Part shown: one piece after another, positions 1 to 64,000 of the stretch
Layout of the letters: the number at the start of each line of letters is the position of its first letter
How positions within the stretch are numbered: position 1 is the stretch's first letter
Source of the DNA: Phycisphaerae bacterium
GTDB taxonomy: Bacteria > Planctomycetota > Phycisphaerae > JAJVII01
DNA: 64,000 nt
Assembly: GCA_022072085.1 (NCBI GenBank)
Contig: JAJVII010000011.1
Coordinates: forward strand, 62,001-126,000
Direction of reading: 5' to 3'
Program-made: the position numbers and the translations under genes
Notes under the pieces: model-generated
Told to the model about the DNA's origin: nothing
The model's database searches: none
What the model saw: only the letters and a program-made list of their open reading frames with translations

Positions 1-745
1 CGACCTTCAAGCTGGCCCCGCCGACCAGGGCCCCGTCGATGTCGGGCTGGCCCATCAGCTCAGCCGCGTTGTCCGGCTTGACCGATCCGCCGTACTGGAT
101 CTGCATGGCCTCGGCGGCCGCCCGGCTGTAGAGGTCGGCCAGCAGCTTGCGCACCTGGGCGTGGACCTCCTGGGCCTGCGCCGGCGACGCGGTCACGCCC
201 GTGCCGATCGCCCAGACCGGTTCGTAGGCGATGACGAGGTTGGCCAACTGGCCCGCGCCGACGCCGGCCAATCCCGCCTGCACCTGGCGGCGGTTGACCT
301 CCAGGGTCTGGTTGGCCTTGCGCTGGTCGAGCGTCTCACCGATGCAGAGGATGACGCGGAGGCCCTCAGCCAGCGCCTTCTTCACCTTCGCGTTGATCAG
401 ATCGTCGCCCTCGCCGATGACGTGCCGCCGCTCGCTGTGGCCGCACAGGACGAAGTGGACGCCGACGTCCTTGAGCATGGCAGCCGAGATTTCGCCGGTG
501 AACGCGCCGTTGTCCTGGGTGTAGAGATCCTGGGCGCCCAGCCAGGCCTTCGCCCGGCCGTTGGTCACCAGGCGGGCCACGTCGGAGAGATAGACGAACG
601 GCGGGCAGAGCCCGACCTCGACGGCGTCGGCCTTGCCAACCAGCGCCTCGTCGAGCTTGTGAACGATGCCGTCAGCCAGAGCGCAGGCCGACTTGCGGTT
701 GGTGTTCATCTTCCAGTTGCCAGCCACGAAGAACTTGCGTGCCAC
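1..745 (-). CDS. tpiA: Triosephosphate isomerase, C-terminus cut by window edge
   Basis: The enzyme interconverts dihydroxyacetone phosphate and glyceraldehyde 3-phosphate in glycolysis and gluconeogenesis in the cytoplasm. Translation from a GTG start gives VARKFFVAGNWKMN, with the catalytic Lys in NWKMN. The catalytic His lies in CGHSERR, the catalytic Glu in AYEPVWAIGTG, and the phosphate-binding segments are GGSVKPDN and GALVGGASL. The window ends just after GGASLKV, so only a few C-terminal residues are missing. The GTG is chosen because it places the conserved RKFFVAGNWKMN at the family's usual N-terminus; no upstream ATG is in frame nearby. The DAHP synthase gene ends about 76 bp upstream in the same orientation, so the two may be cotranscribed. 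Confidence 0.97.
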   Translation of the reverse strand, partial: MARKFFVAGNWKMNTNRKSACALADGIVHKLDEALVGKADAVEVGLCPPFVYLSDVARLVTNGRAKAWLGAQDLYTQDNGAFTGEISAAMLKDVGVHFVLCGHSERRHVIGEGDDLINAKVKKALAEGLRVILCIGETLDQRKANQTLEVNRRQVQAGLAGVGAGQLANLVIAYEPVWAIGTGVTASPAQAQEVHAQVRKLLADLYSRAAAEAMQIQYGGSVKPDNAAELMGQPDIDGALVGGASLKV

Positions 746-821
746 GGTTGAATCCTTTCTCTGACGCTTGTCTCTTTCCTCTTCCTCGAGCCGCCGACGG
801 GAGCCGGCGGTTGCGTCGCCG

Positions 822-1847
822 TCATTCCGCCTCGGGGAACTCCCTGCCGACCGCCGCCGCCACCGCCCGGCACTGGTCCATCATCTCGGCGAAGGCCGCC
901 GGGAAGACCGCCTGCGGCCCGTCGCACATGGCGTCCTCGGGGCAGTCGTGGACCTCGACGATGAAGCCATCGGCCCCGGCGGCGATGCCCGCCAGCGTCA
1001 GGCCCGGCACCCATTGCCGGTCGCCGGCGGCGTGCGAGGGGTCGATGATCACCGGCAGGTGCGTCTCGCGTTTGGCCACGACGACCGCGCCCACGTCGAA
1101 GGTATAGCGCATCGCCCCTTCAAACGTCTTGATGCCGCGCTCGCAGAGCACCACGTCCTTGTTGCCCTGGGCCAGCACGTATTCCGCGCTCATCAGCCAT
1201 TCCTTGACCGAGGCGGCCAGCCCGCGCTTGAGCAGGACCGGCTTGCGCGTCTTGCCCACCTCGCTGAGCAGCGTGAAGTTCTGCATGTTCCGGGCGCCGA
1301 TCTGGAGCATGTCCACGTAGCGGACCGCCAGTTCGACCTGCCGCGGGTCCATCACCTCGCTGGCTACCGGCATGCCCAGTTCGTCGGCGGCGGCGCGGAG
1401 GATCTTCAGCCCGTCTTCGCCCATGCCCTGGAAGCTGTAGGGGCTGGTCCGCGGCTTGAACGCCCCGCCGCGGAGCATCCGAGCGCCGGCCGCCCGCACC
1501 GCGCGGCCGACCTGGAAGATCGTCGTGTCATTCTCGACCGCGCAGGGGCCGGCGATGCCGACGCACGCTCGGCCGCCAAATTCGACCGGGCCGACCCGCA
1601 CCACCGAGCCCTCGGGGTGGAACTCGCGGGCGGCCAGCTTGTACGGCCGCATGATCGCCAGCACGTCGTCCACGCCGGGCAGGCTCTTGAGCTTGGGCAG
1701 GAAGCTCTCGGCCTCCTCGCCGATGGCCCCGATGATCGTGCGGAACCGGCCGCGCGATACGTGGGGCTGAAGGCCCAGTTCGCCGATGCGGTCGATCACG
1801 TGCTGGATCGTCGCGTCGTCGCTGCCGGATTTCATGACTACGATCAT
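822..1847 (-). CDS. aroF: 3-deoxy-7-phosphoheptulonate synthase (DAHP synthase), AroA-beta/KDSA-like type
   Basis: The enzyme condenses phosphoenolpyruvate and erythrose 4-phosphate, the first step of the shikimate pathway. The 341-residue product starts MIVVMKSGSDDATIQHVIDR, which is the ferredoxin-like N-terminal domain of the single-domain type (about residues 1-70). The catalytic barrel follows, with AGPCAVEN, RGGAFKPRTSPYSFQG, IGARNMQNF, LKRGLAAS, and the late motifs IDPSHAAG and EVHDCPEDA. The frame stays open upstream to 1982, but that part is low-complexity and overlaps pheA, so the ATG at 1847 is preferred. It lies 67 bp downstream of pheA, so the two aromatic-pathway genes probably form one operon, with a short repeat-like stretch between them. 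Confidence 0.95.
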   Translation of the reverse strand: MIVVMKSGSDDATIQHVIDRIGELGLQPHVSRGRFRTIIGAIGEEAESFLPKLKSLPGVDDVLAIMRPYKLAAREFHPEGSVVRVGPVEFGGRACVGIAGPCAVENDTTIFQVGRAVRAAGARMLRGGAFKPRTSPYSFQGMGEDGLKILRAAADELGMPVASEVMDPRQVELAVRYVDMLQIGARNMQNFTLLSEVGKTRKPVLLKRGLAASVKEWLMSAEYVLAQGNKDVVLCERGIKTFEGAMRYTFDVGAVVVAKRETHLPVIIDPSHAAGDRQWVPGLTLAGIAAGADGFIVEVHDCPEDAMCDGPQAVFPAAFAEMMDQCRAVAAAVGREFPEAE

Positions 1848-1869
1848 CGCGTCAGGTCCTGTCAGTCCT

Positions 1870-1905
1870 TTCGCCGCGTCTCCGCGTCTTCGCGTCCCCG
1901 CGGCA
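1870..1905. repeat. Short repeat-like stretch (CGCGTCTTCGCG type)
   Basis: The spacer between pheA and the DAHP synthase gene contains alternating CCGCGTCTCCGCGTCTTCGCG-like words. They resemble the simple-word repeats at gene ends elsewhere in this window, but no second arm is visible, so this may be a decayed copy. Confidence 0.35.
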
Positions 1906-1914
1906 TCTTTCTCG

Positions 1915-3033
1915 TCACGCCCCCATGATTTCCTTGGCCCGCGGGAAGCTGCCCAGGACGTTGAGCTGGAGGCAGTGCTCACGGGCCTCTTCGACGGCCT
2001 GGATCATGTTCTCGTCCTCGCGGTGGCCTTCGCAGTCGACGAAGAAGTAGTATTCCCAGTTGTGCTTCTTGCTGGGGCGCGTGTCGATGTTGGTCAGGTT
2101 CACGCCGTTGCGGCGGAAGACGTCCAGCACGTCGGCCAGCGCCCCGGAGCGGTGCGCGGTGGTGAACATGATGGCCGTCTTGTCCTCGCCGCTGGGACGG
2201 GCCGACTCCTTGCCGATGACCAGGAAGCGCGTCAGGTTGTTGGCGTTGTCCTCGACGTTGGGAACCTGGATTGGCAGGCCGTAGAGCTTCGCCGCCAGCG
2301 CCGAGCCGATCGCGCCGGACGATTCCTCGCCCGTGACGATCTCCGCGGCCCGGCTGGTCGAGGCGACCGGGACGGTCTTGTCCATCAGACCGTTGGCGCT
2401 CAGCCAGCGGCGGCATTGGGTGAAGACCTCCGGCTTGGAGTAGATCTTTTCGAGCTTGTCGACCGGGCGGCGGGCCAGCAGGTTGTGGTGGATCGCCACC
2501 ATCACCTCGGCGCAGATGTGCATCTCCAGTTCGATGAAGGCGTCCAGCGTGTCGATGACGCCGCCGCCGATGGAGTTCTCGACCGGCACCATGCCCAGAT
2601 CCACGTGCCCGCGGGCGACCTCCTCGAAGATCGTCCGGATGTCCGGCAGCGGGCGGTATTCGACCGATTGGCCGAACTTCACCGTCGCGCCCAGGTGACT
2701 GAAGCTGCCCTCGGGGCCGAGATAGCCGATTCGCAGCCGCCGCTCCAGCGCGAAGCTGCCGCTCATCAGCTCGCGGTAGATGGCCCAGAGCGTCGAGTCC
2801 GGCAGCGGTCCGGTGTTGATCGCGGCTATCCGCTCGAGCACCTGCTTCTCGCGGTCGGGGGCGTAGACCGGCGTGCCGTCGGCGTTCTTGATGTGTCCGA
2901 CCCGGATGACGACCTCGGCGCGCTGGTTGAGCGTGCGCACGATCTGCTCATCCAGGCGGTCGATCTGTACGCGCAGCTCCGCCAGGTCCATCTCGTCCAG
3001 GGGCTTCGTTTTGGGCTCCATGCGTTCGGGCAC
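1915..3033 (-). CDS. pheA: Bifunctional chorismate mutase/prephenate dehydratase (P-protein)
   Basis: The protein converts chorismate to prephenate and then to phenylpyruvate for phenylalanine synthesis. Of its 372 residues, about 15-95 are an AroQ-type chorismate mutase (LRVQIDRLDEQIVRTLNQRA, then the distal helix ending in SGSFALERR). Residues about 98-275 are prephenate dehydratase (IGYLGPEGSFSH, VPVENSIGG, and NLTRFLVIG near its end). Residues about 285-370 are a regulatory ACT domain (RSGALADVLDVFRRNGVNLTNI and the ESRP-like TRPSKK). All parts are intact and of usual length. A second in-frame ATG at 3021 (MEPKTKP) is an equally possible start. DAHP synthase follows 67 bp downstream. Feedback control by phenylalanine through the ACT domain is expected from the family. 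Confidence 0.97.
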   Translation of the reverse strand: MPERMEPKTKPLDEMDLAELRVQIDRLDEQIVRTLNQRAEVVIRVGHIKNADGTPVYAPDREKQVLERIAAINTGPLPDSTLWAIYRELMSGSFALERRLRIGYLGPEGSFSHLGATVKFGQSVEYRPLPDIRTIFEEVARGHVDLGMVPVENSIGGGVIDTLDAFIELEMHICAEVMVAIHHNLLARRPVDKLEKIYSKPEVFTQCRRWLSANGLMDKTVPVASTSRAAEIVTGEESSGAIGSALAAKLYGLPIQVPNVEDNANNLTRFLVIGKESARPSGEDKTAIMFTTAHRSGALADVLDVFRRNGVNLTNIDTRPSKKHNWEYYFFVDCEGHREDENMIQAVEEAREHCLQLNVLGSFPRAKEIMGA

Positions 3034-3374
3034 CGGGCCCCTCCGGCGCGCACCGACGTTGGGCCGGAGCGCGGCAAACCAGTCACTTTATCGAAAGCCG
3101 CCCCCAAAGGCAAGTCATATCGCGCCCCGCCGGTCGCCCCGGGGACGGCCAAGTCGGCCGCGCCGACTGATACGCAAATAGAGATGTTATCGGCCCTTAG
3201 CTCAGCCCTGCGGAGACAGGACGCCGGGCCGGGAAGGACAATCTTCCTGCCCGCTGCGCCGGGCCAGAGGCCAGGGGGACGGTGGCTCGTCGCTTCGCTC
3301 TTTCCTTCGCTTGCGAACGAGAAGGGAGAGAGTCTTCCAGGCTGCGGGGCACGTTGCCGGCGGAACCGGGCGGA

Positions 3375-4664
3375 TCAGCCGCCTCCGCCGGGGCGCCGGG
3401 GCCAGCGCGAGCCCGGATCGCCGTTGTTGTCATTCCCGCCGTTGCCCTTGTCGCCCTGATTGTCCTTGGCGCCGTCGTCGGCCTTGGTCGAGGCCAGCGG
3501 GAACTCGTCGATGGCCTTGGCCGCCGCCTGATCCAGCAGTACCAGCCGGTTCGCGTGTGTCGGTTCGGGGTACTTCGCTTTGAAGGCGTCCAGTTCGCTC
3601 TGAGCCTGGCGGATCTGCTCACGCAGCTTCTCCCGCTGCTGATAGGCGCTGTCGAACCGCTGCCGCAGGTTGCCGGTGTCGTTGGGTCGGCCGCCGCCGC
3701 GGCCCCAGCGGTCGAACCGGTCGCGCATCTCGCGGCGCATCGACTCGATCTCCGCGTCGGTCTGATCGCTCTGGGACTGCAACTTGTCCAGCTTGCCCCT
3801 GGTGGCCGCCGCCTGTTTCTCGATGTCGGCCGCCTCCTTGGCGCTCTTGTCATACTGCTCCTGGCTGACCCACTTGTTGCCCCAGCGGGTCATGCCCTTC
3901 TGCTTGCCGGCAGCGTGCATCTGGTCGATGATCTGGCGAAGCTGCTTGTCAGCAGCCGCCAGCGCCGTAGCCGAGTAGCCCTTCTGCTTGGCCAGCCACA
4001 TCGTCAGGTCGAGGTTGTCCAGGATGGGGTCAGCCGGATTGCTCCGGGCCGCCTTGAGCAGATGCTGAATCGCCCGCGCCCAGTTGAGTTGGCGGGCGCT
4101 GAGGACGCCAAGGTTGTTGGCTGCCGCCGCCTGGTCGGCTTCGATACGCAGGGCCGCGTCATACGCCGCCGCCGCGTCGGTCAGCCGGTCGGCCTTGAGC
4201 ATCAGTTCGCCGCGCGTGAACGGCACGTCCAGCCGCCAGGGGTGCAGGACAGCCGCGTCGTTGAGCAACTTGAGGGCCACGTTCACGTCCGGGGCGGTCG
4301 CCGCCTCCTTCAGCAGGGCGTCGACCTGCTGGTTGCGGCGCTGGGCCTCCTCTCGCCCAATCCAGTTGGGCCCGAACCGCACCAGCCCGGCGTCCACCCG
4401 CTGCTGCCAGACCTCGCGCTCCGCGGCCGCCTGCACGACCTTGGGGCCTTCGGGGAACTGCTTGAGATAGGCGGTCCAGACAGCCAGGCCCTCCTCCGCC
4501 GTCCCGGCCTTCTCGGCCTCGGCGCGGGCAACGAGAAAGGTGTGCTCCGCGTTGGCATCAGCCGGCGCGGCCGAGGGTTCAGCCGGCGGGTCCGCTGCCG
4601 CCGAGAGCGCAGGCCCGGTCATTACCGTCGTCGCCAGGAGCCATCCGATCCATCGTAACTGCAT
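3375..4664 (-). CDS. Secreted TPR and coiled-coil protein of unknown function
   Basis: The 429-residue protein starts MQLRWIGWLLATTVMTGPAL, a Sec-type signal peptide with probable cleavage after LSAAA. An acidic Pro/Ala linker follows. Two tetratricopeptide-like units are visible (GELMLKADRLTDAAAAYDAA and NNLGVLSARQLNWARAIQHL, about residues 160-230). Next comes a charged coiled-coil region (AADIEKQAAATRGKLDKLQS onward). The tail is low-complexity and rich in Gly, Asn and Asp. The frame runs open upstream to 4826, but only the ATG at 4664 gives a signal peptide. TPR modules scaffold protein complexes, so a periplasmic or envelope scaffold is plausible. No enzyme motif was found. Confidence 0.8.
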   Translation of the reverse strand: MQLRWIGWLLATTVMTGPALSAAADPPAEPSAAPADANAEHTFLVARAEAEKAGTAEEGLAVWTAYLKQFPEGPKVVQAAAEREVWQQRVDAGLVRFGPNWIGREEAQRRNQQVDALLKEAATAPDVNVALKLLNDAAVLHPWRLDVPFTRGELMLKADRLTDAAAAYDAALRIEADQAAAANNLGVLSARQLNWARAIQHLLKAARSNPADPILDNLDLTMWLAKQKGYSATALAAADKQLRQIIDQMHAAGKQKGMTRWGNKWVSQEQYDKSAKEAADIEKQAAATRGKLDKLQSQSDQTDAEIESMRREMRDRFDRWGRGGGRPNDTGNLRQRFDSAYQQREKLREQIRQAQSELDAFKAKYPEPTHANRLVLLDQAAAKAIDEFPLASTKADDGAKDNQGDKGNGGNDNNGDPGSRWPRRPGGGG

Positions 4665-4940
4665 GCCACACCCCCGGCAGCCGATGGGCCGCCGCAGATA
4701 GGGAACATCCCGGTGCATCCGGGGAAGTCTACCATATATTCTATTAAACGCATAGTAGATTGCGCTATTGCCGTCCGTGCAAGGGGGAGCGACAGGGGGA
4801 ATGTCGAATGCCGAATGTCGAATCAATGGCGAATACAGGAGGCTGGAGTTGGGAGTCAGGAATCAGAATAGGGTCGTGCGCTGCTCGCGTCTTCATCCAG
4901 GCCCCGGCGCTTGCGACGGGGACCGCGACCGCAAACCGGT
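4665..4940. repeat. Intergenic region with degenerate repeat words
   Basis: No gene is seen in this spacer. At 4803-4830 the word (C)GAATG(C/T)CGAATG recurs, and at 4850-4875 there is GGGAGTCAGGAATCAGAATAGG. These resemble the GCGGAATG and GGGTCAG repeat classes found elsewhere in the window and may be decayed copies. An AT-rich patch at about 4730-4758 upstream of the TPR gene may hold its promoter, but no clear -35/-10 pair was identified. Confidence 0.5.
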
Positions 4941-5909
4941 TCAGTCCTGCCTGGAGGGTTCATCAGGTGCAGAGGGCGCAGCGACTGCGGCGTCCTTGTG
5001 TCTGGCTGGCCAGATCAGCGACGCCACGATCGAGCCGCCCAGCAACGCGATGATGACGCCCAGCGCCAGCGGGATCGGCACGTGGACCCAGTTGGCCAGC
5101 AGCATCTTGGCCCCTACGAACACCAGGATGGCCGCCAGTCCGTAGTGCAGGCGATGGAACAGCCGCATCATGCCCGCCAGCACGAAGTAGAGCGACCGCA
5201 GGCCGCAGATGGCGAAGACGTTGGACGTGTAGATGATAAACGGATCGCGGGTGATGGCGAAGATGGCCGGGATCGAATCGACCGCGAACAGCACGTCGGT
5301 GGTCTCGATGACCAGGACGACAACCAGCAGGGGCGTGGCCATCAGTCTGCCGGCCCGCCTGATGAAGAATCGTCCGCGTTCGTCGTAGTCCGTGGCGACG
5401 GGCATCAGCCGGCGGAACAGCCGGAGGATCGGGTTGCGGTCGGGGTGGATCTCCTTGTTCTTCTGGATGGCCATCCGCACGCCGACGATGACCAGGAACA
5501 CGCCGAAGAGGTAAAGAATCCACTCGAACCGCCGGATGAGAACGACGCCGGCCAGGATCATGATGGCCCGCATGGCCAATGCACCGACGATTCCCCAGGA
5601 CAGCGCGCGGTGCTGGTGGCGGGGCGGCACGCGGAAGTAACTGAAAATGAGCAGGAACACGAACACGTTGTCCATGCTCAACGAGTATTCGATGAGATAG
5701 CCGGTCAGGAACTCCAGCGCCTTGGGACCGCCCTCGAAGTGCCAGATGGCCGCGTTGAAACCCAGCGCCAGCGCGATCCACGTCCCCACCAGCAGCAGGG
5801 CCGTGCGGAAAGAGACCTCGCGGTCGCGCCGATTGAACAGCCCGAGATCCAGCACGAGCATCACCGCGATGACGCAGCCGAACGCGATCCACATCCAGAC
5901 GTTGAGCAT
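4941..5909 (-). CDS. TerC family integral membrane protein
   Basis: The 322-residue protein has the TerC/Alx layout of about nine membrane helices. Hallmark motifs are EYSLSMDNVFVFLLIFSYF near residue 75 and ETTDVLFAVDSIPAIFAIT near residue 205, whose acidic residues are proposed to bind metal in the family. FGVFLVIVGVRMA and GLAAILVFVGAKMLLANW are further family segments. TerC/Alx proteins are implicated in Mn2+ export and in metal loading of secreted proteins. The loop around residues 155-185 is charged. No yybP-ykoY (Mn2+) riboswitch was seen upstream. The gene is flanked downstream by the repeat-bearing spacer of the TPR gene and upstream by the heptamer hairpin at 5955-6106. Confidence 0.93.
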   Translation of the reverse strand: MLNVWMWIAFGCVIAVMLVLDLGLFNRRDREVSFRTALLLVGTWIALALGFNAAIWHFEGGPKALEFLTGYLIEYSLSMDNVFVFLLIFSYFRVPPRHQHRALSWGIVGALAMRAIMILAGVVLIRRFEWILYLFGVFLVIVGVRMAIQKNKEIHPDRNPILRLFRRLMPVATDYDERGRFFIRRAGRLMATPLLVVVLVIETTDVLFAVDSIPAIFAITRDPFIIYTSNVFAICGLRSLYFVLAGMMRLFHRLHYGLAAILVFVGAKMLLANWVHVPIPLALGVIIALLGGSIVASLIWPARHKDAAVAAPSAPDEPSRQD

Positions 5910-5954
5910 GGTGCGTCCATCATACGAACGCTCCGTGCGGCGACAAGTGAAACC

Positions 5955-6106
5955 TGGATCAGGGGTCAGGGATCAGGGATCAGGGATCAGGGGTCAGGGG
6001 TCAGGGGTCAGGGGCCAGGGATCAGGGGTCAGGGGTCAGAGGTCAGAGAAGACAGAGAATGCTTCCCCCTCTTCCTGATCCCTGGCCCCTGACCCCTGAC
6101 CTCTGG
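5955..6106. repeat. Heptamer tandem repeat with inverted arm (GGGTCAG class)
   Basis: About 13 tandem 7-bp units of the form GGRTCAG run from 5955 to about 6050 (mostly GGATCAG and GGGTCAG, one GGCCAGG variant). A spacer follows, then an inverted arm at about 6072-6106 whose complement matches roughly 28 bases of the direct array. The whole could fold into a long hairpin. It ends directly against the asnB stop codon. The units are too short and lack spacers, so this is not a CRISPR array. Confidence 0.9.
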
Positions 6107-6107
6107 C

Positions 6108-8024
6108 TCACCCGTTCCTCCGCAGCCACAGCAGCAGCGACCAGAGCTTGAAAGCGCGGGAGCCCTCGACGCAGGCGGCGTAACGCGGCAGGGCCGGGTG
6201 CAGCCATTGGCGGGCCAGGTCGGGGTGCTCAGCCATCACGTCCGAAGCCAGCCGCGACAGATCAGCCGGCGTGAACCACTGCTTGACCGGCGAACTGAAC
6301 CCCTTCTTGGGGCGGTTGCGGATCAGCTCGGGCAGCCGATCGCCGACGGCCTGGCGGAACAGGCCCTTGAGCTTCCCGTCCGGGTTGCGGACGGCCTGCG
6401 GCAGGGCGGCGACGTACTCGACCAGGCGGTGGCTCAGCAGCGGGACGCGCAGCTCCAGCGAGACGCTCATGCTCGTGCGGTCGGCCCGCGTCAGATTCAG
6501 GTCGGGCAGGAAAGTCATCATGTCCACGAACTGCATTCGGGCCATCGGTGGCAGGTCGTCGCGCCAGAACTTGCGGAAGTAGGCCAGCCCGTCGCGGGCG
6601 GCCATCGCGTCGGCCAGTTCCGGCGAGAAGACCCCGCGCTTGTCACCGGCGGTCATCGCCCCCATGAGCTGGCCGAACAGCTCGACCGAGCCCAGCGACG
6701 GCAGCAGCCACTTCCTGCGCGGCCGCCGCGTGAGGGCCTCGACGGTCCTGCGGACGAACTGGCCGGCGGCGGACTTCCAGAAACTCGGCCGCTGGAACCG
6801 CATCCACCAGGTGTACCACGAGTAGCCGCCGAACGTCTCGTCGCCGCCCTCGCCGCACAGCGCGACCGTCGAGCAGGTCCGCGCCAGCCGGGCGACGAAG
6901 AGCATCCCGATCGAGCTGGACGCTGCGAACGGCTCGTCGAACAGATCCACGATCGCGTCCATCTCCCGGTGGGCCATCTCGCGCGAGACGGTCTGCTCGT
7001 GGTGGACCGTGCCGTAGGCGTCGGCCGCGGCCCGGGCGTAGTGCAGCTCGCTGTGCTCCTCGATGTCGAAGGCGATCGAGAAGCTGTGCAGCTTCTCCCC
7101 GCCCAGCCGTCGGTCCGGGCCCGGGCGGCGGAACACATCGGCGGCCCGCTGGGTGACAATGCTGCTGTCCAGCCCGCCGCTGAGGTAGACCCCCGTCGGC
7201 ACGTCGGCGACGAGGTAGTCGGCGACGGCTGCGTCGAGCAGCTCAGCCAGCCGGTCAGCCGCCGTCGCCGGATCGGCCGCCGCCGCCTCGAACGCCGGCT
7301 GCCAGTACTGCCGCACCGCGACGCCGTCAGCCGAGAAGGTCAGCACGTGCCCCGGCGGCAGCTTGGCCACGTCGCGATAGATCGTCGCCGGCGTCGGCAC
7401 GTAGCCGTAGCTGAAGTAGTCCCACGCCGCCGACGGCTCCAGGTCGCGGGCCACCCGCCCGCTCGCGAGCACCGCGCGAATCTCGCTGCCGAAGACCAGC
7501 CGCCCGCCGGCGGCGCTGTAGAACAGTGGCTTGATGCCCAGCCGATCGCGCACGAGGTAGGTCGTGGCCCCGGCCTTTCCCTGACCCCCGCCCTCTGACC
7601 CCCGACCCCCGATCCCTGCCCCCTGGCCCCTGCTGTCGTGGATCGCCAGCGCGAACATGCCCTCGAGCCGCTCGATGCAGGCGATGCCCCACTGGAGGTA
7701 GGCGTGCAGGATGACTTCGGTGTCGCTGTCGCTGCTGAAAGCGTGGCCGAGCCCCTTCAACTCGTCGCGCAGGCCGCGGAAGTTGTAGACCTCGCCGTTA
7801 TAGACGATGTGGACCTGGCCGCCCGGGTCGCTCATCGGCTGATGCCCGCGCGGTGAGAGGTCCAGGATGCTCAGGCGCCGGTGGCCCAGCCCAGCCGACC
7901 CGTCCGGCGCGACCCAGAGGCCCGCGTCGTCGGGCCCGCGATGGGTCAGCGTGTCGCGCATCCGCGTAACGAGTTCGCCCGTCACGCCGCCCGCCAGGTC
8001 GATAATGCCCGCGATCCCGCACAT
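6108..8024 (-). CDS. asnB: Asparagine synthase (glutamine-hydrolysing) with in-frame repeat insertion
   Basis: The enzyme makes asparagine, or amidates another substrate, using glutamine and ATP. The 638-residue product starts MCGIAGI with the nucleophilic Cys2. The glutaminase domain spans about residues 2-220 (THRGPDDAG, GHRRLSILDLS, VYNGEVYN). The synthetase domain follows, with the ATP-binding loop YLSGGLDSSIV, CGEGGDETFGGY, and a normal C-terminus (NRPKKGFSSPVKQW). Residues about 131-150 (SRGQGAGIGG through GGGQGK) are a Gly-rich insertion after FALAIHD and before LVRDRLGIKPLFY. That junction is normally continuous in the family. The insertion is encoded by the GGGTCAG-type repeat at 7577-7634. 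A family 2 glycosyltransferase is divergently transcribed from a shared 60-bp region, so a role in surface polysaccharide modification is also possible. Confidence 0.95.
   Translation of the reverse strand: MCGIAGIIDLAGGVTGELVTRMRDTLTHRGPDDAGLWVAPDGSAGLGHRRLSILDLSPRGHQPMSDPGGQVHIVYNGEVYNFRGLRDELKGLGHAFSSDSDTEVILHAYLQWGIACIERLEGMFALAIHDSRGQGAGIGGRGSEGGGQGKAGATTYLVRDRLGIKPLFYSAAGGRLVFGSEIRAVLASGRVARDLEPSAAWDYFSYGYVPTPATIYRDVAKLPPGHVLTFSADGVAVRQYWQPAFEAAAADPATAADRLAELLDAAVADYLVADVPTGVYLSGGLDSSIVTQRAADVFRRPGPDRRLGGEKLHSFSIAFDIEEHSELHYARAAADAYGTVHHEQTVSREMAHREMDAIVDLFDEPFAASSSIGMLFVARLARTCSTVALCGEGGDETFGGYSWYTWWMRFQRPSFWKSAAGQFVRRTVEALTRRPRRKWLLPSLGSVELFGQLMGAMTAGDKRGVFSPELADAMAARDGLAYFRKFWRDDLPPMARMQFVDMMTFLPDLNLTRADRTSMSVSLELRVPLLSHRLVEYVAALPQAVRNPDGKLKGLFRQAVGDRLPELIRNRPKKGFSSPVKQWFTPADLSRLASDVMAEHPDLARQWLHPALPRYAACVEGSRAFKLWSLLLWLRRNG
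7577..7634. repeat. GGGTCAG-class repeat embedded in the asnB coding sequence
   Basis: On the plus strand this stretch reads as CCCTGACCCCC, CCTCTGACCCCC, GATCCCTGCCCC and CTGGCCCCTG words, the same vocabulary as the intergenic element at 5955-6106. It keeps the reading frame and adds about 20 residues rich in Gly to the glutaminase domain of AsnB. Confidence 0.85.
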
Positions 8025-8032
8025 GGCCGGGC

Positions 8033-8061
8033 ATCCTATCGCGCAACCTGTTCGACAACAA
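8033..8061 (-). promoter_or_regulatory. Predicted σ70-type promoter of asnB, close to the start codon
   Basis: Reading the minus strand, TTGTTG (8061-8056), a 17-bp spacer and TAGGAT (8038-8033) form a promoter. Only 8 bases separate the -10 box from the ATG at 8024, so the transcript would have almost no leader. An AGGA within the -10 box could alternatively act as a ribosome binding site if transcription starts further upstream. Confidence 0.5.
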
Positions 8062-8070
8062 CCGACCTGC

Positions 8071-8076
8071 TATAAT
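8071..8076 (+). promoter_or_regulatory. Predicted -10 box of the glycosyltransferase gene (leaderless)
   Basis: A perfect TATAAT lies 8 bases before the ATG at 8085, and no Shine-Dalgarno sequence fits in between. The -35 match is weak (CTGTTC at a 17-bp spacing). The geometry implies a leaderless mRNA and mirrors the divergent asnB promoter. Confidence 0.5.
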
Positions 8077-8084
8077 CGTCGCCG

Positions 8085-9008
8085 ATGAGCGAGCCGGCTG
8101 TCAGTGTGATCGTTCCCGCGTACAACGCCGCCGACGTCGTCGGGCAGGCGCTTCAGTCCGTGCGCGAGCAGACGTTCACCGACTACGAGGTCGTCGTCGT
8201 CGATGACGGGTCGAGCGACGCGACGTGGGAGGTGCTCGAAAAGTGGGCCGGCCAATGGGACCGGCTGCGGGTCTTCCGGGCTGAGCACGCGGGGCTCGCG
8301 GCGGCGCGCAACCGGGCGGTCCGCGAGATGCGAGGCCAGTGGATCGCCCTGCTGGACGCCGACGACCTCTGGCTGCCGGACAAGCTGGCGCGGTGCATGG
8401 CGTTCCTGGCCGACCACCCCGACCTGAGCATCGTCTACACGCCGATGGACCCGGTGACCGCGGACGGCCACCCGATGGCCGGGCACAGCAAGCCCTGCCA
8501 CGCGGGGCAACTCACGCGGCGGCTGTTCGAGTCGATCTTCGTCCACGACCCGGCGGTGGTGTTCCATCGACGGGTGATCGACGCGGTCGGCGGGTTCGAC
8601 GAGTCGCTGCCGGTCTGCGTCGGGCACGAGTTCTGGCTGCGGGTTTCCACGCAGTTCGAGTTCGGCCTGATCGACGAGCCCCTGGCCCTGCGGCGGTGGA
8701 CCGACGCGAGCCTGACGCGGCGGAACCGGTCGCGCGGCATGGCCATCAAGGCGCGGATGCTGGAGCGGTTCTACTTCGAGAAGGGGGGCGCCCGGCTGCT
8801 CGACCGCCGCGAGGCGATCGGCCGCATCGCCCGCGTCTACTACAGCGCCGGCAAGATCCTCACGCGCGAAGGCAGCCCGCGCCGCGGCATGGAGCATATC
8901 GGCCGGGCGATCGGCTATCGCAAGTCACTGCTGAAGGCGTATCCCTTCTGGCTATGGGCGGGGCTGCGCTCGCTGATGGGGCGCGACGCCAACGCCCCGG
9001 CCGGTTGA
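8085..9008 (+). CDS. Family 2 glycosyltransferase
   Basis: The 307-residue protein has a GT-A fold: VSVIVPAYNAADVVGQALQS at the N-terminus, EVVVVDDGSSD for nucleotide-sugar binding, and ALLDADDLWLP with the metal-binding DAD. The acceptor-side segment contains GGFDESLPVCVGHEFWLR, where the ED-like pair lies. No membrane helix is obvious, so the enzyme is probably cytoplasmic or peripheral. The C-terminal 60 residues are basic and helical. The substrate cannot be named. Its divergent partner asnB and the nearby sulfotransferase suggest a role in surface glycan synthesis. The promoter geometry suggests leaderless translation. Confidence 0.92.
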   Translation: MSEPAVSVIVPAYNAADVVGQALQSVREQTFTDYEVVVVDDGSSDATWEVLEKWAGQWDRLRVFRAEHAGLAAARNRAVREMRGQWIALLDADDLWLPDKLARCMAFLADHPDLSIVYTPMDPVTADGHPMAGHSKPCHAGQLTRRLFESIFVHDPAVVFHRRVIDAVGGFDESLPVCVGHEFWLRVSTQFEFGLIDEPLALRRWTDASLTRRNRSRGMAIKARMLERFYFEKGGARLLDRREAIGRIARVYYSAGKILTREGSPRRGMEHIGRAIGYRKSLLKAYPFWLWAGLRSLMGRDANAPAG

Positions 9009-9041
9009 AGCAAGTCCGGGGGATCCAGACAGGAGGCCGCC

Positions 9042-10244
9042 ATGAGCCGGATCCTCGCGGGGGCTGCGCTGGCGACGGTGGGGCTGGCGATCACGGTGCT
9101 GTCGGCCGACCCGCCAGCAACGCAGTCCGACGACGTGCCGTTGCTGGTCCGCGAGCCGTCGGCCGGCGACTGGGTCGTGGACCGCTACGCCGGCAACACG
9201 ACCGCGGGCACGATCTTCTTCCAGGGCCCGGCTGTCCAGGCCGGCGGCGTCGGGCGTTCAACCAGCCTGGCCGTCGCGCCCGACGGACGGACGTTCTTCC
9301 CGGTCAGCGAGGGCATCGCCGAGGTGTCGGCCGATGGCACGCTTCGGCTGGTGGTCAGCAAACAGGAGTGGAAGGCCGACGGGCTGGATGACCTCTATGG
9401 CCGCGGCGGGCTGCTGGCGTGGAACTCGAAGGACGACTGCCTCTGCTTCTGGGGCCGGGGCTGCATCCGCAAGCTGGTCGAGAAACCCGACGGCTCGCAC
9501 GAGGTCGTCCGCGTGGTCGGCGACCCGAAGCGCCCGGGGACGCAGGATGGGCCGGCGGCCACGGCGACGCTCAACTCCGTCGGCGACCTGTGCATCAACG
9601 GGCGCGGGGCGGTGTTCTTCTACGACGCCCGCAACCGCTACGGCGACTGCCTGCGGAAGTTCGAGGACGGCGTCGTCACCACGATCACCGACAAGATGCG
9701 GACCGGCCGCCTCGTCGACGGTCCGCTGGCCGACGCCTGCTTCAATTTCATCAACCTCGGCGGGCTGAATTGCGTCGGCGAGAACGACGACGTGCTCTAT
9801 ATCGCCGACCACTGGAACTTCGCGATCCGCCGCATCGACCTCAAAGCCGACCAGGTAAGCACGGTCGCGGGGATGCCCAAGCCGGCCCCGGGCTCGCCGC
9901 CGGCCGATCGCTTCGGCAAGCATGCCGACGGGCCCGCGCTGACGATGGCAAGCTGCAACTCCGGCTGCGTGTTCGCCGTCTACGACCCGGTTCACAAGGC
10001 GCTGTGGATGGGCGGGCCGGACGAAGGCCGCTTGCGATGGCTCAAGGACGGCTGGGTGAAAACGGTGATGGGCAGCCAGCCGGGGCAGTGGGACCTGGAC
10101 GGATTCGGCAACCCGGCCGACCAGGTGAAGATGAGCTGGTGCTGGGTGCTGGCGGTGGACCGGCAGGGTCGGGCCTACGTGATGAACGGGGCGAGCAAGA
10201 CCGGTTACTGGCGGCTCTACAACCGCAAGGAGGCGAGGCCATGA
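9042..10244 (+). CDS. Secreted beta-propeller protein with NHL-like repeats
   Basis: The 400-residue product follows a strong ribosome binding site (AGGAGGCCGCC before ATG). It starts with a signal peptide (MSRILAGAALATVGLAITVL) and a short PPATQ linker related to the TTQP motifs of neighbouring secreted proteins. Repeated units such as STSLAVAPDGRTFFPVSEG, NSVGDLCINGRGAVFFYD, DVLYIADHWNFAIRRIDLKA and VLAVDRQGRAYVMNGAS match the spacing of NHL or SMP-30-like propellers. DQVSTVAGMP is typical of NHL repeats. No catalytic residues are evident. It overlaps the next gene by 4 bp (ATGA), so the two are translationally coupled and may act together. Confidence 0.8.
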   Translation: MSRILAGAALATVGLAITVLSADPPATQSDDVPLLVREPSAGDWVVDRYAGNTTAGTIFFQGPAVQAGGVGRSTSLAVAPDGRTFFPVSEGIAEVSADGTLRLVVSKQEWKADGLDDLYGRGGLLAWNSKDDCLCFWGRGCIRKLVEKPDGSHEVVRVVGDPKRPGTQDGPAATATLNSVGDLCINGRGAVFFYDARNRYGDCLRKFEDGVVTTITDKMRTGRLVDGPLADACFNFINLGGLNCVGENDDVLYIADHWNFAIRRIDLKADQVSTVAGMPKPAPGSPPADRFGKHADGPALTMASCNSGCVFAVYDPVHKALWMGGPDEGRLRWLKDGWVKTVMGSQPGQWDLDGFGNPADQVKMSWCWVLAVDRQGRAYVMNGASKTGYWRLYNRKEARP

Positions 10245-11527
10245 AGCGAATGCTGCTGATCGCGACGCTCGCCGCGCTGGCGGCTCCGCCGGTGCGGGCG
10301 GACGAGACGACGACCCAGCCGGCCTTGCCGGTGACGGTCGGGCCGGAGGTGACGGTGGCGGCCGACGGGCCGGGCAAGGCCTGTCGCGGCGCGCCGGCTG
10401 CGGCGTTCGGCGACGGCGTCTGTCTGGTCGCGTGGCGCGAGGGCTGGGAGGGGAAGAACGGCGGCGCCCGCATCCGGACCCTTCGCGTCGGGATCGAAGG
10501 CAGGCCTCTGGATCGCGAGTCGATCGAACTGGCGCACAACGCCGACCGGGACGCTCCGCAGGAGCGGCCGCGTGTCGCCTTCTGCCGCGGGACGTTCCTG
10601 GCGGTCTGGCAGGATCTGCGCGGCGGGCGCGACTACGACGTGCTGGGGGCGCGGGTGTCGGCCGACGGCAGGCTGCTGGACCGCGAGCCGATCCGCATCG
10701 CCGCCGGCGCCGGCAACCAGACGCTGCCGGACGTCGCGGCGGACGGGGAGGGTTTCCTCGTCGTCTGGCAGGGCTACGTCGAGCAGGAGCGAGCGTTCCG
10801 CGGCTATGCGTCCCGCGTGGGGACCGACGGCAAGGTGAGCGCTGCGAGTGAGGTCGGCGTCTCGCCGATGCTGCGCGTGGCGTGGGACGGGACGAACTTC
10901 CTGGTCGCCTGTGCGCAATTCGGCTTCTGGAACGTGGGCGACGCGATCCGGGTCGGCCGGGACGGCCGGCCGCTGGCTGGGGAGAAGCCCTTCCTCGTTA
11001 CCCGTCGCGTCGGCGAGTACGCCCTGTCAGCCGTGCCGGGCAGGGGCTGGCTGCTGGTGACGCATCGCTCGGTCCCCGACGCCTGGGGCTGGGGCGGGCC
11101 CGGCGCGATCCGCTGCTGCTTCGTGCTCTCCGACGGCAAGGTGGACGCGACGGTCGGCAAGGAGCAGGACTCTCCCGGCTACGACAAACTCCAGCCCGGC
11201 TGGCTGGACGTGGCGACCAAGGACCGGGCCGACTGGCCCTACGGGCCGAGCGCCGCTGCATGGGACGGGCGGCAGACGGTCGTCGTCTGGCAGCGGTTTC
11301 ACTGCGTCGGCGAAAAGAAGTCGATGCTGGCCAACAGCGACATCATGCTGATGCGGACGGACGGTGCGAAGCGGCAGACCGACACGGCCGTTGCCGTGTC
11401 AGCAGGCGAGTGCGAGGAACTGTCGCCGGCGCTGGCGTCCGACGGCGCCGGCAAGCTGCTCTGCGTGTATGAAAAGGAGATCGACGGGCGGACGGTCATC
11501 TGCGCTCGCGCGATCGCCAGCCGGTGA
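10241..11527 (+). CDS. Secreted repeat protein, probable beta-propeller, function unknown
   Basis: The 428-residue product starts MKRMLLIATLAALAAPPVRA, a signal peptide, followed by DETTTQPALP with the TTQP signature. Units of about 50 residues repeat: RVAFCRGTFLAVWQDLRGG, then DGEGFLVVWQGYVEQER, then RVAWDGTNFLVACAQFG, then WDGRQTVVVWQRFH, and LASDGAGKLLCVYEKE. Each pairs a hydrophobic VVWQ-type strand with a following ARV..DGR.LD segment. The start is fixed by the 4-bp ATGA overlap with the preceding propeller gene and by AAGGAGGCGAGGCC before the ATG. The pair look like two secreted propellers made together. No enzymatic motif was recognised. Confidence 0.78.
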   Translation: MKRMLLIATLAALAAPPVRADETTTQPALPVTVGPEVTVAADGPGKACRGAPAAAFGDGVCLVAWREGWEGKNGGARIRTLRVGIEGRPLDRESIELAHNADRDAPQERPRVAFCRGTFLAVWQDLRGGRDYDVLGARVSADGRLLDREPIRIAAGAGNQTLPDVAADGEGFLVVWQGYVEQERAFRGYASRVGTDGKVSAASEVGVSPMLRVAWDGTNFLVACAQFGFWNVGDAIRVGRDGRPLAGEKPFLVTRRVGEYALSAVPGRGWLLVTHRSVPDAWGWGGPGAIRCCFVLSDGKVDATVGKEQDSPGYDKLQPGWLDVATKDRADWPYGPSAAAWDGRQTVVVWQRFHCVGEKKSMLANSDIMLMRTDGAKRQTDTAVAVSAGECEELSPALASDGAGKLLCVYEKEIDGRTVICARAIASR

Positions 11528-11554
11528 TCGGCCGACCGCGGGGGACGCGGCGAG

Positions 11555-12400
11555 TCAATCCATGCCGGAGGGGTAGCCGTACTTGCGGTTCAGTCGGCCG
11601 GCGACCATGCGGAAAACAAACATCTGCCAGCCGGTGACCTCGCCGCGCCAGCGCTCGTCCTGGAAGTTGGCGAAGTCGGCCTTGCGGTAGAAGTCCATGT
11701 CGATCATGCGGCCCTCGAAGCCCTCGGGCTTGGCCTTCTCCAGGTCAGGGGCGACGGTTTCGCCGCGCTTCTCGGCCAGCGTCTTGAGCAGCCGGGCGTT
11801 GCCGTCCAGCGGGTGGTGCTCCGGCTTCCAGTACTCGACCATCGACGCTTCGTAGGGCACGCCGAGGAACTCGCAGATTCGCTTGCACTGGGCGGGCGTG
11901 TCGTCGTTCAGCCGCTCGTAGCAGACCTGGAGCACGTCGGCCGGGTCGAGCTTGCCGAGCATGCGTTCCTTGCGGCGGATGCTCTTCTTCCACCAGCGGG
12001 CGGCCTTGAGCATGTTCTTGGAGCCCCACTTGCGCAGGGCGCTGGCGGCGGTGGCCCGTCCGTCGCGGACGAGGAAGACGTACTTGCGGGCCAGCCCGGG
12101 CACGCCCGCCTGGGGCAGGTCGTCGATGCCGTTGTTGACCACCAGCAGCCGCTTGCCGGAGATGCGGGCGATCTGGAGGTAGGGGTTCTCGGTCGAGGTC
12201 GTGTCGTAGCGGCTCCACAGCGGGCAGCCGTCGCCGTGGATGAAGCAGATCGGCCGGCCGAGCTTCACCATCGTCGTCACTTCGCACAGCGCCATCGCCT
12301 GCGGGTGCGAGCCAAGCAGAATGTTGGCCCACGTCGAACCGGAGTAGGACGGCGAGATCAGGTTGACGACGACGACATCTCGCGACGAGGGTTGTTCCAT
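11555..12400 (-). CDS. Sulfotransferase family protein
   Basis: The 281-residue protein has the PAPS-binding 5'-phosphosulfate loop near the N-terminus (NLISPSYSGSTWANILLGSHP region). A 3'-phosphate-binding segment VFLVRDGRATAASALRKWG lies near residue 110, and PADVLQVCYERLNDDT aligns with the second PAPS-contact region of the family. It would transfer sulfate from PAPS to a hydroxyl, probably on a glycan. Sulfotransferases are frequent in planctomycetes. The upstream spacer to ahcY holds a repeat at 12476-12517. No signal peptide or membrane helix is seen, so the enzyme should be cytoplasmic. Confidence 0.88.
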   Translation of the reverse strand: MEQPSSRDVVVVNLISPSYSGSTWANILLGSHPQAMALCEVTTMVKLGRPICFIHGDGCPLWSRYDTTSTENPYLQIARISGKRLLVVNNGIDDLPQAGVPGLARKYVFLVRDGRATAASALRKWGSKNMLKAARWWKKSIRRKERMLGKLDPADVLQVCYERLNDDTPAQCKRICEFLGVPYEASMVEYWKPEHHPLDGNARLLKTLAEKRGETVAPDLEKAKPEGFEGRMIDMDFYRKADFANFQDERWRGEVTGWQMFVFRMVAGRLNRKYGYPSGMD

Positions 12401-12475
12401 GATGTTCCCGCGGCAACGGCCGACTTCAGAATTCGCGACACAGAACCCAGGCGTCAGAAGACGACCGCGCCGGCC

Positions 12476-12517
12476 TCTTCTCTAGCCTCTGACCCCTGGC
12501 CTCTAGCCTCTGATCCC
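12476..12517. repeat. GGGTCAG/CTAGAGG-class repeat abutting the ahcY stop
   Basis: The stretch reads TCTAGCCTCTGACCCCTGG then CCTCTAGCCTCTGATCCCC, variants of the words at 5955-6106. It ends exactly at the ahcY stop codon, as several other copies do at their neighbouring genes. Confidence 0.75.
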
Positions 12518-13813
12518 CTACGTCCCCATGTGGCTGCTGGTCAGGTAGTGCTTCTGCTCGGCCGTCAGCCGATCGATCGCGATCCCCATGCTCTTGAGCT
12601 TGAGCGCCGAGATCCACTCGTCGATCTCGTCGGGCACATCGTGGACCTGGATGCCCAGCTTGCCGGCGTTCTTGACGGCCCACTCGGTGGTCAGCGCCTG
12701 GACGGCGAAGCTCATGTCCATCACGCTGGCCGGGTGGCCCTTGGCGCAGGCGAGGTTGACCAGCCGGCCCTCGGCCAGCACCCAGATGCGGTTCCCGTTC
12801 TTGAGGACGTATTCGTCGATGTTGGGCTGGATGTTCTTGTTGACCTTCCGGCTCATCTTCGCGAGGCCGACCAGGTCGAGTTCGACGTCGAAGTGGCCGC
12901 TGTTGCAGACCACCGCGCCGTCCTTCATCTTCGCGAAGTGCTCAGGCCGGATGACGTGGATGTCGCCGGTGAGCGTGATGAAGGTGTCGCCCATCGGGGC
13001 CGCCTTGGCCATCGGCATCACGCCGAAGCCGTCCATCGTCGCCTCGATCGCCCGCACGGGATCGACCTCGGTGACGATGACGTTGGCGCCCATGCCGCGG
13101 GCCCGCATCGCCGCCCCGCGCCCGCACCAGCCGTAGCCGGCGATGACGACCTTCTGCCCGGCCAGCAGCTTGTCAGTCGCCCGGATCACCCCGTCGATGG
13201 TCGACTGGCCGGTGCCGTAGCGGTTGTCGAACAGGTGCTTGCAGCGGGCGTCGTTGACGGCGACGACGGGCAGTTTCAGCGTGCCGCCGGCTTCCATCGC
13301 TTTGAGCCGGATCACGCCGGTCGTGGTCTCCTCCATCGAACCGACGATCCGCTTCTGGAGCGGCTTGTACTTCGGGTTGGTGTGAATCTCGTTGACCAGG
13401 TCCGCGCCGTCGTCCATCGTCACGTTGGGCCCGTGGTCCAGCGCCGCGTGGATGTGCTTGTAGTAGAGGTCGCGCTTCGCGCCGTGGACCGCGAACACGC
13501 CGACGCCGTAGTGCTTGACCAGCGCCGCAGCCGTCGCGTCCTGCGTGCTCAGCGGATTGGAGGCGCAGAGGACCAGGTCGGCCCCGCCGGCCGCCAGGGC
13601 CCGGCAGAGGTTGGCCGTCTCGGTCGTCACGTGCAGGCAGGCGGACATCTTCATGCCCTTCAGCGGCTTCTCCCTGGCGAACCGCTGGGCGATCATCCGC
13701 AGCACGGGCATATCCTCGGCGGCCCACTCGATGCGATCCCGGCCGGCGTCAGCCAGCGAGAGGTCCGCGACGTCGTGACGGGGCAGCCGGGTTCTGGAGT
13801 TCGTCTTGGCCAT
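12518..13813 (-). CDS. ahcY: Adenosylhomocysteinase (S-adenosylhomocysteine hydrolase)
   Basis: The NAD-dependent enzyme splits S-adenosylhomocysteine into adenosine and homocysteine, clearing the product inhibitor of methyltransferases. In its 431 residues the conserved segments are CLHVTTETANL, CASNPLSTQDATAAAL, the NRYGTGQSTIDG active-site loop, the Rossmann motif VVIAGYGWCGRGAA, and VCNSGHFDVELD. The length and the C-terminus (KHYLTSSHMGT) fit the short bacterial/archaeal form rather than the longer form with the KPDHYRY tail. The start at 13813 is chosen for its AAGGAG ribosome binding site; the frame stays open to 13900. A clear promoter lies at 13872-13900. No SAH riboswitch was recognised. 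Confidence 0.97.
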   Translation of the reverse strand: MAKTNSRTRLPRHDVADLSLADAGRDRIEWAAEDMPVLRMIAQRFAREKPLKGMKMSACLHVTTETANLCRALAAGGADLVLCASNPLSTQDATAAALVKHYGVGVFAVHGAKRDLYYKHIHAALDHGPNVTMDDGADLVNEIHTNPKYKPLQKRIVGSMEETTTGVIRLKAMEAGGTLKLPVVAVNDARCKHLFDNRYGTGQSTIDGVIRATDKLLAGQKVVIAGYGWCGRGAAMRARGMGANVIVTEVDPVRAIEATMDGFGVMPMAKAAPMGDTFITLTGDIHVIRPEHFAKMKDGAVVCNSGHFDVELDLVGLAKMSRKVNKNIQPNIDEYVLKNGNRIWVLAEGRLVNLACAKGHPASVMDMSFAVQALTTEWAVKNAGKLGIQVHDVPDEIDEWISALKLKSMGIAIDRLTAEQKHYLTSSHMGT

Positions 13814-13871
13814 GGGGGCTCCTTGAGGAACATGGGGCCGTCGGCGGCCCCGCGGGTCAGTGAGATCGGCC

Positions 13872-13900
13872 ACTATAGGGGCATTCTGCGGAGGCGTCAA
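13872..13900 (-). promoter_or_regulatory. σ70-type promoter of ahcY
   Basis: On the minus strand TTGACG (13900-13895), exactly 17 bp of spacer, and TATAGT (13877-13872) form a near-consensus promoter. It would give a leader of about 50 nt before the ahcY ATG at 13813. Confidence 0.85.
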
Positions 13901-13927
13901 TGCCGCGGACGCGCGTCGCCGCGGCGC

Positions 13928-14572
13928 CTACTCCGGCTGGATCGGCGGCGCCGCACGCGGCGGGTCGATCAGCCCGCGGTAGGGGTCCGACGGGGGCAGG
14001 TCCACCTGGGCCGACGCGGCCCGGGCCAGGTCGTCGTCGCCGATGGCCCGCGCGAAGCTGACCACCTCGGCCATGCGGCGGTTCCACCAGCGGTCGTGTT
14101 CGTCCATCGCCAGCAGGGCCCGGTAGCGAAGGTTCAGCAGTTCGGCGGCGGCCTCCGGCTGGCGGCTCCGGGCCAGGGCGTGGAACAGCACCGCGAACCC
14201 GGTCGAGAGCAGGAACTCCGGCTGCCTCGCCGCCGGCGCCTGGGCCAGCGTCGCCGCGAGCGTCTTCGCATCGGCCGGCCGCTCCTCGTAGCCGTAGACG
14301 TAAAGGTGCTGGCAGCGCCACCACAGCGCACGGGCCGGGCGATCGGCGTCGCCGGCGGCCTGTTCGTCGGCCAGCCGATGGGCGGCGGCGAAGTCGCCGA
14401 TCTGCGTCAGCCGCTGAAGTTGCACGGCCGCGTCGTTTTCCGCGGCCCGGCGTCGGTCAGCCGGCGATGGCGTCGAATCGGCCGATGGTGCGTGCGTCGG
14501 CCACGCGCAGCCGCCGGCCGACGCGCACAGCGCGGCGCAGAACAGTACCGCAGACAGACGGGACAGCTTCAT
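13928..14572 (-). CDS. Lipoprotein of unknown function
   Basis: The 214-residue protein starts MKLSRLSAVLFCAALCASAG and continues GCAW, giving a lipobox (ASAGGC) for lipid attachment at the Cys. The mature part is helical and rich in Ala and Arg. Segments such as AAVQLQRLTQIGDFAAAHRLAD and ARALWWRCQHLYVYGYEERP suggest TPR-like or helical hairpin packing without a clear family match. The frame is open upstream to 14695, but only the internal ATG at 14572 gives a lipoprotein signal. lemA is divergent, its start lying about 180 bp away. Confidence 0.72.
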   Translation of the reverse strand: MKLSRLSAVLFCAALCASAGGCAWPTHAPSADSTPSPADRRRAAENDAAVQLQRLTQIGDFAAAHRLADEQAAGDADRPARALWWRCQHLYVYGYEERPADAKTLAATLAQAPAARQPEFLLSTGFAVLFHALARSRQPEAAAELLNLRYRALLAMDEHDRWWNRRMAEVVSFARAIGDDDLARAASAQVDLPPSDPYRGLIDPPRAAPPIQPE

Positions 14573-14754
14573 CAGCGCCTCCAGCGGCGGGCATTGTCGC
14601 CGGTGATCGGGCGAAATGCAATGTTCGCCTCGCGTTGCGGCGGGTTGCAATTTGCCCCTATTGTTTTCATTGCAAAGCGTCGGCATGAGGGGCATGATAA
14701 CTGCGTTGCGCAGTCGGCCCGCGCGCGAGTCACTCTTGCAAGGAGGAAGGCCAC

Positions 14755-15336
14755 ATGAGCGTCCTGCCGATCCTGGCTGTGAACGTTACGTTGATCGTCA
14801 CGATCGTCGTGCTGGTCCTGCTGGTGCTGGTCGTCGCCGGAATGTACAACGGCCTGGTCAAGCTCCGCATGCGGGTGAAGAACTCGTGGAGCCAGATCGA
14901 CGTCCAGCTCAAGCGGCGATACGACCTGATCCCCAACCTGGTCGAGACCGTCAAGGGCTACGCTGCCCACGAGAAGGACACGCTGGAGCGCGTGATCCAG
15001 GCCCGCAACATGGCCGTCAACGCCAGCGGCGTCAAGGCCCAGGCGGCGGCCGAGAACATGCTCACCGGCGCCCTCAAGAGCCTGTTCGCCCTCTCCGAGG
15101 CCTACCCGAACCTCAAAGCCAACGAGAATTTCACGCAGCTCCAGGAGGAACTGACCAGCACCGAGAACAAGATCAGCTTCTCGCGTCAGAACTACAACGA
15201 CACCGTCGAGACCTACAACACCAAGGTGCAGTCGTTCCCGACCAACCTGCTGGCCGGCATGTTCGGCTTCCGCGAGGAGGAGTTCTTCGAGGTCGAGGAG
15301 GCCGCCCAGCGCGAGGCGCCCAAGGTGAAGTTCTAA
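14755..15336 (+). CDS. lemA: LemA family membrane-anchored protein
   Basis: The 193-residue protein has one N-terminal membrane helix ([20 protein letters not shown]). The LemA helical domain follows, with the hallmarks [38 protein letters not shown] and [11 protein letters not shown], and [21 protein letters not shown] near the end. LemA proteins have an extracytoplasmic or cytoplasmic helical bundle and often occur with membrane proteases. An HtpX-like protease gene lies 2.8 kb downstream on the same strand. The ribosome binding site AAGGAGG is strong. The function is unknown in general. Confidence 0.95.
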
Positions 15337-15396
15337 GTGCCGAGTGCTGAGTAAGATCTCAACTGCCGCGAAGATGCGGCCCGGGGGAGGATGGCC

Positions 15397-16278
15397 GTGA
15401 AACCGAAACACCGTCTTGCCGTGGCCGTCGTCTTGTCGCTCTGTCTGGCGCCAGCAGTGTCGGCGCGGGCCGACGACGCGCCGACCACGCAGCCGGAGGC
15501 GGCGGCCACCACGCAGCCGGCCGAGGTCGATGCGGCGTCGATCGGACTGTCCATCGAGCCGGCCGGCGTATCGGTCGCGCGTCCGGACGTGTTGCAGCTT
15601 CGCGGGGCGCGCATGTGGCACCGGTGGGAGGCCCCGGTGCGTGTCGGCGTGCTGATCAAGGTCCCCAAGGGGCAGTTGATCGGCATGGACGAGGGGGCCA
15701 GCAAGCTCACAACCTTCACCGACGACGTCGGCGCCGACCTGGCCAAGGAGGACAAGGAGCAGCAGGACCGCGTGTTCTTCGGCCAGTCGGGCCTCGGCTC
15801 GCTCATGGTCGGCGAGGGCGGCAAGATGGCGCTGCTGAACATCACCGGACGCAAGGCGCCGGCTGCCGGCAACCGCGAGCTGTTCGTGGCGGCCGACCTG
15901 GTCCTGCTCTACAGCGACGGAACGACGAAGGTGGAGTCGGTCAAAGGCGTCTCCACCAAGGCCGGGACCGAGGTGAAGGCCGGTCCGATCACGATGACCG
16001 TGGACGACCGCAATTTCGGCAACGGCGAGAACGTGATGGGGCTGCGATACGGTGACGACGGCGGACGGATCTCGAAGATCCGCATCCTCGACAGCGAGGG
16101 GACCGACATCGGCGGCGAGAACGGGTGGGGCCGGTCCGTCCAGAACGACGTCGTCACGATGACGCGCTACTACCGCCTGCCTCAGGAGACCAAGACCGTC
16201 ACCGTGGAGGTGACTTACTTCAAGGATGTCCGCCGGGTCAGGACGCCGCTGGCCCTGAGCGTGCGGGCGGGGTTGTAG
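15397..16278 (+). CDS. Secreted protein, paralogue of the next gene
   Basis: The roughly 293-residue product has a signal peptide (KHRLAVAVVLSLCLAPAVSA) followed by two TTQP motifs (APTTQPEAAATTQPAE). A GTG at 15397 is preferred over the ATG at 15391 because GGGGGAGG lies at good spacing before it but touches the ATG. The mature domain contains GVLIKVPKGQLIGMDEGASK, TFTDDVGADL, AGPITMTVDDRNFGNGEN, KIRILDSEGTDIGG and a beta-rich end (KTVTVEVTYFKDVRRVRTPL). The same order of blocks recurs in the lipoprotein at 16318-17181, so the two are tandem paralogues of a beta-sandwich type. No known family was recognised. Confidence 0.75.
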   Translation: MKPKHRLAVAVVLSLCLAPAVSARADDAPTTQPEAAATTQPAEVDAASIGLSIEPAGVSVARPDVLQLRGARMWHRWEAPVRVGVLIKVPKGQLIGMDEGASKLTTFTDDVGADLAKEDKEQQDRVFFGQSGLGSLMVGEGGKMALLNITGRKAPAAGNRELFVAADLVLLYSDGTTKVESVKGVSTKAGTEVKAGPITMTVDDRNFGNGENVMGLRYGDDGGRISKIRILDSEGTDIGGENGWGRSVQNDVVTMTRYYRLPQETKTVTVEVTYFKDVRRVRTPLALSVRAGL

Positions 16279-16317
16279 CGGCCGCCTCCCTCCGGCCGCG
16301 ACGATGGGATCGAGCCG

Positions 16318-17181
16318 ATGCGAGCAGGCAGACTGGCAGTGACGCTGCTGGCCGTCGGGTTGACGGCGGCCGGGTGCGGCAAGGAGAAGTCCGGCAGCGG
16401 AGAGTCCCCAAGCCCCTCGCCGACCACCCAGCCCGACGACGGCGAGATCAGCGTGCGGGCAGCCGGGCTTCAGCTCATCGGCGCGGGCTACGGCGGCGAC
16501 GTCGCCCGGCTGCGCCCGCTGAACGAATCCGAAAAGGGCACCGCCGTCGCTCTGCTGGCGGTGGCTGACCGCGGCGAGCTGATCGCCTTCGACGACGAAG
16601 CGAGCCAGGTCGAGAGCCTCACCGACGACCAGGGCAGCAACCTGCTGGCCGGCGAGATGACGTTCGGCCGCCCGGGCTTCGAGTATCGCCCCGCGATCAG
16701 CGCCGATCACCGGGCGCTGATGTGCCGTCTGGCCGGCGGCAGCCTGCCTGCGGGCGGCGCCGGCCGCATCCAGGTCCGGGCCGTGATGGTCTTCCGCTAC
16801 AGCCCGTCGGGCCAGCACATCGAGGCCCGCGTCCAGAACGCGGCCCTGCGCAAGAACACGCAGCTCCAGGCCGGCCCGTTCGCGCTGACCGTCGTTCGCG
16901 CCGGCGAGGCGGGCTGGGGCGACGACAAGATGCAGGTGGTCTTCCAGAGCGCCCAGGATCTCACCGGCGTCGCGGACATCCGGTTCCTGGACGCCGAGGG
17001 CAAGCCGATCGCCTCCCGCCGCGGCGCCGCGATCCGCAATGGCTTCGGCGGGCGGTTCACCTGGGACATCGAGTGCGGGCTGGCGCAGAAGACGGACCGC
17101 GCGACGGTGGTCGTGGAGTATTGGGGCGATGCGACGACCCGGCGGGTGCCGGTTCGCCTGACGGTGGGGATGGGATTGTAG
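16318..17181 (+). CDS. Lipoprotein, paralogue of the preceding gene
   Basis: The 287-residue protein has a lipoprotein signal (MRAGRLAVTLLAVGLTAAGC) and a Ser/Pro linker ending SPTTQPDD. Its blocks match the preceding gene in order: LIAFDDEASQVESLTDDQGS, LQAGPFALTVVRAGEAGWGD, ADIRFLDAEGKPIAS and ATVVVEYWGDATTRRVPVRL. The neighbour is a soluble secreted form and this one is lipid-anchored, so duplication with different anchoring is likely. The position between lemA and an HtpX-like protease suggests an envelope role. No enzymatic residues stand out. Confidence 0.75.
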   Translation: MRAGRLAVTLLAVGLTAAGCGKEKSGSGESPSPSPTTQPDDGEISVRAAGLQLIGAGYGGDVARLRPLNESEKGTAVALLAVADRGELIAFDDEASQVESLTDDQGSNLLAGEMTFGRPGFEYRPAISADHRALMCRLAGGSLPAGGAGRIQVRAVMVFRYSPSGQHIEARVQNAALRKNTQLQAGPFALTVVRAGEAGWGDDKMQVVFQSAQDLTGVADIRFLDAEGKPIASRRGAAIRNGFGGRFTWDIECGLAQKTDRATVVVEYWGDATTRRVPVRLTVGMGL

Positions 17182-17246
17182 CGGAGAGTCACGACTGATC
17201 CCCCGGGTTGCGCCGCGACTTCGGGGGCAGGGCGAGGCCTGTCGGG

Positions 17247-18020
17247 ATGGATGGTGTGTCGGTGGTCGACCGGGGCGGCATTCGGCAACTGGCGTGGGAC
17301 GACGGCGGGCGAGCCCTCGTTGACGCGCTCTATCCGCGCGAGCCCTGGGCGCTGTCGGCGCATTTCGCGGCCATCCGCGCCGAGGGCGACGTGTGGCAGA
17401 TCGGGCCCGACCGACCGCCGGCGGCGGCCGTTCGGCTGGTCGATACCATCGTGCTGGCTGGGGCGCCCTCGCTGCCCTGGTCGGCGTGGCTGAAGCGGAA
17501 CTACCTGGAGCCCGGCTACGTCGTCGCGCCGCCGTCGTGGTCGAGGCTGGTCGAGTCGGCGCTGCCGGTCCGCCCGCGGCGGTTCGTGCTTTACCGCTGG
17601 CCCGCGGGCCTGACGCCGCCGCCGATGGATCCGCCGCCCGCGCGCCGGCTGACGGCGGAGGATCTGGGCGGCTTGCAGCGGCTGGGCGAACCGTGGATGT
17701 GGAAGCACTTCGGGTCGGCTGAGAGGCTGCTGCGGGATTCGTTCGCCTTCGGGGCCTGCGACGAGCGCGGCGAACTGGTCTCGGTGGCGGCGGCGTTCGG
17801 CTGGTCGCACCGCTTCGAGGACGTCGCGGTGGCGACCCACCCCGACCATCGTCGTCGCGGCTGGGCGACGCTCTGCACGCGGGCGCTGGTCGCCGACACG
17901 CTGGGACGCGGGCGTGAGCCGATCTGGAAATCGCTCTCCGAAAACCGGGCCAGCCGACGCGTCGCCGAGCACGTCGGCTTCGTGTTCGAACGCGAGATGA
18001 CGATCTACCGCGTGGGATGA
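17247..18020 (+). CDS. GNAT family N-acetyltransferase
   Basis: The 257-residue product (ATG at 17247; the frame opens at 17208) has a poorly conserved N-terminal half. The C-terminal half is GNAT-like: AAAFGWSHRFEDVAVATHPD then HRRRGWATLCTRALVAD, where RRRGWA is the acetyl-CoA pyrophosphate loop. ENRASRRVAEHVGFVFER is the usual last helix and strand. The layout resembles the GNAT_acetyltran (PF12746) group. The acceptor substrate is unknown. It lies 26 bp after a secreted-protein gene and before the HtpX-like gene, on the same strand. Confidence 0.82.
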   Translation: MDGVSVVDRGGIRQLAWDDGGRALVDALYPREPWALSAHFAAIRAEGDVWQIGPDRPPAAAVRLVDTIVLAGAPSLPWSAWLKRNYLEPGYVVAPPSWSRLVESALPVRPRRFVLYRWPAGLTPPPMDPPPARRLTAEDLGGLQRLGEPWMWKHFGSAERLLRDSFAFGACDERGELVSVAAAFGWSHRFEDVAVATHPDHRRRGWATLCTRALVADTLGRGREPIWKSLSENRASRRVAEHVGFVFEREMTIYRVG

Positions 18021-18101
18021 CCGCGGCCCGATCGCTCCAGTGATCCGGACTTTCTTCCCGGTTGCCGGTTCGACAAGGGCCCGGGCGTTCAAGGAAGGGA
18101 C

Positions 18102-19064
18102 ATGGCTGACGACTTCTACCAACTGATCGACCGCAACAAGCGCAACAGCCTGCTGCTGATGGCGGTGTTCATCGCGCTGGTGGCGGTGGTGGCCTGGGTG
18201 ATCGGGCTGGCCTGGGGCAGGGGCGACTGGCGGGTCAGCGTCGCGGTCGGCGGCGTGGCGGCGGCGATCTCGTTCCTGATCGCGCTTGCCAGCTACTACG
18301 GCGGGGCGTCGGCGGTGCTCGCGATGAGCGGCGCCCGGGAAATCGCCAAGGAGGACGACCCGCAACTGTTTAACGTGGTCGAGGAGATGAGCATTGCCGC
18401 GGGCGTCCCCATGCCGCGGATCTACATCGTCCGGGACGACGCCCCCAACGCCTTCGCGACGGGGCGCGATCCGAAGCACGCAGCCGTCGCGATCACCACC
18501 GGCCTGCGGTCCAAGCTGACCCGCGACGAGTTGCAGGGGGTGATGGCCCACGAGATGGGGCACGTCCGCAACTTCGACATCCGCTACGCCATGCTGGTGG
18601 CGATCATGGTCGGCGTGATCGTCATGCTCTGCGACATGTTCCTGAGGTCGATGTGGTGGGGCGGCGGACGGCGGCGGCGCTCCTCGTCGCGCCAGGGAAA
18701 GGGCGGCGGGGCCCAGGCGGTCATCATGGTCATCGCGATCCTGCTGGCGATCATCGCGCCGATCCTGGCCAAGCTGATCCAGATGGCCGTCTCGCGGCAG
18801 CGCGAATACCTGGCCGACGCGACGGCCGTCCGGTTCACGCGCAACCCGCTGGGCCTGGCGTCAGCGCTTCAGCGGATTGCCGCCGACCCGGACCCGCTGG
18901 ACCACGCCAACCGCGGCACGCAGCACATGTACATCGTCAACCCGCTGAACAAGGCGAGCGGTCAGGCGGGCAACCTGTTCTCGACGCACCCGCCGCTTGA
19001 GGACCGCATCGCCCGCCTGCGTGCCCTGGCCCACGAGTATCCGCAGACGCAGGCCAACGGGTGA
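18102..19064 (+). CDS. htpX: HtpX-like M48 zinc metalloprotease
   Basis: The 320-residue membrane protease has two N-terminal helices (LLLMAVFIALVAVVAWVIG and VAVGGVAAAISFLIALASYY). The zinc site is VMAHEMGHVRNFD (HExxH), and the third ligand Glu lies in SRQREYLADATAVRF. Further helices flank a basic loop (GRRRRSSSRQGKGG). The C-terminal segment LFSTHPPLEDRIARLRAL is the family signature. HtpX proteases degrade misfolded membrane proteins with the active site facing the cytoplasm. AAGGAAGGGAC precedes the ATG. Occurrence near lemA is common for this family. Confidence 0.95.
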   Translation: MADDFYQLIDRNKRNSLLLMAVFIALVAVVAWVIGLAWGRGDWRVSVAVGGVAAAISFLIALASYYGGASAVLAMSGAREIAKEDDPQLFNVVEEMSIAAGVPMPRIYIVRDDAPNAFATGRDPKHAAVAITTGLRSKLTRDELQGVMAHEMGHVRNFDIRYAMLVAIMVGVIVMLCDMFLRSMWWGGGRRRRSSSRQGKGGGAQAVIMVIAILLAIIAPILAKLIQMAVSRQREYLADATAVRFTRNPLGLASALQRIAADPDPLDHANRGTQHMYIVNPLNKASGQAGNLFSTHPPLEDRIARLRALAHEYPQTQANG

Positions 19065-19115
19065 GCCTCGGTCATGTCCGCAGGCAGAGGGCCCTGCCTG
19101 CAACAGGAACTCCGC

Positions 19116-20252
19116 ATGAACAGACAACTGCCGGGGCCCGGCGCGCAACTGGCCCTGGACACGATCGGCGGGCAACCCACGGGCGGCATTGCCACGACGG
19201 GCATGAACGTGATGGAACATGCCCACATCGAGCGGCTGGCCGGGGCCGCGCCCGGCGACTACGCCCGCGAGCCGGAGCGCGTCTACCTGGCGGCCCAGCG
19301 GGCGCTGGGCGCGTGCCTGATCGACCAGTGGATTCCGCGCAATCCGCTGACGATGGGCGACGCGGGATACGAGGGCAAAGACAAGACCGCCACCACCGGC
19401 GCCGAAACCGTCGTGCTGGACGGCGTAGCCATCGATTCGCCCGAGGCCGTCTGCGCCCACCTCGAGCGCGTGGTCTGGCCGGGCTTGCGGGAGCGGATCG
19501 CGTCGTTCGACGCGGACGCCCGCGTCGCGGAGATACTGGCCGGTGAACGGGCGACGCAGGCGCTGTTCGGTCCGGACCTGCTCAAGACGGGTTACGGCTT
19601 TGTCGATTTCCCGAAGTTCCGCTACGGCGCCTACGGGTATGCCAACTACTTCATGGCCTACGCGCTCTACCCCGAGGTCATCGAAAGCGACTTCGCGCTG
19701 CAAGCGCGGTTCGCGCTGCTGCGGAACCGGGCGGCGGCCCGGGCCTGTGTCGAGGGCGGCCTGCCGCCGCTCTATCGCCTCGATCACGACATGGCCGACA
19801 GCCGCGGCACGCTCGTGGACATCCGCTCGCTCGACCGCATCTGGTTCCCCCCCTTCGCCGAGTGCATCGAGCCGATGCTGGATGCCGGCGTGAGGCTGAT
19901 GTGGCACTGCGACGGAAACCTGATGGCGATGGTCCCGCGGCTGATCGAGGCGGGCGTGAGCGGCTTTCAGGGGTTCCAGTACGAAGACGGAATGGACTAC
20001 GAGCGGATTTGCGGTTTGGCCGATCGCGAGGGGCGTACGCTGCTGGTCAAGGCCGGCGTCTCTGTCACCACAACGCTGCCGCACGGCAGACCGGCTGATG
20101 TGCGCCGGCAACTCGACTGGCTGGTTGAGGCCGGACCGCGGACGGGGCTGTTTCTGGGGGCGTCCAGTTCGATCGCGCCGGGCGTGCCGTGGGCGAACAT
20201 CGAGGCGCTGGTCGACGGGCTGTGGCACTATCGCCGGCGCGGGCGCGGCTGA
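19116..20252 (+). CDS. URO-D superfamily protein (methyltransferase-like)
   Basis: The roughly 378-residue protein resembles the uroporphyrinogen decarboxylase/MtaA-type barrel fold. Key features are a near-central LMWHCDGNLMAMVPRLIEAG (the HCxGN-type metal-binding segment) and SGFQGFQYEDGMDYERI. GRTLLVKAGVSVTTTLPHG and a C-terminal SSSIAPGVPWANIEAL that match the end of the barrel follow. It lacks the arginine-rich N-terminal pattern of true HemE, so a methyl-transfer or demethylation role is more likely than haem synthesis. The ATG at 19116 has AGGAA upstream; an ATG at 19074 is the alternative. A second, unrelated member of this superfamily lies at 40206-41222. Confidence 0.75.
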   Translation: MNRQLPGPGAQLALDTIGGQPTGGIATTGMNVMEHAHIERLAGAAPGDYAREPERVYLAAQRALGACLIDQWIPRNPLTMGDAGYEGKDKTATTGAETVVLDGVAIDSPEAVCAHLERVVWPGLRERIASFDADARVAEILAGERATQALFGPDLLKTGYGFVDFPKFRYGAYGYANYFMAYALYPEVIESDFALQARFALLRNRAAARACVEGGLPPLYRLDHDMADSRGTLVDIRSLDRIWFPPFAECIEPMLDAGVRLMWHCDGNLMAMVPRLIEAGVSGFQGFQYEDGMDYERICGLADREGRTLLVKAGVSVTTTLPHGRPADVRRQLDWLVEAGPRTGLFLGASSSIAPGVPWANIEALVDGLWHYRRRGRG

Positions 20253-20520
20253 CGGCCGTTCTGTCACGCCGCGTACAAACAACCGGGGCGTGAACCCCGG
20301 TTCCATGGCCTGTCCCGCTTGAGCTTGAAAACCGACAATCCCCAAACGGCGTGTTCCACTTCACAAAGTAACCTCAGAATCCGCTACTTGTTTGTAAGGA
20401 ATATCCCTACGGACAGGTTGCGGGGCTTCGTGCCACTGTCAATATTGTGGTAAAGCTAATACGAGAAATAGCTTACGGGAGCTTACATTCGCCGGTCACA
20501 TTCGTGCACAGACGAAAATA
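20253..20520. other. Intergenic region with a short hairpin
   Basis: A perfect 8-bp stem (AACCGGGG at 20281-20288, CCCCGGTT at 20295-20302, 6-nt loop) lies 28 bp after the URO-D-like gene. It is followed by TTCC but no long T-run, so terminator function is uncertain. The rest to 20520 is AT-richer and contains no gene that I can see. It separates two convergent transcription units. Confidence 0.45.
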
Positions 20521-21174
20521 TCACGTTTCGGGCGTGGTCAGACCCTCACGAATGGCGTATTTCGTCAATTCCGCGACGGTAAAGATCTCCAGCTTCCGCA
20601 TGATTCTCAGCCGGTGCGTCTCCACGGTCTTGGCGCTGACCTTCAGGTGAAATGCGATGCCCTTGGTCGATCGCCCCTCGGCCAGCAGTTGCAGCACTTC
20701 GCGTTCGCGAGGGGTCAGGACCTCGGTCGGCGGCTGAGCGGAGGGGTCGGTCGTGGCGCCGATGGCGGCGTCCGTGGCGCCGGCGACGCCCCGGCTGACG
20801 TACGTTCTGCCGGCGACGACCTGATGGATGGCGCTCACCAGTTCATCCCCGACGCAGTCCTTCAGCAGGTAGCCGGCAGCCCCCGCGTGCATGACGCGGG
20901 TCACGAACCGCTTGTCCGAGTGCATCGACAGGAAGAGGAGGCGGGTCTGGGGCGCATGGGCCAGTATCTGCCGCGCCGCCTCGATGCCGTTGAGGTCGGG
21001 CATGGTGATGTCCATGATGATCACGTCGGGCTTCCGCTCGAAAGCGAGATGAACCGCGACGCGACCGTCGCCGGCTTCGCCGACGACCTCGAAGTCTCCC
21101 TGTCCCTCAAGCAGGGCGCGGACGCCCTGGCGCAGGATGGTGTGGTCGTCGGCGATGAGAATGCGAATGCTCAT
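20521..21174 (-). CDS. NarL/FixJ-type response regulator
   Basis: The 217-residue protein has a receiver domain (about 1-120) with the acidic pair in ILIADDH, phosphoacceptor Asp55 in VIIMDITMPD, and Lys105 in GYLLKD. A LuxR-type helix-turn-helix follows (about 150-212; LTPREREVLQLLAEGRSTKG, VSAKTVETHRLRIMRKL). It should bind DNA after phosphorylation by the adjacent kinase, whose stop codon overlaps its start by 4 bp (ATGA). The frame continues upstream to 21597 as a shadow of the kinase and is not used. The regulon is unknown. Confidence 0.96.
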   Translation of the reverse strand: MSIRILIADDHTILRQGVRALLEGQGDFEVVGEAGDGRVAVHLAFERKPDVIIMDITMPDLNGIEAARQILAHAPQTRLLFLSMHSDKRFVTRVMHAGAAGYLLKDCVGDELVSAIHQVVAGRTYVSRGVAGATDAAIGATTDPSAQPPTEVLTPREREVLQLLAEGRSTKGIAFHLKVSAKTVETHRLRIMRKLEIFTVAELTKYAIREGLTTPET

Positions 21175-24100
21175 GTGAGCCCGCTCCCCTTGTTGTCGGA
21201 TGCGTCCGGTTCGTCCTTTCGCAACGGCGCGGTCAGGACGGCCAGGGTTCCTCGCCCCTTGCGACTGGTCACGTGCAGATCGCCGCCGAGCAGTTCCAGC
21301 CGCGTCCGCAGGCTGAACAGTCCGAACCCGGGCGGCTGATCGGCCGACCTGCCCGCGGCACGCGACCTGGCGATGCCCTTGCCGTTGTCCCTCACTTCGA
21401 TGCGGATCCGGTCGTCCAGCCGCTCCAGCCGCAGCGACACGCGGCCGGCCTGGGCGTGCTTGACGACGTTGACCAGCAGTTCCCGGATGCCCTGGAACAG
21501 CAGGACGCGCAGGTCGTCGCTCAGCGGCTTGTTCTGTCCGTCGTCCTCGAACCGGACCTCGATGTCGTGCTGGTCGCGGACCTGCTCCAGCAGCCACTCG
21601 GCCGCCGGCTCCAGGCCCAGCTCGTAGAGAATGGGCGGGCTGAGTTCGAAGATCAGGGTCCGCGTGTCGCGGATGGTCTGCTCGATCAGCTTGCGGACCT
21701 CGGCCAGCGCCGCTTCGCCGCTCCTGCTGCGCGTCTTGAGCAGGCCCAGCTTGATCTTGCAGAACGCCAGGGCCTGGCCGATCCGATCGTGCAGTTCGGC
21801 GGCGATGCGGCGGCGGCCCCGCTCTTCGGTCAGCGCCAGCTCCGACGCGAGCGAGCGGAGCTGCTCCTGGTAGGCCAACAACTGCTCTTCGGACCTCTTG
21901 CGTTCGGTGATGTTGCGGACGATGGCCATGGCCTCGCGCTCACCGGTGACGACCAGCCGAGCCTCGAAGTGGCGGATTTCGCCGTCGGGCACGGGGACCG
22001 GAAGCGAATACTCGAATCGCTGCATCTGCTGAGTCTTGAACGCCGCGTGCAGGCGATCCGTGATCAGCCGCCCCACCGGTTGCGGCAGCGCCTCCTGCAT
22101 CGTCTTGCCCAGGAAGCGTTCGGGCGGGACGGCCAACTCCGACCGGTGGCTGGCGAGGTAGTCCAGGATGTGGCCCTGTTCGTCGAACCGGAAGATCAGG
22201 TCGGGGATCGCGTCCAGCAGGGCGCGGTTGGCCCGCTCGCTGTTGCGCAGCTCCCGCTCGGCCAGCATGCGGTCGGTCACGTCGCGGGCGACGACGATGA
22301 TGCCGATGATGCGTCCTTCCTTCTGGAGCGGCGACGAGCTGATCTCGCCGAAGACGCGCCGCCCGCCCCGGGCGAGGAACTGATACTCCGACGCGATCAG
22401 CACCTTGCCCGAAAGCACCTGGGCGATCTCCCCGACGGCCTTGGGGACGTAGGACGGATCGGCGAAGGGCAGTTCATCGGCCCGCCTGCCGGCCAGTTCG
22501 TCCGGGCGGTAGCCCAGGATCCGCTCGACGGACGGCGACACGGCCGTGATCCGCATCTGCGCGTCGATCTCGCAGATCACGTCGGTCGCGTTCTCGAAGT
22601 GCAGGCGATATCGCTCCTCGCTCTGGCGCAGGGCCTCCTCCACACGGCGCAGCTCGGTGATGTCGTGGCTGATGTGCAGCAGCCCGATGACCCGCCCGCC
22701 CGGATCCCGCAGCGGCGTGACGCTGCCCAGGAGGATTCGCTCCTGCCCGTCGGGGGCGGTCATGGGGAAGACCAGGTTGCTGACGATCTCGCCGGCCAAG
22801 GCCCGTTCCAGCACCTCGCGGGCGTCGGCCTCCTGCTCGGGCCTGACCAGCAGCCGCATGGGATTGGTCCCCAGCACCTCTTCCCGCGACAGGCCGTAGA
22901 TGCGCTCCGCCTCGGGGTTCCACTCCGTGACGCAGCCCCGGGTGTCCGAGCAGATGATGACGCTGCCGGCTGTCTCGACCAGCGAGCGGTAGTGCGCCTC
23001 GCGCTGGGCCAGCGCATCTTCCATGGCCCTTCGCTCGGAGATGTCCTGTCCGATCGAGAGCGTGCCGATCGGCCGACCGGCCGAGTCGGTCAGCCGCGAC
23101 GAGTTCCACAGCATCGTCTTGAGCGTGCCGTCCTTGGCCCGAACGAGCAGTTCGAGGTTGTTGAACTCATCGCGGCCGGCAAGCAGCTTCAGTCGCCGGG
23201 CGGCCAGCGTCGTGCGGTGCTCCGGCAGCAGGAGCAGTTCGTAGGCTTCCTTGCCCATCGCCTCCTGTCGCGTATAGCCGAGCGTCTTCTCGGCGGCGCG
23301 GTTCCATTCCCAGATTCGCCGGTCCTCGTCCAGGCAGATGATGACGCTGCTGGCGGTCTGGATCAGCGAGCGGTAGAGCCGTTCGCGCTCGGCCAGTTGC
23401 TGTTCCATCCGCCGCCGCTCGGTGATGTCGTAGAAACCGCAGAGCAGGGCCTCTTCGCCCTGGTAGCTCATCGGCTCCAGGTTGGTCATCACCCAGATCA
23501 GTCCGCCGTCGTCGATGCGCTTCAGCTCCTGTTCGGCGCCGAGCACGTGGCCCTTCTCGGCGATGGTGCGGAGGAAGTCGGGGCGGTCTTGAGTGCGCGC
23601 GTAGTATTCGAGCGACCGCCGGCCTTTCCACCCTCCGGGCCGCTCGCCCATCATCTGCTCGAACGCCCGGTTGGCGTAGAGCATCATCCCGTCGCTGCGG
23701 CGGGTGATGGCCAGGGGCAACAGCGAGATTTCGATCATCATGCGGAACCGCTGCTCGCTCTCGGCCAGTTCCGCGGTCCGCCGGGCGACCTGCGTCTCCA
23801 GGTCTTTCTGCGTAGCCTTCATGGCCCGGTGGGCCCGGATGTGCGAGATCGCCACAGAGGCCAGCTGCGCCGCGGACCGGAGAAACTCCCGCTCCTGGGC
23901 ATCGGGCACGCGGCGCGCGGCGAAGAACAGGTTCAACGTGCCCAGGACCCGCTCCTCGGCGCCCGACCGCGGGATCGGCTGCGACCAGCAGGATTTCAGC
24001 CCGGCCGACTGCACGTGGATCGCCATGGCCTCAGGCAGCCTGTCGGCGGCGAGGTCATCGGTGAAGACCGCCTCGCCGAGTGCGGCGCGGATGTAACAGG

Positions 24101-25937
24101 GCGCCCCCGGAACGACGACGGCCCCGTCGCACGCCTGCTGCATGGGTTGGGAGAAGGACGGGGCCACGCCCACCCACAGCCGCCTGGCCGACTCGTCGGT
24201 CACCATGACGGTGCACCGGGCGCCGGGGACGAAACTCTCGACCAGTTCGACCACGGCACGAAGGGTCTTGCTGCTGTCGGCGCCGGCAGCCAGTTGCTCC
24301 AGCACGAGATTTCGCCCTGCCTGGAGCCGCTCGGCCCGCCGAAGCTCCGTGACGTCGATGACGCTGACAAAGAACCCCTTGACGCTTCCGTCTTCTCCGA
24401 CGTCGGGAATGTAGTGAACGGACATGTCCTTCATGCGGCCGTCCAGATCGGGGCGGCGGACCTCGAAATCCACACGCTTGCCGCGCAGGGCCTCGGCCGC
24501 GTTGCGGACCCCGGCCTCCCGGGCCTGGGGCGGCACGATTTCGAGAAGCGAGCGGCCGACGACCTGATCGAGTCCCCGGCCGGCATTGTCGGCTACCGAC
24601 TGGTTGGCGAACTCGATCCTCATGTCGCGATTGATGTAGGAAATCTGCTCCGGCAGGGAATCGGCGATCAGCCGGAGCTGGGCGTGCGACTCTGCCAGCG
24701 CCCGCTCCGACATTTTCAGCGGCGTGATGTCCGTGACGCAGATGTAGAACCCCACGACCTGGTCGGCGTTGTTGAACGCGGGCACGTAAGAGGCCATCCG
24801 GTAGACCCGCGCCCGCCGGGGGTAGATCGTGTCGTACTCGAACTGCGTCAGGCGGCCCGAGAGCACGGCGTCGATCTTCGGGCGCAGGCTCGCATAGCCC
24901 TGTTCGTCCAGCATGTCCTTCAGGCGCATGCCGATCAGTTCTTCGGGCCGCCGGCCGCGCTCGCGCGCATAGGCGTCGTTGACGTACTGAAACCGCTCGT
25001 CGGCGCCGACGAACGCGATGAAGACGGGCAGGGCGTCGGTCAGATCGCGCAGCCGCTTCTCGCTGGCGGCCAGGGCCCGCTGCGCCTGCCGGTGCTGTGT
25101 GATCTCCTGCACGACGACGCTCACGCCCGTCATTCGATCGCTCTCGTCGCGACAGGGATGGCAACTGATCAGCCAATCCCGGCTGACCTCCGGGTCCGCT
25201 GGCGCCGGCGTCGTCAACTCCACGTCGAGCTGGGGTTCGCCGGTCTGAAGCACCTTGCGATAGATGGGTTCGACCAGGTCGGCCAGCGCGGTCGGCAGCA
25301 TCTCCCGGATGGTCCGCCCCAGGTGGTCCTGCGGCGGGCGGCCCGCGTAAGCCGCCAGACGATCGCTGATCTTTACGAACCGCAGCTCCGTGTCCAGCAC
25401 GCACAGGCCGACCGGCGCCGTGCGGTAAATCTGGAGCAGGTCGTCCAGGCTGCGGTGTGCCCGCTCCTGGCTGTCGCGAAGCTCCTGCTCAACCCTCTTG
25501 AGGTCGCCGATGTCATGGCCGAATCCGAGGACGGACTTCACCCGGCCCTGTTCATCGAACTCCGGCACAAGCTGCGTGCGGAACCACCGCGCATTCCCAT
25601 CGAAACCGACCGGCGCCTCGATTGCCAGCGGGCGGCCCGTCGCCGCGACCAGCTTGACGTTCTGACGCATGCGCTCGGCCATCGCCGGCGGAAAGATGTC
25701 GGAGATTGCCCGGCCGGCGACGCGGTCGACCGGCTGCCCGAGTTGGCGAGCGCCGCTGGCGTTGACAAATAGAACGCGGCAGTCAGGGGTGAGGCGGAAG
25801 ATGTAACCCGGAGCCGCCTGGACGATGGTGCGGTGGAACTCCGCGCCGCCGCGGTCCGCCTCCAGCTCGGCGCAACGCCGGCGCAGGCGTTCAAGCTCGT
25901 CGATCAGTGCCTGCCGGGTTGGCTCAGCCGGGCTCAT
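21171..25937 (-). CDS. Giant soluble sensor histidine kinase, nine PAS domains plus GAF
   Basis: The 1588-residue kinase has PAS-type domains at about 33-145, 165-285, 295-405, 418-530, 728-840, 853-970, 980-1095, 1108-1225 and 1236-1345, and one GAF at about 545-703. The tail is a HisKA_3 dimerisation domain with phospho-His1383 (AAELHDRIGQALAF) and an ATPase domain with Asn1490 and DNGKGI. No membrane helix or signal peptide is seen, so sensing is cytoplasmic. HisKA_3 kinases pair with NarL-type regulators, which fits the coupled partner at 20521. The start at 25937 (MSPAEPTRQA) is chosen over 25949 and 26111 because GGGGTGG lies just before it. The ligands are unknown. Confidence 0.93.
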   Translation of the reverse strand: MSPAEPTRQALIDELERLRRRCAELEADRGGAEFHRTIVQAAPGYIFRLTPDCRVLFVNASGARQLGQPVDRVAGRAISDIFPPAMAERMRQNVKLVAATGRPLAIEAPVGFDGNARWFRTQLVPEFDEQGRVKSVLGFGHDIGDLKRVEQELRDSQERAHRSLDDLLQIYRTAPVGLCVLDTELRFVKISDRLAAYAGRPPQDHLGRTIREMLPTALADLVEPIYRKVLQTGEPQLDVELTTPAPADPEVSRDWLISCHPCRDESDRMTGVSVVVQEITQHRQAQRALAASEKRLRDLTDALPVFIAFVGADERFQYVNDAYARERGRRPEELIGMRLKDMLDEQGYASLRPKIDAVLSGRLTQFEYDTIYPRRARVYRMASYVPAFNNADQVVGFYICVTDITPLKMSERALAESHAQLRLIADSLPEQISYINRDMRIEFANQSVADNAGRGLDQVVGRSLLEIVPPQAREAGVRNAAEALRGKRVDFEVRRPDLDGRMKDMSVHYIPDVGEDGSVKGFFVSVIDVTELRRAERLQAGRNLVLEQLAAGADSSKTLRAVVELVESFVPGARCTVMVTDESARRLWVGVAPSFSQPMQQACDGAVVVPGAPCYIRAALGEAVFTDDLAADRLPEAMAIHVQSAGLKSCWSQPIPRSGAEERVLGTLNLFFAARRVPDAQEREFLRSAAQLASVAISHIRAHRAMKATQKDLETQVARRTAELAESEQRFRMMIEISLLPLAITRRSDGMMLYANRAFEQMMGERPGGWKGRRSLEYYARTQDRPDFLRTIAEKGHVLGAEQELKRIDDGGLIWVMTNLEPMSYQGEEALLCGFYDITERRRMEQQLAERERLYRSLIQTASSVIICLDEDRRIWEWNRAAEKTLGYTRQEAMGKEAYELLLLPEHRTTLAARRLKLLAGRDEFNNLELLVRAKDGTLKTMLWNSSRLTDSAGRPIGTLSIGQDISERRAMEDALAQREAHYRSLVETAGSVIICSDTRGCVTEWNPEAERIYGLSREEVLGTNPMRLLVRPEQEADAREVLERALAGEIVSNLVFPMTAPDGQERILLGSVTPLRDPGGRVIGLLHISHDITELRRVEEALRQSEERYRLHFENATDVICEIDAQMRITAVSPSVERILGYRPDELAGRRADELPFADPSYVPKAVGEIAQVLSGKVLIASEYQFLARGGRRVFGEISSSPLQKEGRIIGIIVVARDVTDRMLAERELRNSERANRALLDAIPDLIFRFDEQGHILDYLASHRSELAVPPERFLGKTMQEALPQPVGRLITDRLHAAFKTQQMQRFEYSLPVPVPDGEIRHFEARLVVTGEREAMAIVRNITERKRSEEQLLAYQEQLRSLASELALTEERGRRRIAAELHDRIGQALAFCKIKLGLLKTRSRSGEAALAEVRKLIEQTIRDTRTLIFELSPPILYELGLEPAAEWLLEQVRDQHDIEVRFEDDGQNKPLSDDLRVLLFQGIRELLVNVVKHAQAGRVSLRLERLDDRIRIEVRDNGKGIARSRAAGRSADQPPGFGLFSLRTRLELLGGDLHVTSRKGRGTLAVLTAPLRKDEPDASDNKGSGLT

Positions 25938-26133
25938 CGGCCACCCCATCCGGTGATCGGAACTTCCCCGTCCGGTGTGCGGAGTCAAGTTGGCCGGATC
26001 GGTGCCGGCGGGCCTGTCCGGCATCGGCGGACAGACGCCGGTCTGGCGCCCCTTCGGTTCCCGCGGCGGTTTCCAGCGGCGATTGTAGGTTGCCGCCGCC
26101 CCGGCGGGCAATGAAATTTCCCTTCCCCGACGC

Positions 26134-27333
26134 TCACGCCGCCGCCGGCTGCGCGTCGCGCCCGGTCGGCAGCAGCAGCGTCAGCAGCAGCGCCGCGGCG
26201 ATCGTCACGCCCGCCCACATCAGCGCTCCGACCGGACCCAGCGAAGGACGCTCAGCCAAGGCGCCGGCCACCGTCTGGCCCACGCTGCCCACCGCCCAGG
26301 CCAGGCCCATCAGCACCGCGCTGACCATGCTCGAATTGGCCGGCGCCAGGTGCTGCCCGAACGCCACGCCCAGCGGGTTGGCCGTTCCGATGCAGGCCCC
26401 GGTCAGCAGCATCAGCGGGACGAACGCCGCCAGCGACAAGGACGGCGACGCGACCAGCGCGTAGTAGGTCACCAGCGACAGCCCCAGCGTGACCAGCAGC
26501 ATGCGGCGGCGGCCGAATCGGTCGGCCAGGAAACCGGCCGGCACCATCACCAGCACCGATCCGGCGATCAGCAGCAGGTGCCCGCCGCCGCGGATCATCC
26601 ACGTCGGGTAGCCTCGCAGGTCCAGGAACTCGGGCATCAGGAAGATCAGGGCGTAGTTCAGCGACGCCATCAGTGCTAGCATGGCGAACAGCAGCAGCAC
26701 CGGTCGGCCCATCGCGACCACGCCCGCGACCGACTCGCCCAGCGTGACGCGGCGATCGGCCGGCTGGCCCCGGGGCCGGCACCACGCGACGATCAGCCAG
26801 AGCATGCCCGCCCCGGGCAGCAGCAGCCATTCGGTGTGTTGCCCGGCCAGTTGCCAGGTAAAGCCGAACAGCCATTCGCTCAGCGCGAACCCGAATCCGC
26901 CGGCGGCGATGAAGGCGGCAACCGCCGCCGACCGCCGCGTGGGCATGAGGTTGCCGGCCAGCCCGGCGCCGGCCGGGTGGAACATCCCCTGTCCGACGCG
27001 GACCAGCAGCATCACGACGAACAGCAGGCCGTAGCCGGCCGCGTCGCCCAGGTCGGCCATGTGCAGCGCCACCAGTCCCAGCATGACGCCGGGGAACGTC
27101 AGCAGCGAGCCCCAGATGACCAGCCCGCGGCGGTGGCCGCGGTCGGCGTAGATGCCGAACAGCGGCTGGATGAGCGACCCGACCATCGTTGTAATCGACG
27201 CGATGATGCCGGCTTTGACCAGGTCCAGCCCGGCGAGGTACTTGAACAGCGGCCAGATCCCGCCGAAGCAGTCGACCAGGAAATGGGCCATCGCGATGGC
27301 CAGGAACGTCTTGACTTCCCGCGACAGTCGCAT
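26134..27333 (-). CDS. Major facilitator superfamily transporter
   Basis: The 399-residue protein has about 12 hydrophobic segments. The early DRxGRR-like loop is YADRGHRRGLVIWG between helices 2 and 3, and the matching loop in the second half is FLADRFGRRRMLLV. GQGMFHPAGAGLAGNLMPT resembles the fosmidomycin-resistance (Fsr) type of MFS exporters. The start at 27333 (MRLSREVKTFLAIAMAHFLV) puts the first helix at the N-terminus; the frame continues to 27429 within recN. It lies 41 bp downstream of recN in the same direction. The substrate cannot be named. Confidence 0.88.
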   Translation of the reverse strand: MRLSREVKTFLAIAMAHFLVDCFGGIWPLFKYLAGLDLVKAGIIASITTMVGSLIQPLFGIYADRGHRRGLVIWGSLLTFPGVMLGLVALHMADLGDAAGYGLLFVVMLLVRVGQGMFHPAGAGLAGNLMPTRRSAAVAAFIAAGGFGFALSEWLFGFTWQLAGQHTEWLLLPGAGMLWLIVAWCRPRGQPADRRVTLGESVAGVVAMGRPVLLLFAMLALMASLNYALIFLMPEFLDLRGYPTWMIRGGGHLLLIAGSVLVMVPAGFLADRFGRRRMLLVTLGLSLVTYYALVASPSLSLAAFVPLMLLTGACIGTANPLGVAFGQHLAPANSSMVSAVLMGLAWAVGSVGQTVAGALAERPSLGPVGALMWAGVTIAAALLLTLLLPTGRDAQPAAA

Positions 27334-27373
27334 CGCGGCATGATAGCAGCCCGCCGCCGATTGGCAACGCGGG

Positions 27374-29095
27374 TCAGCGTGTGGTGCGGGATTGCTTCCT
27401 GGGTTTGCCCGACGACGGCGCCGACGCATGGGCCAGCAGTTCCTCCGCCTGCTTGCGCGTGGTGGGGGTGACGTGGGCGCCGCCGATCATCTCGGCCAGT
27501 TCGGCGATCCGCTCGTCGCCGTCGATCGGGCGGACGGTCGTCTCGGTCGTCTTGCCGGCGAATTCTTTGCGGACGGTGAGCTGGCGTCGGCCGAATGCGG
27601 CGATCTGCGGCAGGTGCGTGATGCAGAGCACCTGGTGGCGCTGGCCTAGACGGGCCAGCTTGTCGCCGATCACCGAGCCCAGCCGCCCGCCGACGTTCGC
27701 GTCGATCTCGTCGAAGACCAGCACACTGATGCGATGGCCGCCGGCCAGCAGCGACTTGATCGCCAGCATCACGCGGCTGAGTTCGCCCCCGCTGGCGATC
27801 TTGCGCAGCGGGCGCGGCGGCTGGCCTGGGTTGGTCGAAACCATCATCTCGACCGCGTCCCAGCCGCCCGGGCCCATCGCCACCAGCCGGTCGGCCGGCT
27901 CGGCGAACTCGAACGCCACCGTGCATCGGCTCATGCCCAGCTCGTCGAGTTGCTTTTCCACGCCGCGGGCGAGCTTGTCGGCCGACTTGACGCGGGCCGC
28001 GTGGATCGCGTCGGCCTCCGCCAGCATCTCCTTCTGGAGTGTGGCCAACTCAGTGTCGATGCGCGAGAAGTCGGCCTCGGCCGACCGCAGTTGCCTGATC
28101 TGCGCCTCCAGTTCGTCGCGCAGTATCAGCACGTCGGCGACGGTTCGGCCGTACTTGTCCAGCATGCGATTGACCAGATTCAGCCGCTCCTCGACCTCGG
28201 CGGCCCGTTCGGGATTGGCGTCCAGCCGCTCGGTGTAGCGACGCAGGTCGAAGGCGGCCTCCTCCAGTTCCGCCATCGCCGAGCCGACCAGCTCGCAGGG
28301 CCCCTTGAGCTGCTCGTCCAGCAGCAGCAGTTCGCGCAACACGGCATTGATCTGATTCAGCCGCTCGAGCAGGCTGCCGTCGGCCTCGTACATCGCGGCG
28401 TAGACCTCGCCGGCATCGTGGATCAGCCGGGTCAGGTTCTGGTGGCGGCGGTGTTCGGCCTCGAGCGATTCCATCTCGCCATCCGCCAACTCGGCTTCGT
28501 CGATTTCGCTGGCCTGGAATTCTGCCAGTTCCAACTGCTGGCGGCGCAGCTCAGCCGATGTGGTCAGTTCGTCGCGGCGTGTGCGGGCGTCGCGCCAGCG
28601 GGCGTAGAGGTTGCCCAGCGCCCCGCTGCGGTCGGTCAGCCCGGCGAATTCGTCCAGCAGTTCGATCTGGTGGGCCGGGCGCAGCAGATACTGGTGGTCG
28701 TGCTGGCCGTGGATATCCACCAGCACGTCAGCCAGTTCCTTGAGCATGGCGATGGTGACCGGCCGACCGTTGACGGTGGCCGACGTTCGGCCGGAGGCGT
28801 GCAGCTTGCGGGTGAGCAGGATTTCGGCGGCGGGGGCGTCGAGGTCAGCCAGCTCAGCCACCCGGGCGGCCAGCCGCTCGTCGTGCAGGTGGAACAGCCC
28901 GCTGACGCGGCCCTCCTCGGCGCCGGGCCGGAGCAGGTCGGCCGCTGAGCGAATGCCCAGCAGGACCTCCAGGGCCCCGATGACCAGGCTCTTGCCCGCG
29001 CCGGTGGCGCCGGTGAAGACGTTGAGCCCCTCGCTCAGCTCGACGTCCGCCGACGCGATGACCGCGAGGTTCGAGATGTGCAACGATTGAAGCAT
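27374..29095 (-). CDS. recN: DNA repair protein RecN
   Basis: The 573-residue SMC-like ATPase acts in double-strand break repair. The Walker A motif (FTGATGAGKSLVIGALEVLL) is at about residues 26-46. Long coiled-coil arms follow from about 150 to 370. The ABC signature lies in KIASGGELSRVMLAIKSLL near residue 430, Walker B in ISVLVFDEIDANVGG, and the H-loop in VLCITHLPQIAAFG. The N-terminus MLQSLHISNLAVI is the usual one. The C-terminal Ser/Arg tail is short and basic. A spacer with a hairpin repeat (29145-29257) separates it from the upstream tRNA-binding protein gene. Confidence 0.97.
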   Translation of the reverse strand: MLQSLHISNLAVIASADVELSEGLNVFTGATGAGKSLVIGALEVLLGIRSAADLLRPGAEEGRVSGLFHLHDERLAARVAELADLDAPAAEILLTRKLHASGRTSATVNGRPVTIAMLKELADVLVDIHGQHDHQYLLRPAHQIELLDEFAGLTDRSGALGNLYARWRDARTRRDELTTSAELRRQQLELAEFQASEIDEAELADGEMESLEAEHRRHQNLTRLIHDAGEVYAAMYEADGSLLERLNQINAVLRELLLLDEQLKGPCELVGSAMAELEEAAFDLRRYTERLDANPERAAEVEERLNLVNRMLDKYGRTVADVLILRDELEAQIRQLRSAEADFSRIDTELATLQKEMLAEADAIHAARVKSADKLARGVEKQLDELGMSRCTVAFEFAEPADRLVAMGPGGWDAVEMMVSTNPGQPPRPLRKIASGGELSRVMLAIKSLLAGGHRISVLVFDEIDANVGGRLGSVIGDKLARLGQRHQVLCITHLPQIAAFGRRQLTVRKEFAGKTTETTVRPIDGDERIAELAEMIGGAHVTPTTRKQAEELLAHASAPSSGKPRKQSRTTR

Positions 29096-29144
29096 CCGCT
29101 TGCGTCAACACCTCGCCCGGACGCGCAGCCGAACAGTCGGGAGG

Positions 29145-29257
29145 AACGCAGAGGGGCAGAGCGGCAGAGAGAGGACAGAGAGGATTTGGGAGATGAAGAA
29201 GGCTGTTGCCGAACTCAAAAACAAACCTGTGCCCTCTGCTCTCTGCGCCTCTGCGTT
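29145..29257. repeat. CACAGAG-class hairpin element (AACGCAGAGG variant)
   Basis: The left arm begins AACGCAGAGGGGCAGAG and the right arm ends CTCTGCGCCTCTGCGTT, so the two ends are inverted copies of an (AACGCAGAGG)-type word with about 60 bp between. Its span, about 113 bp, and vocabulary match the 110-bp elements at 49516 and 62331. It fills the gap between recN and the tRNA-binding protein gene. Confidence 0.8.
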
Positions 29258-29292
29258 TGCCTTTCGTCCCCGCGTCTCTTCTCCAGACCGCT

Positions 29293-29649
29293 TCACGAGC
29301 AGGGCGTGCCGGGGCGGACCTCAGCCGACGGGGCGAGGACGATGACCTTGCCCGGCTGGCCGTTGGCGGCCTCGACGGCGGCCAGCAACATGCCCTGACT
29401 TTCCAGGCCCCGCATGACGCGCGGGGCGAGGTTGGCCACGACGACGATCTGTTTGCCGATCAGGTCCGCCGGCTCGTAGTGCCCCTTGAGCCCGGCAATG
29501 AGCTGTCGCTGCTCATAGCCCAGGTCGATCTTGAGCACCAGCAGCTTGTCGGCGTTGGGGTGCTCGGCGCATTCCAGGACGCGGGCGACGCGCAGGTCGA
29601 GCTTGGCGAAGTCGTCGTATGTGATCTGCGGCTTGGGCTCTGCCATCAT
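29293..29649 (-). CDS. tRNA-binding domain protein (MetRS C-terminal/Trbp111-like)
   Basis: The 118-residue OB-fold protein contains ITYDDFAKLDLRVARVLECA, HPNADKLLVLKIDLG, QLIAGLKGHYEPADLIGKQI and NLAPRVMRGLESQGMLLAA, which are the conserved blocks of the tRNA-binding domain. In many bacteria it is the C-terminal part of methionyl-tRNA synthetase, but here it stands alone, as in Trbp111 and the MetG-beta type. It likely binds tRNA structurally and dimerises. Two adjacent ATGs (29649 and 29646) are possible starts. metG itself is not in the window. Confidence 0.92.
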   Translation of the reverse strand: MMAEPKPQITYDDFAKLDLRVARVLECAEHPNADKLLVLKIDLGYEQRQLIAGLKGHYEPADLIGKQIVVVANLAPRVMRGLESQGMLLAAVEAANGQPGKVIVLAPSAEVRPGTPCS

Positions 29650-29733
29650 GTCACCTCAAAGGAGTCGGGAAGTTGGACATTGGGGCGTAATTTAGCACGC
29701 CGGGACGGTGCAGGGCAAGCCGCGGGAGAGCGG

Positions 29734-29837
29734 GGAATTGGAGATTGCAGATTTTGGATTTCAGATTGAAGAGGCGGAGGGTTGCGACCCCTCTTTGCTC
29801 GTCAATCTGAAATCCAAAATCCAAAATCTGCAATTCC
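29734..29837. repeat. AT-rich hairpin repeat (GATTTTGGATTTCAGATTG class)
   Basis: The left arm (29734-29768) contains GGAATTGGAGATTGCAG and TTTTGGATTTCAGATTG. The right arm (29803-29837) is its inverted copy with one extra CCAAAAT unit (CAATCTGAAATCC to CTGCAATTCC). The 34-nt loop is GC-rich. Its AT content contrasts with the flanking sequence. Confidence 0.85.
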
Positions 29838-29909
29838 TTCCTTCTCTAGTTGTGCCGATCGCCGGTTCGGCAAGGGGGATCGTTAGTGGCGGCTTGGTTC
29901 TCAAATGAG

Positions 29910-29938
29910 AAAAGCGGACCCGTCGGAGCGGGTCCGCT
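29910..29938 (-). terminator. Rho-independent terminator (distal) for the 30073 gene
   Basis: A perfect 10-bp stem (AGCGGACCCG at 29913-29922 and CGGGTCCGCT at 29929-29938, loop TCGGAG) is followed on the minus strand by TTTT. It backs up the terminator at 30012-30051. Confidence 0.8.
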
Positions 29939-30011
29939 CTGCGCTGAATGCCCGGGGATGGGCAGGAGGTAGCGTGTCGTCGGCGGGCGGAACTCAGGCC
30001 TGCCGGCGAGG

Positions 30012-30051
30012 AAAACCGGGCGGGTCGTTCCTGGCAGACACGACCCGCCCG
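30012..30051 (-). terminator. Rho-independent terminator (proximal) for the 30073 gene
   Basis: A perfect 12-bp stem (CGGGCGGGTCGT at 30017-30028 and ACGACCCGCCCG at 30040-30051) with an 11-nt loop lies 21 bp after the stop. On the minus strand it is followed by GGTTTTCC. Confidence 0.8.
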
Positions 30052-30072
30052 CTGCCCTCGACTGGGTGATAC

Positions 30073-31092
30073 TCAGTTGGTGTTCTGATCCGCTCCGCCG
30101 CCGGTGCGAGCGCCGCCGCGACCGCCGCGGTTGCCGCGATTGGGACGCGTACCCCGATCGCCGCCCGGACGCCGGGTGTTGAGCTGATCGTACTTGGTCT
30201 TCTGCTCGTCGGTGAGCAGAGCCTTGACGTCGGTCTGATACTTCTGGAACAGATCGCGACGGGCCTCGGGCGTGTCGGCCTTGGACATCGCGTCGCGCAG
30301 GGCGTTCTGAAGGTCCGTGACCTTCGCGACCTGCTCATCGGTCAGCGACAGCCCGGTCTTGAGCCGGTCGATCATGGCCTGGCCGCGTTCGTCCTGGGCC
30401 TTCTTCTGAAGCTCGGCCAGCTTGGTCTTCTGCTCGTCGGTGAGCAGGGCCTTGACGTCGGCTTCATGCTTCTGCATCAGGTCGCGCCGGGCCTCGGGGG
30501 TGGTGGCCTTGCCCATCGCTTCGCGCAGGGCCTTGTTCAACTCCTCGATCTTGGACTTCTGGTCGTCGGTCAGGTTGAGTTGGCCGAGCAATTCCTGGAA
30601 GCTGCCGCCGCGCATCCCGGGGCGCTGATTGCGGCCGGCGGTCGCCTTTTCCAGGTTGGCCTGGAACTGCTTGAACTGCTCCTCGGTGAGCAGCGGCTTG
30701 ACGGCCTCGCTCATCTTGCTGCCCAGTTCGCCGGGCTTGGGAGTCAGCTCTTCCATCTGCTTGCGGAGTTCCTCGACCTTGGCCTTGTCGCCGGCCTTCT
30801 CGGCGTCGGAGATCTGCTGGCGAAGCTCCTGACGCTTGGCGACGTTGGGATCGTTCTCGCGGACGTTCTTGAGGGCCTCGCGCACCTTGGCCATCTGGTC
30901 TTCGGTCAGGTTCATGCCTTCGAACAGGCCGACCATCGCGCGATCGCCGCCGGGCCGGGCCGCCGGACGCCGCGGGGCGTCGGTCTTGGGCGCGTCGGTC
31001 GCCGGCGCTTCATCGGCAGCCAGCGCGGCGAAGGGAACAGCCAGCAACAGGCCGGCGGTGGCCGTCAGTGCCCATTTGATCAACCGATTCAT
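30073..31092 (-). CDS. Secreted LTxEQ-repeat protein with RGG-rich tail (paralogue 1)
   Basis: The 339-residue protein has a signal peptide (MNRLIKWALTATAGLLLAVP) and an Ala/Pro/Asp linker. Helical units are marked by MNLTEDQMAKVREALKNVRE, KPLLTEEQFKQF, LNLTDDQKSKIEELNKALRE, KALLTDEQKTKLAELQKKA, LSLTDEQVAKVTDLQNALRD and KALLTDEQKTKYDQLN. Two of these units, with the PEARRDL link, are near-identical internal duplications. The pattern resembles Spy/CpxP LTxxQ proteins, which bind misfolded proteins or metal in the periplasm. The tail (RGTRPNRGNRGGRGGARTGG) is RGG-like. RBS AAGGAGATCGAG fixes the start. Two terminators follow. It is related to the proteins at 32560 and 33998. Confidence 0.8.
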   Translation of the reverse strand: MNRLIKWALTATAGLLLAVPFAALAADEAPATDAPKTDAPRRPAARPGGDRAMVGLFEGMNLTEDQMAKVREALKNVRENDPNVAKRQELRQQISDAEKAGDKAKVEELRKQMEELTPKPGELGSKMSEAVKPLLTEEQFKQFQANLEKATAGRNQRPGMRGGSFQELLGQLNLTDDQKSKIEELNKALREAMGKATTPEARRDLMQKHEADVKALLTDEQKTKLAELQKKAQDERGQAMIDRLKTGLSLTDEQVAKVTDLQNALRDAMSKADTPEARRDLFQKYQTDVKALLTDEQKTKYDQLNTRRPGGDRGTRPNRGNRGGRGGARTGGGADQNTN

Positions 31093-31308
31093 CTCGATCT
31101 CCTTTTCCGGGGCCGTGGCCCCAAAGTGTTTTCCCGTGCGGTGTTCCATTATCCTCAGTTCATAACGCAGGGGTTAGTACTAAAATTGCAGTCATAGAGA
31201 ATTTTTGCCAGGAACGGCGTTTCTGACCTGAAAAGCCGGTTTTCGGGCGATTTCGAGGCATGCTTCTCGCCACAATTCCGCCCTGCGCCGGCAGGCCGAC
31301 CGGCCCGT

Positions 31309-32346
31309 TCATCGGGCCGGGGCGAACGGCGTCCGAACGCCCGCGGCGGCGCGGAAGAGGTCGGCCAACCGGTCGGCCAGCACCGCGCGATCGTGGTGGG
31401 CCAGCACGTATTGCCGCCCGCGGCGCCCCATCGCGCGGGCCGCCTCGGCGTCGTCGGCCAGTCGGCCGATCGCGGCCAGCCACTGCGCCGGGTCGTCGGC
31501 GAGCAGGCCTCGCGGCTGGTCGCCCGGCCCGGCGTAGCGGAGATTCTCCCCGACCGGCGAGCCGACCCAGGGCAGACCGTGGGCCATGTATTGCAGCACC
31601 TTGAACGGGCACTTGCCGCGCGTCCAGGGCGTGTCGGGCATCGGGCAGAGGCCGACATCGCACTCGGCCAGCGCTGCCGCCTGCTCCTGCGGCGACCAGC
31701 GGCGCCAGTCCACGCGAAGCGGCGCGAACCGCGGGTCAGCCGGGGCGTGCGCGACCAGGCGGAGCGTCGCGTCCGGCCGACGGCGGCCCAGTTCGCTGAG
31801 CGCCGGCGCGAGTTCGTCCAGGTATCGCTGCGTCGGCTGCGAGCCCATCCAGAGCAGCGTGAACGGTCGGCCGGCCGGGCGATCGGCCGGCGCCCCCGGC
31901 GCATCGACGCCCATGGGGACGACGTGGACGACGGGGCAGTGGGGGCGTGCGGCGTCGGCGAGATAGTCGTTGGCGGCTAGTGCCGCGTCGCATCGCCGCA
32001 GCCAGTGGCGGAACTTGAACCGCCGCGTCCGGCTGGCCCCGCGGCTGCCCAGGTGGATCGGATCGTCGAAGTCGAAGAGTATGCGCCGGGCCGCCCGCCG
32101 CCACGAGCCGGACCGCCAGGGGGGAATCAGGTAGCGGTGCCACCAGAGCAGGTCGAAGTCGGCCAACTCGCGGCGCAGGGCGCGACGGCCGCGGCGGTCG
32201 GCGGGCATCGTGCGGGCGTCGACGCGGACGCCGCGGTCGGCCAGCAGCGAGAGGTAGCGCAGGACGCGATGCTCGAAGCTTGGGGAATCGGGCTTGCGCG
32301 TGAGGCAGAGAACCCGCAGCGGTGCGTCTGTATGGTCGGCGGACAT
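31309..32346 (-). CDS. Glycosyltransferase, GT4-like (GT-B fold)
   Basis: The 345-residue protein starts MSADHTDAPLRVLCLTRKPD and has a GT-B layout. The N-terminal half contains HRVLRYLSLLADRGVRVDAR and LLWWHRYLIPPW. The C-terminal half contains FTLLWMGSQPTQRYLDELAP, AALAECDVGLCPMPDTPWTR, and GKCPFKVLQYMAHGLPWVGS, which is the donor-binding region with a K..Q.MA.G.P pattern typical of GT4. The frame extends upstream to 32496, but the ATG at 32346 is the only one at a sensible N-terminus. It is inserted between two LTxEQ paralogues on the same strand. The sugar is unknown. Confidence 0.85.
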   Translation of the reverse strand: MSADHTDAPLRVLCLTRKPDSPSFEHRVLRYLSLLADRGVRVDARTMPADRRGRRALRRELADFDLLWWHRYLIPPWRSGSWRRAARRILFDFDDPIHLGSRGASRTRRFKFRHWLRRCDAALAANDYLADAARPHCPVVHVVPMGVDAPGAPADRPAGRPFTLLWMGSQPTQRYLDELAPALSELGRRRPDATLRLVAHAPADPRFAPLRVDWRRWSPQEQAAALAECDVGLCPMPDTPWTRGKCPFKVLQYMAHGLPWVGSPVGENLRYAGPGDQPRGLLADDPAQWLAAIGRLADDAEAARAMGRRGRQYVLAHHDRAVLADRLADLFRAAAGVRTPFAPAR

Positions 32347-32480
32347 CGGGGCCCCGTTGTCAGGTTGAATGCTCAAGAGGCCGGCTGCCGGAGAGGCGCC
32401 GCCCGTCTGTCCCCGATTTACCCGGCGGGCGGCGCGATGTCCAGAGCCGGTCCGGGGCGCGCGGGCGCGAAAGCGTGAGT

Positions 32481-32522
32481 GCAAAGAAGAAGGCACGGCT
32501 CCGGAGGGCCGGAACCGTGCCT
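32481..32522 (-). terminator. Rho-independent terminator of the 32560 gene
   Basis: On the minus strand an imperfect stem (AGGCACGG with TCCGG inside, pairing CCGGA and CCGTGCCT; 32491-32522) is followed by TTCTTCTTTG. It lies 38 bp after the stop of the LTxEQ protein gene. Confidence 0.7.
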
Positions 32523-32559
32523 GGATTGCGTCAGGACGACGGGCGGTCGTCGATCAGCT

Positions 32560-33846
32560 TCAGTTGCCGCCGCCGGCGTCATTGTTGCCGCCTCGGCCGC
32601 CGCGGTTGCCTCGATTGCCGCGACCGCCGCCGAAGCCCTGCTGGTTGTTGCCGCCGCCCGGACCGCCGCCGAAACCTCCACGCCCGCCGCCGAAGCGGCC
32701 GCCGCGGTTCGACTCGTAGGCCTTCTTCTGCTCATCGGTCAGGACCGAGGAGATGTCCTTGCGGAGCTTGTCCATCAGATCGCGCCGGGCCTGGAATTCC
32801 TCGGGCTTGAGCTGGGCCAGGGCGCCCTTGGCTCCGTCGGCCAGGTCGTCGATCTGCTTTTTCTGCTGATCGGTGATGCCCGCCAGGCCCTTGGCCGAGT
32901 CGACCGTGCCGCGGAGCATCCGGTCGTTCATCTGCGTGGTGAACTCCTGCTCACGCTGCTGCAACTTGGCCTGCTGCTCGGGGGTCAGCACCTTGTTGAC
33001 CGCGTCGCGGCCTTCGCGCATGGCCGCTCCGAAGTCCGGGGTCAGCTCGCGGAGCTTGGCCCGGGCGGCGTCGGCGGCGGCCTGGTCGTTCTTGCTCTCG
33101 GCGTCGCGAATCTGGCTGCGGAGCTGATCGACCTGCTCGCGGTTCTTCTGCATCTGCTCGAACGTCGAGGCCATGCGGTCGGTGATGATCTTGCGGATCT
33201 GCGCGTTCTGCTCATCGGTCAGGTCCAGCCCCTCGAAGCGACGCATCGCGAAGCCCGCGGCGCCCTGGGCCTGGCCGGCCGGGCTGTCGGCCTCGGCGTT
33301 GAGCTGCTTGAGCTGCTCGACCTTGTCAGCCGGCAGCTGCGAGCCCAGCGTCGCGGTCAGGTCGTTGAAGGCCTTCTCGCGCTGCTGGCGGAACTGGGTG
33401 TTCAGATCGTCCATCTGCTGGCGATACTTCTGATTGACGGCCGGGTCGAGTTCCTTGCCGTCCTGGCGGGCCTTGGCGGCCTCGTCGCGCCATTCCTGGG
33501 CGAGCTTGCCGGTCTTGTCGCGATAGTCGGTGGATTCCTTCTCGCGGGCGTCCTGATAGGCCTGGAGCGTCGGGGCGATGGCCTTGGCCTGGGCGTCGGA
33601 CAACTGCAACCGGCGGAGCATGCCGTCCAGGCGGCGGCTGCCCGAGCTGACCAGGTTGCCGTTGGCCTGATTGCCGTCGCCGGTGGCCGGCTTGTCGGTC
33701 GGCGTCGTGGGGGTGTCGGTGGTCTTGGGCTGCTGGTCCGGCGTGATCACTTTGACCTGCACGTCCTCGGCCATCAGCGTGCCGACACCGGCCAGAACCA
33801 TCGTCGCCGCGAGGGCCAGCGTCAGAACAAGCATCGAACGGTTCAT
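32560..33846 (-). CDS. Secreted LTxEQ-type protein with RGG-rich tail (paralogue 2)
   Basis: The 428-residue protein has a signal peptide (MNRSMLVLTLALAATMVLAG) and then AEDVQVKVITPDQQP, a segment nearly shared with paralogue 3. A Thr/Pro linker follows. Helical units contain RLQLSDAQAKAIAPTLQAYQ, LDLTDEQNAQIRKIITDRM, NKVLTPEQQAKLQQREQ, GITDQQKKQIDDL and SSVLTDEQKKAYESN. The region between is strongly charged coiled coil. The C-terminus is a long Gly/Arg/Asn run with FGGGRGGFGG units. RBS AGGAGAGACGCG precedes the ATG. A promoter is predicted at 33899-33927. Family resemblance is to Spy/CpxP-type proteins, but the length is unusual. Function unknown. Confidence 0.8.
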   Translation of the reverse strand: MNRSMLVLTLALAATMVLAGVGTLMAEDVQVKVITPDQQPKTTDTPTTPTDKPATGDGNQANGNLVSSGSRRLDGMLRRLQLSDAQAKAIAPTLQAYQDAREKESTDYRDKTGKLAQEWRDEAAKARQDGKELDPAVNQKYRQQMDDLNTQFRQQREKAFNDLTATLGSQLPADKVEQLKQLNAEADSPAGQAQGAAGFAMRRFEGLDLTDEQNAQIRKIITDRMASTFEQMQKNREQVDQLRSQIRDAESKNDQAAADAARAKLRELTPDFGAAMREGRDAVNKVLTPEQQAKLQQREQEFTTQMNDRMLRGTVDSAKGLAGITDQQKKQIDDLADGAKGALAQLKPEEFQARRDLMDKLRKDISSVLTDEQKKAYESNRGGRFGGGRGGFGGGPGGGNNQQGFGGGRGNRGNRGGRGGNNDAGGGN

Positions 33847-33898
33847 CGCGTCTCTCCTGTGTATTGGGACCTCGGACGTCCCGGGGTTTCGATACGAC

Positions 33899-33927
33899 AT
33901 TATCCCTTCAGGGATCAACTAACGCAA
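33899..33927 (-). promoter_or_regulatory. Predicted σ70-type promoter of paralogue 2
   Basis: On the minus strand TTGCGT (33927-33922), 17 bp, and GATAAT (33904-33899) form a good promoter that would give a leader of about 45 nt. The same GGATAATG -10 region lies upstream of paralogue 1 at 31148-31153, but there without a good -35. Confidence 0.6.
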
Positions 33928-33997
33928 TAGTCGTATTTAGGAAAAGACGCACCGCCGGCCGGCTTCTTGCAGGGATTCGGCCAGGTGGCCGGACCGA

Positions 33998-35224
33998 TCA
34001 CGGGCCTTTCGGGGCCGGGGCCGAATCGCCGCGGTCCGTCCCCTTCTCGGCAGGCTGGGTTCCGCGGCGGCCCCGGTAGTAGTACCCGGCGGCCTTGCCC
34101 AGTTCCTTCTGCTGCTCGGGCGTCAGGGTCTGCCACAGGTCCCTCTGGAGCTGGCCGGTCAGCTCGCTGCGGCCGGCATAATCCATGAGGTCCAGGTCGG
34201 CCATCGCCTGCCGCGCGGCGTCGGACAGCTCATTGAGCTTGCGGCTCTGTTCCTCGGTCAGCTTGAGCTTCCCGTAGGGCGTGACGGCATAATTCACGTA
34301 CTGATCGGCTGCCTTGGCTGACTCCTGGTGTCGAAGCTCCTTCAAGGTCGCCTGCTGCTCGGGCGGCAACATGTCGACGATTTCCTTGGCGCTCTCGCGG
34401 TAGATCGTCGCCCAGTCCATCGGCTGGCTGAGCTTGCGGATCTCCGCGTAGAGCTGGTCCATCTTCTCCTTGTCCTTCTTCTCGTAGACCGCCCGGAGCT
34501 GGTCATAGAGCGGCTGGGTCTTCTCGTTGATCTCCGCCTGCTTCCGCAGTTCGGTTTCGTAGCGGGGCGTCAGCGCCTTGATCATCCGCTGCCGCAGGGC
34601 GTCGTCCAGTTGCAGCCCACGCGTCTGCATCATGAGGGTCGAGCGGGCCATCGTCATCGCCCGGCCGGCCAGCGAACCGCTCGTTTCCTCGATCATCATC
34701 CGCAGTTCTTCGGCCTGGACGGCCGAGAGCATCCCCGAGTCGATCATGGCCGTCAGCAGCGCCTTGCGGGTTTCCGCGCTCGAGGCGTAATGCCGGGCGC
34801 CGAGTTCACGCCACTGCTTCATCAGCTCCTGGCGCGTCTGCTCGTCGCCTTTCTTCCTGGCCTCTTCCATCCGGGTGAACAGGTCCTTGCCCTGCGCCTG
34901 GAACTCCGCCTGGGCCTTGGCTGCGTCCGCGGCGAACTTCTCCAGCAGCGGCGCGAATTTCGCCTTCTGCTCCTCGGTCAGGTTCAGCCGGGGCATCGCA
35001 AAGTCGAGGCCATAGTCCCCGGTCTTGAAAGCCTTGTCGCCTGTCGCCGGCTTGGGACCCTCCGGCGTCGTCGGCGCCGGCGGCGTCTGCGGCGGGGCGT
35101 CGGGATTGACCTGCGGGTCGGGCTGGCCCACGATCTTCACCTGCACGTCCTCAGCCAGCAGCCTCGGTCCAGCCAGGCACAGTGCGATTGCGACGACAGC
35201 GGCGATGCGTCCGAAGGTGTTCAT
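33998..35224 (-). CDS. Secreted LTxEQ-type protein (paralogue 3)
   Basis: The 408-residue protein starts with a signal peptide (MNTFGRIAAVVAIALCLAGP) and the shared segment AEDVQVKIVGQPDPQ. LTxEQ-type units are LNLTEEQKAKFAPLLEKFAA, DMLPPEQQATLKELRHQES, LKLTEEQSRKLNELSDAA and QTLTPEQQKELGKAAGYYYR. Between them lie charged helices, with KALLTAMIDSGMLSAVQAEE partly matching the motif. Unlike its two relatives it lacks an RGG tail, ending in Gln/Pro/Asp-rich sequence. It is first in a run of minus-strand genes (33998, 32560, 31309, 30073). Function unknown; a periplasmic protein-binding or stress role is inferred from the CpxP/Spy resemblance only. Confidence 0.78.
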   Translation of the reverse strand: MNTFGRIAAVVAIALCLAGPRLLAEDVQVKIVGQPDPQVNPDAPPQTPPAPTTPEGPKPATGDKAFKTGDYGLDFAMPRLNLTEEQKAKFAPLLEKFAADAAKAQAEFQAQGKDLFTRMEEARKKGDEQTRQELMKQWRELGARHYASSAETRKALLTAMIDSGMLSAVQAEELRMMIEETSGSLAGRAMTMARSTLMMQTRGLQLDDALRQRMIKALTPRYETELRKQAEINEKTQPLYDQLRAVYEKKDKEKMDQLYAEIRKLSQPMDWATIYRESAKEIVDMLPPEQQATLKELRHQESAKAADQYVNYAVTPYGKLKLTEEQSRKLNELSDAARQAMADLDLMDYAGRSELTGQLQRDLWQTLTPEQQKELGKAAGYYYRGRRGTQPAEKGTDRGDSAPAPKGP

Positions 35225-35407
35225 GCGGATTCTCCCCGAGGGCCCCCGGGTTCATCTCTGTCCCCTCAGCAGTCAGAACGCTCCAGCCCGGCAAATGTTT
35301 CAACGTGCCGCTCCCGGCGGCTGCGGAGTTCGGACGCTCTTCCGCGTCCGTGCAGCGCTATAATCGACCGACTCGTCCGTGACACACTTTGAACGAAAGG
35401 ACCCACG

Positions 35408-35950
35408 ATGCGCATGCGAAACCAGACGATCCTGGCGGGCGGCATCATCCTGCTCTTGCTGGTGGCAGCCGGCGGCTGCTCCGACAAGTCATCGCGGCGC
35501 TCCGCCGACCGGACCGCGCCCGCGCCGGGCACGGCCGTCGCCGGCGGGACGGCGACGGGGCAGGGCGACGGGCCGGCGCAGACGCCCGCCCCCTCCGGCA
35601 TGCCGCAACCCGCCCAGCCGACAACGCCGGCGGTCGCTGCTCCGGACGCCAAGGCCTTCCTCCGCCAGCTCTACGGGCTGGCCACGACCGGCACAGCCGA
35701 CCAGTGGGCCGGAGTGTTGTCGAAGCAGATTCTCCGCGACAATCCGCAGCGCGTGGCCCAGCACCACTTCCAGGTCTGGGGGCCGCAGGTGAAGCAACTC
35801 GTCGAGGTGACGGCCCGCGGCGACTGGAACAACATCAGCGCGACCTTCGACCCGCAGGCCGGGCTGATTCATTTCGGCGTAACCGGCGGCAAGACCGACT
35901 CGTTCGCCGCCGTCGTCGAGGACGGGCAGTTGAAGATCAACGAGAATTGA
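35408..35950 (+). CDS. Lipoprotein of unknown function
   Basis: The 180-residue protein has a lipoprotein signal (QTILAGGIILLLLVAAGG then CSDKSS). A long Ala/Pro/Gly/Thr linker follows (about residues 30-78). The C-terminal domain of about 100 residues contains FLRQLYGLATTGTADQWAGV, RDNPQRVAQHHFQVWGPQV and a final FGVTGGKTDSFAAVVEDGQL, suggestive of a small NTF2-like or beta-rich fold. AAAGGACCCACG precedes the ATG. A perfect TATAAT lies at 35359-35364 but with a poor -35. It is convergent with the C45-type acyltransferase gene, 19 bp away. Confidence 0.72.
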   Translation: MRMRNQTILAGGIILLLLVAAGGCSDKSSRRSADRTAPAPGTAVAGGTATGQGDGPAQTPAPSGMPQPAQPTTPAVAAPDAKAFLRQLYGLATTGTADQWAGVLSKQILRDNPQRVAQHHFQVWGPQVKQLVEVTARGDWNNISATFDPQAGLIHFGVTGGKTDSFAAVVEDGQLKINEN

Positions 35951-35969
35951 CGCCGCACGGGCGGCTGAC

Positions 35970-37070
35970 TCACAGCGTGAACTCGCGGCGGTTTCCCGGT
36001 GTGGGCGGGCCTATGCACAACCACATCCGACCGGCGCCGGGGCACTGCGCGATTGCGGCGACGGTGGCCGAGTCCGGCCCGGCCGACACGCCGGCGGCGG
36101 CGCACGCCCCGCCGGGGCCCTGGGTGACGCGGGCCAGCCGGTCCCAGGCGTCGGCCAGCCTTATCGGGGGGGCCAGCGCAGCCAGCGCGCAGGTCAGCGT
36201 TTCCTGACGCCAGCGGGTGTTGGCCATTGCCCGGTCGGTGAACTCCAGCGGGCGCAACTCCTCCGACAGGTAGTGGTTGGTGTGGGTGAAGACCGCCCCG
36301 CCGACCGGCGTGCGGACGCAGCGCGTCGCGGTCGTCTCGATGTTGACGGCGGACCGGGCGTCGACGGCGTAAAAGTTGTGCCCGCTCAGCCGCGGCGTCG
36401 CCTGGATGAGATCGGCGGCCTCGGCGGCATCGCCGGCCCGCAGGGCGCGGGTGATGGTGAACAGGTAGTTCACCCCCGGCGCCGGATCGGTCGGCACCAG
36501 GTTGGTGTTACCGACGGCGACGCCCTCGCTGTTCTGCCCGATCAGGCAGAGGCATCCCACGGTGGTCAGCGACAGGGTGGCTGGTGCGTTGTCCGGGCGG
36601 CGGCGGACCAGCGCCATGTAGTCCATCGCCTCGAAGTGCATGTCCCAGGTCTGTCCGCACAGCGGCAGGCCCGTCTCGCCGCTCAGTTCCGCGGGGACCA
36701 TGAACATGCTGCACTCGTCGGGATCGTCGCCGGCGGCGCCGCGCCGGTCCATCAGGGCCAGGTCGCGCAGGTCGGTCAGGCCGTTGCAGACCAGCAGTTC
36801 CTCGACGTCCAGGCCCGCGCCGCGGGCGATGCCGGCGAACTCGGCCCACAGGTCCGCGTCGTAGCTGCGGTGGGCGCCGAGGGCGCCGGCGGCCAGCGCG
36901 ACAATCTGCGAGCGCGAAATGCCCCGGCCGCCGTTGTCGGCGACGAACTTCGCCAGCCGGTCAAAGCGGATCCGGGTGAAGGCCCGGATGTCGTCGCGGA
37001 AGGCCTCGCCGAAGGCCTCGCCCATCCGCGCCGGCGGGCCGGTCAACTCGATCTCACGCAGTCGGGCCAT
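35970..37070 (-). CDS. C45 family (acyl-CoA:6-APA acyltransferase-like) N-terminal-nucleophile hydrolase
   Basis: The 366-residue protein matches the penicillin acyltransferase (AAT) family. The putative nucleophile Cys follows a conserved acidic lead-in (DPDECSMFMVPAE). LCGQTWDMHFEAMDYMALV is the typical next block, and TVGCLCLIGQNSEGVAVGNT plus GHNFYAVDARSAVNIETTA and VFTHTNHYLS are later family segments. Members are made as a proenzyme that cleaves itself before the Cys, which becomes the catalytic N-terminus. They hydrolyse or transfer amide-linked acyl groups. Substrate unknown. RBS GGAGGCAGCA is strong. The upstream transglutaminase-like lipoprotein gene ends 31 bp away on the same strand, another Cys acyl-transfer fold. 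Confidence 0.85.
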   Translation of the reverse strand: MARLREIELTGPPARMGEAFGEAFRDDIRAFTRIRFDRLAKFVADNGGRGISRSQIVALAAGALGAHRSYDADLWAEFAGIARGAGLDVEELLVCNGLTDLRDLALMDRRGAAGDDPDECSMFMVPAELSGETGLPLCGQTWDMHFEAMDYMALVRRRPDNAPATLSLTTVGCLCLIGQNSEGVAVGNTNLVPTDPAPGVNYLFTITRALRAGDAAEAADLIQATPRLSGHNFYAVDARSAVNIETTATRCVRTPVGGAVFTHTNHYLSEELRPLEFTDRAMANTRWRQETLTCALAALAPPIRLADAWDRLARVTQGPGGACAAAGVSAGPDSATVAAIAQCPGAGRMWLCIGPPTPGNRREFTL

Positions 37071-37100
37071 TGCTGCCTCCGTCGGCCGAACCGGCGACGG

Positions 37101-38804
37101 CTATTTCGCGTAGGTCACCGTGACGCTGCTGGGCAGGCCGACCTTGCCGAACACGTCGACCGGCAGGACGGTCAGCGTGTTCTGGCCTTCGTGCAGATTC
37201 CAGGCCAGCGTGCGGCCTGACTGCTGGACGGGCTTGCCGTCGATCGTGACGCGGTAGCTCTTGAAGTAGGGCATGCTGTTGCCCAACTCGACGTTCAGCG
37301 TGCCCTGACTGCCCTTGACCAGCGTGAACGAGGCCTGGTCGAGCGTCCAGTAGAAGTCGCGCATCCGGGTGTACCAGTTCTCGCCGCCCCGGACCGGCGG
37401 GGTCTTGTCGTCCACCCAGTTGGGGTAGCTGTCGTAACCCGGCTCGTTCTCGAAGTTGAGCGACGCGGCCTCGGGGTGCGAGTGGAAATCGTTGCGCGGG
37501 GTCATCTGGACGCGGCCGGCCGCCAGGTAGCCGTGATACCAGCCCCAGTCGTAGCCGGGGTCCATCGGCTCGCCGTAGCGCCACGGTCCGGTTCGGGCGC
37601 CGATCGGGCTCTGCCCTCCGACCTTGCGGACGACCTCACGGGTCTCCTGGCTGTTCTGGACGGTGAACCAGTTCATGTCCTTGCCGGCCGGCACGAAGCG
37701 GTCGGCCACGATCTTGTGCATCTCGATCATGTTCAGCGGCGTCTTCGTCTTCAGGTCGTAGTAATACTGCGTCAGCGACGGGTCGAGATAGACCCACTTG
37801 CCCAGGCTCGGGCACCAGACGTCGACGGTCTCGTGGCTCATCCGACGGAATCCGACATTCGAATTGTGCCGGGCCGACACGTAGCCCATCGCCGATGCCG
37901 CGGTCACCAGCACCTCCGCGAAGCTCATGCAGTGGCCGTGGACGACGAGCTTGCCGGCCTTGTCCTCGACGACCTTGCGGATGTCCCAGCAGTAGCGGCC
38001 CTTCGCGTCGCGCATCCGGCTGTCGCCGCGCTCGTTGGCCAGCCCGCCGGCCCAGTCGGTCAGACGCACGAGCTTCTCGAAGTCGTCCTTGGCCCCGGCG
38101 ACCACCTCGTCCAGCTTGGCGGCCTTGCGCAGCCAGACGAGGTCTTTCTGGTCCGGGCGCTCGTACTGGAAGTCGATCGGCGAGCGGACGATCCGCTGCA
38201 CGTCCGACGCTGCCACCCGCACGCTGCCGGCCCAGCCCGGCGCGGTCTGCACCGCGGGCGTCAGCGTCAGGCTGCGCACCGCGGGCAGGGCGGCCTGGTC
38301 CGCGGCGGTCAGCGTGATCTTCACCTGCACATACCGACCGGCCGGCTTGGCAACCGTGCCGGTCAGGCCGTTGAGCTTCACCCAGTTGGTCCAGCCGGCT
38401 TCAGACAGCGCGTTGGGACCTGTCCGCGCGGCCACGGTGACCGACGCGCCCTCCGGCGCGGCGGCGTCGACCGCGACCGCGATCGAGTTGACGGTCGCCG
38501 ACTCGCCGATGAGCCCGACGCGGGGCCCCACGTCGATCGGGTCGGTGACGATCCAGCCCTCGTGGGCCACCTTGTTCAGCTTGGGATCGAACACGCGCCC
38601 GTCCAGCACGACGGATCGGCCGGCGGCGTCGGGCAGCACGCGGCGGGCGTCGAAACCGTTGTAAAGATCAGCCGCGGCCAGTCTCACCGGTTCGTTGGCT
38701 GCCAGAGACATCGGCCCGTTGCCCGGGGCCGCGCAGCCGCCCATAGCCAGCAGACCGAACGAGGCGGCAATCAGCACGACGACTACGAAGGAGGAATCGC
38801 TCAT
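37101..38804 (-). CDS. Lipoprotein with transglutaminase-like domain
   Basis: The 567-residue protein has a lipoprotein signal (VVVVLIAASFGLLAMGG then CAAPG). The N-terminal third looks beta-rich (IVTDPIDVGPRVGLIGESAT and an F5/8-like SVTVAARTGP block). A transglutaminase-like core lies at about 270-360, with the triad Cys in VHGHCMSFAEVL, His in MSHETVDVW and Asp in WVYLDPS. The C-terminal 200 residues are probably Ig-like, with GQNTLTVLPVDVFGKVG at the end. Such proteins act outside the cytoplasm as peptidases or crosslinkers. It is first in a two-gene unit with the C45-type acyltransferase. Confidence 0.85.
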   Translation of the reverse strand: MSDSSFVVVVLIAASFGLLAMGGCAAPGNGPMSLAANEPVRLAAADLYNGFDARRVLPDAAGRSVVLDGRVFDPKLNKVAHEGWIVTDPIDVGPRVGLIGESATVNSIAVAVDAAAPEGASVTVAARTGPNALSEAGWTNWVKLNGLTGTVAKPAGRYVQVKITLTAADQAALPAVRSLTLTPAVQTAPGWAGSVRVAASDVQRIVRSPIDFQYERPDQKDLVWLRKAAKLDEVVAGAKDDFEKLVRLTDWAGGLANERGDSRMRDAKGRYCWDIRKVVEDKAGKLVVHGHCMSFAEVLVTAASAMGYVSARHNSNVGFRRMSHETVDVWCPSLGKWVYLDPSLTQYYYDLKTKTPLNMIEMHKIVADRFVPAGKDMNWFTVQNSQETREVVRKVGGQSPIGARTGPWRYGEPMDPGYDWGWYHGYLAAGRVQMTPRNDFHSHPEAASLNFENEPGYDSYPNWVDDKTPPVRGGENWYTRMRDFYWTLDQASFTLVKGSQGTLNVELGNSMPYFKSYRVTIDGKPVQQSGRTLAWNLHEGQNTLTVLPVDVFGKVGLPSSVTVTYAK

Positions 38805-39025
38805 CGGATCGGGTCTCCCAAGAGTGAGTGCGCGTCGGCGGCCGGTCGGCCGGCGACGAGGTGTCCTATCCTGTGCGATCCGCGTGTTCCCGTCAAGGCG
38901 GTCGCTGGCTTGGGGGCCGGATGTATTGGAGAGTTGAATAGAAGAGTTCCCCGGCGAGTCGGGAGTCGCCGGGCGGATGTGAAGGCAAGGGCAAAAGCTG
39001 CGTCGGTCCCCCGCCGGCGCAGCCA

Positions 39026-39055
39026 GAGAGCCCGAGTCGCGCCACTCGGGCTCTC
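39026..39055. other. Perfect 12-bp hairpin, possible terminator or attenuator
   Basis: GAGAGCCCGAGT (39026-39037) and ACTCGGGCTCTC (39044-39055) form a perfect stem with a 6-nt loop. There is no T-run on either strand, so it may only support transcript stability or act with the larger hairpin next to it. Confidence 0.5.
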
Positions 39056-39071
39056 GCTTGCATAGCCCGCT

Positions 39072-39129
39072 CTTAGGGGCTCTAACAGAACCTACACGGG
39101 ATCGCGTAGGTCTTGTTAGAGCCCCTTAG
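39072..39129. repeat. Long inverted repeat at the end of the cysteine synthase gene
   Basis: The left arm (39072-39095, CTTAGGGGCTCTAACA then GAACCTAC) and right arm (39106-39129) pair at 21 of 24 positions, with a 10-nt loop. The right arm overlaps the stop codon at 39126-39128. No T-run follows, so this is either a terminator-like element of another type or a dispersed palindromic repeat. Confidence 0.8.
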
Positions 39130-40109
39130 CCTTCCCAGGCATACAGGTCGGTGCTCAGGTATTTCAATCCGCTGTCGCAGATGAGGAAGACGACGGTCGC
39201 GCCGGCTTCGCGGCCGGCGAGCAGGTCCAGGGCGGCTGCCAGGTGGGCGCCGCTGCTGAATCCGCCGAAGATGCCCTCGTCGCGGGCCAGCGCCCGGGCC
39301 CCGGCGATTGCCTGTTCGTCGCTCACCTGCACGAAGTCGGTGATCAGCGAGCGGTCCAGCAGCGGCAACTCGGGCATGTTGTAGCCGCCGCCCTGGATCT
39401 TGTGGCTGCTGCGGGTGACCGGCCGACCGGCCAGCACCGCCGCCGTCGCCGGTTCGACCGCGTAGGCCCGCAGGCCGGGGTTGCACTTGCGCAGCGCCCG
39501 GGCGATGCCGGTGATCGTCCCGCCGGTGCCCAGGTAATCGACCAGCACGTCGACCGCGCCGCCCGACTGCGTCCAGATTTCCGGGCCGGTCGTGAACTCA
39601 TGGGCCGCGACGTTGCCGGTGAGCCTGAACTGGTCGGTGCGGAAGGCCCCGCGCTCGGCGACGATCTGCTGCGTCCGCTGCTCGACAAGGGCGAGGTCCT
39701 CGCCGGACACCTGGTTGGGCGGCGAGCCCGGCGCCTGGTCCACCAGCACGACCTGGGCGCCCAGGGCCGCCATCATCCGGGCCCGCTCGATCGTGTTGCC
39801 CCGGCTCATTACCGCGATGAAGGGGTGGCCCAGTGCCCCGCAGACGATTGCCAGGCCCGTCCCCGTGTTGCCGCTGGTCAGTTCGACGACGGTCTGGCCC
39901 TCAGCCAGCCAGCCGGCCTCGCGCGCCTGGCGGACCATGCCCAGGGCGATGCGGTCCTTCTTGGAGAAGCCCGGGTTGAGGTGCTCCAGCTTGGCCAGCA
40001 GCCGCCCGCGCAGCCCGCGCGACGCGACGATCCGCTTCAGCTCCACCATCGGCGTGTGGCCGATGACGTCGACGATTGAACCGGCGAGGGGGGGAACATA
40101 GTCACTCAT
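39126..40109 (-). CDS. cysK: Cysteine synthase family PLP-dependent enzyme
   Basis: The 327-residue protein makes cysteine from O-acetylserine (or a related substrate) and sulfide. It has IGHTPMVELKRI, the PLP Lys in NPGFSKKDRIALG, the substrate loop TSGNTGTGLAIV, the phosphate loop YLGTGGTITGIA, and EGIFGGFSSGAH with the late Ser. Length and order match the family. A Lys-Lys pair at the PLP site replaces the usual Val-Lys, and the next enzymatic signature is SRGNTIERARMMAALGA, close to SMSxER in CysK/CysM. It cannot be split between CysK and CysM by eye. A large hairpin sits on its stop codon. Confidence 0.92.
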   Translation of the reverse strand: MSDYVPPLAGSIVDVIGHTPMVELKRIVASRGLRGRLLAKLEHLNPGFSKKDRIALGMVRQAREAGWLAEGQTVVELTSGNTGTGLAIVCGALGHPFIAVMSRGNTIERARMMAALGAQVVLVDQAPGSPPNQVSGEDLALVEQRTQQIVAERGAFRTDQFRLTGNVAAHEFTTGPEIWTQSGGAVDVLVDYLGTGGTITGIARALRKCNPGLRAYAVEPATAAVLAGRPVTRSSHKIQGGGYNMPELPLLDRSLITDFVQVSDEQAIAGARALARDEGIFGGFSSGAHLAAALDLLAGREAGATVVFLICDSGLKYLSTDLYAWEG

Positions 40110-40143
40110 AAGATATTCCTGGAGCGGGAAGCCCGAGAAAAGA

Positions 40144-40220
40144 TTTCACATTGACCATTGCACATGGCTCATTGAAGAGTCGGCCCGCCAGCCACTGTGA
40201 AATGATCAATGAACAACGTT
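40144..40220. repeat. Palindromic TTTCACATTGACCATTG repeat overlapping a gene end
   Basis: The left arm (TTTCACATTGACCATTGCAC region, 40144-40177) is partly inverted in the right arm (CACTGTGAAATGATCAATG, 40193-40211). The right arm supplies the stop codon and the last few codons of the URO-D-like gene. It is a fifth sequence class of the hairpin repeats in this window. Confidence 0.65.
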
Positions 40221-41222
40221 CAATTCCTCCTCCGGCGGTTCGGCGATCGGGTAGACGCCGTATCGCTGGACGGTTTCGCGCATCGCGGCGATGTGGGCCT
40301 CGGGGAAGGGCATGCCCTGGTCCGGGCCGCAGAAGTATCCGCCGTCGCGGCCGAGCTGCCACAGCCGCCGCCGCGTCTCGGCGATGATCGCCTCCACCGG
40401 CCCGGTCATGATCGCGTGCGTGCTCACCCCGCCCTGGAGCGCCATCCGCCCGGCCGTCCGGGCGCGGATCGCGTCCAGGTCGTTGGCCGACGCCTGCACG
40501 GGGTTCAGGCAGTCCACGCCCATGTCCATGAAGAAGTCCACGATCGGCTCGACGTTGCCGCAGGAGTGGAAGTTGATCAGCACGCCGCGCCGCTTGTAGA
40601 GCGACACCAGCCGCCGATACTGCGGCACGAAGTACTCCTCGAGCAGGCGGCGGCTGAACAGCGGCGCCCGCTGGCTGCCCAGGTCGTCGCCCAGGCCGAT
40701 GAAATCGACACCGACGCTCAGGTAGTGCTTCGCGACCCCGAGTTGGAAATCCATCACGCGCGTGAGCAGCTCGTGTACCGCCGCCGGCGCGTCCACCATC
40801 GCCATCATCAGCCGATCCATTCCGACCAGGTTGTAGCACCGCTCCCAGAGCGTCTCGCGGTGGCTGCCGATCAGGAACGTCGCGTCGCGGTCGGGGCAGG
40901 CGGCCGCCCGCTCGCGGATCGGCCCGACCAGCCGCTCGTCGTCCGGGTCGGGCCACGCGAACCGCTCCAGCACGCCGGGCGTCGTGAAGTCGGCCAGCGG
41001 ATGCTCGATCGCGAAGCCCATCACGCCGTCGAGTTCCTTTCGCCAGCCGACGCCCCAGATGTCGTGCCAGACCGTGCCGATCGGCGAGTCGTGCCCGCCG
41101 ACGCCGGCCAGCGGCTCGTGGTTGACCCCGAAGTAGGAGCAGTTGTGCGTCGGCGGGCCGCCGACGATCCGCTCCGGCCGCTCGAAACGCAGGATTCGCA
41201 GGGCGTTCTCTTTGGCGTTCAG
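40206..41222 (-). CDS. URO-D superfamily protein with probable CTG start
   Basis: The 338-residue protein fits the URO-D/MtaA barrel: (L)NAKENALRILRFERPERIVG, FLIGSHRETLWERCYNLVG, VDFIGLGDDLGSQRAPLF, and the metal-binding pair in LINFHSCGNVEPIVDFFMDM. It ends PDQGMPFPEAHIAAM. The HSCGN motif is that of methylcobamide-type methyltransferases. The frame has no ATG, GTG or TTG near the conserved start, only a CTG at 41222 with GGAGG eight bases before it. That puts the protein at the family's usual N-terminus. The ATG at 41288 has no ribosome binding site. The last five residues (LNVVH) derive from a repeat. Confidence 0.8.
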   Translation of the reverse strand: MNAKENALRILRFERPERIVGGPPTHNCSYFGVNHEPLAGVGGHDSPIGTVWHDIWGVGWRKELDGVMGFAIEHPLADFTTPGVLERFAWPDPDDERLVGPIRERAAACPDRDATFLIGSHRETLWERCYNLVGMDRLMMAMVDAPAAVHELLTRVMDFQLGVAKHYLSVGVDFIGLGDDLGSQRAPLFSRRLLEEYFVPQYRRLVSLYKRRGVLINFHSCGNVEPIVDFFMDMGVDCLNPVQASANDLDAIRARTAGRMALQGGVSTHAIMTGPVEAIIAETRRRLWQLGRDGGYFCGPDQGMPFPEAHIAAMRETVQRYGVYPIAEPPEEELNVVH

Positions 41223-41396
41223 GACCCATGCCTCCGGCGGGAAACCCCCGCCGCATACCCTATCGGCCCGCGGCCCGGCCCGCAACATGGCGCCGGGAGG
41301 CTGGCGCGATAGAATACCCCATGCAGAATCCATGAACTTCGGACGCCCGGCTGCGTTCCAAACCTGCGGGGGTCTTCCAGGTAAGGAGGTTGAAAA

Positions 41397-42512
41397 ATGA
41401 GACGCATGCTTGTCCTGGTCGCGCTGTTTCCCCTCGGCCTGGTCTGGCCGGCACTGGCTGACGACAAGGCGCCCGCTCCGCCCAATCCCGAGGCCCCCAG
41501 ACTTTTCGGCCACCTCGGCGTCGCCCCCGGGCCGGTCTCCGAGGAACTGGGCAGCCAGCTCGGCCTGGAGGACGGCCGCGGCGTGCGGGTCGTGCGGGTC
41601 CAGCCCGACAGTCCGGCCGCCAAGGCCGGCCTGCGCGTCCACGACGTGCTGACGATGCTCGACGACCAGATCCTCTTCAACGACGACCAGCTCCGCAAGC
41701 TGGTCAGCTCGAAGGACCCCGGCACGAAGGTGACGCTTACGCTCATCCGCCGCGGCAGGGAACTGTCGGTCGGGGCGACGCTGGACGGCTCGCCCGAGCG
41801 GGCGTGGGGCCGCGAGATGCCCGAGGGAATGTTCATGCCCCCGCCGGGCATGCTGCCGCTGATGCCGGACCTGCGCCCCGAAAGACCGGGTATGCAGCCG
41901 GGCGAGGAGGGCGCAGGCGGAAACGGGTGGGACAGCGATCGGCTGCGGCGGCAGCTCGATGAGATGCGCCGGCGCGAGCGGGAGGCGCTGGAGCGGCTGA
42001 ACCGGCCCGGCCAGGACAAGGAGTTCCAGTTGCGCGTCCCCGAGGCGCCCGAGGGCGCGCCCCCCGACGCCGAACAACTGCGCAAGGAGATCGAAGAGCA
42101 GATGCGGCGGTTCTTCGAGCAGCGGCGACGGGAGATGGATCGCTTCGCGCCGCCGACCACGCAGCCGGACGAGGAGAACAACGCCGAGCAGCCGGGCCCG
42201 GCCCTCATGCGCGGACAGGGCGGCCAGGCGATTGTGATAGGCCCGGCCGGCGGCATGGTGCAGGCCCAGGGACAGGGCAACGGTTTCATGGCCTCCGCGA
42301 TGGCGGCGTCGGCCAACTATCGCTGCTCGATGGTCGCGCGGGCGAGCGAGCCGCCGGCGGTGTCGCTGTATGACCGCGAGGGCAAGGCGATCTTCGAGAA
42401 CCGGACGCCGGACCAGGCGCGTCAGCTCGCGCGGAGCCTGGACCCCGAGGCCCGCCAACTCGTCGAGAACATGACGCAGAACGCGCAGGCCGTCGATCCC
42501 GCGCAGCGCTAG
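41397..42512 (+). CDS. Secreted PDZ-domain protein
   Basis: The 371-residue protein has a signal peptide (MRRMLVLVALFPLGLVWPA). A PDZ domain lies at about 40-135 (FGHLGVAPGPVSEELGSQLG, VVRVQPDSPAAKAGLRVHDV, LRKLVSSKDPGTKVTLTLIR). A charged helical region about 180-250 (LDEMRRREREALERLNRPGQ) and a PPTTQPDEEN linker follow. A C-terminal domain near 300-365 contains ANYRCSMVARASEPPAVSLY. There is no protease domain, so it is probably a scaffold or adaptor in the envelope. RBS AAGGAGGTTGAAAA is excellent. It is divergent from the URO-D-like gene. Confidence 0.85.
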   Translation: MRRMLVLVALFPLGLVWPALADDKAPAPPNPEAPRLFGHLGVAPGPVSEELGSQLGLEDGRGVRVVRVQPDSPAAKAGLRVHDVLTMLDDQILFNDDQLRKLVSSKDPGTKVTLTLIRRGRELSVGATLDGSPERAWGREMPEGMFMPPPGMLPLMPDLRPERPGMQPGEEGAGGNGWDSDRLRRQLDEMRRREREALERLNRPGQDKEFQLRVPEAPEGAPPDAEQLRKEIEEQMRRFFEQRRREMDRFAPPTTQPDEENNAEQPGPALMRGQGGQAIVIGPAGGMVQAQGQGNGFMASAMAASANYRCSMVARASEPPAVSLYDREGKAIFENRTPDQARQLARSLDPEARQLVENMTQNAQAVDPAQR

Positions 42513-42597
42513 CAGCAATCCCAATTCAGCCCCCCGTGAAAACACGGGGAGCGCGCCGCCGTGGTTGCGGCCCGTGCGTATCCACCCGGGGCTGACT

Positions 42598-43779
42598 TTA
42601 CGCGCGCGACGCGGGCGTGTAATCCGCCGCCGACTGGAAGGTTCGTGTGGCCGCCGATTCGCGGGCCAGCAGGCAGGTCAGCGCGCTGCGCAGCCCGGCT
42701 GCCAGCGGCGACTTGCTCTCCTCCTGGCCCCGGACCATCCGCAGGAAGTTGATCGCGAGTTGGGCGTCGCCGCCGCCGTGGCCGCCCTCGCCACGCACGT
42801 CCAGCACCTCGTGAACGGGCTGGTGGTGCATCCAGAGGTTCGCGGTCGTCGTCGCCAGGTCGTATTCGATCGTGCCGAGGTGGCCGATGCAGCGCCACTT
42901 GCGGCAGGCCGACCCGCGGCGGCTGTAGAAGTTCTGCGTGTAGACCCCCTGCGTGCCGCCCGCGTATTCGATGATCGCGTTGCCGCTGTCCTCGTTGCCG
43001 GTGTCCACGGCGAACGCGCAGCGGTAGTCCTCCTTCGCGGTCTGAAGCGGCGCGCCGGTCGCGGCGGCGGGGTTGTGCTTGCTCTCCAGGCAGGAGAATT
43101 TCTCGTCGCAGTCGACGCACTTGAGCCCGGCTGGATGGTCGCCGCGGAAGACCCGCTTGCTGGTCATGGCCGCGACCTGCACCGGGTCGGCTTCGCCCAG
43201 CAGGTAGCTGATGACGTCCAGGTCGTGGGTCGCCTTCTGGAGAAACATGCCGCCGGTCTCGGCCTGGTCGCGATACCACGTCTGATAGTAGACCTCGCCG
43301 TAGGGCACGTTGTTGGTGGCCTGCACGTGGGTGATCTCGCCCAGCCGCCCGCTGCGGACGATCTCCCACATCCGCCGCACGCCGGGAACCAGCCGCAGGG
43401 GGAAACTGACCATCGTGGGCGACTTGGATTTCGCCGCTGCCGCCGCGAGCAGGCGATAGTCGTCGAACGTGGTGGCGACGGGCTTTTCCAGGTAGAGCGG
43501 CAGGTTGCGGGCCAGGACGGCCGCCCCCAGCCGGGCGTGCAGCGAGCATCGCGTCGCGACGATGACGGCGTCCAGTTCCTCGGCGTCGAGCATGGCCTGG
43601 GCGTCGGCGTAGAGGCGGACCGAGGCGGGATCCTTCTCGCGCTTCGCCAGCGTGCGCTTCACGGCCTCGGCGTTCGGGTCGGCGATGGCGACGAGCCGGG
43701 CCCCGCAGGGCTGCTGCTCCATGACGCTGACGACGCCCGACCCGCGTCCGCCGTATCCGATGGCGCCCAGTTTGATCAT
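42598..43779 (-). CDS. Gfo/Idh/MocA family oxidoreductase
   Basis: The 393-residue protein has a Rossmann domain (MIKLGAIGYGGRGSG at the start, VIVATRCSLHARLGAAVLAR, LPLYLEKPVATTFDD with the EKP motif). A C-terminal beta-sheet domain contains WYRDQAETGGMFLQKATHDL, where the HDL triad Asp/His lies, and KWRCIGHLGTIEYDL. It probably oxidises or reduces a sugar or inositol using NAD(P). An internal four-Cys-like set (CVDCDEKFSCLESKHNP) is unusual and could bind a metal. The frame is open upstream to 44118; the ATG at 43779 has AGGAG at 7 bp. It is divergent from the acyltransferase. Confidence 0.92.
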   Translation of the reverse strand: MIKLGAIGYGGRGSGVVSVMEQQPCGARLVAIADPNAEAVKRTLAKREKDPASVRLYADAQAMLDAEELDAVIVATRCSLHARLGAAVLARNLPLYLEKPVATTFDDYRLLAAAAAKSKSPTMVSFPLRLVPGVRRMWEIVRSGRLGEITHVQATNNVPYGEVYYQTWYRDQAETGGMFLQKATHDLDVISYLLGEADPVQVAAMTSKRVFRGDHPAGLKCVDCDEKFSCLESKHNPAAATGAPLQTAKEDYRCAFAVDTGNEDSGNAIIEYAGGTQGVYTQNFYSRRGSACRKWRCIGHLGTIEYDLATTTANLWMHHQPVHEVLDVRGEGGHGGGDAQLAINFLRMVRGQEESKSPLAAGLRSALTCLLARESAATRTFQSAADYTPASRA

Positions 43780-43844
43780 CATGCGGCTCCTTGGTTGTGA
43801 GCGCGGCATGATACCGCGCCGGGCGTCCCCCGTCCAAGCCGCGG

Positions 43845-43873
43845 TTGACGCGGGGCGCGCGTCTCCGTATAGT
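43845..43873 (+). promoter_or_regulatory. σ70-type promoter of the acyltransferase-cpaB pair
   Basis: TTGACG (43845-43850), 17 bp and TATAGT (43868-43873) match the ahcY promoter nearly exactly. A leader of about 50 nt would precede the GTG at 43931. Confidence 0.8.
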
Positions 43874-43930
43874 CGCGGCCGGTTCAGTGGCCCGCCGTCC
43901 GGGCGGGCCGGCGCCTGTGAAAGTGCATCG

Positions 43931-44890
43931 GTGGGAATCGAACGAGAGAGCGGCTGGTTCCGGCGTTTCCGCAAGGCTGTCGCCTTTGCGGGCATGCAGT
44001 TCGGCATGAGGATCGCCAAGAGCGGCAGCGGACCCGGGGCCGTCGAGTCCCTGCGGGGCGCCTTGCGCATCGCCATCCGGCTGGCCTGGCCGCTGCGGCG
44101 CCGGCTTGCCGACAACATGCGTCACGCCGGGCTGCTTCAGCCGGGTCTGGTCGACGCCCACTTCGAGCGGGCGATCGACCACCTCATCATGCTGGCGCAC
44201 ATCTTCCGCGTCGGGCCGATCGACAGCCGCGAGCGGTTCGTCGTCGAGGACTCGATCAGCCTGCTCCGACAGGCCTACGACGGCGGCCGCGGGGTCATCA
44301 CCATCACGCCCCACCTGATCGGGTTCCCGGTCTACGGGCCGGTCATCACGCCGCACGTGCCCTGCACGCTGTACGTGCGGCTGAACAAGGACCCGCGCAA
44401 GATGGCGATCAACCACGCCATCGCCCGCGACGCCGGCTGCGAACTGGCCGTCACCCGCCGACACGCCAGTGAAATGGAGAAGCTCCAGGTCGCGATCAAC
44501 GTCCTGCGCCAGGGGCAGCAACTGTTCATCACCCCCGACACGCCGCGCAAGCCGCACCAGGGCATCCCGGTGAACATCCTCGGCCACACCGCCTACTTCC
44601 CGACCGGGCCGTTCGTGATGGCTCTGCGGACCGGGGCGCCGGTCGTGCCGGTGTGGTGGCGGTGGGACCCCGCCGACGGCAAGTATCACATGTGGTTCGA
44701 TCAGCCGATCGAACTGGCCCGCGGCCGCGGCGCGCCCGGCCTGCGCGAGCAGACCGAGTCGGCCACCCGCAAGTGGGCCGCCGACATCGACGCCTACCTC
44801 CGGGCCCATCCGACGATGTGGTGGAACTGGCTGGACAAGCGCTGGACGCGTATACTGCACAGCAGCCCGGTCGCGGGCGATGCGACATGA
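43931..44890 (+). CDS. LpxL/HtrB-like acyltransferase
   Basis: The 319-residue protein resembles the late-acyltransferase family of lipid A synthesis. The core is GRGVITITPHLIGFPVYGPV (the HxxxxD/E-like region, here with H and no clear acidic partner five residues on), LYVRLNKDPRKMAINHAIAR, LFITPDTPRKPHQGIPVNIL (second conserved block) and TGAPVVPVWWRWDPADGKYH. The HxxxxE/D signature is changed (TPHLIGFPV), so activity is uncertain. A basic N-terminus replaces the usual membrane helix. The GTG start gives this length; the frame runs open to 43652. It ends in a 4-bp overlap with the CpaB-like gene. Confidence 0.75.
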   Translation: MGIERESGWFRRFRKAVAFAGMQFGMRIAKSGSGPGAVESLRGALRIAIRLAWPLRRRLADNMRHAGLLQPGLVDAHFERAIDHLIMLAHIFRVGPIDSRERFVVEDSISLLRQAYDGGRGVITITPHLIGFPVYGPVITPHVPCTLYVRLNKDPRKMAINHAIARDAGCELAVTRRHASEMEKLQVAINVLRQGQQLFITPDTPRKPHQGIPVNILGHTAYFPTGPFVMALRTGAPVVPVWWRWDPADGKYHMWFDQPIELARGRGAPGLREQTESATRKWAADIDAYLRAHPTMWWNWLDKRWTRILHSSPVAGDAT

Positions 44891-45963
44891 ACGCCAAGAC
44901 CACCGCCATCCTGATGCGCGTGCTCATCGTCGTCCTGCTGGGACTGATGGCCGTGCTGATGTTCAAACCCGACCTGCTGGACTTCGAGCGTCTGGTGTCC
45001 CACATCCGCCAACCCGCGCAGCCGGCCGAGACGGTCGTCGTCGTGCTGGCCGCCGCACGCGACCTGGACGCCGGCACGCTGCTGGATGAAAGCATGGTTC
45101 AGGTAGTGCGCGTGCCGCAGTCGCAGATGCCGCGGACCGGCCGCGAGGGCCTGGTCGGCGCCGCGGAGATCGCCTCGGTCAGCTACCGCTACCTCCAGCA
45201 GCCGGTGAAGAAGGGCGACCTGCTCTACTGGCGCTACCTGACGCGTCCGCCCGAGCCGCCGGCGACCACACAGCCCGAGGCGGCGACCCAGCCGAACGAG
45301 GCCTCCCGGTCTGACGAACACGCCACCGTCACTGTCCTGGTCGCCCGCGGGAACCTGGGCGCGGGGGCGGTCCTGACCGCCGAGAACACTTCGAAGGTCC
45401 TGACCCTTGTCGCGCTGATGCCTGACGAATACGCGTCGGAACTCTTCGTGGGCGACGCCTGCGACGCGGCCCTCGGCAGGGCGCTGCGGGCGCCCGTGGA
45501 CGCCGGGCAGCTCATCCGCCGCCGGCGCCTGCTGTCCGACGGGGAGCCCGGGACCAAGCCGCCCCCGCCGCCTCCGAGCTATCGGCTGGTCGCGCTGAAG
45601 GTGAATCGCGCCGCCTGCCCGGCCGACGTCCGGGTCGGCATGATGGTGGACGTGGTGACCCGTCAGCCGGCAGCCGACGGCGGCGATCGGATGCTCGTCG
45701 TCGTCAGCGACGCGCCGGTGGCGGCCGTCAACGGCGATGCGGTGCCGGGCGTTCGCGAGGGCGAGAGCACGTCGGTCTCGATCAAGATGGGGGAGAAGGA
45801 CGCCTTCCTGCTGGAGGCGTTCAAGGCGACCGGTTACGAGACGATCCTTCGGACCGGTCCACAGCCGGCGACCCGCCCCGACGGCGAATCCTTCGGCCGA
45901 TTCAACCCGGCTGCGGTTCAACTCCTGCAATCCGATGGCGTGTCTCCACGCGTTGTCCCCTGA
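44887..45963 (+). CDS. CpaB/RcpC-like SAF-domain protein
   Basis: The 358-residue protein has one N-terminal membrane helix (TAILMRVLIVVLLGLMAVLM). The first SAF-like domain is VVVVLAAARDLDAGTLLDES onward (about 50-110). An ATTQPEAATQPNEA linker follows, and the second SAF-like domain is VTVLVARGNLGAGAVLTAEN onward. RLVALKVNRAACPADVRVGM and VDVVTRQPAADGG form the RcpC/CpaB-like third domain. In other bacteria CpaB is part of the Flp pilus assembly, but no other pilus gene is present here. The stop at 45961-45963 is followed by a 114-bp spacer without features. Confidence 0.82.
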   Translation: MNAKTTAILMRVLIVVLLGLMAVLMFKPDLLDFERLVSHIRQPAQPAETVVVVLAAARDLDAGTLLDESMVQVVRVPQSQMPRTGREGLVGAAEIASVSYRYLQQPVKKGDLLYWRYLTRPPEPPATTQPEAATQPNEASRSDEHATVTVLVARGNLGAGAVLTAENTSKVLTLVALMPDEYASELFVGDACDAALGRALRAPVDAGQLIRRRRLLSDGEPGTKPPPPPPSYRLVALKVNRAACPADVRVGMMVDVVTRQPAADGGDRMLVVVSDAPVAAVNGDAVPGVREGESTSVSIKMGEKDAFLLEAFKATGYETILRTGPQPATRPDGESFGRFNPAAVQLLQSDGVSPRVVP

Positions 45964-46077
45964 GCCGGTGTCTGCCGCCCGCCTCCGATGCTGTGGAGCA
46001 GATCAGGAAACTCCCTTGCGAGACGGCACGTTCCACGCTCCCTGACGGTCGCGCGGCGCGGGGCTGTTCTAAGGGGG

Positions 46078-48189
46078 TTACTCTTCGCCGACGTGGAAGA
46101 GGTCGCGCTGGAAGAGGTCCACCGCGGACTGGAACAGGGCCATGCCGGTGCGGCGGCTCTGCTCGATGCGGCCGGCGTCGGCGGCGTCGGCGGGATCCCA
46201 GCGGATCTGCTCGCGGCCGCGCAGGTGGAACGCGTCGATGGCCGGGCCCGGGTCGCCCGGCGTGGTGCAGAGCAGCCGGTCCTTCTGCACGAAGCCGATG
46301 ACGCCGTTCTGCTGCACGATCGCGAACCCCTCGCCCTGCGGCGTCCGCAGGATGTCGCGCCCGAAGAAGCAGTGCTCGAACGGCCGGCCCAGCCGCGAGA
46401 GGACCGTCACCGCCAGGTCCGCCTGGCTGCACACGGTGGCGATCCGCCTGGGCGGGCCGATCAGCCGCTCGGGCCCGACGATCGAGCCGTAGATATGGAA
46501 GTTGGCGGCGTCCACCGGCCCGCGGCGCTGGGCCCGGCAGTGGTCGGCGGTCAGCACGAAGATCGTGTTGTTGAAGTAGTCCTCTTTCTCGGCGCGGCGG
46601 AAGAAGTCGCCCACGGCCCAGTCGGCGTAGCGGACGGCCCGCTCCTCGTCGCTCATCTCCGCGGGCAGGTCGGGATGGCTGCGCCGCACGGTCCAGTCGA
46701 AGACCTCCGGCGGCACCTCGAACGGCGGATGGTTGGTCAGCGTGAGGATGACCGCGAAGAAGGGCCTGTCGGACTTGCCGGCCTCGCGGAGCATCCGGTT
46801 GGCCCGGATGAACAGCGACTGGTCGTCCACGCACCACAGCAGCGAGAAGCGGGCCACCCCCGGCTCGGCGAGCTGGAAATCCTTCAGGCTGTGGATCTCC
46901 TCGGCGAAGCTCTCCTTGTCCACGATCGTCTCAAAGCCGTGCGTCTGAAGGTAGCCCTTGATGTTGTTGAACCAGAGGTTGCCGCCGTGAATGAACTCGG
47001 TGGCGTATCCGCGGTCGCGCAGCAGCCCGGCGAGCGTCAGGAACGCCCCGCGGCTGTGGCGGTTCTCGGCGATCGGCCGACCCGGCATGTCCGGCAGGCC
47101 GCTGATGCTGCCGACCAGCCCGCGGCTGGTCCGCGTGCCGACGCTGTAGAAACGATCGAGCATGATGCCGCGCCGCCCGACGGCCTCCAGCTCCGGCGTC
47201 CAGTCGTGGCCGCCGCCCAGGGAGGCGACGAAGTCGCTGGACATCGACTCCATCACGATCAGCACCACGTTGGGCGGTCGCTGCCCGGCTGCCAGCGGCG
47301 TGCCCGGCTGGCTGACGCGGAGCATCGGGTTGGGCGCACCCGGCGGGGCCCATTGGTCGCCCGGCTGGTCGTAGAGCTGGCGGGCGACAGCGTAGGCTTC
47401 GCCCTGGTCGGGCAGGAAGCGGTATCGCTCCGGCGTGATGGTCTGCTCGGTGATCTCGGCCATCACCTGCGAGCCGAGGTTGAACACCGGGTTGAGGGAC
47501 GCGCGGTTGATGACCCACTGCTTGGAGAACTGCGAGGGGCTGGTGTCGCTGTCGGTCGGGTTGGGCGGGCCCTGGACGCCTAGCACCGCCAGCAGGCTCA
47601 GGCAGCCGGCGACCATCGGGCGGCCGACCATCCGCCCGCGCGGCGCGACGCTCGGCCAACCCACACGGCCGAACAGGCCGTAGCAGATGATCCCCACCAG
47701 CACCAGCAGGGCGGCCGACCAGCCGATGGGCCAGCCCTTCCAGATCATGTCCATGACCTCAGGCCGCCAGACGGGGTAGCAGAAGGCCTGGTAGTTCAGC
47801 CGATCCCAGTAGTGATCGAAGAAGTACAGGTCGCTGATGCAGCCGAAGAGCATCAGCGTGAAGGCGACCGCGGCCGCCGCGCTCACGCCCAGCCGGAACC
47901 GCGCGTGCGTGAACCACCGCCGCGGGAAGAGCGTCCAGGCGACGACCGTCGGGATCAGCGCGTAGCAGAGCACCGCGTTGTCGTAGAACCAGCCGACGCG
48001 GAAGCAGCGCAGCACGTCGCGCGGCACGACCTCGCCGATGGAGTGCGAGTAGTAGTTGCACAGGAGAAAGACGACCCGGTCCAGCGAGAAGATGACGATG
48101 CCCGCGGCGTAGAAGACCAGCACCGGGCGCAGCCAGCGCAAGATGCTGATCGTCGAATTCACCGATCTGAGGCCGCGGCGCACTTTCAT
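46078..48189 (-). CDS. LtaS-like sulfatase-fold membrane enzyme
   Basis: The 703-residue protein has about five N-terminal membrane helices (such as VLFYAAGIVIFSLDRVVFLL and NAVLCYALIPTVVAWTLF, to about residue 190). A phosphoglycerol transferase/sulfatase-type domain follows. The metal-binding Glu lies in NVVLIVMESMSSDFVASLGG, the catalytic Thr in YSVGTRTSRGLVGSIS, and the DH pair in FVLTADHCRAQRRG. It could transfer phosphoglycerol or phosphoethanolamine to a surface polymer. The ATG at 48189 is preferred over a GTG at 48240. It is the only gene in its stretch and ends 114 bp from the CpaB-like gene. Confidence 0.88.
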   Translation of the reverse strand: MKVRRGLRSVNSTISILRWLRPVLVFYAAGIVIFSLDRVVFLLCNYYSHSIGEVVPRDVLRCFRVGWFYDNAVLCYALIPTVVAWTLFPRRWFTHARFRLGVSAAAAVAFTLMLFGCISDLYFFDHYWDRLNYQAFCYPVWRPEVMDMIWKGWPIGWSAALLVLVGIICYGLFGRVGWPSVAPRGRMVGRPMVAGCLSLLAVLGVQGPPNPTDSDTSPSQFSKQWVINRASLNPVFNLGSQVMAEITEQTITPERYRFLPDQGEAYAVARQLYDQPGDQWAPPGAPNPMLRVSQPGTPLAAGQRPPNVVLIVMESMSSDFVASLGGGHDWTPELEAVGRRGIMLDRFYSVGTRTSRGLVGSISGLPDMPGRPIAENRHSRGAFLTLAGLLRDRGYATEFIHGGNLWFNNIKGYLQTHGFETIVDKESFAEEIHSLKDFQLAEPGVARFSLLWCVDDQSLFIRANRMLREAGKSDRPFFAVILTLTNHPPFEVPPEVFDWTVRRSHPDLPAEMSDEERAVRYADWAVGDFFRRAEKEDYFNNTIFVLTADHCRAQRRGPVDAANFHIYGSIVGPERLIGPPRRIATVCSQADLAVTVLSRLGRPFEHCFFGRDILRTPQGEGFAIVQQNGVIGFVQKDRLLCTTPGDPGPAIDAFHLRGREQIRWDPADAADAGRIEQSRRTGMALFQSAVDLFQRDLFHVGEE

Positions 48190-48418
48190 CCCGAACGGTT
48201 CCCGATCTGCGAGCCCCTGAACTGTCAAATGCCCCCGCACGCCGAGTTGCCTGTCATTAAGGCTTCCCGAGACTAATATATCGGTAACCTGGTCCTAATT
48301 CCAGCACAATGGAACGTTTGCGGGGAGGCTTGCCTGTCGCCTCGCCCCGCCTAAGATTGGCATTACGGGCCGACCGCCGCACGCGGGCGGCCTATCGCAA
48401 GCGAAGCAGGAGACCCGA

Positions 48419-49510
48419 ATGCCCGCACGCCCGCGCGCCTCGCGCAACGCCGCCAGCGCCGACCCCGTCGCCCGACTCCGCGCCGCCCAGCGCATGCCGC
48501 GTCGGCCGGCCATCCTGACCTCGACGGTCGGCAGCTACCCGCTGCCGGACTGGCTGGTGGCCGCCCCGAGTTCCCAGGCCGTCATCGACGCGACGCGCGT
48601 CGTCTTCGACACCCAGCGGCAGGCGGGCATCGACCTGCCCACCGACGGGGAACTCTATCGCTTCAGCCCCAGCCATCCCGAGACCAACGGGATGATCGAA
48701 TACTTCGTCGCCCCGATGGCCGGCACGCGCACCGCGCTTGGCCGCAGCGAGGTCGAGGCCTTCCGCGCCCGGTCGTCGATGGGCTTCCGCGTTCGGCCGG
48801 CCGCCGTGGTCGACGGGCCGCTGGGCGAGGGGTCGCTGGACCTGGCCGGCGATTGCGCCCGGGCAGCCGCCGTCGCCGGCGGGCCCTTCAAGTTCACGCT
48901 CACCTCGCCGTACATGCTCGCCCGCACGCTGCTGGACCGGCACTACGGGGATTTCGCGTCGCTGCTGCTGGCCGTCGCCGACGTGCTGGCCGACCAGGTC
49001 CGCGGGCTGCCGGCCGCCTGCATCCAGGTCGATGAAGCCAACATCCCCGGCAACCCGTCCGACGCCCCGCTGGCCGGTGAGGCGATCAACCGCGTCCTGG
49101 ACGCCGTCGATCGCGGCACGGAGCGGGCGGTCCACTTCTGCTTCGGCAACTACGGCGGGCAGGTGATCCAGAAGGGCACGTGGGCCGCACTGGTCGATTT
49201 CCTCAACGGCCTGCACTGCGACCATCTCGTGCTGGAACTGGCCCATCGCCCGGCTGCCGACCTGGCCGCCCTCAAGCGGATCGACCGGCGCATCGCGCTG
49301 GGCATCGGCGTGGTGGACATCAAGGTGAACCACGTCGAGACGCCCGAGGAGATCGCCCGCCGCATCGACGCCGCCGCCCGGGTCGTCGGCGCCGAGCGCA
49401 TCCGTTTCGTTCATCCCGACTGCGGCTTCTGGATGCTCAAGCGTTCGGTCGCCGACCGCAAGATCGCCGCGCTGGCGCCCGGCCGCGACCTGTTCCTCGG
49501 TTCCCGCTGA
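48419..49510 (+). CDS. MetE C-terminal-like (cobalamin-independent methionine synthase fold) protein
   Basis: The 363-residue protein has the barrel of the MetE C-terminal domain: STVGSYPLPDWL, GIDLPTDGELYRFSP, GPFKFTLTSPYMLARTL, CIQVDEANIPG, and the zinc ligands His and Cys in VHFCFGNYGG, Glu in LVLELAHRP, and Cys in FVHPDCGFWML. No N-terminal domain of full MetE is present, so it is a short, stand-alone methyltransferase probably using a different methyl donor. An ATG at 48419 has AGGAGA at 5 bp. The 110-bp repeat at 49516-49625 begins 6 bp after its stop. Confidence 0.85.
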   Translation: MPARPRASRNAASADPVARLRAAQRMPRRPAILTSTVGSYPLPDWLVAAPSSQAVIDATRVVFDTQRQAGIDLPTDGELYRFSPSHPETNGMIEYFVAPMAGTRTALGRSEVEAFRARSSMGFRVRPAAVVDGPLGEGSLDLAGDCARAAAVAGGPFKFTLTSPYMLARTLLDRHYGDFASLLLAVADVLADQVRGLPAACIQVDEANIPGNPSDAPLAGEAINRVLDAVDRGTERAVHFCFGNYGGQVIQKGTWAALVDFLNGLHCDHLVLELAHRPAADLAALKRIDRRIALGIGVVDIKVNHVETPEEIARRIDAAARVVGAERIRFVHPDCGFWMLKRSVADRKIAALAPGRDLFLGSR

Positions 49511-49515
49511 GTGCT

Positions 49516-49625
49516 AACCACAGAGACACAGAGGCACAGAGAGATCGGGGAAGGAAGGGATATCGTTCCGATTCTTCATGCCTTTGGTTTCGTCTTCTCG
49601 GTGTCTCCGTGCCTCTGTGGTGAAT
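49516..49625. repeat. 110-bp CACAGAG-class hairpin element, copy A
   Basis: It begins AACCACAGAGACACAGAGGC and ends CGTGCCTCTGTGGTGAAT. The two ends are inverted copies of each other over about 28 bp with a few mismatches. It aligns without gaps to copy B at 62331-62440 at 91 of 110 positions (my count), with nearly all differences being transitions. It lies 6 bp after the MetE-like gene. Confidence 0.92.
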
Positions 49626-49725
49626 ATTTCTGAATCGCGACCCGCAGGGGAGGGCGGCCTGGCGATTGGTCAGACGACTTTCGCCGGCGGCGCGGTAGAA
49701 TACGCGACTCCCAGAGGGACGTACC

Positions 49726-50895
49726 ATGCTTCATCAAACGCTGCTGGCGGCCTGTCTCGCACTGCTGTCCGCCTCGTCTTGCGCGCTGGCCGACGGCCCA
49801 CCGGTCACCCAGCCCGATGCCGCGTCCGCCTCGTCGGCCGACCGGCAGAAGGCCTACCTGAAGTTCCGCGCCGAGGTGGCCGACCAGTTCCGCAATCGCG
49901 ACTACGCCGCCGCCGCCGAGACCTGCCGCCGCATGATCGCCCTGGAGCTCAAGCAGAACGAACCGTGGTACAACCTCGCCTGCGCCCAGGCCCGACTGGG
50001 CAAGCCCGTCGCGGCGCTGGACGCACTGGCCCAGGCCGTCCGCCTCGGCTACGCCGACCCGGGCCACATGGACGAGGATCCCGACCTCGAATCGCTCCGC
50101 AGGCTCGACCGCTTCGCCGACCTGCGCAAACAGGCCGCCGAGACCGAGGCCGCCTACCTCAAGTCGCTCTACGTCGAGGGCGAGAAGATTCCCGGCGTCA
50201 GGACGCTCGAGGGCGAGCCGGCCGCCGGGCTGCGCTGGCGGCTGCGCATGAGCCCCAAGGCCACCCGGGAGAAGCCCGCCCGGCTGATCGTCTGGCTGCA
50301 CCCCAGCGGCGGCTCGATGAATCAGGTCGTCGAGCGGATGTCGCCCGAATTCATCGCCCGCGGTTACGCCCTGCTGCTGCCGACGGCCAAGGACTGGCGT
50401 TACTGGAGCAGCCAGGACGCCGCCAAACTGATGGACGTCACGCTGCCGGCGGTCGCGAAGATCGAGGGCATCGACGCGCGTCGGCCGGTGCTGTTCGGTT
50501 TTTCCGCGGGCGGGCAGATGGCGCTGCAACTGTGGCATGAGGCCCCGTCGGCCTGGGGCGGCCTGGTGCTCGACGCCGCCTATCCGGTCGTCCAGACGCC
50601 GCGCGGCATGGCGATGATGGACCTGCCCGAAGGCAAGCCGCTCGACGGCACGCCGATGTTCGTGCTGGTCGGCGATCAGGACGGCGGGGCGAAGGTCTGG
50701 AAGAAGGCCGAGGAGCCCTTCGGCCGGGCCGGCGTGCCGCTGGTCGTCGAATACATCCCCGGCAAGGGCCACGCCTGGCTGTTCGGCCCGCCGCAGCAGA
50801 AGCGCCTCTACGACTGGCTGGCCGACCTGGCCGCCGGCAAACTCGCCCCGCCCACGACCCAGCCCGACGGGCCGGTTGAGGAAGAGATCTACTAG
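49726..50895 (+). CDS. Secreted TPR and alpha/beta hydrolase
   Basis: The 389-residue protein has a signal peptide (MLHQTLLAACLALLSASSCA). A TPR-like pair is found at about 40-125 (DYAAAAETCRRMIALELKQN, EPWYNLACAQARLGKPVAAL). An alpha/beta-hydrolase domain follows: RLIVWLHPSGGSMNQVVERM, the nucleophile elbow PVLFGFSAGGQMALQLW, an Asp in VLVGDQDGGAKVWKK, and His in GKGHAWLFG. It looks like a secreted or periplasmic esterase or peptidase. The C-terminus holds a TTQP motif. The hydrolase is similar to carboxylesterases of the polyhydroxybutyrate-depolymerase or feruloyl-esterase type. Substrate unknown. Confidence 0.85.
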   Translation: MLHQTLLAACLALLSASSCALADGPPVTQPDAASASSADRQKAYLKFRAEVADQFRNRDYAAAAETCRRMIALELKQNEPWYNLACAQARLGKPVAALDALAQAVRLGYADPGHMDEDPDLESLRRLDRFADLRKQAAETEAAYLKSLYVEGEKIPGVRTLEGEPAAGLRWRLRMSPKATREKPARLIVWLHPSGGSMNQVVERMSPEFIARGYALLLPTAKDWRYWSSQDAAKLMDVTLPAVAKIEGIDARRPVLFGFSAGGQMALQLWHEAPSAWGGLVLDAAYPVVQTPRGMAMMDLPEGKPLDGTPMFVLVGDQDGGAKVWKKAEEPFGRAGVPLVVEYIPGKGHAWLFGPPQQKRLYDWLADLAAGKLAPPTTQPDGPVEEEIY

Positions 50896-50974
50896 CCTGC
50901 CGAGACCGGGGGGAGTCGGCGCGGCGCGAGCGATCCGCGACCTCGCTGCCAGGCGGCATCGTGCGGGAATCGGC

Positions 50975-52228
50975 CTATCGGGTGCGGCGCCGGAACATCT
51001 TGCCGGCGAGGCCCAGCCCGCCCAGGACCAGAAGCGTCAGGCTCGCGGGCTCGGGAACTGACACGTAGGTGAATCGCGAATGGTCGGCCAGGTTCGCACT
51101 GTCGACGGCGTAAAGCGCGCCGTACCAGTCCACGCGCTGGCCGATCGTCAGGCCGTCGCCGGTGCCGAAGTAGGTGGAATAGACGGTGCCCCCGAAGATC
51201 GTCGTCCAGGAGGTGGTGTTTCCGCCGCCCAGGATGAATTTTCCGTGCGTCTCCCAGTTGATCAGCGTGGCCAGGTCAGACGCCTGGCTGAGGGGCACGA
51301 AGACGCCGCCCGTTCCCGCGCCCTTGACCTGGAGCAGGGTGTCCTGTCCGAACGTCGCATTGCCGACGACGTAGAGGTTGATCGGCAGGCCGCTGGTCAG
51401 GTCGATGTTCAGCGTGAGCCCGCCCCCGGTGTTGATGGAGGAGAAGTAGTAGTCGCCCGAGGTCAGGTTCACCGTGTGGTTCAGAGTTGTGGTCAGGGCG
51501 GCCCAGTGGCCGGGCGCGACCGTGCCGGACGGGTCGCTCAGGGCGGTGACGCCGGCCGAGAAGCTTGTCGGCGTCGGCAGGGTGACCGCGGCGAATGTCT
51601 TTGTGGAGCCGAGCGCGGCCGGAGCGGCCGGGTTGGACCCCGTGATCGCCGGTCCCCACGACACCCCGTTGACCAGGCCGTCGACGTGAGCGCCGCCGTT
51701 GCGGCTGAAGCTGCCCGTGTACTCGAGGTTCCCGCCGAGCCCGGCGACCTTCTCGATGCCGGCGTTCTGACTCAGCGTGACGTTCTTCGTGTAGACGTTG
51801 CCGTAGACGTGATCGGCATTCACGGGATTGGCGTCGCCCCCGAAAGAGACCGACCCGTTGACCACCACCTCGACCGACAGCGCCGGATAGACCGCGCCGA
51901 TGGAGATGAATCGCGTGCCGCTATCGAGATCCGGGCCGGCCGTCACGCCGTTGCTTCCGACGTGCACCGTGCTGCCGGGGGTGAAGTTGCCGCCGGCGTA
52001 CACCGACCCGTTGAGCTGCGTGTTGCCCTGCCCGTCGACGTTGCCGTTGCTGCCGACATCGCCGTTGACCAGGTTGTGCCCGCCAATCGAGAGATTGCCG
52101 CCGGAGAAGATCGCGAATTCGCTCAGCGACTTGGTGACCGGGGCCGCGTCGGCCGACGCTGCAACAGCCAGCACGCCGAACATCGCCGCCAGGGCCAGGA
52201 CCGTGATTCCGATCTTCCGGGATCGCAT
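50975..52228 (-). CDS. PEP-CTERM protein with choice-of-anchor A domain
   Basis: The 417-residue protein has a signal peptide (KIGITVLALAAMFGVLAVAA). A choice-of-anchor-A-type domain follows: SEFAIFSGGNLSIGGHNLVN, GDVGSNGNVDGQGNTQLNG, SVYAGGNFTPGSTVHVG and YYFSSINTGGGLTLNI. The C-terminus is VPEPASLTLLVLGGLGLAG then KMFRRRTR, the PEP-CTERM sorting signal (Val-Pro-Glu-Pro, helix, basic tail). Exosortase would cut it and anchor it to the surface or exopolysaccharide; no exosortase is in the window. A σ54-type promoter is predicted at 52448-52463, another possible one at 52490-52505. Confidence 0.9.
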   Translation of the reverse strand: MRSRKIGITVLALAAMFGVLAVAASADAAPVTKSLSEFAIFSGGNLSIGGHNLVNGDVGSNGNVDGQGNTQLNGSVYAGGNFTPGSTVHVGSNGVTAGPDLDSGTRFISIGAVYPALSVEVVVNGSVSFGGDANPVNADHVYGNVYTKNVTLSQNAGIEKVAGLGGNLEYTGSFSRNGGAHVDGLVNGVSWGPAITGSNPAAPAALGSTKTFAAVTLPTPTSFSAGVTALSDPSGTVAPGHWAALTTTLNHTVNLTSGDYYFSSINTGGGLTLNIDLTSGLPINLYVVGNATFGQDTLLQVKGAGTGGVFVPLSQASDLATLINWETHGKFILGGGNTTSWTTIFGGTVYSTYFGTGDGLTIGQRVDWYGALYAVDSANLADHSRFTYVSVPEPASLTLLVLGGLGLAGKMFRRRTR

Positions 52229-52447
52229 AGTCGTTTCCCTTCCCAAGCCGGCCGGGACCTGCCCGGTCCGGCTCGCCTCACCCGTCCATGTTCTCTCCGC
52301 GGCGGTCGGCAACTCGCCACGAAGGAGACCGGACGCACGACGCAAGAAGACAATGAGCCGGCTGCCGCCTCGCGAGGCCAGTCGGTTCGCCTTCGCTCCC
52401 TCCGGCGGGCCAGGCCGACCCCGCCATCACTTGAGCAGGTGAATACT

Positions 52448-52463
52448 AGCAATCGAAATGCCA
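52448..52463 (-). promoter_or_regulatory. Predicted σ54 promoter of the PEP-CTERM gene
   Basis: On the minus strand the site reads TGGCATTTCGATTGCT, with GG and GC at the -24/-12 distance (10 bases between them). It lies about 220 bp before the start at 52228. Confidence 0.6.
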
Positions 52464-52489
52464 AATAGCCAACGAAGCAGAGATCTAGC

Positions 52490-52505
52490 TGCAAATAACT
52501 GGCCT
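52490..52505 (-). promoter_or_regulatory. Possible second σ54 site of the PEP-CTERM gene
   Basis: On the minus strand AGGCCAGTTATTTGCA also has GG and GC separated by 10 bases, but the -24 part is less like TGGCAC. It sits about 40 bp further upstream than the first site. Confidence 0.35.
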
Positions 52506-52543
52506 TGGGGCGCTTATGTCGCAGAATTGCAGTAATCCGCCTT

Positions 52544-52560
52544 TGCCGTTTGTAACGGCA
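52544..52560. promoter_or_regulatory. Inverted repeat, possible enhancer-binding-protein site
   Basis: TGCCGTT and AACGGCA form a perfect inverted repeat with a 3-bp gap, about 80 bp upstream of the σ54-like -24 element. σ54 promoters need an upstream activator site, and this is a candidate. Confidence 0.35.
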
Positions 52561-52872
52561 CGTTGCGGGAATGCGACAACGCGCTCGCCGAAAGTGGCAT
52601 CGGGGCCTCCAAGCGACCTCGGGACGCGGTTCGCCTCTCGCCAACCGGTCGAGACCCGGCCACGCCGAAGCGTCGTCCTCGGGTATGCTCAATTCACCGT
52701 TTGCGTTCTAAGGGGTGGCCGCTTGCGCAGGGCCGACGAGGCCGATTTGGTCGACCCGGAGTCCAGACAGGTCGGCCGATTGCGTCAGATCGCAACGGCC
52801 GGTCTATTTTGTAACACGTTGTTGCCCAACGACTTGAAATACAGGCAAATGCAGGCCATTGCAGGCCAATGC

Positions 52873-52985
52873 AAAGCGGAAACGCCGAGTGCGGAATGGG
52901 GAATGCGGAGTGCCGGATGAAGGCGCCGCGCCTTCGTCACTTCCTTGGCGGCCTTGGCGTCTTCTCTCGGCGCTCTTGGCGGTTC
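52873..52985. repeat. GCGGAGTGCGGAATG/CTTGGCGG-class repeat
   Basis: The left part (AAGCGGAAACGCCGAGTGCG then GAATGGGGAATGCGGAGTG) shares words with the insertion in purL at 63581-63636. The right part is CTTGGCGGCCTTGGCGTC and CGCTCTTGGCGG. It ends next to the nadE stop codon. Confidence 0.65.
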
Positions 52986-52992
52986 CCCGTCT

Positions 52993-54675
52993 TCAGGAGA
53001 GGAAGTCGCCCTCGGGCAGCGGGCGGTAGCGCTGGGCGATGGGCATTCGTCGGCCGGTGCCGAAGGCTCGGCCGGTCACCTTCAATCCCGGGGCCGCCTG
53101 CTTACGCTTGTACTCGTTCACGTCCACCATCCGCACGACCCGGGCGACGACTTCGCGGCCGAAGCCCGCGGCGACGATCTGGGCGGCCGACTGCTCCTGC
53201 TCGACGTAGCGCTCCAGGATCGCGTCCAGCACCTCGTACGGCGGCAGCGAGTCCTGGTCGGTCTGGTCGGGCTTGAGTTCCGCGGACGGCGGCTTGGTGA
53301 TCGAGCGGCGCGGGATGCGCTCGCCGTCGCGGTTGAGCCACTCGGCCAGCTTGTAAACCATCGTCTTGGGCACGTCGCTGATGACCGCCAGCCCGCCGCT
53401 CATGTCGCCGTAGAGCGTGCAGTATCCGACCGCCAGCTCGCTCTTGTTGCCTGTCGAGAGAACCATGTAGCCGAACTTGTTGCTGATCGACATCAGGATG
53501 TTGCCGCGGACGCGGGCCTGAATGTTCTCCTCCGCCGTCCCCGGCGGCTGGTCCGAGTCGGCGAACGCCGGCGCCAGCGAACTCTCAAACGCCCCGTGGA
53601 TCGCGTCGATCGGGATCACCCGGTAGTCGATGCCGAGGTTGCGGGCGACCGCGGCGGCGTCCTCCAGCGAATGCCCGCTGCTGTAGCGCGACGGCATCGC
53701 AACCCCGTGCACGTGGCCGGCGCCCAGGGCATCGACCGCGAGCGTCGCGGTGACCGCCGAGTCGATTCCGCCCGAGAGGCCCAGCAGCACGTCGGTGAAC
53801 CCGCACTTGCGGCAGTAGTCGCGCAGCCCCAGCACCAGGGCCGCGTGAACGCTGGCGACCCCCTCGCGCACCGGCGAGATTCTTTCCTCCCCCCCGGCCC
53901 CCGGCCCCCGACCCCCGACGTCAACGAGCAACAGGTCTTCCTCGAAGTCGCGGGCCTGGGCGATCAGGCGGCCGTCGGCGGCGAACGCGCAGCTCGCCCC
54001 ATCGAAGACCAGTTCGTCGTTGCCGCCGACCTGGTTGACGTAGAGCACGGGGACGCGGTTGGCCCGGGCCTGCTCGGCGAAAAGCTGCGTGCGGACCGCG
54101 TGCTTGCCGACCACGAACGGCGACGCGGAAATGTTGATGACGACCTCGGCGCCGGCCTTGGCGAGCGTGCCGACCGGGTCGGTGTCGTAGAGCCGCCGCC
54201 CGTTCACGCGGGCCAGGCTCCAGAGGTCCTCGCAGATGGTCAGCCCGAGTTTGCGTCCGCCCAGGTCGGCGACCTGCACCGCGTCGCCGGGCTCGAAGTA
54301 GCGCGACTCGTCGAAGATGTCGTAGGTGGGCAGGAGTTGCTTGGCGTGTCGGCTGACGACGCGCCCGCCGGCCAGCAGCGCGACGCAGTTCCGCAGCGGC
54401 CGACCGACCTCCTGGAGGTTCCCCTTGGCAAAACCGACCAGCGCGGCGATCCGCGTGCAGCGGGCCGCCAACTCGTCCAGGGCCCTCAGGTTGTCGGCGA
54501 CGACCTGCGGTTTGAGCAGCAGGTCCTTGGGCGGGTAGCCCAGCAGACCCAGCTCGGGCGTCGCGATCAGGTCCGCGCCGGCGTCGGCGGCCTGGTCGAT
54601 CATCGCGGCGATCCGCCGGGCGTTGCCCGCGATGTCGCCGACGGTCGGATTGAACTGCGCCAGTGCGATCTTCAT
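52993..54675 (-). CDS. nadE: Glutamine-dependent NAD+ synthetase with in-frame repeat insertion
   Basis: The enzyme makes NAD+ from nicotinic acid adenine dinucleotide, using glutamine and ATP. In its 560 residues the nitrilase-type glutaminase domain holds Glu41 (TPELGLLGYP), Lys112 (RHAKQLLP) and Cys148 (LTICEDLW). The synthetase domain has the ATP loop LLGLSGGIDSAVTATL at about 298-313 and later KPPSAELKPDQTDQDSLPPY. Between them, residues about 253-267 (GGRGPGAGGEERIS region) are low-complexity and encoded by a CCCCGGCCC-type repeat at 53886-53919. The inserted segment falls in the interdomain linker, so the fold may tolerate it. A repeat abuts the stop. Confidence 0.96.
   Translation of the reverse strand: MKIALAQFNPTVGDIAGNARRIAAMIDQAADAGADLIATPELGLLGYPPKDLLLKPQVVADNLRALDELAARCTRIAALVGFAKGNLQEVGRPLRNCVALLAGGRVVSRHAKQLLPTYDIFDESRYFEPGDAVQVADLGGRKLGLTICEDLWSLARVNGRRLYDTDPVGTLAKAGAEVVINISASPFVVGKHAVRTQLFAEQARANRVPVLYVNQVGGNDELVFDGASCAFAADGRLIAQARDFEEDLLLVDVGGRGPGAGGEERISPVREGVASVHAALVLGLRDYCRKCGFTDVLLGLSGGIDSAVTATLAVDALGAGHVHGVAMPSRYSSGHSLEDAAAVARNLGIDYRVIPIDAIHGAFESSLAPAFADSDQPPGTAEENIQARVRGNILMSISNKFGYMVLSTGNKSELAVGYCTLYGDMSGGLAVISDVPKTMVYKLAEWLNRDGERIPRRSITKPPSAELKPDQTDQDSLPPYEVLDAILERYVEQEQSAAQIVAAGFGREVVARVVRMVDVNEYKRKQAAPGLKVTGRAFGTGRRMPIAQRYRPLPEGDFLS
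53886..53919. repeat. GGGGGTCGGGG-class repeat inside nadE
   Basis: CCTCCCCCCCGGCCCCC then GGCCCCCGACCCCCGAC is a GC-rich run of the GGGTCAG-related vocabulary. It stays in frame, adding GGRGPGAGG to the linker between the two domains of NadE. Confidence 0.65.
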
Positions 54676-54853
54676 GGAGGCAGGGGTCTCGCTGTGCGTA
54701 AAGCCTTATTTGAAATAAGCATACATCAACAGCCCTTCCTTCACTTTCTTCCTTTTTCTGGCTTTTTCTTGAAATATCTTGATTTTGTAGTCATAATTCA
54801 AATGTCGCATCGGCCATGTTGCTGATAGCGCTCCTGAGCCGCTCAAAGCGGCT
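54676..54853. other. AT-rich spacer upstream of nadE
   Basis: No gene is seen. CTTATTT-G-AAATAAG (54705-54719) is a perfect 15-bp odd palindrome 30 bp upstream of nadE, a possible operator. The rest is AT- and pyrimidine-rich. GAGCCGCT-CAA-AGCGGCTC at about 54837-54855 is a short hairpin overlapping the end of the BECR-like gene, without a T-run. Confidence 0.45.
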
Positions 54854-55336
54854 CTAGTTATGTACCCCCGCTCGGATGTAACGATTCATCAGGTCTCGCC
54901 TGCGACGATTGCCCTCGATGGCATGAGCGGTTACCAGGTTCCACTCTCCCTGCCTGCCGGGTGCAAGTACGATGCAGTAATCGAAGTCTCTCAGCCAGAG
55001 GTACCGGCAGGTCTGCCGTTGGGCGGTTCCTGGGCCGTCCCATTTCAGGACCGCGGCATCGTCTGCGTTTTCTATGACGGCCCGGAGCCATCGAAGCCTG
55101 ACGGCTCGCTCGGGGTCTATCTGCCTGTTCTCCCCCTGTCCACAGAGATGCCAGAAGCATTCGGGAAGCCCTTCGCTGGCCAGACGCATGTTCAGGTGAA
55201 CCGGCTGCGATTCATAGATGAGTGGTGTCCTCAGGATATCCTTCCGGAAGACGTTTACCAGCATGGCAATTCGATCTGACCGCGACTCTGGAAGATCGAG
55301 TTTGGCTGGCAGCCATGGAGGGGCTTCGCCGCTCAT
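54854..55336 (-). CDS. BECR-fold nuclease-like protein (PBECR-type), coupled to DUF3800
   Basis: The 160-residue protein has the block order I associate with phage-Barnase-EndoU-ColicinE5/D-RelE-like (BECR) nucleases: ASEGLPECFWHLCGQGENRQ, ERAVRLRWLRAVIENADDAA, CRYLWLRDFDYCIVLAPGRQ and WNLVTAHAIEGNRRRRDLMN. Typical members show FWH, RI.W..P.IE, YLW..DY.VVL and L.TAY in this order. His63-type and Arg/Lys residues of the fold are present, but the nuclease activity is not proved. The start (MSGEAPPWLP) overlaps the DUF3800 stop by 4 bp (ATGA), so the two are co-translated. GC content is visibly lower than the flanks. Confidence 0.6.
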   Translation of the reverse strand: MSGEAPPWLPAKLDLPESRSDRIAMLVNVFRKDILRTPLIYESQPVHLNMRLASEGLPECFWHLCGQGENRQIDPERAVRLRWLRAVIENADDAAVLKWDGPGTAQRQTCRYLWLRDFDYCIVLAPGRQGEWNLVTAHAIEGNRRRRDLMNRYIRAGVHN

Positions 55337-56037
55337 GCGCCTTCCCTCGGCTGCCACGCGAGCAAATTGAACTTCCTCTCGCCCAAGGTGGTGGAGCGAA
55401 TCAGGCTGTAGCCGGATCGGGATTGAATCCGCTTGATGACAGCGATTTTGGCGGCACTCGTTTTCAACTCCCTGTTCAAATAGCCAATGGCGCCTATCAA
55501 CAGATCCGTCAACTGGATGAGAGCGGACTCATGTGATCTAACCGGCTGGATTCGTTCCACCATTGTCCCGGCCTTGTCGTACTTGGCTGCCCTGAGGAAC
55601 TTGGCGAGCTTTTGGCCCTTTTGCCAGGTGTAGCTGTCCTTGTAATCGAGGTAAATGCGATACTGCTCCCTTGGGTCCAGAATGACCGAGAGCAGGTGAA
55701 AGAACATCTTGTAATACCAGTCATCGTGGGATTGGGCCCAGGCGTCATGGTCCAGTTGCTTCTTGTTCTGAACGACCACCCCTCTGAAATGAAGGCCGTC
55801 ATTGTCGAAGAAGTAATCGACGAGGTCCAAATAATAATCGAGTTTTGCCTTGGAGACCTTGGTCCACTTGCATTCGCGCCAGGGCGACAGTCCGTGGGAT
55901 CGACGAAGGGAGACCAATCGCTCGGAGATTTCAGGCACTCGGTCGGCCAGGCACCAGACGGCCCCGATAACCATGACGTTGGATTTGTCGCCTTCCAAAT
56001 GGCAACTCTCATCGCAATAGACGTTGAATGTTGGCAT
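55333..56037 (-). CDS. DUF3800 protein (RNase H-like fold)
   Basis: The 234-residue protein starts MPTFNVYCDESCHLEGDKSN, with the DES motif that opens most DUF3800 proteins. It continues VMVIGAVWCLADRVPEISER, KYDKAGTMVERIQPVRSHES and ALIQLTDLLIGAIGYLNREL, where the TDLL segment carries the late conserved Asp. DUF3800 is thought to have an RNase H-like nuclease fold and is often found in mobile or defence-type gene pairs. The frame is open to 56442, but the ATG at 56037 gives the family's usual start. A hand count of one 60-base line inside (55681-55740) gives 48% GC, well below the neighbours. Confidence 0.75.
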   Translation of the reverse strand: MPTFNVYCDESCHLEGDKSNVMVIGAVWCLADRVPEISERLVSLRRSHGLSPWRECKWTKVSKAKLDYYLDLVDYFFDNDGLHFRGVVVQNKKQLDHDAWAQSHDDWYYKMFFHLLSVILDPREQYRIYLDYKDSYTWQKGQKLAKFLRAAKYDKAGTMVERIQPVRSHESALIQLTDLLIGAIGYLNRELKTSAAKIAVIKRIQSRSGYSLIRSTTLGERKFNLLAWQPREGA

Positions 56038-56222
56038 TGGCGACGACTCAACCGAAAGAGAAACCCTGTCCGCGAACGGAGTCTTCCAAACGCATTTTGG
56101 CACATTCTCAGGTACGCCTATTTGACTGCAAAGTCCGGTCGTACGCAAGCCGCTTGAATCGCGCACGCGGTCCGGCCATGATGCGCGGGGCGGGCAAACC
56201 GCCGCCGGGCCCGGAGCCGCGA

Positions 56223-56780
56223 ATGAAACGATTTCACCAGGCGCTGCTGATCGCGACGTTCCTGCCGCTTTGCTGGCTGGGGATGGAGGCGGCGCACGAA
56301 CTCGGCCACGCGGGCACGGCCTGGGCGACCGGCGGGCGCGTGCAACGCGTCGTGCTCCAGCCGCTGGCGTTTTCGCGCACGGACGTTTCGCCCAACCCCC
56401 AGCCGCTCGCGGTGTGCTGGGCCGGTGCGATCGTCGGTTCACTGCTCCCGCTGATCCTGTGGGCCGCCGGGGCCCGGCTGCCCGGGGCGTTCATGCTGCG
56501 GTTCTTCGCGGGCTTCTGCCTGACAGCCAACGGGGCCTATCTCGGCGCGGGCGCGTTGGCCGGGGTCGCCGATGCCGGCGACCTGCTGCGCCTGGGGGCC
56601 AGCCGGTGGCAGCTTGTCGCGTTCGGCGCGGCGGCGGTTGCGGGCGGGCTGACGCTATGGAACGGCCTGGGGCCGCGATTCGGCATCGGCAAACGCCCGC
56701 AGCACGTTCATCCCGCGGCGGCGTGGACATCGGCGGCGCTGCTGGCGATCGTCGCCATTGTCGAGGCACTGCTGGGGTAG
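56223..56780 (+). CDS. Small M50-like membrane metalloprotease
   Basis: The 185-residue protein has the HExxH site near the N-terminus (GMEAAHELGHAGTAWATGGR). Four or five hydrophobic helices follow (AVCWAGAIVGSLLPLILWAA, FMLRFFAGFCLTANGAYLGA, WQLVAFGAAAVAGGLTLWNG and the C-terminal AALLAIVAIVEALLG). It is in the site-2 protease (M50) class by motif and shape. A GxxxNxxP-type second motif is not obvious, so catalysis is uncertain. The ATG at 56223 puts the active site after the first helix. Earlier in-frame ATGs exist at 56178. Function unknown. Confidence 0.68.
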   Translation: MKRFHQALLIATFLPLCWLGMEAAHELGHAGTAWATGGRVQRVVLQPLAFSRTDVSPNPQPLAVCWAGAIVGSLLPLILWAAGARLPGAFMLRFFAGFCLTANGAYLGAGALAGVADAGDLLRLGASRWQLVAFGAAAVAGGLTLWNGLGPRFGIGKRPQHVHPAAAWTSAALLAIVAIVEALLG

Positions 56781-57072
56781 TCGCCCGATCCCTCCAATTC
56801 ACCGGGCACGCGAAGGCCTGTTGCGATCCGTAAACAGTGGGCGTCGCTTTTTGGCGACAATCGCGTGCTGCCGGGTCCAACCCTTGCGATTTTCGATAAC
56901 GCACTTAAGTCTTGTTTGATAAGTATTTTAGATTATCGTTCATGTCGCATCTGCCTTGTCTGGCACACAATTTGCAGGGCGATACTGGTTACCCGGATTG
57001 TCGACCACGTCTGGAAGGTGCATGTTGCGTTACCGTTACCCGAGTTGTGGCCCTGGTGAGAGGAAGACCACG
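56781..57072. other. Upstream region of the second PEP-CTERM gene
   Basis: No gene is seen. The stretch holds an inverted repeat GTCGC-TTTTTG-GCGAC at 56843-56858 and an AT-rich patch at about 56890-56940 (TTTGATAAGTATTTTAG). The σ54 site lies at 56961-56976, and the 95-bp leader follows. Confidence 0.5.
56961..56976 (+). promoter_or_regulatory. σ54 promoter of the PEP-CTERM gene
   Basis: TGGCACACAATTTGCA matches the -24/-12 consensus (TGGCAC-N5-TTGCA), with GG and GC 10 bases apart. It lies about 97 bp before the ATG at 57073. The match is near-perfect, and the promoter of the other PEP-CTERM gene is of the same kind. Confidence 0.8.
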
Positions 57073-58158
57073 ATGAGAGAGAAGAGACTGACCCTGTTGG
57101 CCGGGCTGGCCGTCGTGATCCTGGTCGCGGCGTCGACTGCCCATGCGGACCTGACGCCGACTTACCTGGGTGCATTCAAGTCGCCCCTGGCAAGTTGGTA
57201 CGACGGCGATCTGGCTTTCTATGCCGCGGGCAACAGCGGCGCCGGTTCGCTGTTCATCTCCAAGAACGTCGGCAGCAGCGGGCAGATGCACCGCATTGTC
57301 GAGGTGTCGATCCCCACGCCGGTCATCACGACAAATGGCGACCTGCTGAACGCGGCCACGCAATTGGGGCTGACAAACGGCGACCTGAGCAACGCCCTTG
57401 CGGGCCTGGTCTATCGCCCCGCCGACGGCAAGCTCTACTTCTCGGAATACTCCAGTGCCAACTCGGCGCCGATCCTCATCCGCAGCGTGGCGACGGACCT
57501 GACCGTTGCCTCGCAGTCGGCCAGCGCGCTTTACAGCAAGCCGTGGACCGACGGCGGACGGTCCCTGACGCTTGCTCCGCAGGCCTGGGCCGACACCTGG
57601 ACCGGCGGCTACTCGATGCTCGAACTGGCCAGCAACTCCTACGGCTTGGGCATCCGCGCGATCCATCCCTATGACAGCGGCGCCGGGCTGGCCGATTCGG
57701 TCAACGTGATTGCTTACAGCTCCGGCCATGCGATGACCGGCGGCACCGGCAACTATGCCGCCATCACCTGGGTGGACACCGGCGCCGAGCAGAACATCAT
57801 CGTCGGCGGCCAGCGGTCCAGCGACAGTCACGTCGTCCTCTGGTTCTACCGCGTCAGCGACATCGAAGCGTCGCTGACCAGCGGCAACACCTACAGCGCC
57901 CAGCCCTATCAGGTCATCGACATCAACAGCCTGCTGATCTCCAGCGGCACCAACTGGGGTTCGCAGACCAACCTTTTCGGGCTGGACTTCGACCCGGCCA
58001 CCGGGATGCTCTACGGCTACTCCAGCGCCTACGGAAAGAACACGGCCGTCTACGTCTGGCAGTTGCCCGTTTCCGCGGTGCCCGAGCCCGCGACTCTGGC
58101 GCTGCTGGCGCTTGGCGGGATGGGCCTGTTCGGCGCGACCCGCCGCCGTCGGGCCTGA
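57073..58158 (+). CDS. PEP-CTERM protein, beta-propeller-like
   Basis: The 361-residue protein has a signal peptide (LTLLAGLAVVILVAASTAHA). It begins LTPTYLGAFKSPLASWYDGD, and repeating units such as LAGLVYRPADGKLYFSEYSS, YGLGIRAIHPYDSGAGLADS, YAAITWVDTGAEQNIIVGGQ and NLFGLDFDPATGMLYGYSS fit a propeller. The C-terminus is VPEPATLALLALGGMGLFG then ATRRRRA, a PEP-CTERM sorting signal. It should be exported and processed by an exosortase, which is not in the window. The σ54 promoter is upstream, and a strong terminator is at 58192-58217. Confidence 0.9.
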   Translation: MREKRLTLLAGLAVVILVAASTAHADLTPTYLGAFKSPLASWYDGDLAFYAAGNSGAGSLFISKNVGSSGQMHRIVEVSIPTPVITTNGDLLNAATQLGLTNGDLSNALAGLVYRPADGKLYFSEYSSANSAPILIRSVATDLTVASQSASALYSKPWTDGGRSLTLAPQAWADTWTGGYSMLELASNSYGLGIRAIHPYDSGAGLADSVNVIAYSSGHAMTGGTGNYAAITWVDTGAEQNIIVGGQRSSDSHVVLWFYRVSDIEASLTSGNTYSAQPYQVIDINSLLISSGTNWGSQTNLFGLDFDPATGMLYGYSSAYGKNTAVYVWQLPVSAVPEPATLALLALGGMGLFGATRRRRA

Positions 58159-58191
58159 GGCCCGGGAATGCGTTCGGACATGAGAATCAAC

Positions 58192-58217
58192 AAAGCCCGG
58201 CAGCCGCCGGGCTTTTT
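58192..58217 (+). terminator. Rho-independent terminator of the PEP-CTERM gene
   Basis: AAAGCCCGGC (58192-58201) and GCCGGGCTTT (58206-58215) form a perfect 10-bp stem with a 4-nt loop, ending in TTTTT. It lies 34 bp after the stop. Confidence 0.92.
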
Positions 58218-58250
58218 CATTGCACGAACCGTCGCTCGTGTGGGCGCCGG

Positions 58251-58766
58251 TCAGGGCCCGGCCTGTCGGCCCGGCGTCTGTCCGTCGTTCTCCGCCAGGC
58301 GGGCCAGCGCCTCGCCGGTCAGGCGGAAGATCGTCCAGTCGCTCATCGGCTCGGCGCCCAGGCGGCGGTAGAAGGCGATCGCCGGCTCGTTCCAGTCCAG
58401 CACGACCCACTCCAGACGGCCGCACCCGCGGTCCGCGGCGATCCGCGCCACCTCCCGCAGCAGCGCGTGGCCCACGCCCCGCCCGCGGGCGTCCGGACGC
58501 ACGAACACATCCTCCAGGTAGAGCCCGCGTCGGCCCAGGAACGTCGAAAAATTATGGAAGAACAGTGCGAAGCCGACCGGCTGGCCGCCCAACTCACCGA
58601 TGAGCGCCTCGGCGGCTGGGCGATCGCCGAACAGCGCCTCGCGCACATCGGCTTCGGTCGCGACGACCTGGTGGGCCCGCCGCTCGTAGTCGGCCAGTTC
58701 GCGGATGAGCGCAAGGATCAGCCCCGTGTCGCCGGCGATCGCGGGTCGGATGCGGATGTCGGCCAT
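58251..58766 (-). CDS. GNAT family N-acetyltransferase (spermidine-acetyltransferase-like)
   Basis: The 171-residue protein is a typical GNAT: IRPAIAGDTGLILALIRELA, VGFALFFHNFSTFLGRRGLY, LEDVFVRPDARGRGVGHALL with the acetyl-CoA loop (RGRGVG), and LEWVVLDWNEPAIAFYRRLG with the conserved Tyr. The FHNFSTFLGRRGLYLEDVFV block resembles the diamine acetyltransferase (SSAT) group. The substrate may be a polyamine or another amine. The terminator of the PEP-CTERM gene separates it from that unit. Two in-frame repeats or truncations are not seen. Confidence 0.9.
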   Translation of the reverse strand: MADIRIRPAIAGDTGLILALIRELADYERRAHQVVATEADVREALFGDRPAAEALIGELGGQPVGFALFFHNFSTFLGRRGLYLEDVFVRPDARGRGVGHALLREVARIAADRGCGRLEWVVLDWNEPAIAFYRRLGAEPMSDWTIFRLTGEALARLAENDGQTPGRQAGP

Positions 58767-58853
58767 GCTGCGGAATCTCCTGACGAGCCGGCGCCCGTCG
58801 GCGGAGCGCGGCGCTCCGGCGGTTGGCGCGGCGTCATGATGGAAGAATCAGTT

Positions 58854-60104
58854 TCAATTGCCGTCAGCGGGCGGGCCGTCGTTCGGAGGGCCGCTTCCCG
58901 GCGGCGGGCCGCCTTCGGGCGGGCCGGCGGGGCCCTGGCCCAGGCCCGGACGCGGACGGAATCGGCCGGTGCGCATCTTCTCGTGCATCGCCCGCAACTC
59001 AGCCAGCGTGACGGCGCCGTCGCCGTCGGTGTCGGCCTGCATCATGCGATCGACCTCGCGGCGGGGTATCTCGTCGCGGGTCAACTTGCCGTCGCGGTTG
59101 CGGTCCAGGGTTTCGAAGATCCGCTCAGCCGGCGGCGGCTGCTGCGGCTGCTCGCCGTCGTCCGGGCCTGCGGGGCCGGGCGGGGGCTGCTGTGGCACTT
59201 CGGGTTGCTGCGGCGGCTGGAGCGGCTGGGCCGGCGGCGCGGGCTGCGGATCCTGCGCGGTCGGCGCGGGCTGGCCTGTCGGCGGGACCACCGGCAACGT
59301 CGCCTGCGGCACGCCCGGAGTCGGCTGGGTCGGGGTCGTCGGCTGGGCCGACGGGGCCGGCGTCGGTTGGGCGGGCGTCGCGGGATTGCCCGACGCGACG
59401 GCCTGGTTGTTGCTCTGCGCGCGGTTGCCGGAGCTGATGCGATAGCCGATCCAGACGGCGGCCAGAATGATCAGCGCGGCCGCGACGGCGGTGGCGATGA
59501 CCCAGCGTCGGCTGGACGCGGCCGCCGCGCCGCGGGCGAACAGGCCGGCAGCGCCGCGTCCGCCCTGGGCGTCCAGCAGGATGCGGTAGACCGGAACCTT
59601 GCCCTGGATGTTGCGGAGTTCCTGTGGGCCGAGGAAAGTGGTCTGGAGTTCGAGACGGTTCTTCACCACGTCGTAGACGGTCTGCGAGATGCAGATGCCG
59701 CCGGGCTCGGCCTTGGCCTGGAGCCGCGAGGCGATATTCACGCCGTCGCCCATCACGTCGTTCTCGCTGAGGAAGACGTCGCCGAGGTGGATGCCGATGC
59801 GGTGCTTGAGCATCTGGTCGCTGGGCAGCTTGGTCTCGGCGTTGGCCAGCGTCTGCTGTATCTTCAGGGCGCAGCTCACCGCCTGGACCGCGCTGCTGAA
59901 GTACATGAGCAGCCCGTCGCCGGTGTTCTTGAGGATCTGGCCCTCGTGGCTTTCGCTGAGGCGGCGCATCATCGCGAAGTCGCGCTGCGTCAGCTTGAGC
60001 GTCTTGGTGTCGTTGACGGACATGAGCTGGCTGAAGCCCACCACGTCGGTGAAGACGATGGCTGCCAGCACCCGGCGGGGATTGGCCTGCGTCGATTCGC
60101 TCAC
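58854..60104 (-). CDS. Adenylate cyclase/EF-hand fusion membrane protein
   Basis: The 416-residue protein joins a class III nucleotidyl cyclase domain (residues about 10-175), a membrane helix, a Pro/Gln-rich linker and two EF-hands. The cyclase has AAIVFTDVVGFSQLM (metal Asp), the second metal Asp in NTGDGLLMYF, and MGDGVNIASRLQAKAEPGGI with the Asn/Arg pair. The helix is WVIATAVAAALIILAAVWIG. The EF loops are DRNRDGKLTRDE and DTDGDGAVTLAE. Ca2+ outside the membrane could thus be linked to a cytoplasmic cyclase. The GTG start has GGGAGCGCCAT before it. The C-terminal tail is rich in Pro and Gly. Confidence 0.88.
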   Translation of the reverse strand: MSESTQANPRRVLAAIVFTDVVGFSQLMSVNDTKTLKLTQRDFAMMRRLSESHEGQILKNTGDGLLMYFSSAVQAVSCALKIQQTLANAETKLPSDQMLKHRIGIHLGDVFLSENDVMGDGVNIASRLQAKAEPGGICISQTVYDVVKNRLELQTTFLGPQELRNIQGKVPVYRILLDAQGGRGAAGLFARGAAAASSRRWVIATAVAAALIILAAVWIGYRISSGNRAQSNNQAVASGNPATPAQPTPAPSAQPTTPTQPTPGVPQATLPVVPPTGQPAPTAQDPQPAPPAQPLQPPQQPEVPQQPPPGPAGPDDGEQPQQPPPAERIFETLDRNRDGKLTRDEIPRREVDRMMQADTDGDGAVTLAELRAMHEKMRTGRFRPRPGLGQGPAGPPEGGPPPGSGPPNDGPPADGN

Positions 60105-60182
60105 ATGGCGCTCCCACGGGAAGAGGTGATCGCCCCATTCTATGCCGGGGCGCGGGCGGCGGTCAAAGGAATCGGCCCGTAT

Positions 60183-61646
60183 TCACGCCGGCAGCAGCGG
60201 CACGTCGGCGGCCAGCAGCGCCGCCCGCAGGCGGGCCGTGTCCACGTTGCGGGCGGCCTGGCCGGCCGCCATCAGCGCCGCGGCGGTCCCGGCGGCCTGT
60301 CCGAACTGCATCGCGTTGATCATCACCCGGATCGCGCCGGCGCTGTTGTGCTCGGCGCCGATGCATCGCCCGGCCGCCAGCACGTTGTCCAGCGCCCGCG
60401 GCGCCAGCGAGCGGTAGGGCGCCTGCCAGCAGAGCGTGTCGCGCTTCGGGGCGCCGGGGGCGGCGTTGTCCCAGCGGGTCTCGGTGCGGGTCATGTCGCC
60501 GGCGAATTCGACGCGCCGCCCGTCGAGGTACTCGAAGACGATTCCCGGGCCGGTCGGGTTGTGGATGTCGATGGGGTAGCAGCCCTGGGCGATGGCGTCG
60601 TCGAAGCGGCGGCCCTCGAGGACCTCCTCGCGGGTGAGCTGGTGCTCAGCCAGGATGCGGTGGCTCTCGCGCACGCCGATCTGGGCGCCGATGTCGACGA
60701 GGTAGCTCTCCTCCCAGCCGGGCATTTCGCGCATCTTGCCCAGCACCCAGCGCATCTGGTAGCGGGCCTCCAGCTCAGCCCGGCTGAAGTCGCGCGTGTC
60801 GGCGCAGTTCACGCCCGGCACGCGCGTGCCGGCCCACATCATCTCGCGGTCGTCCCAGATGCCCTTGGTTCCCCAGAGGAAGCAGGGGTACTTGCCGCCG
60901 TTGTAGTCCATCACGTCGGCGAACAGCCGGGCCTGTATGCCTCGGCCCTCGCCGCTCTCCTTGGGGTCGCCCAGCCCGCCGACGCGGAAACAGAGCGTGG
61001 GCGGCTGGCAGCGGTGCCGGGCGTCGCCGATGTGCGTCGCCGGTTCGCTCAGGCCGGCCTTGCGGACCAGGTCCGCGTCGCCGGTGCAGTCGATGAACAC
61101 GTCGGCGCGGACCGCGCCGCGCCCGCCCTTGCCCTCGACGATGGCCGCGGTGATCCGGCGGCCGTCGCGCAGGGCGCCGGCCAGGAACGTGTTGAACAGC
61201 AGCTTGACGCCGCTGCCGACGACCAGGTCGTCCATCACCAGCTTGGTCGTCTCGGAGCAGACGGTCCAGTTGCCGGTCTCGCCGTCGTCCTTGTAGTTGC
61301 GGGCGGCCCCCAGACGCTGGAGGCGGCGGATGATTTCCTCGGCCAGCCCGCCGATGACCTTCGTCGCCCCGTCCGTGCCGTAGAGCGTGTGCCAGACGTT
61401 GACGTTGGCCGCGGTGGCCATGCCGCCCAGGTAGCCGTGCCGCTCGATGAGCACGACGCGTTTGCCCGCGCGGGCCGCGGCGGCTGCGGCGCAGACGCCC
61501 GCGGGTCCGCCGCCCAGAACGGCCACGTCGCACTCGGCGACGACTGGCAGCTCGCGGGCCGGCTCGGTCATTGTGCCGGCGCCTGGCGTCGGCAGGCAGT
61601 CGGGCAGGGGGAAAGCGACCTCGAACGGGAGCTGACGACGGTTCAT
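60183..61646 (-). CDS. FAD-dependent oxidoreductase
   Basis: The 487-residue protein has an N-terminal Rossmann fold (CDVAVLGGGPAGVCAAAAAA) and a GMATAANVNVWHTLYGTDGA block. VFIDCTGDADLVRKAGL is the second FAD-contact motif (a GD-type), and DNVLAAGRCIGAEHNSAGAI near the C-terminus is typical of the FAD_oxidored family (PF12831). Members are common in planctomycetes, with no clear substrate. The ATG has AGGTGAGCC. It lies alone between the cyclase and the CHRD lipoprotein (divergent), so no operon partner suggests a role. Confidence 0.88.
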   Translation of the reverse strand: MNRRQLPFEVAFPLPDCLPTPGAGTMTEPARELPVVAECDVAVLGGGPAGVCAAAAAARAGKRVVLIERHGYLGGMATAANVNVWHTLYGTDGATKVIGGLAEEIIRRLQRLGAARNYKDDGETGNWTVCSETTKLVMDDLVVGSGVKLLFNTFLAGALRDGRRITAAIVEGKGGRGAVRADVFIDCTGDADLVRKAGLSEPATHIGDARHRCQPPTLCFRVGGLGDPKESGEGRGIQARLFADVMDYNGGKYPCFLWGTKGIWDDREMMWAGTRVPGVNCADTRDFSRAELEARYQMRWVLGKMREMPGWEESYLVDIGAQIGVRESHRILAEHQLTREEVLEGRRFDDAIAQGCYPIDIHNPTGPGIVFEYLDGRRVEFAGDMTRTETRWDNAAPGAPKRDTLCWQAPYRSLAPRALDNVLAAGRCIGAEHNSAGAIRVMINAMQFGQAAGTAAALMAAGQAARNVDTARLRAALLAADVPLLPA

Positions 61647-61822
61647 GGCTCACCTCGCGTCCGCGACCTGCGGCGGTCGTCAGCATACAGCCACGCCGAC
61701 CCCTTGCAAGCACGGCCTGCCGGGCGGCGTCTGGATTTGCGCCGGGTTGGCCGTACAATGAAGCGGGTGTGGGAACCGGGGCCTTTCGATCGTTGACGTG
61801 AACTCATTGAAGAGGGCGAGCC

Positions 61823-62299
61823 ATGACACGGATGACGATGGCGGCGATGCTCGGGGCGGCGATCCTGCTGGGCGCGGGCGGTTGCGGATACGAGGCCGAC
61901 CTGACCACTTCGCAGGTGGTCCCGCCGACGGCGCTGCGGGCCACCGGCGATGCGGCCTTCCGCTACGACAAGGTTGCGATGGACCTGGGCTACGAGGTGA
62001 ATGTCGAGGACATCGAGGGGGTGAACGGGGCGGCCGTCTACCTCGGCCGTGAAGCCGAGAACGGCGAGAAGGTGCTCGACCTCTACGGCAGCCGCAAGGA
62101 GGGCGTCTTCAGCGGCCGCCTGGTCCGCGGCACCGCCAAGTCCGCCGACCTGGTCGGCCCGCTGGCCGGCAAGCCCATGAGCGACCTGGTCAAGGCCTTC
62201 GACGAGGAGCGGGCCTACCTGCTGGTGAACAACGAGAAGTATCCCGCCGGCGCCATCCGAGGCCAGATCCTCCACAAGCCCTGGTACAAGTTCTGGTGA
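61823..62299 (+). CDS. CHRD-domain lipoprotein
   Basis: The 158-residue protein has a lipoprotein signal (MTRMTMAAMLGAAILLGAGG then CGYEAD). The mature domain has VEDIEGVNGAAVYLGREAE, GVFSGRLVRGTAKSADLVGP and YLLVNNEKYPAGAIRGQILH, the hallmarks of CHRD domains (H/NxxxxPxGxIRGQI). CHRD domains are beta-rich and bind unknown targets in bacterial secreted proteins. GAGGGCGAGCC precedes the ATG. The 110-bp repeat copy B starts 31 bp after its stop. Confidence 0.85.
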   Translation: MTRMTMAAMLGAAILLGAGGCGYEADLTTSQVVPPTALRATGDAAFRYDKVAMDLGYEVNVEDIEGVNGAAVYLGREAENGEKVLDLYGSRKEGVFSGRLVRGTAKSADLVGPLAGKPMSDLVKAFDEERAYLLVNNEKYPAGAIRGQILHKPWYKFW

Positions 62300-62330
62300 G
62301 CCGCAGGGGTCGTCAAGAGAAGTCCTCATT

Positions 62331-62440
62331 AACCACAGAGACACGGAGGCACAGAGAGATCAAGAGAAGAAGGGATAGGGTTCCGACTCCTTATGTCCTC
62401 GATTCCATCTTCTCGGTGTCTCTGCGCCTCTGTGGTGAAT
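62331..62440. repeat. 110-bp CACAGAG-class hairpin element, copy B
   Basis: It starts AACCACAGAGACACGGAGGC and ends GCGCCTCTGTGGTGAAT. It is the same length as copy A (49516-49625) and aligns gaplessly at 91 of 110 positions. The arms are strongest, while the middle (about 30 bp) has most of the differences. The flanks share no further similarity that I can see. Confidence 0.92.
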
Positions 62441-62495
62441 ACTTCCGCAGGATTCCGTATACGTTTGGTCGCTGCAACGTCGTTCGTTCCTGCCG

Positions 62496-64000
62496 CTACC
62501 ACGCCAGCGGCTGCTGCCAGGCCTGCTTGAGGGCGGCCACGTCGGCTTCGATGACCTTCGCGCCGCGGTGCGTCAGCGTCAGCGTCGGCTTGGCGGCGAA
62601 CTTGCCCAGGACAGCCGACGGAACATCGCCCAGCGACTTCCGCAGGGCGTCCAGCTTCGCGGGCTCGACCTCCAGCAGGTAACGCGACGGCGACTCGCCG
62701 AACAGGGCGGCGGCGGCGTCGGCGTTGACAGCGTCCAGTTCGCCGGCGAAGCCCAGCCCGCCGGCCAGGCACATCTCGGCGATCGCGACGGCCAGCCCGC
62801 CCTCGGAGCAGTCGTGGGCGGCGCGGACCCCGCCCGCGGCGATCGCCCCGGCGACGGCGCGGGCGATCCGGGGGCCCTGCTTCAAATCGACGACCGGGGG
62901 CGCCCCGGCTGCGAGCGGGGGGGCCTGGAGGGCGTGCGGGTCGCGATCGCTGGTGACCAGTTCGTAGTGCGAGCCGGTCAGCGAGTCCTGCGTCGCGCCG
63001 ACCAACAGCAGCACGTTGTCGTCGGCCTTGGCGTCCATGCTCGCACAGCGGGTCACGTCGGCGACGATCGCGATGCCGGAGATCAGCAGCGTCGGCGGGA
63101 TCGTGATGACGCTGCCATCGGCGGCGACGAACTCGTTGTTCAGCGAGTCCTTGCCGCTGATGAAGGGCGTGCCGTACGCCAGGGCCCCGTCGTAGCAGGC
63201 CTGGGCGGCCAGCACGAGCGAGCCCAGCCGATCCGGCTTGGCGCAATTGCCCCAGCAGAAGTTGTCCAGGATCGCGATGCGGTCGATGTCCGCGCCGACG
63301 CAGACCAGGTTCCGCACGCACTCGTCGATCGCGTGCAGGGCCATCTGGTAAGGGTCGATGTCGCCCAGCCTCGGGCTCATGCCGCAGGCCAGCGCCACGC
63401 CGCGCGGCGAGCCGAGCACCGGCTGAAAGACCGCCCCGTCGCCGGGCCCGTCGTTGACGGCGCCGACCAGCGGCTTGATGACCGAACCGCCCTGGACCTC
63501 GTGGTCATACTGGCGGACGACCCACTCCTTGGACGCGATGTTCCAGTGACCCAGCAGGCGCTTGAGGGCGTCGGTGTGACTCAATGCGGAATGCGGAGTG
63601 CGGAGTGCGGAGGGGGGCGCGGGACGCCATTCCGCTTTGCGCGTGTACTTCGGCAGGCCGTCGTGGAGGAATTCCATCTCCAGCTCGCCGACCGGCTCGC
63701 CCTTGTAGGACAGCCGTAGGATGCGGTCGTCTGCGAACGTGCCGATGACGGTGGCCTCGACGTCCTCGGAGGCGAACAGCGCGAGCAGGGCGGCGACGTC
63801 CTTCTGCGGGACCGCGAGCACCATCCGCTCCTGGGCCTCGCTGATCCAGATTTCGGTGTAGCTGAGGCCGGCGTATTTCAGCGGCACGGTCTCCAGGTTC
63901 ACCTGGGCGCCCAGCGTCTCGCCCATCTCGCCGACGGCGCTGGACAGGCCGCCCGCGCCGCAGTCGGTGATCGCGCTGTAGAGCCCGCGGCGGCGGGCCT
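62496..64000 (-). CDS. purL: Phosphoribosylformylglycinamidine synthase II (FGAM synthase), N-terminus cut
   Basis: The enzyme converts FGAR to FGAM in purine synthesis. The visible C-terminal 501 codons hold AITDCGAGGLSSAVGEMGE, MVLAVPQKDVAALLALFASE, WVVRQYDHEVQGGSVIKPLV, DIDPYQMALHAIDECVRNLV, NFCWGNCAKPDRLGSLVLA, GTPFISGKDSLNNEF and VRAAHDCSEGGLAVAIAEM. The order matches the stand-alone small PurL type. An insertion (RPAPPSALRTPHSALSHTDA region) sits between AEW and the WNIASKEW block and is encoded by a GCGGAGTGCGG repeat at 63581-63636. The 5' end lies beyond the window. Confidence 0.95.
   Translation of the reverse strand, partial: ARRRGLYSAITDCGAGGLSSAVGEMGETLGAQVNLETVPLKYAGLSYTEIWISEAQERMVLAVPQKDVAALLALFASEDVEATVIGTFADDRILRLSYKGEPVGELEMEFLHDGLPKYTRKAEWRPAPPSALRTPHSALSHTDALKRLLGHWNIASKEWVVRQYDHEVQGGSVIKPLVGAVNDGPGDGAVFQPVLGSPRGVALACGMSPRLGDIDPYQMALHAIDECVRNLVCVGADIDRIAILDNFCWGNCAKPDRLGSLVLAAQACYDGALAYGTPFISGKDSLNNEFVAADGSVITIPPTLLISGIAIVADVTRCASMDAKADDNVLLLVGATQDSLTGSHYELVTSDRDPHALQAPPLAAGAPPVVDLKQGPRIARAVAGAIAAGGVRAAHDCSEGGLAVAIAEMCLAGGLGFAGELDAVNADAAAALFGESPSRYLLEVEPAKLDALRKSLGDVPSAVLGKFAAKPTLTLTHRGAKVIEADVAALKQAWQQPLAW
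63581..63636. repeat. GCGGAGTGCGGAATG-class repeat inside purL
   Basis: TCAATGCGGAATGCGGAGTG and CGGAGTGCGGAGGGGGG on the plus strand give, on the coding strand, peptides such as SALRTPHSALS. The repeat keeps the reading frame and inserts about 20 residues into PurL. The class is also found at 52873-52985. Confidence 0.85.

Follow-up and report, generated by a model that had tools for sequence, protein, structure and literature searches.

Multi-module LTXXQ proteins, two of them with glycine-arginine tails, as candidate envelope holdases in a Phycisphaerae bacterium

Three genes for exported LTXXQ proteins, P1, P2 and P3, were found on the minus strand of the 64,000-nucleotide stretch analysed here (the window). 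The first-pass annotation had described three neighbouring LTxEQ-type secreted proteins with a glycosyltransferase gene inserted among them. Both statements hold: the open reading frames were confirmed at the positions given in Table 1, and a group 1 glycosyltransferase gene lies between P2 and P1, with no sign that it is part of the P1/P2/P3 system. All three proteins exceed the LTXXQ cut-off (PF07813, 24.3 bits) and carry export signals recognised by eye, and their membership of the family is near-certain. The start of P1 is likely to be 31092 and not 31149, because the second in-frame ATG yields a classical signal peptide. The three genes probably do not form a single operon, since a terminator-like hairpin follows P2; a second one lies 3' of P1. 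CpxA/CpxR-like genes were not seen beside P1, P2 or P3 on inspection by eye, and no sigma-factor gene was found within the window.

Table 1. Features of the P1-P2-P3 locus, in window coordinates
Feature	Position	Strand	Evidence
Terminator-like hairpin, 14 pairs, 3' of P2	32491..32522	-	sequence
Terminator-like hairpin, 12 pairs, 3' of P1	29911..29940	-	sequence
P1, exported LTXXQ protein, 339 aa	30073..31092	-	PF07813, 63.9 bits (cut-off 24.3)
P1 RGG/GGN tail, residues 307-339, net charge +6	30076..30174	-	pLDDT and computed charge
P1 second half-size module, residues 237-306, copy of first	30175..30384	-	sequence identity
P1 first half-size module, residues 162-236	30385..30609	-	structural matches to Spy 3o39 and CpxP 3itf
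P1 full-size helical LTXXQ module, residues 50-152	30637..30945	-	CnrX 4wwf, Z 8.4, 3.7 Å over 103 residues
Group 1 glycosyltransferase gene, between P2 and P1	31309..32349	-	PF13692, 40.7 bits
P2, exported LTXXQ protein with RGG tail, 428 aa	32560..33846	-	PF07813, 51.0 bits; AlphaFold model
P2 RGG/GGN tail, residues 382-428, net charge +5	32563..32703	-	pLDDT <50; computed charge
P2 half-size module 3, residues 326-384	32695..32871	-	three helices; aligns to P1 half-size modules
P2 module 2, residues 189-319	32890..33282	-	best Pfam LTXXQ stretch 199-298; Spy/CpxP fold matches
P2 module 1, residues 71-185	33292..33636	-	CnrX 4wwf, Z 9.1, 3.6 Å, 106/106 residues
P2 N-terminal family motif AEDVQVKVITPD, predicted mature N-terminus	33736..33771	-	variants in paralogs; pattern searches
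P3, exported LTXXQ protein, 408 aa, P2-like architecture	33998..35224	-	PF07813, 32.5 bits
P3 N-terminal family motif AEDVQVKI	35132..35155	-	sequence pattern

P1 begins with a signal peptide and a linker; one full LTXXQ module follows, then two half-size modules in tandem and an RGG tail. The full module matches E. coli Spy in a direct BLASTP comparison (E 6e-8), and a PDB sequence search with P1 returns the solved Spy structure 3o39 (E 9.7e-6). The first half-size module superposes on Spy 3o39 (Z 10.2, 1.7 Å over 66 residues) and on CpxP 3itf (Z 9.3, 1.7 Å over 71 residues), and a P1 half-size module is also similar to DUF4890 (PF16231; 24.8 bits, E 3.5e-5), under the cut-off of 29.7 bits. 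An internal duplication including PEARRDL had been read from the sequence of P1, and this is borne out by 63% identity over 60 residues between positions 172-231 and 248-307 (E 7e-26, two-sequence comparison). P1 has six LTxxQ motifs, a number matched by 0/5000 shuffles, and residues 307-336 fall below a pLDDT of 50 in its AlphaFold model.

P2 and P3 have three LTxxQ motifs each, reached by 4/5000 and 7/5000 shuffles, respectively. The helices of the P2 model (residues 71-384) are mostly at pLDDT 80-96, and module 2 aligns with Spy 6bie (Z 7.7, 96/97 residues) and CpxP 3itf (Z 7.5, 109/111 residues). The Spy, CpxP and CnrX matches of P2 come from structural alignment; a Foldseek search with the P2 model found nothing in the PDB below E 0.001, and a contig scan with P2 gave a single short Bacteroides match. 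AEDVQVK, noted earlier as common to P2 and P3 after the signal peptide, is present in both sequences. The C-terminus of P3 is short, with a few RG pairs and no RGG.

In the models of P1 and P2, helical LTXXQ modules follow one another along the chain, and the linkers and tails on either side are of low confidence. Fold prediction had been proposed as a check on the relatedness of the three proteins, and both models are Spy/CpxP/CnrX-like, with Z-scores of 7.5 to 10.2, although values of 7 to 10 are partly generic for helical bundles and unrelated helical structures score close; the relatedness of P3 comes from sequence. Spy is the closest NCBIfam model of both P1 and P2, at 69.4 and 39.0 bits, respectively, against an equivalog cut-off of 174 bits (NF007769, PRK10455). 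The CpxP equivalog (NF007687, cut-off 160 bits) scores 24.6 bits with P1 and 18.6 bits with P2, and P3 is listed for neither. With CpxP the three proteins have the LTXXQ family in common and, as judged from P2 module 2 on 3itf, the fold; they differ in being multi-module, in equivalog scores far under the threshold and in that no CpxA/CpxR-like neighbours were seen. CnrX/NccX (Metal_resist, PF13801) shares the helical hairpin, and the first modules of P1 and P2 align with it over about 105 residues; P1, P2 and P3, however, have few metal ligands, and apart from the signal peptide no membrane anchor was seen by eye.

To our knowledge, Spy-type holdases have been studied almost solely as single-module dimers of gammaproteobacteria. 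Spy shares family, export and half-module fold with P1, but the excerpted text of PMC8144458 describes one four-helix module per chain and dimeric action, whereas each chain of P1, P2 and P3 holds two to three modules and has a long linker, and P1 and P2 end in an RGG tail. The same excerpt describes the Spy cradle as dominated by positive charge, and the E. coli Spy module has a computed charge of +3 over 94 residues, whereas the modules of P1, P2 and P3 are net neutral; this difference speaks against reading them as holdases. In the literature collection searched, no work was found on LTXXQ proteins in planctomycetes or joining RGG with periplasmic or secreted chaperones, and nothing on the LTXXQ family was recognisable by title or abstract start.

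P1 and P2 are related (BLASTP E 6e-19), as are P2 and P3, near full length (E 5e-26). P2 and P3 are members of a paralog family particular to their lineage; P1 forms a separate branch. The family has five copies in this genome and at least seven in a second genome from its GTDB family (the sister genome), and its mature N-terminus approximates [ED]DVxVKVIxPD, with variants in five proteins here and seven in the sister. An origin of P2 and P3 from one recent tandem duplication is not supported, as P2 groups with the sister protein C277 (89/93); C26 + C52 is the only firm join in the tree, and P3 has no firm placement. Pfam matches, PDB matches by sequence and by fold, and the paralogs elsewhere in the genome all support the proposal of an expanded CpxP/Spy-type family. 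A search in other planctomycetes, which had been suggested, recovered LTXXQ relatives in the sister genome and across the phylum.

An ECF sigma factor and a FecR-domain protein are part of the same gene run as the C52 paralog. The sister counterpart of P1 is divergent to an ECF sigma factor, a zf-HC2 protein and another LTXXQ protein, near the end of an AcrB-type pump. Both settings resemble envelope-stress regulons. Proximity to ECF sigma factors is not clearly enriched as a rule (8/40 phylum loci in 328 kb, vs 2 matches in 135 kb of control DNA from this genome), with direct neighbours in loci L098 and L105. In those upstream sequences of the paralogs that were inspected by eye, no convincing common promoter element was seen.

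The RGG/GGN-rich ends reported for two of the three proteins are confirmed for P1 and P2, which have the highest Gly+Arg fractions in the last 40 residues (0.475 and 0.65) among the 43 ORFs called in the window. They had been taken for new tails on an expanded family; the family stands, the novelty only in part, as RGG tails are present in the sister counterparts of P1 and P2 and recur in planctomycete LTXXQ proteins. At least three RGG are found in 13 of 67 proteins read, a set of re-read matched frames that covers part of the listed places, mostly from the top of the list, with L177, the duplicate of a locus (L219) and matches from this genome itself left out. Scoring of candidates was limited to at most four per genome. 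RGG runs occur in 10/32 LTXXQ ORFs, taken from 32 of 40 loci with a crude greedy ORF caller (L183, L185, L189 and L208 look mis-called), vs 11/231 neighbouring ORFs, which include spurious antisense ORFs; the enrichment is kept among secretion-like proteins (8/20 vs 2/60). Of 67 LTXXQ proteins whose C-terminal stretch spans 15-150 aa, 48 have a stretch that exceeds their module in basicity (median charge per residue +0.039 vs -0.020, p 1.5e-4). However, over the last 35 residues basicity does not exceed that of neighbouring ORFs (p 0.91; p 0.12 in the secretion-like subset), and the idea of a basic tail standing in for the Spy cradle's positive charge is not supported.

Taken together, P1, P2 and P3 are probably (at roughly 0.6) multi-module envelope holdase chaperones, P1 and P2 with a disordered Gly/Arg tail. 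Two or three LTXXQ helical modules are strung on one exported envelope chain; the proteins most likely act as ATP-independent holdases, and the modules would supply in that one chain several amphipathic client-binding surfaces akin to those of the Spy dimer. The tail could be a flexible, weakly sticky arm through which clients, other tails or anionic polymers of the envelope are contacted multivalently. We infer holdase activity, induction by envelope stress and whatever role the tail may have.

That the tails are functionless, neutral low-complexity growth in GC-rich DNA and the helical modules alone matter is possible but unlikely. The window is mostly 65-71% GC, most paralogs of the P2/P3 family are tail-less (P3, C26, C46, C52), and C-terminal charge does not differ from that of neighbours; against this, the tail codons of P1 and P2 are mixed, with no single repeated unit, the tails recur in the sister and elsewhere in the phylum, and RGG enrichment persists among secretion-like proteins. 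It is doubtful that the tails bind nucleic acid or drive condensates, so that P1 and P2 gather envelope or extracellular RNA/DNA or self-associate. The enrichment of RGG runs over neighbours would fit, as would the restriction of C-terminal RGGRGG in the GC3-favoured frame to P1, P2 and an RRM RNA-binding protein among 45 pattern matches in this genome, but these 45 matches are only a modest excess over the 28 of a reversed-pattern control. Moreover, both proteins carry export signals, their tails span just 33 and 47 residues and are aromatic-poor (none in P1, a few Phe in P2), and the profile search placed no nucleic-acid-binding domain over cut-off.

Periplasmic metal sensing or scavenging of the CnrX/ZraP type is very unlikely, even though the first modules of P1 and P2 align best to CnrX and a P2-like protein of the sister exceeds the Metal_resist cut-off (39.4 vs 29.2 bits). 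Known sensors use His, Glu and Met (CnrX) or Cys and His (ZraP) as ligands, and these are mostly missing here, because Cys is absent from the mature chains of P1, P2 and P3, which contain 1, 0 and 2 His, respectively; nor was Metal_resist listed for any of the three at E 0.1 in the Pfam profile search. On sequence grounds, metal sensing is disfavoured.

Single chains of about 1,250-1,290 aa that combine LTXXQ units, RGG runs and 4-5 Secretin_N domains occur in at least three other planctomycete genomes, and the giant Secretin_N-repeat protein of this genome carries an RGGRGG loop of its own. It is conceivable, if improbable, that planctomycetes use a recurrent class of RGG-bearing LTXXQ envelope proteins that cooperate with Secretin_N-repeat proteins; their tails would assemble multivalently outside the cytoplasm, among themselves or with polyanions or RNA/DNA, and so concentrate the holdase modules.

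Exported bacterial proteins are seen here to bear recurrent RGG-type runs, which are mostly discussed in an intracellular context, and a lineage with strung modules and repeatedly added Gly/Arg tails offers a natural experiment on the number of binding surfaces and the sort of disordered arms open to such a chaperone.

Three minus-strand open reading frames claimed by the first-pass annotation, here termed P1, P2 and P3, are confirmed at their positions (see table), and the features it saw in them are real. Their naming as a Spy/CpxP-type family is also correct, with all three scoring above the Pfam LTXXQ cut-off of 24.3 bits (P1 63.9, P2 51.0, P3 32.5). Spy is the nearest NCBIfam model for P1 and P2, with both scores far under the Spy equivalog cut-off, and the solved structures matched by the P1 sequence include Spy (3o39, E 9.7e-6) and CpxP. 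Sequence comparison relates P1 to P2 (E 6e-19) and P2 to P3 (E 5e-26). The LTxxQ motif occurs six times in P1 and three times in each of P2 and P3, counts attained by 0, 4 and 7 of 5000 shuffles, respectively. The reported internal duplication of P1 is seen as half-modules 63% identical over 60 residues.

AlphaFold2 models were built on alignments of P1, P2 and P3 only. The P2 model has helices at residues 71-384 with mostly high confidence (falling under 50 for 1-65 and 382-428), and that of P1 has helices at 50-306, with both ends below 50. As pTM is only modest (0.52 for P2, 0.40 for P1), the relative arrangement of modules is not claimed. The predicted P2 module 1 superposes on CnrX (4wwf; Z 9.1, 3.6 Å, 106 residues), and module 2 on Spy (6bie; Z 7.7, 96 residues) and CpxP (3itf; Z 7.5, 109 residues). 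The modelled first half-size module of P1 superposes on Spy (3o39; Z 10.2, 1.7 Å, 66 residues), and its full module on CnrX (Z 8.4). Some of these Z values are approached by unrelated helical proteins, and a plain Foldseek search gave no match at E <0.001; the predicted fold assignment rests on sequence and fold taken together.

The members of a nine-protein alignment follow a common plan, in which the signal peptide leads to a mature start resembling [ED]DVxVKVIxPD, then to a linker rich in Pro and Thr and to two to three modules. Five proteins in the window's own genome (P2, P3 and the paralogs C26, C46 and C52) and seven in the sister genome, the one other examined from the same GTDB family, carry variants of this start motif. 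P1 lacks the motif; its sister counterpart is C466 (41% identity). In pattern searches of the own genome, the motif follows a signal peptide in these paralogs only (3/3 strict matches and 3/7 looser ones, the remaining four lying within other reading frames or proteins). The family profile matches both GTDB family genomes examined (7 and 10 rows). Among 392 genomes sampled across the phylum, with at most four candidates scored per genome, 22 have a match with an E-value of 1e-6 or lower, and outside the own genome none of the matches spans more than 183 of the 387 positions. LTXXQ itself is found in 110 of the 392 at E 0.001 (94 above cut-off). Thus, on sequence evidence, the long multi-module architecture looks confined to this bacterial lineage, while the LTXXQ module is common in the phylum.

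The minus-strand gene order is P3, P2, a glycosyltransferase (PF13692) and P1, with 151 bases between P3 and P2. Terminator-like hairpins of 14 and 12 pairs follow P2 and P1, respectively (eight such sites observed, where shuffled sequence gives 4.3 on average; the remaining six have 5-6 pairs only). P3 and P2 may therefore form one transcription unit, with P1 separate. The glycosyltransferase beside P1 and P2 is probably incidental. Two direct contexts suggest control of LTXXQ genes by envelope-stress sigma factors: an ECF sigma factor, a FecR-domain protein, C52 and a small secreted protein form one run, and sister C466 lies with an ECF sigma factor, a zf-HC2 protein, a second LTXXQ gene and an AcrB-type pump end. 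The window itself has no sigma-factor match, and sigma factor proximity is unsupported as a general rule for LTXXQ genes across the phylum.

Other proteins were observed alongside. At L196, L202 and L190, loci from other planctomycetes, single exported chains of about 1,250-1,290 aa join LTXXQ units to 4-5 Secretin_N domains and are RGG-rich at each end; L178 probably encodes such a fusion too. A secreted-looking ORF lies near these fusion genes, with Pfam EF-hands in that of L196. The giant frame at L235 is at least 3,666 aa long. It has numerous Secretin_N repeats (a tested piece of 1005 aa contains 11 stretches), one RGGRGG loop and a C-terminal region that is secretin-like by eye. Small proteins downstream of C26 and C52 share VPTPPGV[IL]GxY followed by PCA, and have no Pfam match. 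The further LTXXQ protein L099 (259 aa) has a degenerate, repeated G/R/D-rich tail. PEP-CTERM sorting signals are present in both the own and sister genomes.

Positions of P1, P2, P3 and other features
Feature	Position	Strand	Remark
P1	window 30073-31092	-	
Glycosyltransferase	window 31309-32349	-	
P2	window 32560-33846	-	
P3	window 33998-35224	-	
PEP-CTERM signal	window 50975-52228	-	23.2 bits (cut-off 20.7)
PEP-CTERM signal	L105:6293-7138		24.4 bits (cut-off 20.7)
C52 run	L098:8450-11416		own genome
Small secreted-looking protein, ~100 aa	L098:8450-8776	-	
Small secreted-looking protein, ~100 aa	L096:10045-10353		
Small secreted-looking protein, ~100 aa	L096:10444-10743		
LTXXQ protein	L099 (G000:C30) 8827-9606	-	own genome
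Giant Secretin_N-repeat ORF	L235:3-11000 (G000:C1 about 40500-51500)	-	own genome
LTXXQ + Secretin_N fusion	L196:1433-5185	-	LTXXQ over Pfam cut-off
LTXXQ + Secretin_N fusion	L202:3880-7752	+	LTXXQ under Pfam cut-off
LTXXQ + Secretin_N fusion	L190:1147-4983	-	LTXXQ under Pfam cut-off

Passages in PMC8144458 and PMC7870927 describe Spy as a dimer of four-helix monomers, in which a cradle of mostly positive charge captures unfolded clients. P1, P2 and P3 would carry several such client-capturing surfaces per chain. However, their modules are near neutral, whereas positive charge dominates the Spy cradle as described in PMC8144458. Metal sensing is disfavoured, as the three proteins have no Cys and almost no His.

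DNA coding for RGGRGG has 45 matches in the own genome vs 28 for the reversed control. All 45 were inspected individually, with coding frame judged by third-position GC; only a handful are in likely coding frames, and among these the run is C-terminal only in P1, P2 and one RRM protein (RRM_1, 86.4 bits). The P1 and P2 tail codons are mixed. The tails had been taken as a novel oddity, but they are not unique to this locus: RGG/GGR runs also end C466 and C277 (the sister counterpart of P2), and tails recur in other planctomycetes. At least three RGG are found anywhere in the chain in 13 of 67 LTXXQ proteins read from these other planctomycetes (at least two in 18), and in 10/32 LTXXQ ORFs vs 11/231 neighbouring ORFs (Fisher p 2.5e-5), or 8/20 vs 2/60 when only secretion-like ORFs are compared. 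The last 35 residues exceed neighbours in Gly+Arg content (p 4e-4), but not in net charge. P1, P2 and P3 are a variant of the known LTXXQ kind. The Gly/Arg tail is therefore a recurrent, non-random partner of LTXXQ modules within the phylum.

Follow-up and report, generated by a model that had tools for sequence, protein, structure and literature searches.

A probably horizontally acquired rlfAB/PDC-M04-type gene pair encoding two predicted nucleases in a Phycisphaerae bacterium

In a 64-kb stretch of DNA from a Phycisphaerae bacterium (the window), we identified two overlapping genes, A and B, whose homologues are conserved as a unit, carry conserved predicted active sites and, in many relatives, are linked to type I restriction genes. 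We favour, with a probability of roughly 0.55, the reading that A and B form a two-gene module of the rlfAB/PDC-M04 type that was gained horizontally and is directed against phages or other mobile elements, with B as the effector and A as its catalytic partner or trigger.

Position, origin and known names of the pair

Gene A (55333–56037, minus strand) encodes a 234-amino-acid DUF3800 protein, a homologue of PDC-M04A and RlfA that is predicted to adopt an RNase HII-like fold. Gene B (54854–55336, minus strand) encodes a 160-amino-acid homologue of PDC-M04B and RlfB, a predicted metal-independent RNase of the BECR fold. A sequence-only reading of this DNA had described the genes as joined by an ATGA, and translation confirmed this: the stop codon of A and the start codon of B overlap at 55333–55336 on the minus strand, which suggests translational coupling. 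The motifs listed in that reading are also present in the translations (CDES and LTDLL in A; FWH, RLRW, IENADD, YLWLRDFDY and VTAH in B). A stem-loop that can be read from the sequence (GAGCCGCT-TTG-AGCGGCTC; 54836–54854, minus strand) lies where B ends; it is terminator-like, but has no T-run. The pair is present in a single copy in the genome and is chromosomal, lying between nadE and a gene for a putative membrane protein.

Composition sets the pair apart from its surroundings. Its GC content is 55.7%, compared with 68.3% for the window, its GC3 is 0.66–0.72, compared with 0.87–0.95 in the flanking genes, and the 1,184-bp windows with the lowest GC content in the 64 kb all overlap the A–B site. 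The distribution of the genes is patchy: the model of A matched 3 of 61 related genomes, counting its own genome and two weak matches, and B had a match in 12 of 392 genomes of the phylum. Together, composition and patchy presence point to horizontal acquisition. The lower GC content reported in the sequence-only reading was thus borne out, and the gain that it proposed is supported, whereas the view that this gain was recent is just suggested. The window contained no tRNA gene and we found no direct repeats flanking the pair. When we looked for an empty site, the sole genome from the same family had a nadE contig that stops just past nadE, and the neighbouring gene of the pair had no match in five relatives. 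Two other genes of the window, at 50975–52345 (minus strand) and 57073–58155 (plus strand), encode proteins with PEP-CTERM-like C-terminal sorting tails (VPEPASL or VPEPATL, followed by RRR).

The pair had been put forward as an undescribed, candidate novel cassette, which is not supported, as both genes are already catalogued. Searches against PADLOC-DB identified A as PDC-M04A (2.9e-90) and B as PDC-M04B (6.2e-26), in the same two-gene order and with no difference at the family level, and all 93 aligned B relatives (93/93) matched PDC-M04B. PDC-M04 is named as a phage defence candidate only, and we found no mention of it in the literature searched. A tblastn search also recovered the pair from phage P1, where it is called rlfA–rlfB, and from P7, where it is called rapA–rapB. 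The P1 proteins are 48% (A) and 29% (B) identical to those of the window, and the genes have the same order with overlapping starts; the P1 pair differs in being carried by a phage, next to repL/oriL and behind a C1 operator, whereas the window pair is chromosomal. Proteins of the DUF3800 family with an RNase H-type fold have been linked to defence in the context of Cas12a2 and other CRISPR loci, according to passages of two papers (PMC10910872, PMC12669027). The DUF3800 proteins in those passages are fused to TPRs or linked to CRISPR, whereas A is a short, stand-alone DUF3800 protein paired with B. Titles and passages of the DUF3800 literature gave no description of a function for the A–B pair. 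What is new here is the assignment of folds and active sites to A and B, together with the restriction context of their relatives.

Predicted folds and active sites

Consistent with the earlier proposal that A is an RNase H-like DUF3800 protein, A matched the Pfam family DUF3800 (PF12686) with an E value of 3e-15 (57.7 bits, compared with a cut-off of 21), and its AF2 model (pLDDT 93.6) matched RNase HII/H2 structures in a Foldseek search of the PDB (E 1e-5, probability 1.00). Four acidic residues were invariant in 72 of 72 sequences. Two of them, D9 and E10, lie in strand 1, whereas D131 is found where strand 4 ends and D178 is part of a helix. We take these residues to resemble the D-E-D-D site of RNase HII, and predict from the model that they form the active site of A.

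B had no match in Pfam and no direct sequence match in the PDB, although it matched phrog_16230 (E 1e-10). An AF2 model of B built on 93 sequences (pLDDT 94.8) contains a helix (residues 59–65) followed by a meander of four strands (residues 96–139; strands at 96–102, 109–115, 120–126 and 132–139). H63 and R77 were kept in 93 of 93 sequences, R71 and R80 in 91 of 93, and position 136 was threonine or serine in 92 of 93. In the model, H63 sits in the helix and T136 in strand 4, and we predict an active site composed of H63, R71, R77, R80 and T136. By definition, BECR proteins have a helix at the N terminus and, after it, a meander of four strands (PMC3482391), and their characteristic configuration is a conserved histidine in the N-terminal helical segment with a serine or threonine in strand 4 (PMC5512222); B shows both features. 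It shares the helix histidine, the meander and the strand-4 serine or threonine with known BECR and PBECR RNases (colicin D, RelE/HigB and PBECR2). Thus, both the modelled fold and the active-site pattern agree with the sequence-only view of B as BECR-like, and we predict that B is a BECR-type RNase.

B nevertheless stands apart from the known BECR RNases: its family is a separate one that conserves three arginines, and it has no significant match in sequence or in the PDB. A Foldseek search of the PDB with the B model gave weak leads (best E 0.02, for 6af4, from a Streptococcus pneumoniae toxin–antitoxin module), including 6af4, 1tfo, 6cp9 and 3u97. We take these to be HigB, colicin D, a CdiA toxin domain and BrnT, respectively, and all to be BECR proteins. 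The Pfam family PBECR2 did not match B of the window (0 of 1); it was one of the two Pfam families with the largest number of matching B relatives, at 2 of 93 (best E 0.005). Additionally, we found that residue 79 of the window protein, beside the conserved arginines, is a valine (V79; codon 55102–55100), whereas 75 of 93 relatives have a glutamate here. This substitution may be relevant for activity, and the full activity of B in the window is therefore not assured.

Conservation of the pair and its restriction context

A profile of A identified 462 genome loci, of which we kept the best 80, from more than 20 phyla, along with 53 viral loci. Of the 127 related loci with enough sequence beyond A, 125 had a homologue of B as the immediate downstream neighbour, which answers the question of whether the pair is conserved in other genomes and shows that the pairing is not due to chance. 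The two genes were separated by 20 bp or less in all 110 pairs analysed (110/110) and overlapped in 77 of them, with an overlap of −4, as in the window, in 40 pairs and of −1 in 27. The distance matrices of A and B were correlated (r = 0.75, compared with 0.29 for the best of 1,000 permutations), indicating that the two genes were inherited together. Judged from these sequence comparisons, A and B are an obligate unit. One apparent exception (G224) was rejected because B does adjoin A there. In another genome (G286), B occurs without A, within a rearranged stretch (L170). Ahead of the lone B at this locus lie a Panacea/SocA-like gene and a P-loop gene resembling zeta toxins (L170:5227–7393), and a duplicate of part of the Panacea-like gene follows downstream (8356–8979). 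At a further locus, an IS21-like element with two genes (551 and 255 amino acids; L010:8678–11898) splits B and leaves A intact. There was no sign of the non-coding RNAs that are linked to other DUF3800 genes: Rfam searches found no RNA family near the window pair and nothing but one tRNA at eight related loci.

These data bear on a plain toxin–antitoxin reading, in which B is a RelE-like RNase toxin that A neutralizes by binding or through the enzymatic activity of its RNase H fold, and defence is at most a side effect. The small, coupled operon, the BECR fold typical of toxins from such systems, and the occurrence of the pair on plasmids, phages and chromosomes all suit this reading, as does the faster evolution of B (mean distance 0.68, compared with 0.50 for A). 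However, the invariance of the four predicted catalytic residues of A would be unexpected for a purely sequestering antitoxin, B is found without A at L170, and we found a DNA-binding domain in neither protein. We therefore regard a passive antitoxin role for A as less favoured than that of an active partner or trigger, given its invariant catalytic residues, and consider the toxin–antitoxin reading as a whole improbable.

Clustering of neighbouring genes revealed one dominant theme, type I restriction, which was confirmed by PADLOC and Pfam. Among the best 80 of the 462 genome loci, 37 contained type I restriction genes, and 5 of the 12 loci of the phylum outside the window also carried them. 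The gene order hsdM–hsdS–A–B–hsdR was confirmed by Pfam, for example at L018. In 23 of 76 genome loci, hsdS or hsdM ended no more than 150 bp from A, and hsdR opened within 300 bp of the end of B in 9 of 70. Thirteen control stretches yielded two loose HsdR- or HsdM-like matches, and the strength of the link therefore rests on this tight adjacency and not on presence within 9 kb. When mapped on the tree of A, the restriction label required 19 changes, and well-supported branches made at least 8 of these unavoidable, which indicates repeated gain or loss of the link. A few of the loci without type I genes contained a type III methylase or DISARM- or BREX-like helicases.

The slot between hsdS and hsdR is known to host PrrC (PMC3874165), TgvAB (PMC11411939) and DarTG2 (PMC12255303), and pairs in relatives occupy the same slot of the type I operon as PrrC in EcoprrI, TgvAB, DarTG2 and RloF, although these proteins are, as far as is known, unrelated to A and B. 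This raises the possibility that a type I enzyme, by physically associating with the A–B complex, keeps it silent, as in a PrrC-like guard, until the enzyme is disabled by a phage inhibitor, whereupon B would cleave tRNA or another RNA; stand-alone copies would then act in trans or be relics. Tight nesting after hsdS and before hsdR in the loci counted above is consistent with such a guard, as is the slot shared with prrC. EcoprrI keeps PrrC sequestered, and T4 infection sets it free (PMC3874165; PMC2610378). By contrast, the majority of genome loci, 45 of 52 viral loci and P1 contain no type I genes, the slot also hosts autonomous modules, and the ABC ATPase domain of PrrC has no counterpart in A–B. 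PrrC-type nesting is seen in many relatives, but neither in most pairs nor in the window, and the genome of the window has no match to HSDR_N. A guard is the most interesting of the rival explanations, but it leaves unexplained the many pairs that stand alone, those of P1 and the window among them, and we consider it unlikely. On another contig of this genome, we observed a single, weak HsdS-like specificity domain (25.4 bits; G000:C42:7345–7803).

The sequence-only reading had also asked whether the pair sits in defence islands. Relatives are indeed found in defence loci, whereas the window copy stands alone: its neighbours include no restriction or other defence genes save one weak match to a nucleotide cyclase, and we rejected a defence-island reading for the window itself. 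The matching gene (58857–60104, minus strand) encodes a protein that resembles class III nucleotide cyclases and has a proline-rich linker and an EF-hand-like tail. PADLOC weakly assigned it to PycC, the Pycsar cyclase (2e-10); it is probably an ordinary regulatory cyclase.

Phage P1 and the proposed mechanism

The P1 pair provides a further view of function. It follows repL/oriL and has a C1 operator (Orlf) upstream of the promoter predicted for it, and the P1 record annotates rlfA and rlfB as 'possibly associated with lytic replication'. This context suits a role in the lytic phase at least as well as defence of the lysogen. It also favours an accessory function in replication or RNA processing, in which, in line with the P1 gene names, A would clear primers or R-loops while a mobile element replicates and B would trim RNA, to the benefit of the element and not of the host. 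Against this, rlfA and rlfB were non-essential, and hence dispensable, for P1 in a genome-wide CRISPRi screen (PMC10695390). The rlfA–rlfB–pmgF segment is one of eight variable regions, of low GC content, in P1-like plasmids (PMC9603915), and at times gives way to other open reading frames, among them, in one case, that of a putative antibacterial toxin (PMC6906374). The accessory reading is weakened by the fact that the pair is dispensable and variable and that 37 of 80 genome loci are linked to restriction, and we consider it the least probable of the alternatives.

We return to a defence module as the preferred explanation. In the mechanism that we infer, B would be a metal-independent RNase of the BECR fold and the probable effector, silent or harmless in healthy cells. 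A would be an RNase HII-like, metal-dependent nuclease produced in step with B, which may recognize or cut an RNA-containing structure derived from the invader, such as an RNA–DNA hybrid, and thereby control B. Where the module lies behind hsdS of a type I operon, as in many genomes, it occupies a slot that other back-up defences use, and so it may act once restriction fails. A more specific version, which we put forward as a long shot, is that the RNase H2-like A senses or processes RNA–DNA hybrids of invaders and so licenses B to stop translation, an unrecognized mode of immunity that would operate both alone and as a back-up to type I restriction.

These findings give a testable identity to rlfA and rlfB, unexplained genes of a classic phage, and to the defence candidate PDC-M04. 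They describe a predicted BECR RNase and an RNase HII-like partner that stay together in over 20 bacterial phyla and have repeatedly entered type I restriction operons. If the preferred reading is true, the pair would constitute a widespread two-nuclease defence module.
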